A stretch of DNA of 23,589 nt from a virus. The number at the start of each line of letters is the position of its first letter. Within the stretch, counting starts at the first letter, position 1. The stretch is from positions 1 through 23,589 of the IMG/VR virus record IMGVR_UViG_3300044949_002123; one strand, 5' to 3'. The notes beneath the pieces are model-generated. The model worked only from the letters and a program-made list of their open reading frames with translations. It did not search any database and was not told where the DNA came from. The translations under genes were made by a program, and so were the position numbers. Below are positions 1 through 23,589 of this stretch, in pieces.

Positions 1-246
1 CTTGTACAGATTCAGATCCAATGTCTTCAGAAGCCAACCCAATGTTGCGCTATAGTCGCAATTGTGGCATTTGCAGAGAAACGCTCCCTTCTTTTCGAAG
101 AAGTAAAAGCGTGTCTTGTTTTTGCTTTTTTGACTATCACCACACATGGGACAACGACAGACAGCAAGTGATTGCTTCTTCCATTGAAATCGTTCTAGCC
201 GTGGTGACAGCAGATTGATGTACTTGGTGTCGATGTGGATCGGCAT
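1..246 (-). CDS. 61: DNA primase gp61, N-terminal zinc-binding part (3' end outside window)
   Basis: The first 82 residues of a T4 gp61-type primase are visible; the gene runs off the left edge. The zinc-ribbon signature is clear: CPMCGDS at residues 32-38 and KCHNCDYSA at 59-67, so the metal pairs are C32/C35 and C60/C63. The segment between them, with conserved KTR and FYFF-type residues, matches the T4 primase N-terminus, which reads CPVCGDS and CYNCNY. In T4, gp61 makes the RNA primers for lagging-strand synthesis and works inside the gp41 helicase primosome. The start ATG at 246 is the first in-frame ATG after an upstream stop. It has no strong Shine-Dalgarno sequence, so an upstream non-ATG start cannot be excluded. 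The gp41 helicase gene lies 8 kb upstream on the same strand, so the two primosome genes are separated by late-type genes. Confidence 0.85.
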   Translation of the reverse strand, partial: MPIHIDTKYINLLSPRLERFQWKKQSLAVCRCPMCGDSQKSKNKTRFYFFEKKGAFLCKCHNCDYSATLGWLLKTLDLNLYK

Positions 247-317
247 TGATTTGCGTCTACTGTAGACTGCATATGCATGACAGTCAAGCCCAAAACAGGC
301 AGAAGTTATACTTTCTT

Positions 318-377
318 ATGAATTGATCGACTCCAAATTTGAGAGCCGTATAATTTCTTAAGAATCGATCAATTCAT
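318..377. repeat. Perfect 13-bp inverted repeat upstream of primase
   Basis: Arms ATGAATTGATCGA (318-330) and TCGATCAATTCAT (365-377) are exact reverse complements separated by 34 nt. The spacer contains two smaller palindromes, CAAATTTG and TTCTTAAGAA. This is the only sizeable intergenic stretch in the window (247-413). It separates the end of the 191-residue protein gene from the primase start. There is no U-run after either arm, so it does not look like a standard intrinsic terminator. A regulatory hairpin or a protein-binding site are possibilities; the function is not known. Confidence 0.7.
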
Positions 378-413
378 TTCTACAAAATACGAGAGTGACA
401 GATAGATAGCAAC

Positions 414-989
414 TCAGAGTTTCTTCTTGAGTTCCTTCGTCTTTTTCTTGTTTCGGAAAAAGTAAAGACCCCGCTTGCCAGGAGGTTCCTGACCAGGAGA
501 AACACCGGCAATGTTTCCATGTCCTACGGCATTGACGGGAGCATCTTCCTTGACTTGCTCTACTGTAAAAGACAGGTCACCGTGCTTGTAGATTGGATGA
601 CCAAGGAATTCATCACAAGGAAGAAGTTCGGTTTCCAAAACAAATCTCTTGCCATCATGCAGCACATATGATCCGGCGGCAATTGCCTGCGGTTCCCGTT
701 CTTCATTAATCATTGAATGGAGAAGACCGTGCTTCTCAAGTTCTTCTTTGATTAGTCCTTCAATTATTTGAGTATCTTTTTTGCAGTACTCGTTTAGTTT
801 ATAGCCACACTCAGCAACCATGAAAGGTTGGTATGTACCATTTGCTAAAGTGAAGGGTTGTCCCGCTTCAATTTGACGGCGAAGATTGACAACAAGTTTT
901 TCAAAGATACACTTTGGTTGTGAAAGTTCTGACCATGGGGCGTTCATGTAACGGCGAAACTGACTCGTAACAAGGGCGTTAATGTTCAT
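414..989 (-). CDS. Conserved phage protein of unknown function, 191 aa, with Gly/Pro-rich and Lys-rich C-terminal tail
   Basis: No function recognised. The N-terminal 140 residues look like a soluble alpha/beta protein. From about residue 150 there is a Gly/Pro-rich tail, NAVGHGNIAGVSPGQEPPG, followed by a strongly basic end (KKKTKELKKKL). Similar NAVG..GNIAG....GEPG tails recur, to my recollection, at the C-termini of unrelated proteins of marine T4-like phages; I cannot verify this here. The start ATG at 989 overlaps the TGA stop of the preceding gene by one base (TGATG), indicating translational coupling to the 129-residue protein. It is the last gene before the inverted repeat and the primase. 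It is probably expressed with the upstream late-type genes. Confidence 0.6.
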   Translation of the reverse strand: MNINALVTSQFRRYMNAPWSELSQPKCIFEKLVVNLRRQIEAGQPFTLANGTYQPFMVAECGYKLNEYCKKDTQIIEGLIKEELEKHGLLHSMINEEREPQAIAAGSYVLHDGKRFVLETELLPCDEFLGHPIYKHGDLSFTVEQVKEDAPVNAVGHGNIAGVSPGQEPPGKRGLYFFRNKKKTKELKKKL

Positions 990-1378
990 CAGATACTCCG
1001 AAGTCGTTTGATGATTTCTTGATCCATTCCGATTTTCACGATATCGACTTCAAGTTTAAACTTCTGCTTATCTTCTGGCAAGTACTCTAGAAACACAAGA
1101 AATGTCTTCAGTATGTAGTGAAGATCGTGGTCTATCTTGAAAAACAAGAGCCGTGTGCCAGCCTCGACTCCGAACACATTGCAGAATGTTATGATGTGAT
1201 TGAGAATAAGACGCTCACGAAGAACGCCGCCTTTTTTGTATCTTCGAAATAATCGCTTCAAATACACGATCCTTGCAAGGTCTTCTTCGAATTCTTTTAC
1301 TCCAACACAATACGGGTTGTCGTAATGATTCATCGCATATCGAACATAGTTGTCATTGGTGAGGCTGTCGCCTATCAT
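989..1378 (-). CDS. Conserved T4-like phage protein of unknown function, 129 aa (DUF7207-like)
   Basis: A small, helical, charged protein. It has a distinctive central block: EFEEDLARIVYLKRLFRRY at about residues 29-47, then LRERLILNHIITF at about 53-65, then a phenylalanine-rich FFKI...LKTFLVFLEYLP segment. This pattern resembles a family shared by many T4-like and cyanophage genomes (I recall it as DUF7207, not verified). No catalytic motif is visible. The stop overlaps the start of the next gene by one base. The start lies 18 nt downstream of the end of the 162-residue protein gene. No transmembrane segment or signal peptide is apparent. Function unknown. Confidence 0.6.
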   Translation of the reverse strand: MIGDSLTNDNYVRYAMNHYDNPYCVGVKEFEEDLARIVYLKRLFRRYKKGGVLRERLILNHIITFCNVFGVEAGTRLLFFKIDHDLHYILKTFLVFLEYLPEDKQKFKLEVDIVKIGMDQEIIKRLRSI

Positions 1379-1396
1379 TACAAAAAACCATATGAA

Positions 1397-1885
1397 TTAA
1401 TTTGGAACAATCTCTGCTTGAATCTGTGTCATTCCGTTGGGGAGTTTGTGAGTTTCGACACGCAATGCAAGACCATGACCGAGTTTGGGAGTAATACCAT
1501 CGTCCTTTGATGTGCTATATGTCGTGCCATCTGTTCCGAATACGCCACCAAAACGAACCAAAGGAATTATTTCTTCCGTCTGTGTAGAAAGACGAACCTG
1601 ACATTCATTTGTCAAATCGAAATTCAATCCAATCATCTGTAGCCTGCCCTGTGCCTGCTTCAATGCAGACACAGGGTCGATGTATGGCTTTGCAGACAAT
1701 GCACCAAGATAGGTATTGATTCTGCTGATTGCCGCAGGAGTCAGGGATGACAAATTCATGTCTCCGTCCAATGCATTATCACCGTCCTGTGGTCCGACTC
1801 TTCCCCGTCCGGCAAATACGCCGTAGGGTTCAGAGGCTCCATGCATCTCACGAATTGTCTTTCTGATTTCCTTATAAGACTTCAT
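1397..1885 (-). CDS. Conserved phage protein of unknown function, 162 aa, possibly virion-associated
   Basis: The protein has three visible parts: a basic N-terminus (KSYKEIRKTIREMHG), a Gly/Asp-rich linker (residues about 20-45), and a folded region with KPYIDPVSALKQAQGRLQM at about 86-104 followed by beta-rich sequence. The type of sequence and its position just downstream of a probable virion surface protein suggest a structural or assembly role, but no defining motif is seen. A Shine-Dalgarno-like AAGGAAA precedes the ATG. The gap to the upstream gene is 15 nt, so it is probably co-transcribed from the late-type promoter at 3026-3033. Confidence 0.55.
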   Translation of the reverse strand: MKSYKEIRKTIREMHGASEPYGVFAGRGRVGPQDGDNALDGDMNLSSLTPAAISRINTYLGALSAKPYIDPVSALKQAQGRLQMIGLNFDLTNECQVRLSTQTEEIIPLVRFGGVFGTDGTTYSTSKDDGITPKLGHGLALRVETHKLPNGMTQIQAEIVPN

Positions 1886-1900
1886 TTGGTTTCCTTGTTA

Positions 1901-3004
1901 TCAGACAAATGCAACCTTGAATGTTGTATCTGCGGTCTTTGGAGTTGCGCTTGTATCAGTTACACGGAGAGTCACATTGTATGATCCGGCTGTTGTTCCG
2001 GCACGATTAATCTTAAACACAGCAATATTATTGTTGAATGAACTTGTTGGTCCAAAGAATGCTTCATAGATCCGTGTGGGCACATTCGATGCAGTCACCA
2101 AATCAGCACCTTGAACAATATTTCCTCTAGTTCCAAAAGGATCTGTTACTTCGCTGAAAGTAAGATTGTTGGTGAAGTTGGTGTCATTTGCAACAACCTT
2201 GATGTATGCAGTAGCAGATGCAGGGAAGTTGAGTGTGGATACTCCATATGCATTTACCGCATAATTTCCGTATGCACCCTCAGAGCCTGTTGCAGAAACG
2301 GTGAACGACAATCCAGCCGAATCGATACCACCAGCAGTTGCGCTGTCTCCGGTGAATGGACATGTGAAGTATGGGGCATATTCGGGCAGATCACTAGATG
2401 CGGTTCCGCCAACCGTGTCAGTTACTCCCCGTGCAATGTAGAGAGAATTTGTTGTATAGTCTTCTACAAATGTAGCGGTCTGAATCTGTGCTGTGGGACC
2501 GGTATAACCCAGAGGATGTACTAGTCCATTTGCTTTAACATCAACTTGGATGTTCTCATCCAAAGTGGTGTAATTGGATGGAACGATTGGAGTAACCTGT
2601 AGTGTGACAGTTCCTGCTGCTGCCGTGGATCCCGCAATTGTTCCCGCAAAAACACTTGAACCCGTTGATGCGATGGGATAGGTTCCTGGCATATAGCAAA
2701 GAATCGTTGTTCCTGCCGTATAGCCGGTACCGCCTGCGGCATTCACCGCAAGATTTGCTGCTCTACCTGTTACGGTCAGAAGAAGATATGGATTGTATAC
2801 AGCATCATTTGGAAGAGCAACAAGCAATTCCATTGCGGGAATGCTGGCGGTCGTTCCAAGTTTTCCATGCAGTTGACCACCGAGAGAAGTGCCGTCAAGT
2901 GGTAGTTCCCAACCACGAACTGTTCGGACGCAGTTGATCTTCTGTGCGGCGTTGAGCCATGTGGGCTTTGATTCTTCTCTGTCGTTTGAATTCCAATATG
3001 ACAT
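1901..3004 (-). CDS. Probable virion surface/decoration protein, 367 aa, Gly/Thr/Ala-rich beta protein
   Basis: The N-terminus has a compact conserved-looking block, NDREESKPTWLNAAQKINC (residues 7-25) followed by RTVRGWELP. This resembles an N-terminal module I associate with structural proteins of marine T4-like myoviruses. The rest is low in charge and rich in Gly, Thr, Ala, Ser and Val, typical of extended beta-sandwich virion proteins. The last 30 residues (GSYNVTLRVTDTSATPKTAD, then TTFKVAF) read like an Ig/cadherin-type strand pattern. The ATG at 3004 follows a good GAGGAG ribosome site and an AATAAATA late-type box at 3026-3033, which fits late expression. It could be a capsid decoration protein (Hoc-like role) or a fibre-associated protein. 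No signal peptide is seen. Confidence 0.5.
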   Translation of the reverse strand: MSYWNSNDREESKPTWLNAAQKINCVRTVRGWELPLDGTSLGGQLHGKLGTTASIPAMELLVALPNDAVYNPYLLLTVTGRAANLAVNAAGGTGYTAGTTILCYMPGTYPIASTGSSVFAGTIAGSTAAAGTVTLQVTPIVPSNYTTLDENIQVDVKANGLVHPLGYTGPTAQIQTATFVEDYTTNSLYIARGVTDTVGGTASSDLPEYAPYFTCPFTGDSATAGGIDSAGLSFTVSATGSEGAYGNYAVNAYGVSTLNFPASATAYIKVVANDTNFTNNLTFSEVTDPFGTRGNIVQGADLVTASNVPTRIYEAFFGPTSSFNNNIAVFKINRAGTTAGSYNVTLRVTDTSATPKTADTTFKVAFV

Positions 3005-3025
3005 TGGGGGTTCTCCTCTGTGTTC

Positions 3026-3033
3026 TATTTATT
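3026..3033 (-). promoter_or_regulatory. T4-type late promoter-like box AATAAATA
   Basis: The minus strand reads AATAAATA, 7 of 8 matches to the T4 late -10 box TATAAATA. It lies 22 nt upstream of the start of the 367-residue surface protein, with a GAGGAG ribosome site between them. It occupies the only non-coding gap upstream of that gene. Confidence 0.5.
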
Positions 3034-3039
3034 CGCTGA

Positions 3040-3408
3040 TTACTTGGGGTTTGCTGTCTTCTTCTTGACGCTGGCTGGTGTTTCCAATTCATTCGCCTTA
3101 TGCGAGGGATTGGAAACTTTTCCGGCGGGTACAACAATAGCCTTGGCTTCGATGTGCATCTGCACAGCCTTGGCAAAATCGTTTGCTTCTTTGGTCGTTC
3201 CACGGCAACCGCAATCACGAACGGCTTCGTTGAAGAGCGATACTAGAGTGTTTCTGCGTTCCTCCAAGACTGCCTGCTCGGCTACCTTTTCGGCAGCAGC
3301 GATAGCCTTTTCGTTAAGGCATGGCATGATATCCACCTCGTTCCGATGCTCGTTAAGGAACTTGGTGATGTCTGCAACAAACTTGGAATTGAATGGATTG
3401 TTAAACAT
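3040..3408 (-). CDS. Small protein of unknown function, 122 aa
   Basis: Not recognised. The first 95 residues look helical and charged (for example EKAIAAAEKVAEQAVLEERR at 53-72), with a CGC pair near residue 90. The last 25 residues are Pro/Lys-rich and probably disordered. There is no transmembrane segment. Its upstream signals are the best in the window: a perfect TATAAATA late box and an AGGAG ribosome site before ATG 3408. It is therefore likely to be a strongly expressed late gene, perhaps a small virion or assembly protein. That role is inferred only from the promoter and its neighbours. Confidence 0.6.
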   Translation of the reverse strand: MFNNPFNSKFVADITKFLNEHRNEVDIMPCLNEKAIAAAEKVAEQAVLEERRNTLVSLFNEAVRDCGCRGTTKEANDFAKAVQMHIEAKAIVVPAGKVSNPSHKANELETPASVKKKTANPK

Positions 3409-3430
3409 GGTTTCTCCTGTGGATACTCGT

Positions 3431-3438
3431 TATTTATA
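3431..3438 (-). promoter_or_regulatory. Perfect T4-type late promoter box TATAAATA
   Basis: The minus strand reads TATAAATA exactly, the T4 late -10 consensus recognised by gp55-programmed RNA polymerase. It sits in the 38-nt gap upstream of the 122-residue protein gene, 22 nt before its ATG and followed by an AGGAG ribosome site. It supports the T4-like assignment. Confidence 0.7.
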
Positions 3439-3446
3439 GAACGGAG

Positions 3447-3707
3447 TTATCCGCCCTTTGCCTTCTTCCAAAGATCAGCATCTGCTGTCTTTCTTGTCTT
3501 CCCGCCAACGATAAAAGAATTCACTCTTGCAAATGCCCATGCATGGCTGCTTACACCCGGTCGGTGTCCACCTTTCCATGCTGCCATGCCACGATCATAG
3601 ACCTTCTTCAGAATTCCATATGGAATGCCGCTTGCCTTTGCTTTCTTTTCCAAAGCAGATATTCTGGCTTCCTGAATGCAATTTATTAGGTTTTTGTAAT
3701 CTTTCAT
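3447..3707 (-). CDS. DUF5824-like small phage protein, 86 aa
   Basis: Small basic protein with the block SGIPYGILKKVYDRGMAAWK (residues 26-45), followed by GGHRPG...WAFARVNSF and ADADLWKKAKGG. This pattern matches a family common in T4-like marine phages that I recall as DUF5824; its function is not established. It often occurs near or fused to large head-associated or modification proteins, but that is recollection, not shown here. The ATG overlaps the stop of the 1081-residue protein by four bases (ATGA), so it is translationally coupled and probably works in the same process. The many Lys, Arg and Trp residues suggest a nucleic-acid or protein-binding role. Confidence 0.65.
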   Translation of the reverse strand: MKDYKNLINCIQEARISALEKKAKASGIPYGILKKVYDRGMAAWKGGHRPGVSSHAWAFARVNSFIVGGKTRKTADADLWKKAKGG

Positions 3708-6700
3708 GACTTTTTCTCGGGATTGTAACCCCAGACCTTTAGTGCGAGCAGTTTGCGTGTTGGTCTTCCCTTGTCATCCCGAAGACCGCCCTTCGCACCC
3801 TTCATTCGGCTAATGAAACTGACTTGCTTGCCAGCCCATTTCCAATCGTTTGGTGTCCATTTGTCCTTTGGGGTGTCAAGCATTCGAATGATGGCTCTTG
3901 CAGAGTCTCGTCCGCTGGTGATCTTCCCCCCGCTGCTTCCAGCCTTACCGGCTTCTTTTCTAGAAAGCCCTGCTTCTTTGCCATCATCAGAATCAAGGAA
4001 AGATTCAATTTCTTTGCCTGACATGTTTACAAGTTTTTTCCACTCTTTGTAGAGGGCATCTTTTTCTTCGGGGGTCTTTTCTTCTCCTAGACGATCTCTT
4101 TCCCCAGGAGTATCTTTCTTATATGTCTTTACGATTTCATCCGTACCAATCAAAAGCGGACCTCTTTTGCCGAGAGCAGTCCATTGCATGACATTGTTGA
4201 TTTTCTTGGATTCGGTCAACCACTCATCGGTTGGATCGAAGGATTCTGCCCCATGCATTTTCCATGCCGTGGCATAGAAGACTTCTTTCCAACGCTTTCC
4301 ATATCTCTTTTGAAATTCCTTCTTGACCTTTTCTTTCTTCGAAAAGCGTCTTGCAGGACCGCTCGGAGGACTGACCTCAATCATGAAGTATTCAAAATCT
4401 TCCTCAAGACTAATAGATGGATTCTTTTCAGCAATCTCTTGATTGCGTAGTTCCTTCAGGTAGTTGATGTACTGACGAGTGAGGTACGCAGATTCTCGCA
4501 TGTCTTTTGCAATGCAACGATCTTCGTATGAGATTGCAAATCTCATTTTTTCAACAAGGGTAGAATTTGCATTTTGGTCGATGCTCTCTAGCCTTTCCAA
4601 CGCCTCGTCTTGTTCGTACTGGTTCTTGAGAGCCTTTAGTTTTCCTTGCTTCTCAAGTTTCTTATAGATTGCGTTGTATTTGGATGGTTTTGTCTTAATG
4701 TTCTTCTCACGGGGATTCACAAATTCCCATGTCTTGGGATCATCGTCAGCCATTTTCTTCCTCTTTTCCAAACGCCTCTTGCGTAGTTCTGCTTCTCTCT
4801 TACTCATTCCCGAAACATATTTCTTGGGAAGACCGGTTTTTTTGTCTTTCGGACTTTCTTTTGTCTTACCCGTCTTTGTCTTAAATTCTTTGCCCCTAGT
4901 CACATCTGCTTCGAAGATTTCTTCTTCCTCTTCCTCATCGCCTCTTCGCTTGGCATTTGTGTCGGGCTGTGGATAGATTGCATCTGCGGGATCCACAACC
5001 ATTCCCGTCTTGCTGAGGAACTGCAAGCCAATCAGCACCTTTGTAGACATGTGGCTACGATCACCAAGACTGAATTTGATGTTTGTGTATTTCTTGCCAT
5101 GGAACTCAATGTCCATCAGAACAACAAGTCGCTTTTTCTCGCCAATACCGCTCTTGACCGTGATGCGACTAACGATCTTCTTGGTAACCTTCTTGCCGCT
5201 CGGCAATTTAAAAGTTACGGTGTGATCGCCATTGTCCTTGATGTCTTCGGCATGGATCATGTTGTAGCCGCTGTTGCCCGTATCGATTTTTGCGGTGTAC
5301 TCTACACCATCGATCTTGACTTTTTCACGAACGGCTAGGTTGGAGAACAATTTCCAATGCGCCTTGTTGAGGATATAGTCAAGAAAGTCTTCAACCAATT
5401 CCTCCCCTTTCACATTGTCTTTGCCTTCACCATCCTCATAGTAGCGGTAATATATGTTTCCACTACCCGGACTTGCATTCATCTCAATAATATAAGGCTT
5501 GCCATCATTGATTACATGGTCGATGCCGACATAGTAACACTTACTGACCCTTGCAGCCCGCTCCACCAACTTTATTTCTTCGTCAGAAAGTTGGAAAGAC
5601 CCGCCCTTTGAACCACGGGCAATATTCGTTCGGAAATCCTTTGGTGCCTTGTCTCGCTTGGCACATGCAAATATCTTTCCGTTCAATACGATGCTTCGAA
5701 CATCGTTTTTGAAGTTGGGCAGGAATTCCTGCATGATGATTTCTGCACCATACTTCCACAAAGTCTGAAGCACGGACTTCAGGCTTTCCATGCTTTCGAT
5801 CTTGGATACACCGATGCCTTCTGCCCCCGTAAGTGTCTTGACGATCACCGGAAATTTACCGCCAATTTCCTTGACTGCCGTTTCAATATTTTCCTCGTTG
5901 GCAACAAATGCTGTACGGGGGTGAGGGAGATCGTGTTTCTTTAGGGCAATGGCGGTCTCCAACTTGTTGGCGCACAGTTCCATGCCGCCACGCTCGTTGA
6001 CCATGAATACACCATTGTTCTGTAGAATGGTCATGATGGCGACACCGATATCGCTGTTCATCACACCACCACGAACGATGGCAACAGTATTGTGAGGATC
6101 AACCGTGCAATCCTTGCCTTCGCCGTCATAGTTCTTGATCACAATCTTCTTGGCTGCAACACTAGAGATATCAACCTGAGCCTTGCTCGTCTTAACGGCA
6201 TAGAACTCAATCTTGCGCCGCTTACAGATGGCTTCCATCTTCTCAATGGTGTCACTCAAATCTTTTTCGGAAGAAGTCAGAGCAACGATGGTAACTTCCT
6301 TATCACCTTCATTTGCTTCGGCAACAAATTGTTCTTTGAGGTTTAAACCTTTTCTGACATCTTTATAGAGTTTTTTCTTTAGAGCAACATCGTTTCCAGG
6401 AACACCTGTGGAGAAACTTTTGAAATCATTGTTGAATGCTGCTGCTCTCATCTTTGAAGCAGACATTCCTGCAACCCCTTGTGCAGCATCGTCACGGGCT
6501 TCTCCAGCAACAATTACATCAAGAGTCTCAAAAGAATACTTTCTCTTCTTGGGATCGTTTTGTGCCACCTTCCCCTTGTATTCCTTGATCTTGTTGTACT
6601 CAGCAATGTGATCGCTTCCAGTCACAACAACAATGTTCTTGTATCCCAGTTCACACAAATAAAGAACCGTATCAAATGGATTGATAGATTTTCCGATGGG

Positions 6701-6949
6701 AAACTTTCCACGGGGGAAAAACTTCTTGAGATACGCAATTTTTGTTTTTTGGTCTAGTGGATTTTTCTTCGGATCTTGTGTTTTTGATACAAAGATGTAA
6801 TGGTCGGCATTTCTTTTTGATGCCTCTGCCATCACCTTGTCCACAACAGCACCATGACCTATAGTTGGGGGATTCATTCTACCGAAAGCAAAAACCACGG
6901 TATCTTTCTTTTTTGCTTCGGTAATATGATCTGCAAACCTTTTCGTCAT
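3704..6949 (-). CDS. Multidomain fusion: HIGH-family nucleotidyltransferase, RimK-like ATP-grasp ligase, retropepsin-like protease, basic C-terminus (1081 aa)
   Basis: Four regions are visible. Residues 17-200 form a nucleotidyltransferase of the NMNAT/PPAT (HIGH) superfamily: GRMNPPTIGH (23-32) is the nucleotide-binding signature and SASKMRA (163-169) takes the place of the ISSTxxR motif. Residues 218-530 form a RimK-like ATP-grasp ligase: the lysine segment FPVIVKTLTGAEGIGV (366-381), DVRSIVLNGK (416-425), and the metal site GIDHV (475-479) with IIEMNASPGSG (487-497), giving D477, E489 and N491. Residues 540-655 resemble the RimK-associated aspartic/zinc-protease-like family: AKIDTGNSG (553-561) holds the Asp-Thr-Gly triad, and VLIGLQFL (638-645) is the family's second hallmark. 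From 670 on there is an acidic run, then a long Lys/Arg-rich region with GPARRFSKKEK and KRYGKRWKEVFYATAWK. ATP-grasp proteins of this type add amino acids or peptides to acceptors; the substrate here is unknown. The gene is coupled by ATGA overlaps on both sides. Confidence 0.8.
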   Translation of the reverse strand: MTKRFADHITEAKKKDTVVFAFGRMNPPTIGHGAVVDKVMAEASKRNADHYIFVSKTQDPKKNPLDQKTKIAYLKKFFPRGKFPIGKSINPFDTVLYLCELGYKNIVVVTGSDHIAEYNKIKEYKGKVAQNDPKKRKYSFETLDVIVAGEARDDAAQGVAGMSASKMRAAAFNNDFKSFSTGVPGNDVALKKKLYKDVRKGLNLKEQFVAEANEGDKEVTIVALTSSEKDLSDTIEKMEAICKRRKIEFYAVKTSKAQVDISSVAAKKIVIKNYDGEGKDCTVDPHNTVAIVRGGVMNSDIGVAIMTILQNNGVFMVNERGGMELCANKLETAIALKKHDLPHPRTAFVANEENIETAVKEIGGKFPVIVKTLTGAEGIGVSKIESMESLKSVLQTLWKYGAEIIMQEFLPNFKNDVRSIVLNGKIFACAKRDKAPKDFRTNIARGSKGGSFQLSDEEIKLVERAARVSKCYYVGIDHVINDGKPYIIEMNASPGSGNIYYRYYEDGEGKDNVKGEELVEDFLDYILNKAHWKLFSNLAVREKVKIDGVEYTAKIDTGNSGYNMIHAEDIKDNGDHTVTFKLPSGKKVTKKIVSRITVKSGIGEKKRLVVLMDIEFHGKKYTNIKFSLGDRSHMSTKVLIGLQFLSKTGMVVDPADAIYPQPDTNAKRRGDEEEEEEIFEADVTRGKEFKTKTGKTKESPKDKKTGLPKKYVSGMSKREAELRKRRLEKRKKMADDDPKTWEFVNPREKNIKTKPSKYNAIYKKLEKQGKLKALKNQYEQDEALERLESIDQNANSTLVEKMRFAISYEDRCIAKDMRESAYLTRQYINYLKELRNQEIAEKNPSISLEEDFEYFMIEVSPPSGPARRFSKKEKVKKEFQKRYGKRWKEVFYATAWKMHGAESFDPTDEWLTESKKINNVMQWTALGKRGPLLIGTDEIVKTYKKDTPGERDRLGEEKTPEEKDALYKEWKKLVNMSGKEIESFLDSDDGKEAGLSRKEAGKAGSSGGKITSGRDSARAIIRMLDTPKDKWTPNDWKWAGKQVSFISRMKGAKGGLRDDKGRPTRKLLALKVWGYNPEKKS

Positions 6950-8145
6950 TGGTTGATCTTCCTGTTCTGTCTGCTGAATCTCAATCTATTTACCAGTTTT
7001 GTTACCTTACCTGAACGAGCAACTACAATTCCTTCAGGATCGGTTGGGCGAATTCCATCTTCGTCCACAAAGAAATGCCCAAATTGTGATAGGGCATAAA
7101 ACTTACTAAGCAATACTTCTTTTGCTTTTGCTATCAAATTATGTAGTTCAAACATTTCGTTGAACTGAGATTCATATGCCTTAATATAGGAAAGCATCTT
7201 TTGTTTTGCGGCTTCTTTGCCCTGCTTTCCCTTTTCCGTTTTCAATTTTTGGATTTCTTTGTCAAACTTACTTTTCACATTTAGTGTAAGTCCGTTTGTT
7301 GAAAATTGTGCCATGCCGCCATTGATTGTTGCATTGATATATGGAAGAATATATTCAACCAGATCCTTGTTTGTCATAAGAGTCTTGAGGAAAGCACCAA
7401 CCTTTTTTGATTTTGTTTCGCATTCTTTGATGATTCCCATCAGAGTCGCATATTCATTTCCCTTCAGCAGGGCGGGTGTAATGTCGTAGATGTTTGGATC
7501 AGTAAACCAAACATCAGGTGTTTTCTTTAGGCTGCTAGAATCAAAATTGAAGGAGGCGGCTGAGAGAGCCGCCATGGTCTTTCCGTTGTAGACGGTGTGG
7601 AAGGCTATGCCAACCTTGGCGGAAGCCACAGAACGCCCTATATCGCTGTCTGTGGGGATCGCATACATGATGGTGTTCGGCATGAATGTGATGTACGGCT
7701 TCCCATCAATCGTCTGAGATTTTTTGGAATCGGAAGTGAACATCAGATCGCCCTGAAGCACCCCTTTGATTCCTATCTTTGGTAAAAACTTGAGGCATTG
7801 AATGAGTTTTGAGGCAAGATCGGCGTTTGGAACACCTTTCTTAACCTCAGCCTCGGTATGGAAAGCAACAACAGTTTTGTTAAAAGCACCCTTTGTTGCA
7901 ACAAAAAACTTCCCATTGTCTGGATTGATTCCACAAACAATAGCAGGCTTTCCGTCCCACTTTGTCGATAGTCCCAAAGAAGTATCACCCGTTTTTAGAC
8001 TTTGAGTGATATCTTTTAGAAATGCAATTGAAAGTTTGAGTCCCTTTTCCCCCTGAAGGATCATCAAATCCTCTAGGTGATCTAGGTGCTTGTTCCTGAC
8101 GGTTTCCTCTGACAGGGTAGGAATCATTTCCTTGAACGATAGCAT
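6946..8145 (-). CDS. KxDG-type nucleotidyltransferase (DNA/RNA ligase-like fold), 399 aa
   Basis: The protein carries the core motifs of covalent nucleotidyltransferases (DNA/RNA ligases and capping enzymes). KWDG at 62-65 is motif I with the candidate AMP-accepting lysine K62. GVLQGDLMF (128-136) resembles the GEL segment after motif I. VGIAFHTVYNG (178-188) resembles motif IIIa, EGIVVAR (371-377) is motif IV, and KVTKLVNR (380-387) is motif V. A helical, Lys-rich insertion of about 150 residues separates IIIa from IV, which is unusual for a ligase. No OB-fold follows motif V, so classical nick-sealing is doubtful. Similar proteins occur in marine T4-like phages as conserved unknowns (I recall a DUF6267 label, not verified). 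The ATG at 8145 has a GGGAG ribosome site and a TAAATA late-type box. The stop overlaps the next gene's start (ATGA), linking it to the ATP-grasp fusion. Confidence 0.7.
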   Translation of the reverse strand: MLSFKEMIPTLSEETVRNKHLDHLEDLMILQGEKGLKLSIAFLKDITQSLKTGDTSLGLSTKWDGKPAIVCGINPDNGKFFVATKGAFNKTVVAFHTEAEVKKGVPNADLASKLIQCLKFLPKIGIKGVLQGDLMFTSDSKKSQTIDGKPYITFMPNTIMYAIPTDSDIGRSVASAKVGIAFHTVYNGKTMAALSAASFNFDSSSLKKTPDVWFTDPNIYDITPALLKGNEYATLMGIIKECETKSKKVGAFLKTLMTNKDLVEYILPYINATINGGMAQFSTNGLTLNVKSKFDKEIQKLKTEKGKQGKEAAKQKMLSYIKAYESQFNEMFELHNLIAKAKEVLLSKFYALSQFGHFFVDEDGIRPTDPEGIVVARSGKVTKLVNRLRFSRQNRKINQ

Positions 8146-8163
8146 ATTCTCTCCCGTAGAGGT

Positions 8164-8171
8164 TATTTAGG
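8164..8171 (-). promoter_or_regulatory. Late promoter-like box CCTAAATA
   Basis: The minus strand reads CCTAAATA, 6 of 8 matches to TATAAATA. It sits in the 37-nt gap between the tRNA and the ligase-like gene, 18 nt before ATG 8145, with GGGAG between. It would separate late transcription of the ligase/ATP-grasp cassette from the upstream replication genes. Confidence 0.45.
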
Positions 8172-8182
8172 TATGTTTTGAA

Positions 8183-8256
8183 TAGGCGGGGCGGGGATCG
8201 AACCCGCATGAGGGCGATTATAAGTCACCACCTTTTTCCAATTCAGGCACCCGCCT
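8183..8256 (-). tRNA. tRNA-Ile, anticodon UAU
   Basis: A full 74-nt cloverleaf can be drawn. The acceptor AGGCGGG pairs with CCCGCCT over 7 bp. The D arm is CCTG/AAGG with GG in its loop. The anticodon stem GGTGA/TCGCC encloses the loop CTTATAA, giving anticodon UAU. The variable loop has five bases. The T stem GCGGG/CCCGC encloses TTCGATC. The discriminator base is A, as expected for isoleucine. CCA is not encoded. UAU would read the AUA codon, which in most bacteria is read by a CAU (lysidine) tRNA. It lies 7 nt after the gp41 stop and is probably co-transcribed with it. Confidence 0.85.
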
Positions 8257-8263
8257 GTGGGTG

Positions 8264-9688
8264 TCAAGACCAATTGTCTAGGGCGGGTTTCTCCCGTGCG
8301 CTCATGCGCCCGTGCCCGCCCGTGCGTATGGGTGAATCTTCATCATCGTCCTGTTGACTTGAATTGCCGTCCTGAATCAATTGCTGTTCCTCTTCGTCAA
8401 CATCATACAACTTCATCTTGGATCGGTCAATACCAATCACAAACTTTCTGTGAGTTGCGACATCATTGTAGCGATTCTTCAACTGCTTCACCATGACCTG
8501 ACCCAATTCGTCCAACTGCTCTGTGGAAATGAGTGCAAACATGAAGTCTGCGGTGGCGGGAAGACCGAATGACTCCGATGTATCGGTGAGTTCGACATCG
8601 GTGTTGCCAAAACCCGAACGGTTGGTTTGGGTTGCGGTAAAGATAGGAACTCCGATCTCCACAGCCAAGCCACGAAGTTCCTCGGCAATCGCCTTTACAT
8701 AGGTATACGAGTTAACATTTCCGTTTGCCTTGAAACGAGAAGAAGCACAGATGTTGAGGTAGTCGATGAAGATGACATCGGGCTTGAAGTTCTTCTTCAG
8801 GCGAAGTTCATCCAACAGGTGGCGGAAGTGATTCACATTAGCGGATGCGGTGGGATATTCCTTGATGAGGAGTTTCCCCGTGATACCAGCAGTCACCTTT
8901 GCAAGACGCTTGCTGTAGATTTCCAATGGCAGTTTCTTCAGTTCATCCAACGAAATGTCCATCAGATTGGCATCGATGCGCTCTGCGATTCGCTCCTCAG
9001 CCATCTCGCATGTGATATAGAGGACATTCTTGCTCTGTGTCAGGCAGTTGGCAGCATGGTGGCACATGAATAGGGACTTTCCAACGCCGGTGCCTGCAAG
9101 ACAGACATTCAGAGTCTTGTCGGGAACTCCACCATTGGTGATCTTGTTGAAATAATCAAGGTCAAAGGGGGTCTTCTTCTCCACACGATGGTAGAAGTCA
9201 TAGCGTTCCGCAGAGTCTTCGATGAAGTCGTGACCAATATGCTCATCGAAGGAAACGCTCAATGCCTTCGTGAGGATTTCAGGAATGGCATTCTTGGAGC
9301 GTCCCTTTGCCTTTTTCTCATCAAGCAGTTCAATTGACTCCATGATTGCATTGTAAACAGCCTTATCCTTGCAGAACTTTTCTGTCTGATCCACAAGCCA
9401 TTGTTCATCGGGCGGATCTGTTTCTGCGGCAAGACCCTCCACCAACTTGATGCAATCGTCATACTCGCCCTGCGACAATCCCTCTTGGCTGTTCAGGATG
9501 ATGTTCAATGCTTCACGGGTAGGGGCATTTGAATACTTTTCGATGAACTCAGAGATCGTCTTAAACAGACGCTTCTCGCAGTTGTCATGGAAGTACTCTT
9601 CCTTGAGAAACGGCTGCACTCTCCGTGTGAAATCGGAGCGATGTAGCAAACTACGCAAAATCACAAGTTCAATCTTGTCTGATTGCAT
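8264..9688 (-). CDS. 41: Replicative DNA helicase gp41 (DnaB family)
   Basis: A 474-residue DnaB-like helicase close in length to T4 gp41 (475). The N-terminal helical domain covers residues 1-150. The RecA-like ATPase domain has Walker A AGTGVGKS (198-205), Walker B VIFIDYLNI (305-313), the QTNRSG motif (354-359) and an arginine-finger-type KNR (404-406). The last 45 residues are acidic and then Gly/Arg-rich (DDDEDSPIRTGGHGR), with DNA of striking GC-rich alternating sequence. In T4, gp41 forms a hexamer on the lagging strand and recruits gp61 primase. The ATG at 9688 lies 20 nt inside the end of the upstream phosphodiesterase gene, so the helicase is translated downstream of the sugar cluster. 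No promoter is seen directly upstream. Confidence 0.93.
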   Translation of the reverse strand: MQSDKIELVILRSLLHRSDFTRRVQPFLKEEYFHDNCEKRLFKTISEFIEKYSNAPTREALNIILNSQEGLSQGEYDDCIKLVEGLAAETDPPDEQWLVDQTEKFCKDKAVYNAIMESIELLDEKKAKGRSKNAIPEILTKALSVSFDEHIGHDFIEDSAERYDFYHRVEKKTPFDLDYFNKITNGGVPDKTLNVCLAGTGVGKSLFMCHHAANCLTQSKNVLYITCEMAEERIAERIDANLMDISLDELKKLPLEIYSKRLAKVTAGITGKLLIKEYPTASANVNHFRHLLDELRLKKNFKPDVIFIDYLNICASSRFKANGNVNSYTYVKAIAEELRGLAVEIGVPIFTATQTNRSGFGNTDVELTDTSESFGLPATADFMFALISTEQLDELGQVMVKQLKNRYNDVATHRKFVIGIDRSKMKLYDVDEEEQQLIQDGNSSQQDDDEDSPIRTGGHGRMSAREKPALDNWS

Positions 9689-10130
9689 TATTGTCAGATT
9701 CTACCAATAGGTTACGCAAAGTCAAGGGATAATCCGTGCAGACACCGAAAACAGAATATGGGGGGAGAGTTGGTTCCTTTGAAACCACGATTCCATTTTT
9801 ATTGTAATTTTCGGGATAGCACCACGGAATGCCCTTACTTGTTAAAGTGAATCGATCATTTTCATGCCAAAAGTAGTGAATGCCATCTTCGAACATCCGC
9901 TCCATAGCCTCTACATTTTTTGCATGACACCAAAGCCAAGAGTGCTTCAACCACCAAGAGGGAACTACATGCTGAGGACAATCATGACCCAACATGTAGT
10001 TCCCTTGGTGAAACCAAACATCTATCTCTACATCAAATCCCTCAAGGTAGGCAAGTTCTACAAAAAAAGGATGGTTTTCCTTATCAGGAATTCTTCCTTC
10101 TAAATTGCCTCTATGAGAAATTATTTTCAC
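9669..10130 (-). CDS. Small glycerophosphodiester phosphodiesterase-like (PLC-like TIM barrel) protein, 153 aa
   Basis: GDPD-type active-site residues are visible: ISHRGN (4-9) with H6 and R7, VEIDVW (34-39) with E35 and D37, and GHD (48-50) with H49. In the family these bind metal and attack phosphodiesters. At 153 residues it is well short of the usual 230-250, so it may be a reduced barrel. I chose the GTG at 10130: it overlaps the stop of the dehydratase as GTGA, is preceded by GGGATC, and begins 5 residues before the HRGN motif. An ATG at 10166 would add 12 residues inside the upstream gene. Members of this type appear in surface-sugar clusters, perhaps acting on glycerophosphate-linked glycans. 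The gene contains a long near-perfect inverted repeat at 9952-10010. Confidence 0.65.
   Translation of the reverse strand: MKIISHRGNLEGRIPDKENHPFFVELAYLEGFDVEIDVWFHQGNYMLGHDCPQHVVPSWWLKHSWLWCHAKNVEAMERMFEDGIHYFWHENDRFTLTSKGIPWCYPENYNKNGIVVSKEPTLPPYSVFGVCTDYPLTLRNLLVESDNNAIRQD
9952..10010. repeat. Long inverted repeat inside the phosphodiesterase gene
   Basis: The left arm (9952-9971) and right arm (9993-10010) pair over 12 perfect bases (GGGAACTACATG with CATGTAGTTCCC). They continue for six more (CACCAA with TTGGTG) after a 2-nt bulge, around a 21-nt loop. The repeat is in coding sequence and would form a stable hairpin in the mRNA about 260-320 nt before the gp41 start. No U-run follows. 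Confidence 0.8.
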
Positions 10131-11125
10131 TTGATCCCAATCCACTCTGGATTCTTCAAAGACCAATCAACTACGGAAGCCATTGAATTTTCAAGATCCA
10201 TTGGCAAATTCCACCCCATCTGTTGCATCTTGGATCCGTCAAGAGCGTATCGAAGATCGTGTCCCGGACGACTGCTGTGGAAATCAACCAATTCATAATT
10301 CAGCGGCTTTCCTAGAATATTAGCAATCATTTGTGCCAGAGAGAGATTGTCGATTTCCCTTTCGCCCACAATATTGTACTTGTCACCGTTCTTGCCATTC
10401 TTCATGATGAAATCTACAGCCGAACAGACATTTTGTGCGTGAATGTAGAATCGACTTCCAGCCTTTGTCAGAGAATGATTTGCGTGAATAATTACCTTTT
10501 CGCCACGAACAATTTTGCGGATGCATGAAGGAATAAACTTCTCTGGATGCTGTCTCTCTCCAAAGATGTTCATGCAATGGGAAATCATAATCGGCATCTT
10601 GTATGTGTTTTCAAAAGCAAGACACAGTTCCTCTCCACCCGCTTTCGTTGCGGAATATGGATTTCCAGACTGATAACGGTCCCACTCTTTGTAGTTTACG
10701 CCTTCGGGGGCGGGACCAAACACTTCGTCTGTAGAGAAATATACAAAGTTCTTGAGATTCGACAAACGCCTTGCATAATTCAAAATATTGCAAGTACCCA
10801 CAACATTATCCATGACGAAAGACATTGGGTCTTCGATGCTTCGATCAACATGAGAACCAGCACCAATGTGCAAAACCACATCAGGGTCTCCTAGCATTGT
10901 GCATAGAATCTCATTGCTGTGCAGTTCGGCTTTCATGTCATGCCAAACAAACTTGACACGATTCTTGTTTTTTTCCCACGAATCTAGTGCTGTAAGTCTG
11001 TTAATGTTTCCTGAAACATCAAGACGATCAAGAATAGTCACATGAGTGTCCGTATTACGAAGCAAATAATCGACCATGTGATGACCAACAAATCCGACCC
11101 CACCCGTAACCAATACATTCTTCAT
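10127..11125 (-). CDS. NAD-dependent sugar-nucleotide 4,6-dehydratase/epimerase (RmlB-like)
   Basis: A 332-residue extended short-chain dehydrogenase. The NAD-binding motif is GGVGFVG (8-14). STDEVFG (131-137) carries the Thr-Asp-Glu set typical of dTDP-glucose and related 4,6-dehydratases. Y157 and K161 in PYSATK are the catalytic YxxxK pair. GSHVDRSIEDP (90-100) is also typical of RmlB. The reaction would be nucleotide-hexose to 4-keto-6-deoxy-hexose. RmlC and RmlD homologues are not visible in the window, so the final sugar may not be rhamnose. The ATG at 11125 has an AAGGAG ribosome site 18 nt after the nucleotidyltransferase gene, which could supply its substrate. The stop overlaps the phosphodiesterase GTG start. 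Confidence 0.82.
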   Translation of the reverse strand: MKNVLVTGGVGFVGHHMVDYLLRNTDTHVTILDRLDVSGNINRLTALDSWEKNKNRVKFVWHDMKAELHSNEILCTMLGDPDVVLHIGAGSHVDRSIEDPMSFVMDNVVGTCNILNYARRLSNLKNFVYFSTDEVFGPAPEGVNYKEWDRYQSGNPYSATKAGGEELCLAFENTYKMPIMISHCMNIFGERQHPEKFIPSCIRKIVRGEKVIIHANHSLTKAGSRFYIHAQNVCSAVDFIMKNGKNGDKYNIVGEREIDNLSLAQMIANILGKPLNYELVDFHSSRPGHDLRYALDGSKMQQMGWNLPMDLENSMASVVDWSLKNPEWIGIK

Positions 11126-11143
11126 GACAAAATCTCCTTTGTT

Positions 11144-11866
11144 TTAGTTGTTGATTGTCTGGTTCAAATATGAATTCAAGTCTTCCGGCGTTCCAATCCC
11201 ATGCATTTTGTGTACAAAAAAAGGTATCAAAGTCCCGTTGTTGAAAATCAATTCGTTGTACACAGGGGCAATGTAAAACTCATTATTGACTCTGATGTTT
11301 TTTTCAATCATAGCCTCTGCGTATTTCACAAAATCACTTCCCCTACGATACCAGTAAATCCCGCAAGTTGCAATATCTGATATTGGATTTTTTTCAGCGA
11401 CTTCTGTAACAATTCCTCTAGAGTTGGTTTTTACAAAAGACCATTTCGGATGTACAGCGTGAAAAGTGAAAACAATACCATCAACATTTGCTAATGTCTT
11501 CAAAGCATTGAAGTTTTCTGGACTATATTCAATTACTTGATCGGAGTTTGCAATGAGCAAATCATCGTCATTGTTGATGAATTCCTTTGCTAAAAGCGCA
11601 GTACATGCTGCACCTTCAGTAAGACCATCTACTTCAACAATCTGATATCTTCCGTTCGTAATTCGGCTGAGTGTCTGTTTCAAGCCAGAATACTTTGCCA
11701 AATGTTCTTTTCTAACAAGAAAGATATAATCGGCATCAAAATCAAGATTCTCAACCACAGCCTGTATCATGGGTTTGCCACGAACATCAATCAGAGGCTT
11801 GGGAAAGGTATATCCTTCTTTTGAAAACCTACTTCCCTCTCCCGCCATGGGTATCAAAATCTTCAT
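11144..11866 (-). CDS. Sugar-phosphate nucleotidyltransferase
   Basis: A 240-residue GT-A-fold nucleotidyltransferase. MKILIPMAGEGSRF (1-14) is the nucleotide-binding signature, FPKPLI (21-26) with GKPMIQ (30-35) follows, and NSDQ (107-110) holds the metal aspartate. The C-terminal HKMHGIGTPEDLNSYL is typical of the family. It should activate a sugar 1-phosphate to a nucleotide sugar; the base and the sugar cannot be told from sequence alone. I chose ATG 11866, with a TAGGAG ribosome site, over the ATG at 11890 because the family begins at MKILIP. The gene starts 38 nt inside the HAD gene and is followed by the RmlB-like dehydratase, which would use its product. Confidence 0.8.
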   Translation of the reverse strand: MKILIPMAGEGSRFSKEGYTFPKPLIDVRGKPMIQAVVENLDFDADYIFLVRKEHLAKYSGLKQTLSRITNGRYQIVEVDGLTEGAACTALLAKEFINNDDDLLIANSDQVIEYSPENFNALKTLANVDGIVFTFHAVHPKWSFVKTNSRGIVTEVAEKNPISDIATCGIYWYRRGSDFVKYAEAMIEKNIRVNNEFYIAPVYNELIFNNGTLIPFFVHKMHGIGTPEDLNSYLNQTINN

Positions 11867-12473
11867 TACAAAATCTCCTATAACCCTCAAGGGTCACTTC
11901 AGTAGTATCACTTACCTTCCAGAGATACTTGGCACTACTATTTAGAGCAGCAGTTATTCCTGTGATAGAATCTTCCACACATAAAACAAATTTCGGATCA
12001 ACATTCAACACAGAGATTGCAAGATTGTAGCAATCAGGATTTGGTTTATTCTTGGCAACATCTTCGTTGCTGATTACAGCATCCAAATATTCAAGTTGAC
12101 CCGTTTTAGAAAGCATCATGCTTGCTGTCTTCTTTATTGAGTTAGTAACACAGGCTGTTTTTACACCAATCGATTTCAAATAAGAAAGCAATTCTATTTT
12201 CTCTGCCATGATGATCGCATTTTCCTCAATAACCTCTATGGTAAGAGACTGTTTCAAGTCATTGATTTTTTGAGCAAGACCATCATCAATTTCAAGCATT
12301 TTCAGTTTTACTTTTGTCGGAAGTCCGTTGTATTTCAATAAATGATCTTCTCTTGATATTGAATAACCAACAGTTTGTTGTAGGGCACGGTTTAAAGACT
12401 CGTAATGCCAATCACACGCATCTACAAGTACGCCATCAAGATCAAATAATACTGCTTGAAAAGGAATTTCCAT
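11829..12473 (-). CDS. HAD-superfamily hydrolase, beta-phosphoglucomutase-like
   Basis: A 214-residue HAD protein with motif I DLDGVLVD (11-18; nucleophile D11, acid D13), a helical cap (about 20-95), motif II VTNS (109-112), motif III NKPNPDCY (142-149) with K143, and motif IV VEDSITG (166-172) with acidic E167 and D168. The subfamily resembles beta-phosphoglucomutase and sugar phosphatases. It may convert a hexose 6-phosphate to the 1-phosphate, or dephosphorylate a sugar phosphate, just ahead of the nucleotidyltransferase. The start ATG at 12473 is 7 nt after the methyltransferase stop; an ATG at 12515 would lie inside that gene. The last 13 codons overlap the next gene. A TCTAAATA box lies at 11939-11946 inside this gene. 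Confidence 0.75.
   Translation of the reverse strand: MEIPFQAVLFDLDGVLVDACDWHYESLNRALQQTVGYSISREDHLLKYNGLPTKVKLKMLEIDDGLAQKINDLKQSLTIEVIEENAIIMAEKIELLSYLKSIGVKTACVTNSIKKTASMMLSKTGQLEYLDAVISNEDVAKNKPNPDCYNLAISVLNVDPKFVLCVEDSITGITAALNSSAKYLWKVSDTTEVTLEGYRRFCNEDFDTHGGRGK
11939..11946 (-). promoter_or_regulatory. Possible late-type box TCTAAATA inside the HAD gene
   Basis: The minus strand reads TCTAAATA, 7 of 8 matches to the T4 late box. It lies inside the HAD gene, 72 nt upstream of the nucleotidyltransferase start. It is identical to the box at 15709-15716. The coding location lowers confidence. Confidence 0.25.
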
Positions 12474-12480
12474 TATCGTT

Positions 12481-13140
12481 TTAGCCGACAATTGCGTGAC
12501 CTTTAACTCTTCCAAGGTAAATCATTTGTAATGGGTCATTTGCTGCAATAAAACATGCCAATGTCTGAAATCCCGCCATTTCATGACACATTTGCAATGT
12601 CCTGAGAGAGAAGACATGATGGTGTATCACTCTTGTTGAATTTTCCTCGCCAACATCTTCGTAGTATGTTGGGCGAGTTTCCAACATACATGATGACTCT
12701 TCTAAATGAGTCATGTCGGATTCTGGAGTATTTTTCTTAAAGTCTTCTACTAGGTGTTCAAATGGTGTGTCCTCTCTATTTTTGTCCCAGCACTCCATCT
12801 TATTTGGGACTATTGTAATAATCCCTCCCCCATCTGCCAATGCTGTAGACCAAGAACACAATGCTTTAATTGGATTGGCAAAATGTTCTAGAGTGTGTGA
12901 CGAAATAAGGCAATCAAATCTACGAAGTATCCTGTTGTAAACAAATGGGTATGGCTCTGATGCATCCCCATTGTAGACATACCTTGTATTAGTTGGATTA
13001 GCATCTTGCAAATGCACCGCCATAGATTCCGGAAGATTCATGAATGATACTGTAAGCATCTGTGGATATAAACCACCGAGTAGTCTACTTGGACCACCAA
13101 TCTCAAGAACATTCTTTCCTTTTATCAATTCTTCAATCAT
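12481..13140 (-). CDS. SAM-dependent methyltransferase (class I)
   Basis: A 219-residue protein with the SAM-binding motif NVLEIGGPSR (10-19), an acidic post-strand region around GDASEPYPF (58-66), and FDCLISSHTLEHFANPIKAL (75-94), typical of type-11/type-12 methyltransferases. ADGGGIITIVPNK (102-114) forms the strand after it. A His-rich segment (RVIHHHVFS) lies in the C-terminal half. Within a glycan cluster it most likely methylates a sugar hydroxyl or carboxyl, or a glycosyl acceptor; the target is unknown. The start ATG at 13140 overlaps the upstream glycosyltransferase by 8 nt and follows AAGGATC. The gap to the HAD gene is 7 nt. Confidence 0.75.
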   Translation of the reverse strand: MIEELIKGKNVLEIGGPSRLLGGLYPQMLTVSFMNLPESMAVHLQDANPTNTRYVYNGDASEPYPFVYNRILRRFDCLISSHTLEHFANPIKALCSWSTALADGGGIITIVPNKMECWDKNREDTPFEHLVEDFKKNTPESDMTHLEESSCMLETRPTYYEDVGEENSTRVIHHHVFSLRTLQMCHEMAGFQTLACFIAANDPLQMIYLGRVKGHAIVG

Positions 13141-13804
13141 TGTGATCCTTCTTGTCTAATGCGTATTTTTCTTTTGGATATCTGTGAAGGTGTCTCTCAT
13201 ATACACATATGTTGCTGTTGTGCATGGATTTTACCTTTGGAAACCCATACCCTATCCAAAATTCTGCCAAATGCCTTGGTGTGGGTGCGCCCTCTATTTG
13301 AAAAATGGGCGGATTTATTTGCGGGAGTCTGTTGATGTATTGGGAAGAAGCCCACCAGAAATTGCCTGAGAAGTGCTTGTTGGGAAGAGTGACCCAATCA
13401 ACCCCAACAGCATCATAGCCCTCCCCAAGGGCTTTAATACAGTCTCTGGCTCGTTCAATAACAAAGTAACCCATGTATTGCCGCCAGTCTATTATGCATG
13501 GATTGTCAAAACCATTGAATACTCCTTTGGTATGTACATATCCAACAGGAACACCCACACCTACATTTTTGCAAAATTGTCTCAGTATTTCAAGTGTGAA
13601 AAATTCACCTTTAGTAAAATCATCATTGTGATACTCTTGATTAAACCAAGTCTCATTTGTTTGGGGTTTCCCCACAGAGCATACACGAACATCAATTTCA
13701 TTCTTCATGCCCGACATTTCAATTGAGGAAAAGAACTCATCCATGATCGTTGAATAACGATCATTACCTGTTCCACAATGAACAAATAATGTCGGCTTAT
13801 GCAT
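13133..13804 (-). CDS. Probable glycosyltransferase, HTKG/GNFWWA type
   Basis: A 223-residue protein with YVHTKGVFN (89-97), DWRQYMGYFVIER (106-118), YDAVGVDW (130-137) and HFSGNFWWASS (144-154). The HTKG plus GNFWWA combination resembles glycosyltransferases such as the rhamnan-synthesis RgpF type and related proteins in large viruses. I infer glycosyl transfer from that and from the context, but the donor is not known. I chose ATG 13804 because MHKPTLFVHCGTG begins the first beta strand; a longer reading from 13903 would lie inside the upstream gene. The start overlaps the upstream stop by 8 nt. No membrane segment is seen, so it would act in the cytoplasm. Confidence 0.6.
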   Translation of the reverse strand: MHKPTLFVHCGTGNDRYSTIMDEFFSSIEMSGMKNEIDVRVCSVGKPQTNETWFNQEYHNDDFTKGEFFTLEILRQFCKNVGVGVPVGYVHTKGVFNGFDNPCIIDWRQYMGYFVIERARDCIKALGEGYDAVGVDWVTLPNKHFSGNFWWASSQYINRLPQINPPIFQIEGAPTPRHLAEFWIGYGFPKVKSMHNSNICVYERHLHRYPKEKYALDKKDHND

Positions 13805-14738
13805 CCGCAAATACCTCGTTGATTTTTTCAACCAACTTGTTTTCGTAATCCCAATTTCTTGTCCAATTGTACATTGTGTGTAGAATTGGAATTCCTGTAT
13901 CAATAAGCATGTTTCTTCCCGTTTCTTTCCAATACCGATTCAACGGGACTTCCTCGTAAGGATCGATAAACAAATCCCTTCTTGATACAATCGTCTTCCA
14001 ATCTTCAGTTCTAATCCCAAAGAAAGAGTTGCAGAAATATGGGTAATCTGTATTTCTGATGATTTCGCCTTCCACAACACGCATCGATTGGGGGAATGCT
14101 TCAAAGATCATGTCGTTAATGAATTTTGCAACAGAGAAATTCATTCTGACAGGGTGAATTCCCTTGTAGTAGTGATTGATTTGCTTTACCGCTTGATAAA
14201 AAGCGTTTGGATTCCAATCCCCCACGGTTTGTGGTTTTGCGTAATTTAGCAGAGAGTAATCAACCCCACCACCAACACCGTATGATGTCAATGAGAACAG
14301 ATTATTCACAATCTGCTTTGAGTTGGGGATGAAGTTGTTAACAAAAAAGTCGCAAGTTGGAACTCCATTGCTGATTGCACCCGTACAAAACAAATCTTGA
14401 TTCGTCATCGATTCTATCAAATTAAAGAATCGATCCCACCCATCAGAGAGGAGAATGCAGTCTTCATCCATCTTGACGGAGAATTCATGTTCTCTTCCAA
14501 TGCCATGGATAATTTTTTCCATGTAGTTTCCGTCACCAGGAGCAAACCCATCTACGACTGTAGAATTTTGTGGGAGTTGTTCATTGAACAAGTTCTTTAT
14601 TTCCTGCGGGACAGCATCGCCAAGAATGTAGATGTGAAAGTTGCGATACTTGCACTTGGCGAGTTGCTTTGCATGAGTAGTCATCAACGACATTCGCCTC
14701 GTTGTCAGGCACATGATTCCAATTTTTGCTTTTGCCAT
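13797..14738 (-). CDS. Putative GT-A-fold glycosyltransferase, 313 aa
   Basis: The N-terminus KIGIMCLTTRRMS (5-17), followed by a strand FHIYILGD and then FSVKMDEDCILLSDGWDRFF (86-105), has the layout of a GT-A glycosyltransferase. DED at 91-93 would be the DxD metal site. The family is not identified. Gly-rich SYGVGGGVDYS and the C-terminal TGIPILHTMYNWTRNW are other notable segments. ATG 14738 is preferred over 14777 because it has an AGGAT ribosome site and starts at the first strand. It follows the epimerase stop by 4 nt and overlaps the next glycosyltransferase by 8 nt. It probably adds one residue to the glycan made by this cluster. Confidence 0.55.
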   Translation of the reverse strand: MAKAKIGIMCLTTRRMSLMTTHAKQLAKCKYRNFHIYILGDAVPQEIKNLFNEQLPQNSTVVDGFAPGDGNYMEKIIHGIGREHEFSVKMDEDCILLSDGWDRFFNLIESMTNQDLFCTGAISNGVPTCDFFVNNFIPNSKQIVNNLFSLTSYGVGGGVDYSLLNYAKPQTVGDWNPNAFYQAVKQINHYYKGIHPVRMNFSVAKFINDMIFEAFPQSMRVVEGEIIRNTDYPYFCNSFFGIRTEDWKTIVSRRDLFIDPYEEVPLNRYWKETGRNMLIDTGIPILHTMYNWTRNWDYENKLVEKINEVFADA

Positions 14739-14742
14739 GATA

Positions 14743-15684
14743 TTAATCCTGTCTAGAAATCCAGTCTTCAAGAACAACCTTTGGCTCCCATTTCAAGTTT
14801 GATTTGATCTTCTTGATATTTGCCAATGTTACTCTAGCCTCTCCTTCTCTGGCTGGAAGGTGGATGTGATCGAATTTGTGATTGTAGTGTCTTGCGATCA
14901 AGTTTGCAACTTGCAAAACCGAATGATTTTTTCCGGTGCCAATATTGTAAATCTCGCCACGCTGATTCGATTCGACTACGGCACCCTCATACAAAGCATC
15001 GCAGACATCGCCAACATGGACGAAATCTCTTTTTTGCTGCCCATCACCGACAATTGACAAAGGTTCACCAGATTTTACTTGTCGTTGGAACACCCCAATC
15101 ACGGGAGCATATTGGCCCCTCTTAGGTTGTCTTTCGCCGTAAATGTTGAAACCTCGGAAGCAGACTGTATCCAAATCGTAAAGTGTTGAATACATTTTGC
15201 ACAAACCTTCACCAAACCATTTTGAATAGGAATAGGCGTTCAAACAATCAGGTTCATCAGTTTCTTTTTGGTCACCATTCGCCGTCATTTCCGCAACTAC
15301 TTTGCTACGAAGCCCATAAATCGCAGATGTACTCATAAACACAAGTCGTTTGACATCGTATTTCTTTGCAAGCGACAGCATGGTTTGTGTGCCCATGGTA
15401 TTTGTTTCCAAGCACAAAGTAGGATCAATTATGCATCTTTGTATACGAGCCTCCGCAGCCAAATGAAAGACATAATCAAACTTGTGCCGTTTGAACACAT
15501 CAGAACACATGATGTAATCTGTTACCGAATACTTGTGATATTCTGCTTTGGGATTGAAATAGAAATGGTCGTGGGCATCCGCAGAAAGATCGTCAATTCC
15601 TACAACATCATGCCCCATTTCAATCAGGCGATCCACTAAATTCGAACCAATAAAACCGCAGGATCCCGTCACTAGCATTCTCAT
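14743..15684 (-). CDS. NAD-dependent sugar-nucleotide epimerase (GalE-like)
   Basis: A 313-residue extended short-chain dehydrogenase with GSCGFIG (7-13), HLAAEAR (74-80), MSTSAIYG (117-124) and the catalytic Y151-x3-K155 in AYSYSKWFGEG. FRGFNIYGERQ and GDGQQKRDFVHVGDV in the C-terminal half bind the sugar nucleotide. The Ser-Thr-Ser in place of Thr-Asp-Glu points to a C4-epimerase rather than a dehydratase. UDP-glucose 4-epimerase or UDP-GlcA/UDP-GlcNAc epimerase are the options. UDP-galactose made here would feed the UDP-galactopyranose mutase and the galactosyltransferase-like gene. The start has an excellent AAGGAG site and the TCTAAATA box 24 nt upstream, so this begins a second transcription unit in the cluster. 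Confidence 0.8.
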   Translation of the reverse strand: MRMLVTGSCGFIGSNLVDRLIEMGHDVVGIDDLSADAHDHFYFNPKAEYHKYSVTDYIMCSDVFKRHKFDYVFHLAAEARIQRCIIDPTLCLETNTMGTQTMLSLAKKYDVKRLVFMSTSAIYGLRSKVVAEMTANGDQKETDEPDCLNAYSYSKWFGEGLCKMYSTLYDLDTVCFRGFNIYGERQPKRGQYAPVIGVFQRQVKSGEPLSIVGDGQQKRDFVHVGDVCDALYEGAVVESNQRGEIYNIGTGKNHSVLQVANLIARHYNHKFDHIHLPAREGEARVTLANIKKIKSNLKWEPKVVLEDWISRQD

Positions 15685-15708
15685 AATGAAAAATTCTCCT
15701 TGTTGACT

Positions 15709-15716
15709 TATTTAGA
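15709..15716 (-). promoter_or_regulatory. Late promoter-like box TCTAAATA starting the second sugar operon
   Basis: The minus strand reads TCTAAATA (7 of 8 matches to TATAAATA) in the 41-nt gap between the 240-residue glycosyltransferase and the epimerase. AAGGAG and ATG follow at normal spacing. It is the only clear non-coding break within the sugar cluster. Confidence 0.5.
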
Positions 15717-15725
15717 CTGCAAGCA

Positions 15726-16448
15726 TCAGTCTTGTATTTGATAATCGACCGAGTTCAAATGAATTTCTGGATCGGGAATTGGTTCTGGTGGATGATTGAT
15801 TTTCATGAAATCCTCGCCTTTGAGAATTTTTACGACTGCATTCTTATTCATTTTGTACATCCAATTTTCACGACAACGAGCAGACCACTCGCAATCTTCA
15901 CCCTGACCCCATGTGCGATTTTCATCTAATCGATTTTTAGCCATGTAACTTTTTTTAGCACACCAATAAGAACCGCTGATGTACATTTGATGCGTCTTGC
16001 TATTGTCATCATACTTTAGCCAATCCCAATCTCCCCACCATTGTCTTGGATAGCACCAGTCACGAAAACGGCGATTGTCGAGAAGACGAATTTGATTCAT
16101 ACAAACATCCCAATCGCACCCGAAGTTTTCAAATGACTTGTACCAGCCACGACATAGTGCAAAGTAATCGTGGGATATCACAAGATTTTCGTACTTTGAC
16201 ATCTGTACCGCTAGATTCTTTTTTCGGGTAATCCACCCCGTTTTGGTAGATTCATCGAAAGGAATGTGAATTATGTCAATTCCATTATCTTGCAATGGTT
16301 GAACCATGGAGTCTATAGAACCAGACTCTTTGCCGACAAGAACAATCTGATATCGATCTTTTTTAAGTCCTTCTTGATTGATAATCGATTTGACAAAACG
16401 ATTTAGATAATCAGTTTTATTAAAGACTATGCAAAAAGACCAATTCAT
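15726..16448 (-). CDS. Putative GT-A (family 2-like) glycosyltransferase, 240 aa
   Basis: The N-terminal strand WSFCIVFNKTDYLNRFVKSI (3-22) and YQIVLVGKE (33-41) form the nucleotide-sugar-binding half. NLVISHDYFALCRGWY (88-103) occupies the DxD position, with H93-D94 as candidate metal residues. SGSYWCAKK (158-166) and TWGQGEDCEWSARCRE (179-194) resemble the acceptor and ED motifs of GT2/GT7-type enzymes. It has many Trp and Tyr residues. The start overlaps the glf stop (ATGA). It may transfer Gal, Galf or another residue; the specificity is not visible. It is the last gene of the uvsX-proximal sugar operon. Confidence 0.6.
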   Translation of the reverse strand: MNWSFCIVFNKTDYLNRFVKSIINQEGLKKDRYQIVLVGKESGSIDSMVQPLQDNGIDIIHIPFDESTKTGWITRKKNLAVQMSKYENLVISHDYFALCRGWYKSFENFGCDWDVCMNQIRLLDNRRFRDWCYPRQWWGDWDWLKYDDNSKTHQMYISGSYWCAKKSYMAKNRLDENRTWGQGEDCEWSARCRENWMYKMNKNAVVKILKGEDFMKINHPPEPIPDPEIHLNSVDYQIQD

Positions 16449-17530
16449 TCTTCCTTTTCCGATCTGACTAGTGCTGATCCCACAACCTGATGCATGTCAT
16501 AATATTTGTAATCTGCTAGCCGACCGCCAAAAATATAACGAGTATTGTCTATTCTTGCCTTGTATTTTTGATACAGTTCGTTGTTCTCGTCATCATTCAC
16601 AGGATAGAATTTCTCCTTTGAGGAATCCCATGTTTGAGGATGTTCCCTTGTTACAACTGTATGACTCTGTTTTCCAAATTCAAAGTGTTTGTGTTCGATC
16701 ACTCTTGTGTATGAGATATTTTCCTCGGTATAATTTACAAGAGCATTTCCCTGATAATCCGAAATATCCATGGTCTCATGCTCAAAGCGAAGGCTTCTCC
16801 ATGCAAGTCTTCCCATATCGCAACCGAAAAACTCGTCAATAGGACCAGTATAGACAATCTTCTTGGCTTTCTTTTCAAAAGCATCTCGGTCTACAATATA
16901 GTCCACACCAGTTTCGTGGTCAATTCCACTAAGAAGTTTTTCGAAAATGCTAGTGTACCCCCCAATAGGAATACCCTGATACTTGTCCTCGTAATAATTG
17001 TCATCAAATGTCAAGCGAATGGGAAGTCTCTTGATGATAAATGAAGGCAAATTCTTAGGATCACGACCCCATTGCTTTTTCGTGTAACCATAGACAAACT
17101 TGTGGTAAATCTCCTCACCAACCTGAGAGAGAACCCACTCTTCAAGATTTTGTGGATTTGGTATGGAAACTTTGACTTCTTCTAGTTTCTTCTGCGCTTC
17201 CGCAGGAGTTTTCACTCCCCATAGTTGATAGAGGGTAAAAAGATTGATTGGGAACGAGTAGAGTTCGCCTTTGTAATGAACCTTGGGGCGATTGACATAG
17301 TGGTTGAATTTTGTCCAACGGTTCATGTAGTCCCACACACGGTCGCTGCTCGTATGGAAAATATGAGGACCGTATTCGTGGACATTAATACCACCGACAT
17401 CCTTGGTGTAGCAATTTCCGCCTATGTGGTTTCGCTTGTCTATTACCAAGCACTTTGCACCACGATCAGTCATCTGACGGGCAAAGATCGAACCAAACAA
17501 ACCAGAGCCAACAATCAAATAGTCGTACAT
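16445..17530 (-). CDS. glf: UDP-galactopyranose mutase
   Basis: A 361-residue flavoenzyme, the length of bacterial UGM (about 367). It has the FAD-binding motif VGSGLFGS (7-14), DKRNHIGGNC (31-40), and HEYGPHIFHT (51-60), a UGM hallmark. It also has KKQWGRDPKNLP and, near the end, GRLADYKYYDMHQVVGSAL, which carries the tyrosine/arginine substrate-binding set. It converts UDP-galactopyranose to UDP-galactofuranose and needs reduced FAD. Galf is a component of bacterial O-antigens and capsules. The upstream GT90-like gene ends directly before its ATG and the next gene overlaps its stop, so it is in the middle of a tight operon. The downstream GalE-like epimerase could make its substrate. Confidence 0.93.
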   Translation of the reverse strand: MYDYLIVGSGLFGSIFARQMTDRGAKCLVIDKRNHIGGNCYTKDVGGINVHEYGPHIFHTSSDRVWDYMNRWTKFNHYVNRPKVHYKGELYSFPINLFTLYQLWGVKTPAEAQKKLEEVKVSIPNPQNLEEWVLSQVGEEIYHKFVYGYTKKQWGRDPKNLPSFIIKRLPIRLTFDDNYYEDKYQGIPIGGYTSIFEKLLSGIDHETGVDYIVDRDAFEKKAKKIVYTGPIDEFFGCDMGRLAWRSLRFEHETMDISDYQGNALVNYTEENISYTRVIEHKHFEFGKQSHTVVTREHPQTWDSSKEKFYPVNDDENNELYQKYKARIDNTRYIFGGRLADYKYYDMHQVVGSALVRSEKEE

Positions 17531-18352
17531 TCAGTCTGCTCCTAACATCATCAAGATGTCTTGATATCTTTGAATTGCATTTGCTCTGCGTAGATTTGCA
17601 ACAGCAAATTGCAGGGCATTTGTGGCGATTGTAGCACACTCTTCAGGATGTGTGTTAGCCCAATTCAGTTTTTCGTTTAGATCGCTAAAATCTTCCTTGA
17701 GTGGAATGTAGTGAACAAATGGCTTAGTCGAAAAAAACCAATATTCATGCCATTGACGGTCTTGGTAAAACAAAGGTCTGCCGCTGTGCATAAGAAGTTT
17801 TCCCCTTGCCGAATATCCATTTCCCTGAATGTCAATCAAGTACTTGTAATCTGCGTGTTCTGGAATGCTGACATACTTTTTTTCTGCATTTTTCATTTCA
17901 CCATCTTTACCAAACCAATTTCCCGAGTCTGCCGCACAAACATCAGGTCGGTTTGAAGATATTTGAAGAAACAACTTTCTTGTCGGATGAGTATTTGCAT
18001 TTCCAATCCAGAAAAGACAGTCGTGCTTGGGTGGAGTTTTTCCACGGGCGATCAGTTCAGAACATACATTTTCATAATCAGAGATACCGCATTCTTTCCA
18101 AGAGTCAAAAGTCCAGCAAGGAATTGTTCGTGAATTGTACTTGGAAGAACCTAATGAGAGAGGATAGAAACTCTTATCACCGAGATGAAAAAATGCTGCA
18201 AATGGCTTCAGCATTTTTCTTTTTTCTTCTGATAGTGTTTCAAAAGCACTCTTTACAAGAATAATTGTGCTTTTGCCTCGGCTTTCATAGCAATCCTCTT
18301 CCTGAAAGGACAAAGAGTTGCCGTCATAATTGATATGAAGAGTCTCACGCAT
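17531..18352 (-). CDS. GT90-like (CAP10/LpsA-type) glycosyltransferase
   Basis: A 273-residue protein whose second half matches glycosyltransferase family 90: YKYLIDIQGNGYSARGKLLM (169-188), then HSGRPLFYQ, EYWFFSTKPFVHYIPLKEDF (203-222), and NTHPEECATIATNA. LFWIGNANTHPTRKLF (113-128) is the family's sugar-nucleotide-side motif. GT90 includes the fungal CAP10 xylosyltransferase, animal protein O-glucosyltransferases and bacterial LPS-modifying enzymes such as LpsA. It would add a xylose, glucose or galactose to a glycan. It begins 3 nt after the DUF707-like gene and ends directly before glf. No membrane segment is visible. Confidence 0.8.
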   Translation of the reverse strand: MRETLHINYDGNSLSFQEEDCYESRGKSTIILVKSAFETLSEEKRKMLKPFAAFFHLGDKSFYPLSLGSSKYNSRTIPCWTFDSWKECGISDYENVCSELIARGKTPPKHDCLFWIGNANTHPTRKLFLQISSNRPDVCAADSGNWFGKDGEMKNAEKKYVSIPEHADYKYLIDIQGNGYSARGKLLMHSGRPLFYQDRQWHEYWFFSTKPFVHYIPLKEDFSDLNEKLNWANTHPEECATIATNALQFAVANLRRANAIQRYQDILMMLGAD

Positions 18353-18355
18353 GTA

Positions 18356-19090
18356 TCAGTCCTTCCATTCGATGGAATATGTTGTGAAGTTCATTTCCGA
18401 CCACTTGAACCCCATTCTTTGTTCTTGGTCTGCTAGTGCTTTCCAAGGAGAACCAAACAACTCGTAAATCTTGCTATCAGTTCCACCTAACGGTCTCTTG
18501 TGGCAGAAATTGACATCATCAACAACACCAATCTTTCCACCAAACTTGCTTTTACCATTTCCGGCATGAAACCTGATGTTCCAAACACCCTCCAATCCCC
18601 ACCCAATACCATTCGTGGAACTTCTAATATCTTCAAGAGTCTCCAAAAGCATTCTCTTGCTAATGCAAGTAACCATGATTTCCACCATGTTTGTCAGGTG
18701 ATACTTTGCATTTGGTATTTTCTTTGTTGGATAGAAAGTGAAAGTGCTTCCCTCACAAAGACCAGGTTGAGCAAGATCGAATGATTCCTCCGAACAAATT
18801 CGAAAAAACTTTTGGATATCGGATGGTGTAGTTTCTAGATCATCATCCATGAAAAGTATGTAATCATAGTCTTTCCATTCGGGGTGATTATCAAGGAACT
18901 CGGCAGCAAGCCCCCATTTCATTCCTGGCTTTCTTATGTTGTATTTTGCAACTGTGCTGTTTCTATCTGTAAATTCAAAATCTTTGGTGAAGTTTTGAAT
19001 GCACAAATCAAATCCATAGTCTCTGTGATCCTCTGTCCACTTTTGGTGTTCAGAAGTTTTTCCGGCAGGAATGATGACCAAATTCTTCAT
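18356..19090 (-). CDS. DUF707-like putative glycosyltransferase
   Basis: A 244-residue protein. The N-terminal strand LVIIPAGKTSEHQKW (4-18) is followed by KWGLAAEFLDN (58-68), YDYILFMDDDLETTPSDI (75-92) and FDLAQPGLC (104-112). C-terminal blocks are TNGIGWGLEGVWN (159-171) and GVVDDVNFCHKRPLGG. DDD at 82-84 is the likely metal site of a GT-A fold. The pattern matches DUF707, a family annotated as unknown or glycosyltransferase-like in bacteria and plants. The start overlaps the GT10-like stop (ATGA). The donor and acceptor are unknown. Confidence 0.7.
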   Translation of the reverse strand: MKNLVIIPAGKTSEHQKWTEDHRDYGFDLCIQNFTKDFEFTDRNSTVAKYNIRKPGMKWGLAAEFLDNHPEWKDYDYILFMDDDLETTPSDIQKFFRICSEESFDLAQPGLCEGSTFTFYPTKKIPNAKYHLTNMVEIMVTCISKRMLLETLEDIRSSTNGIGWGLEGVWNIRFHAGNGKSKFGGKIGVVDDVNFCHKRPLGGTDSKIYELFGSPWKALADQEQRMGFKWSEMNFTTYSIEWKD

Positions 19091-19893
19091 ACAGCAACCT
19101 CCGAACCCTTTGCAGCAAGAATCGCCAAACGAAGACGCTCTGGACCATCAGGCATGGCATACCGCAAGGAGCGATTGTAGTTTTCCTCAATGTGCGGGAG
19201 CATCTGATGATATGTTTCTTCTGTTAGCGAATTCACCTTCTCAAACAAGTCTTCAAGATCATCAATGATCACCATTCCTCTGGTGTCAAAATAATCGCCA
19301 ATATTCGGGCAACCCCAATAGATGGGAACAGTCTTAGTCACAAAGCAATCAAGAACCTTTTCAGTAAAATAGTTTCTTTGAGATGTATTCTCTGGACAGA
19401 TTGAGAACATACTGTAGAACAACTCAACCTTCTCATTCTGTCCATCGGTTCTTGTTGGGATCAAACGATCTGCATCAACTGGTCTCATTCGGCTCGACCA
19501 GAACTTTCTTGGCAGAGCATAAATCCGATGCTGATTTGCCCATAGAGCATGACGAATCTGATATCCAGGCAAATAGTTGTTTGCAGTACAAAGAAAAGAC
19601 ACGCTGAACTCCTTGTGGGGAGGGAGCCAAGGATATACCCATGTACTACCACCAACCAAAAGATTTGCATTTGGCAACTTTGCCAAATCCTCATCAAGAG
19701 TGAGAATCAAATTGAACCTGTCTGCATACTTGCGGATCCTTTCAATGGATTCACATGATGATCGGGGTTCCCATGTATCGACATACACACGATAATTATC
19801 AGTTGGAGACAAATCGTTCATGAAACGATGTGCATGAACTTCGCATGGAAAGGGCAAGTCAATGTTTAGCCAATCTGGACCAATCACTCTCAT
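19087..19893 (-). CDS. GT10-like (alpha-1,3/4-fucosyltransferase family) glycosyltransferase
   Basis: A 268-residue protein with the GT10 C-terminal donor site: FSICPENTSQRNYFTEKVLD (163-182), then TVPIYWGCPNIGDYF (188-202) and VIIDDLEDL (208-216). The E168/N169 pair and YFTEK motif correspond to the family's ALENS..DYVTEK stretch. GT10 enzymes transfer fucose from GDP-fucose in mammals, Helicobacter and large viruses. No GDP-mannose 4,6-dehydratase is certain in the window, so the actual donor may differ or come from the host. The N-terminal half (residues 1-150) is the acceptor-side domain. It is coupled to both neighbours by ATGA overlaps. Confidence 0.78.
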   Translation of the reverse strand: MRVIGPDWLNIDLPFPCEVHAHRFMNDLSPTDNYRVYVDTWEPRSSCESIERIRKYADRFNLILTLDEDLAKLPNANLLVGGSTWVYPWLPPHKEFSVSFLCTANNYLPGYQIRHALWANQHRIYALPRKFWSSRMRPVDADRLIPTRTDGQNEKVELFYSMFSICPENTSQRNYFTEKVLDCFVTKTVPIYWGCPNIGDYFDTRGMVIIDDLEDLFEKVNSLTEETYHQMLPHIEENYNRSLRYAMPDGPERLRLAILAAKGSEVAV

Positions 19894-20552
19894 ATGGACA
19901 CCGTATACTTTCTGGCAGTAAAGCCTAGTGGTTGTTCTGCGATCCTGTTGTATTGTAGAGTGTTCAGCCCATCTTCTTTGTGATTCTTTTGTCCCGCTTT
20001 TTGGGCTTGAAGTCTCTCAATATTCTTCATGTAATCCTGATGAGTCAGGGTCTGCTTTTCATGAGCAAGACTATTGTAACGATTGGGACGGCGTTCAAAT
20101 CCCGTGCCCTCCCTCTCGCAGCGATTGTACATGTCATCATCTTCCGCACCCCAACCCCAATATTCATTGCTGTACCCATTAACCTTGATGAAATCCTCTT
20201 TTGTGAACATTGAAACACCACCAAAGATGGTTTCATAGGGCAACTGGTAGTTGAACTGTGAGCAATATGCAGACATATGCGTGGGACATTTGGGATATGA
20301 ATAATCGGCAACTTCTGGAATCAAATCAACATCATGAAACACAAAATAATCACAATCGTCTTTTGCAATGTCATAGCCAACATTCATTAATTTTGCACGA
20401 TTAAACAACTTATCGTGTAGATGTTGTTCGACAATTACTATTCTGTGTTCTATTTCTTGATTTGTTAGAAAATTGAAAAGGTATGGGACAAAAAAACGCA
20501 AATGTGTTTCTCTGTCACGATAAGGAACCACGACTCCCAACTTATGACTCAT
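19890..20552 (-). CDS. Beta-1,4-galactosyltransferase-like (GT7) glycosyltransferase
   Basis: A 220-residue GT-A enzyme resembling the catalytic domain of animal beta4GalT. LGVVVPYRDRETHL (5-18) opens the fold and HDVDLIPE (73-80) holds the DVD metal site. FGGVSMFTKEDFIKVNGY (110-127) and YWGWGAEDDDMYNR (131-144) match the beta4GalT signature almost residue for residue. H164 in LAHEKQ is the third metal ligand position. No signal anchor is present, so it acts in the cytoplasm. The likely donor is UDP-Gal or UDP-GalNAc. ATG 20552 (with a GGATAAAG site) is preferred over 20591. The start overlaps the preceding gene by 11 nt, tying the sugar cluster to the replication operon. Confidence 0.85.
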   Translation of the reverse strand: MSHKLGVVVPYRDRETHLRFFVPYLFNFLTNQEIEHRIVIVEQHLHDKLFNRAKLMNVGYDIAKDDCDYFVFHDVDLIPEVADYSYPKCPTHMSAYCSQFNYQLPYETIFGGVSMFTKEDFIKVNGYSNEYWGWGAEDDDMYNRCEREGTGFERRPNRYNSLAHEKQTLTHQDYMKNIERLQAQKAGQKNHKEDGLNTLQYNRIAEQPLGFTARKYTVSI

Positions 20553-21066
20553 CTTTATCCTCTTCTTTCTTTGGCTTCGGAATATCATCAATTACAAATT
20601 CAATCATGTCGTTTCCGGAGCAGTCGGCTGCATATTGCTTTGCACGAAGAAAGAGTTTGGGGTCAACCTCACGGACATATTTGACAAAGTGTTCTGCAAA
20701 CTTGTCTAATGCATCCTCCAAAGACTCACGCTGTTCAATCGTAAGATCATCGATCTGATGCTCATCGCCCGGATCTCTCTCATCATTGTCTAGAGGAATA
20801 TCGATCTCGCACTCCTCTCCAAGTTCACGGAGTGAGCAACGAAACAGCATGGCGGGGGTAGACTCTCCTAGGTATGCCCCCAAAGTATTTACTTCCAGCC
20901 ACTCCACCGCCTCGTCTTCCTCCATCCCGTCCCGATCCATCAAGATATCCATGCACTTGTTGTAATCATAGATTGCAATTGGCACGGACTGACCGTAACG
21001 GCGAAGCATTCCAACGAATGCCTTTTCAAACCCATCGAAAAGAATTGGCTTTGGATCATGCGTCAT
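20542..21066 (-). CDS. Conserved phage protein of unknown function, 174 aa
   Basis: The N-terminal half, VPIAIYDYNKCMDILMDRDG then MEEDEAVEWLEVNTLGAYLGES, matches a family of small proteins found in many phages and some bacteria, function unknown. The central part is acidic (IDIPLDNDERDPGDEHQIDD). A helical segment follows (LEDALDKFAEHFVKYVREVD), then a charged tail. ATG 21066 overlaps the uvsX stop by 11 nt; a longer reading from 21120 would lie inside uvsX. The stop overlaps the beta4GalT-like gene by 11 nt. It could be a small partner of the replication genes, but nothing in the sequence shows its role. Confidence 0.65.
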   Translation of the reverse strand: MTHDPKPILFDGFEKAFVGMLRRYGQSVPIAIYDYNKCMDILMDRDGMEEDEAVEWLEVNTLGAYLGESTPAMLFRCSLRELGEECEIDIPLDNDERDPGDEHQIDDLTIEQRESLEDALDKFAEHFVKYVREVDPKLFLRAKQYAADCSGNDMIEFVIDDIPKPKKEEDKDES

Positions 21067-22093
21067 TTTCCACCCCCTCGTCCTGACCGTACTTGAACTC
21101 CTTCGCAGCAGCCTCTTCAAGAACCTTCAGGACATCCTCTGTGAACCACTTGACAGGATCCTTGTTGATCTTGGATTCAAAGTCCGACTTGCCATCGGGG
21201 AACTGAACCTTATTGGAAACCTTCTTGAAAACGCCGTGCTTGAGACCAAGTTCGATTAGACCGTAGTAGCGATCAAGACCGCTATCGAAATTCAGGAGGA
21301 CATCGATGGTGCGGTTCTCCTTGGTCAGACGGCTCTTGTATGCCTTGCAATGAATGATGTTGCCGATGACCTCGCCATCCCCGTCCTTGTGCTTCTTCTT
21401 CGACAGGTAGATGATGGTTGACGCAGCGTACTTGAGACCGCTGCCGCCACCCATTTCCTTGGTCGGGACATATGCACCCACGACATCGTAGGTGTGGTTC
21501 GTCACAATCATGGGGATGTTGTGCTTGCCCAACTTGAGCGTCACGGTACGGAAGACAGACTTAATGACCTGACTGCGAGTCATGTCACGGACTTCCTTGC
21601 CTTCCGTGCTGTCGTTCATTTCCTTGGAGGTAGACAACATACCAAGCGAGTCAAGCACGATCATCATCGGCTTCTGATCTGCTTTCTCCAACTTGCCGTA
21701 GTTCTCAAGGATCTGAAGCACCTGATAACGAAACTGCTCCACCGTGGCAACAGGGAAGACGGCAACACGATTCTTATCCAATCCACGATCAGAGATCATG
21801 CTGCTCGTCACAGCCTGTTCCGAATCAAAGTAGAGGATAGCCCCGTCCTTGTTGTCCTTGAGGAACTGTGATGCGATGCCTAGGGCAAAGTAAGTCTTGC
21901 CCGTAGCAGACTCACCAGCAATACCAAGAATCTTGTTGTCAGGAATGCCACCCTTCAGACTGCCCGAAACGAGGGCATTGAAGGAGTATGATCCTGTGTC
22001 GATGAATCCACCAACATCGGCTTCAAGTCCATCGTTGGCAATAGATGCGTATTCGTTACCGCTGCTCTTGACGAGTGTCTTCAGAAAGTTCAT
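21056..22093 (-). CDS. uvsX: RecA-like recombination protein UvsX
   Basis: A 345-residue RecA-family ATPase, somewhat shorter than T4 UvsX (about 390). Walker A is GESATGKT (60-67). The catalytic-glutamate-type FDSEQAV spans 89-95. Walker B is MIVLDSLGML (144-153). MTRSQVIKSVFR and the DNA-binding-loop region TKEMGGGSGLKYAAS are typical of UvsX. The acidic C-terminus (GQDEGVENDA) matches the family. UvsX coats single-stranded DNA and drives strand exchange and recombination-dependent replication. A GAGG site precedes the ATG. The gene follows the deacetylase after 33 nt, overlaps the next gene by 11 nt, and has a GC content visibly higher than the sugar genes. Confidence 0.93.
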   Translation of the reverse strand: MNFLKTLVKSSGNEYASIANDGLEADVGGFIDTGSYSFNALVSGSLKGGIPDNKILGIAGESATGKTYFALGIASQFLKDNKDGAILYFDSEQAVTSSMISDRGLDKNRVAVFPVATVEQFRYQVLQILENYGKLEKADQKPMMIVLDSLGMLSTSKEMNDSTEGKEVRDMTRSQVIKSVFRTVTLKLGKHNIPMIVTNHTYDVVGAYVPTKEMGGGSGLKYAASTIIYLSKKKHKDGDGEVIGNIIHCKAYKSRLTKENRTIDVLLNFDSGLDRYYGLIELGLKHGVFKKVSNKVQFPDGKSDFESKINKDPVKWFTEDVLKVLEEAAAKEFKYGQDEGVENDA

Positions 22094-22126
22094 TGTGTAT
22101 ACCTCACTAGAATGATTTAGGTGATC

Positions 22127-22897
22127 TTACATCAAGCCATCGGGCTTGTCAAAAGGATCCAGTCCATAATTGCACACCTTCTCAAAGGTTTCATATGCAT
22201 ATCCTTCTTCTTTCAAAGTCTTCAATACCAGTTCAAGTTCTTCCTGCGTGATGTGCGCCTGTGCGTGTGTGCCTGCGTGTGCGGGTGCGCCCGTGAGGCG
22301 TACATCGTGAAACACGATGCTTATTCCTTTATTTGCTTCTGCGGTGTCCTTGATATCATCAAGAACTTTTTGCATTTGACCATTCCGAATCGAAACTTCT
22401 TTCGGTATCTCGTCCTTGCTCATTCTGTTTGGGCTGAAATACATTCTTTCACCAGAATAGAAATGACTTTCGTTTCCTGGACGAACATAACAAAAAAGCG
22501 GTGACACCGCAGAATAAAGAGTTTCATCGAAGTGTGAGTATGGGAATGCAAAATGAGTTGGCTTAAATCCAGCCGATGCCATCTCTTCCATTGCGGGAAG
22601 AACCTCATCATCAATATATCGTTCTATATCATATCTGCGAGAATAAACCATAGCATCTTTATGGGATTTGCTGTGGCACCCGATAACATGCCCATCTTCT
22701 TTTAGTTCACGAAGCATTTGAATCTCGCTCACTTCAAGTAGATGAAAAGAATCGACATAAAAAACCGATTTTGCGCCATACTTCTTTAGCAGCCCACGGC
22801 ACGAATACCAATTTGACACCGAATGATCATCAAAAGAAAGATGAACATGTGGATACTTTATCGGTTCTTTCAGGAATGATCCGAATCTCTGCGCCAT
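22127..22897 (-). CDS. Polysaccharide deacetylase (CE4/NodB-like)
   Basis: A 256-residue NodB-fold protein. HLSFDDHS (19-26) holds the catalytic aspartate pair (motif 1). GCHSKSH (74-79, with H75 and H79) is the zinc-binding motif 2. HFAFPYSHFD (115-124) is motif 3 and VFHDV (195-199) the late histidine motif. The fold removes acetyl groups from GlcNAc polymers or peptidoglycan-type glycans. There is no signal peptide, so it acts in the cytoplasm or needs a lysis route. After VFHDV comes an Ala-His-rich stretch (APAHAGTHAQAHITQ), encoded by a GC-rich alternating tract at 22244-22300 and unusual for the family. The gene lies between gp43 and uvsX and starts inside the small membrane-peptide gene. 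Confidence 0.85.
   Translation of the reverse strand: MAQRFGSFLKEPIKYPHVHLSFDDHSVSNWYSCRGLLKKYGAKSVFYVDSFHLLEVSEIQMLRELKEDGHVIGCHSKSHKDAMVYSRRYDIERYIDDEVLPAMEEMASAGFKPTHFAFPYSHFDETLYSAVSPLFCYVRPGNESHFYSGERMYFSPNRMSKDEIPKEVSIRNGQMQKVLDDIKDTAEANKGISIVFHDVRLTGAPAHAGTHAQAHITQEELELVLKTLKEEGYAYETFEKVCNYGLDPFDKPDGLM
22244..22300. repeat. GC-rich alternating GTGCGT/GTGTGC tract in the deacetylase gene
   Basis: A 57-nt run of nearly alternating purine-pyrimidine sequence (units such as GTGCGTGTGTGC and TGCGTGTGCG) encodes the Ala-His-rich segment APAHAGTHAQAH of the deacetylase. A related GC-rich run, 8291-8333, lies in the gp41 tail; both contain TGCGCCCGTG. Confidence 0.6.
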
Positions 22898-23001
22898 TGA
22901 CGGTATTTAGGATTCATAACCATGACGGAAGAACAGATAAAAATGTAGCAGACTCCGACAAAGATGATCGGCGGCAAGAATGACTCAAGTAGTCTTATCA
23001 T
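22870..23001 (-). CDS. Small single-span membrane peptide, 43 aa
   Basis: Not recognised. Reading from ATG 23001 gives 43 codons ending at TGA 22870. Residues 9-28 (LPPIIFVGVCYIFICSSVMV) form one clear hydrophobic helix. It is flanked by a short N-terminus (MIRLLESF) and a positively charged C-terminus (KYRQWRRDSDH), which predicts a cytoplasmic C-terminus. The ATG overlaps the gp43 stop as ATGA, the same coupling used by many genes here, and the stop lies 28 nt inside the deacetylase gene. It fills what would otherwise be a 100-nt gap. It is too short for most gene callers. A role in the host inner membrane is likely but unknown. Confidence 0.55.
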   Translation of the reverse strand: MIRLLESFLPPIIFVGVCYIFICSSVMVMNPKYRQWRRDSDHS

Positions 23002-23589
23002 GAAAACAAACCCTCCAAAGAACTTTCTTCTTCTACCGACCAACCAACCGCATCTAGGATAGTTGTCAGCGGCTCAATAAATGACTTTTCGAATTGCTTT
23101 TCATGATCAATAAATGATTCAAGACCGAATTCTTCTGGGAAGGTGGCGGGGAATGATATCACCTTTTCTCTAACAGGGTTCGGTTCCTTCAATTCGACAT
23201 ATTTGATCTTTTCGCCGTTGCGAATCAGAGGATACTTCTTGGACAACCCCTTCTTCTTGATCCAATGGTTGTAGACCAATGCACCCTTTACATGCATCGG
23301 AGTGCCCTTCTTGTAGATGCTGGCAGCGTCCGCATAATCGTCCGTGCCGTTGCAGCCACGGGGGAAGGCGATGTCGTAGACAGGAAGGGTCAGGAACTCG
23401 CTGTGGAAGCCCTGAACGAAAGAGTGCAATGCCCCCTCGTCTGCTGTCAGGATCAACTTGATCGCCTCCTTGAGCCTTGTACGGACGATCTGTGGGGTCG
23501 ATGAACGGGCGGTTTCGATTCCCATAATCTTGAGATCGGGATCGTCCATGTAAACATTATCTTCCCCAAGATGGACGGCAAGCATGTAT
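22998..23589 (-). CDS. 43: DNA polymerase gp43 (family B), C-terminal part (5' end outside window)
   Basis: The last 197 or so codons of a T4-type family B polymerase; the reading frame is open to the right edge. LKIMGIETARSSTP (18-31 from the first Met in view) and the IAFPRGCNGTDDY block (72-84) are the conserved thumb-side elements. IYKKGTPMHVKGALVYNHW (89-107), FPATFPEEFGLESFIDHEKQ and the ILDAVGW segment also match the T4 and RB69 polymerase C-termini. The final SLEGLFS is the expected sliding-clamp (gp45) binding peptide. The catalytic palm is outside the window. The gene is followed by the 43-residue membrane peptide with an ATGA overlap. Confidence 0.92.
   Translation of the reverse strand, partial: YMLAVHLGEDNVYMDDPDLKIMGIETARSSTPQIVRTRLKEAIKLILTADEGALHSFVQGFHSEFLTLPVYDIAFPRGCNGTDDYADAASIYKKGTPMHVKGALVYNHWIKKKGLSKKYPLIRNGEKIKYVELKEPNPVREKVISFPATFPEEFGLESFIDHEKQFEKSFIEPLTTILDAVGWSVEEESSLEGLFS

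What the first reader, a model, noticed from the sequence alone, without database searches (positions are those of the whole stretch)
3704..6949. Triple-enzyme fusion: nucleotidyltransferase, ATP-grasp ligase and RimK-associated protease in one phage protein
The sequence shows a HIGH-type nucleotidyltransferase (GRMNPPTIGH, SASKMRA), a complete RimK-like ATP-grasp (metal residues D477, E489, N491) and an Asp-Thr-Gly protease-like domain (AKIDTGNSG, VLIGLQFL), followed by 400 basic residues. RimK-type ATP-grasps and this protease-like family are known to occur side by side in bacteria, where peptide tagging and trimming has been proposed. Having both joined to a nucleotidyltransferase suggests one polypeptide that activates, attaches and trims a modification, perhaps on virion or host translation proteins. 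The basic tail could dock on nucleic acid, capsid or ribosome.
Basis: partly seen in the sequence, partly recalled or inferred. Interest (0 to 1): 0.82.

Follow-up and report, generated by a model that had tools for sequence, protein, structure and literature searches.

The report
Phage head-cargo polyprotein with RimK–RimB pair
A T4-like phage gene encodes a chain of enzymes that appears to be carried into the virus head by one targeting tag and then cut apart by the head-maturation protease, so the fusion probably serves joint packaging and delivery into the host, and it includes a ligase/protease pair like the one that adds and removes glutamate tails on a ribosomal protein.

Summary
ORF 3704-6949 (-), 1081 aa, contains an NMNAT/NadD-like nucleotidyltransferase, a RimK-family ATP-grasp with its active-site residues intact, a RimB/retropepsin-like domain and a basic tail. 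More than 60 environmental viral contigs carry relatives; those that span the gene keep the order, but no isolated phage in the collection does. The reading as one three-step enzyme is only partly supported. Each module boundary carries a T4 gp21-type prohead-protease motif, hydrophobic-x-E|[A/S/V], at E11, E211, E680, E858 and E913. The first follows a T4-like capsid-targeting N-terminus (MTKRFADHITE|A). At the NTase/ATP-grasp junction the motif is kept in every homologue while the linker diverges. There is no such site between the ATP-grasp and the protease-like domain. NTase relatives, and a RimK–RimB relative, exist as separate genes elsewhere and are reported in virions. Best explanation: a capsid-targeted cargo polyprotein, cut by the prohead protease into an NTase, a RimK–RimB pair and small basic proteins that are injected with the DNA. 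The RimK–RimB pair would add and trim glutamates, perhaps on host S6. Cleavage, packaging and substrate were not tested here. This is a new variant of T4 internal-protein/Alt packaging and of phage polyvalent proteins.

The parts
6917..6949 (-). Residues 1-11, MTKRFADHITE|A: capsid-targeting-like N-terminus ending in predicted prohead-protease site 1
   Evidence: same type in all homologues with an N-terminus except the MKTFLEA/MKTFSEA lineage; T4 Alt is cut at ITE-6 (PMC5694885)
6317..6916 (-). Residues 12-211: HIGH-type nucleotidyltransferase (NadD/NMNAT-like fold), ends in predicted site 2 FVAE|A
   Evidence: site conserved in 29 of 29 unique junction strings
5345..6316 (-). Residues 212-535: RimK-family ATP-grasp ligase
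4970..5344 (-). Residues 536-660: RimB/retropepsin-like domain, invariant DTGNSG (D556)
4919..4936 (-). Residues 672-677: EEEEEE tract just after the RimB-like domain
   Evidence: 6-8 E in most homologues, reduced or absent in some lineages
4907..4918 (-). Predicted site 3, IFE|A (E680); several homologues carry a further helical module, with its own sites, inserted here
4376..4909 (-). Residues 681-858: basic, mostly helical module (pI 9.5), ends in predicted site 4 FMIE|V
4211..4375 (-). Residues 859-913: small basic module (55 aa, pI 9.8), ends in predicted site 5 WLTE|S
3704..4210 (-). Residues 914-1081 plus stop: basic module with DUF3140-like and DUF6321-like stretches (pI 9.8)
6946..8145 (-). 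Upstream gene overlapping by ATGA, DUF6267; the phrog_455 profile joins DUF6267 to the NTase
3447..3707 (-). Downstream gene overlapping by ATGA, DUF5824 with N-terminus MKDYKNLINCIQE|A; the same module is fused to the NTase in Melnitz and HTVC008M and in phrog_3041

Best explanation
The gene encodes a capsid-cargo polyprotein. Its first 11 residues act like the T4 capsid-targeting sequence and carry the chain into the prohead core. The phage's S77 (gp21-type) prohead protease then cuts after Glu at five junctions. This removes the tag and releases an NMNAT-like nucleotidyltransferase, a RimK-like ligase with its RimB-like glutamyl protease still joined, and three small basic proteins. They stay with the packaged DNA and enter the host at infection, as T4 Alt and internal proteins do. 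In the host the RimK-RimB unit would add and trim glutamates on a host protein, most plausibly ribosomal protein S6, and the NTase would work separately, perhaps in NAD supply. Shown from sequence: the domains, intact active-site residues, the tag and motifs, their conservation, and the protease and capsid genes in two relatives. Inferred: cleavage, packaging, injection and substrates.
For: Five of five junction windows contain hydrophobic-x-E|[ASV]; composition-preserving shuffles reach five in 1 of 20,000. The NTase/ATP-grasp junction keeps [LIVF]xE|[AS] in 28 of 28 unique 18-mers against 9% expected by composition, with variable P2 and linker, like a protease logo. Motif density is 0.65 per 100 aa against 0-0.32 in six other window proteins. 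T4 gp21 cuts Alt at ITE-6 and LTE-619, and a CTS sends internal proteins to the core (PMC5694885); the window has ITE-11 and LTE-913. Two relatives' records hold an S77 prohead protease and gp23 with a YLRE|S or YLKE|A maturation-like site. Relatives of single modules start with T4-CTS-like N-termini: Mosig RimK-RimB FKNYLEE|A, S-SM2 NTase FFQFLSE|A. Virion MS reports an NTase of this family in S-CREM2 (MKNFSSFLTE|A) and S-SCSM1; the YerA41 RimK-RimB protein is annotated a structural protein.
Against: No proteomics exists for this virus or a close relative. [LIVMF]xE[ASV] also occurs twice inside predicted folded or helical parts (E42, E819). The pattern was set after seeing the sequence; with P1' restricted to A/S, four of five junctions match. 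The 168-kb relative has only 6 CTS-like N-termini among 178 called genes, not far above the per-start-codon background. In S-CREM2 the preset CTS regex was only modestly enriched in virion proteins (4/18 against 4/90, p=0.025). The window itself holds no capsid genes. The YerA41 RimK-RimB protein lacks a recognisable CTS.
Confidence: 0.7

Rival explanations
1. One reading: one multifunctional enzyme in which the NTase activates, the ATP-grasp attaches and the protease trims a modification, acting as an intact chain.
For: All three domains have conserved active-site motifs and the order is kept in more than 60 contigs. RimK and RimB are a proven writer/eraser pair (PMC11957791).
Against: The NTase and RimK-RimB occur separately in other phages. 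An invariant cleavage-type site lies between them. RimK needs only ATP for activation. The C-terminal modules vary between lineages.
Confidence: 0.1
2. An ordinary multidomain (polyvalent) phage protein packaged and injected as an intact chain; the Glu motifs are linker features that are not cut.
For: Polyvalent proteins of 2-15 domains are common in phages, and some (N4 virion RNAP) enter uncut (PMC5512222). Motifs in disordered linkers can arise by composition.
Against: The motif has the P3-hydrophobic/P1-Glu/P1'-Ala logo of the phage's own type of protease, is kept at the junctions and absent between ATP-grasp and protease; an accessible gp21-type site inside the prohead would be cut.
Confidence: 0.15
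3. The RimB-like domain itself processes the chain (or the scaffold) at poly-Glu tracts, because known RimB is an endoprotease for runs of about six Glu.
For: EEEEEE lies directly after the RimB-like domain; in the 168-kb relative only this protein and the head scaffold have runs of 5 or more Glu; scaffolds of close relatives have E7-E11; RimB cuts internal poly-Glu linkers.
Against: The tract is short or missing in several homologues. Mosig and YerA41 have RimK-RimB but no scaffold poly-Glu. The junction between NTase and ATP-grasp is not poly-Glu.
Confidence: 0.12
4. A gene acting only during intracellular growth, next to replication genes, and never packaged.
For: It lies between gp41 helicase and gp61 primase-type genes rather than among head genes.
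Against: NTase relatives are reported in several cyanophage virions, and a CTS-like N-terminus is present.
Confidence: 0.1

Closest known systems
T4 internal proteins and Alt (CTS-targeted, gp21-processed head cargo)
   Same: Short N-terminal targeting-like sequence ending in [LI]xE; predicted gp21-type cleavage, including ITE and LTE sites as in Alt; basic cargo; enzyme cargo
   Different: One chain carries five predicted cargos behind a single tag; the enzymes are an NMNAT-like NTase and a RimK-RimB pair, not an ADP-ribosyltransferase
RimK/RimB and the bacterial RimBK hybrid
   Same: RimK-family ligase joined to a RimB-like retropepsin domain; active-site Asp and ATP-grasp metal ligands kept
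   Different: Order is RimK then RimB (the hybrid is RimB then RimK); the protease scores below the RimB equivalog cut-off; phage-encoded and predicted to be virion-delivered
Polyvalent proteins of phages and plasmids (Iyer et al. 2017, PMC5512222)
   Same: Multidomain protein predicted to be packaged and delivered to the host
   Different: Those are processed, if at all, by embedded peptidases; here the capsid-maturation protease is the predicted processor; this domain set was not found in the passages read
Cyanophage cytidylyltransferase/NMNAT-like virion proteins (S-CREM2 gp154, S-SCSM1 ORF91)
   Same: Same NTase family, CTS-like N-terminus (S-CREM2), reported in virions
   Different: NTase proteins without RimK-RimB

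Membership tests
RimK family alpha-L-glutamate ligase | Score above the curated family cut-off | tested here: met
   TIGR00768 147.3 bits against 143.4; Pfam RimK 105.5 against 21; fold TM 0.83 to 7qys
RimK family alpha-L-glutamate ligase | Conserved ATP-grasp catalytic and metal residues | tested here: met
   K371, R418, D477, E489, N491 invariant across alignment A3 and aligned to Pseudomonas RimK
RimK family alpha-L-glutamate ligase | Glutamylation of ribosomal protein S6 | not testable with these tools
   Needs biochemistry
RimB (retropepsin-like glutamyl endopeptidase) | Score above the RimB equivalog cut-off | tested here: not met
   NF052261 29.4 bits against 200; RloA3 37.9 against 210. 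Hence called RimB-like, not RimB; the broader Pfam Zn_protease cut-off is met
RimB (retropepsin-like glutamyl endopeptidase) | Catalytic Asp-Thr-Gly motif | tested here: met
   DTGNSG invariant in alignment A1
RimB (retropepsin-like glutamyl endopeptidase) | Cleavage of runs of Glu | not testable with these tools
   Needs biochemistry
T4-type CTS-targeted, gp21-processed internal protein | N-terminal targeting sequence ending in [LI]xE before the mature protein | tested here: met
   HITE|A at residue 11; type conserved in most homologues
T4-type CTS-targeted, gp21-processed internal protein | gp21-type prohead protease and gp23 capsid in the same virus | tested here: inconclusive
   Present in two relatives' records; the 23.6-kb window record shows no head genes, and the 147.6-kb record G002 gave no match
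T4-type CTS-targeted, gp21-processed internal protein | Presence in mature heads and cleavage at the sites | not testable with these tools
   Only relatives of single modules are reported in virions
NadD/NMNAT-type adenylyltransferase | Family model above cut-off | tested here: not met
   Pfam CTP_transf_like 17.6 bits against 21; no NadD/NadM model among the NCBIfam hits shown; fold and motifs agree, so NMNAT-like only
Polyvalent proteins | Several unrelated effector-type domains in one phage protein predicted to be packaged | tested here: met
   Domains; packaging predicted, not shown

The most novel reading that the evidence does not exclude
DNA phages use a true polyprotein strategy for injected effectors: one capsid tag imports a chain of modules in fixed ratio, the capsid-maturation protease releases them, and the delivered set includes a glutamate-tail writer/eraser that resets host ribosomes in the first minutes of infection. 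Modules move in evolution between a single-gene, tag-bearing form and a fused, site-bearing form.
Probability: 0.35. Interest if true: 0.78.

Novelty: new variant of a known kind. Interest (0 to 1): 0.6.

Why it matters
If right, it explains why large T4-like phages carry odd enzyme fusions beside replication genes: the joint is a packaging device, and junction motifs can be used to predict virion cargo and true protein ends from sequence. It also names a phage-delivered RimK–RimB pair, making testable whether a virus edits glutamate tails on host S6 at entry. The many 'cytidyltransferase', DUF6267 and DUF5824 genes of marine T4-like phages would gain a common role as head cargo.

Tried and rejected
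Scaffold link: runs of Glu in the head scaffold looked tied to the RimB-like domain (only two genes of 178 in the 168-kb relative; E7-E11 in related scaffolds). But Mosig and YerA41, which have RimK–RimB, have no such run, and scaffold and polyprotein lie together in only two records, so this is kept as a lead only. Seven scaffold controls from phages without this polyprotein (Melnitz, SynMITS9220M01, ACG-2014d, syn9, S-RIM8, S-CREM2, S-SM2) reached at most E4.

Prohead protease in 18 further records holding relatives: no hit, but nearly all are fragments. Polyprotein in 14 scaffold-bearing records: none, again fragments.

The full-length AlphaFold model was poor (mean pLDDT 54); only its NTase part and the rough linker positions are used. 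A second model of residues 212-672 was good (77). A sequence search of the NTase against the PDB gave nothing useful.

A genome-wide census of CTS-like N-termini in the 168-kb relative was not decisive. Searches failed on input errors.

Literature: searches for a T4-like head polyprotein or a CTS in cyanophages found none stating this; papers outside the held library were not searched.

Full report
Observation. ORF 3704-6949 on the minus strand encodes 1081 aa. It overlaps its neighbours by ATGA on both sides (DUF6267 upstream, DUF5824 downstream), as expected of a co-translated operon. The domains are real. Residues 12-211 belong to the phage cytidyltransferase families phrog_3041 and phrog_395 and fold like NadD. 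Residues 212-535 are a RimK-family ATP-grasp above the curated cut-off, TM 0.83 to Pseudomonas RimK, with K371, R418, D477, E489 and N491 invariant in relatives down to 29% identity. Residues 536-660 are a retropepsin-like domain of the Zn_protease/RimB/RloA3 group, with an invariant DTGNSG; viral structure matches include annotated proteases. The tail is basic and modular. Whether any domain is catalytically active was not tested.

Distribution. The protein was found in 33 loci, and its ATP-grasp/protease part in 71, of IMG/VR contigs, nearly all with the NTase in front where the 5' end is present. In 50,697 phage records no place covers 80% of it. There the parts are separate or differently joined: NTase alone or with other modules in Kyanoviridae; ATP-grasp plus protease-like alone in pelagiphage Mosig and Yersinia phages YerA41 and vB_Yru_GN1. 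The DUF6267 and DUF5824 neighbours appear in the same PHROG profiles as the NTase, and DUF5824 is fused to it in Melnitz and HTVC008M.

The junctions. The N-terminus MTKRFADHITE|A resembles a T4 capsid-targeting sequence. Hydrophobic-x-E|[A/S/V] recurs at residues 211, 680, 858 and 913. Junction windows taken from domain and model boundaries each contain one (5 of 5); shuffles that keep each window's composition reach five in 1 of 20,000. The pattern was chosen after seeing the sequence, so this is support rather than a clean test; with only A/S after the Glu, four of five match. Two further matches, E42 and E819, lie in folded or helical parts. The strongest evidence is junction 2: in 28 of 28 unique 18-mers the motif is present (9% expected by composition), P3 is I/V/L/F, P2 varies, P1 is always Glu, P1' is Ala or once Ser, while the following linker diverges. 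The homologues share ancestry, so these are not 28 independent trials. Several homologues insert a whole helical module at junction 3 with its own flanking motifs. No such site separates the ATP-grasp from the protease-like domain.

Link to the head. T4 gp21 cuts after Glu; Alt is cut at ITE-6 and LTE-619, and a CTS directs internal proteins to the core (PMC5694885). Two relatives' records encode an S77 prohead protease and gp23, whose N-terminal regions contain QYLRE|SAPTN and QYLKE|AAPTN, similar to those of Mosig, C48C1 and other Kyanoviridae. In S-CREM2, whose virion proteome is published (PMC10665884), the NTase relative gp154 starts MKNFSSFLTE|A and is in virions; other soluble virion enzymes (gp6, gp12, gp14) also have F-x-x-F-[LM]-x-E near the N-terminus, a regularity seen only after looking. 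A regex fixed beforehand was enriched among virion proteins only modestly (4/18 against 4/90, p=0.025, 108 genes tested). An NMNAT-like relative is also reported in S-SCSM1 virions (PMC9602691), with the authors' caveat that co-purification is possible. YerA41's RimK–RimB protein is annotated as a structural protein; the supplementary proteome table behind this could not be read.

Mechanism. The best explanation is a capsid-cargo polyprotein: one tag, one chain, prohead-protease cleavage, co-injection. RimK adds Glu to S6, and RimB removes it and stimulates RimK (PMC11957791); a RimBK hybrid exists in bacteria in the reverse order. Keeping these two joined while cutting elsewhere fits a writer/eraser unit. 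S6 as the phage's target is the most economical guess, about 0.35. The NTase as a supplier of NAD is weaker, as its substrate class is not settled by sequence. The basic fragments resemble T4 internal proteins in size and charge only.

Poly-Glu lead. EEEEEE follows the RimB-like domain, and known RimB needs about six Glu. The tract is not kept in all lineages, and the attractive link to the scaffold failed in Mosig and YerA41.

Verdict. Observation confirmed; interpretation partly supported; new variant of a known kind. The claim that would lift it, cleavage into separate virion proteins, can be tested in cultured relatives.

Noticed in passing
window 22127-22897 (-): A polysaccharide-deacetylase-like protein begins MAQRFGSFLKE|P, a capsid-targeting-like N-terminus, also in the 168-kb relative (MAQAFRSFLSE|E); possibly another head cargo enzyme.
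   Followed up: partly
window 9669-20591 (-): A cluster of sugar genes between gp41 helicase and UvsX-like recombinase: two NAD-dependent epimerases/dehydratases, nucleotidyl transferase, HAD phosphatase, UDP-galactopyranose mutase, family 90 and family 7-type glycosyltransferases; could modify host surface, virion or DNA.
   Followed up: no
L041/L119 and related scaffolds: gp22-like scaffolds of this virus lineage mostly carry runs of 7-11 Glu near the N-terminus, absent from seven other Kyanoviridae scaffolds examined.
   Followed up: partly
L045 (S-CREM2 gp12, 7704-10313): A protein annotated as CRISPR-associated Cas9/Csn1 nuclease and found in virions has a CTS-like N-terminal stretch (FASFMAE|A), so it may be injected.
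   Followed up: no
window 8183-8256 (-): tRNA-Ile with anticodon TAT directly upstream of the DUF6267 gene.
   Followed up: no
L101-L103: Stand-alone ATP-grasp plus retropepsin-like proteins of about 500 aa, 37% identical to the window's pair, without NTase or tail.
   Followed up: partly
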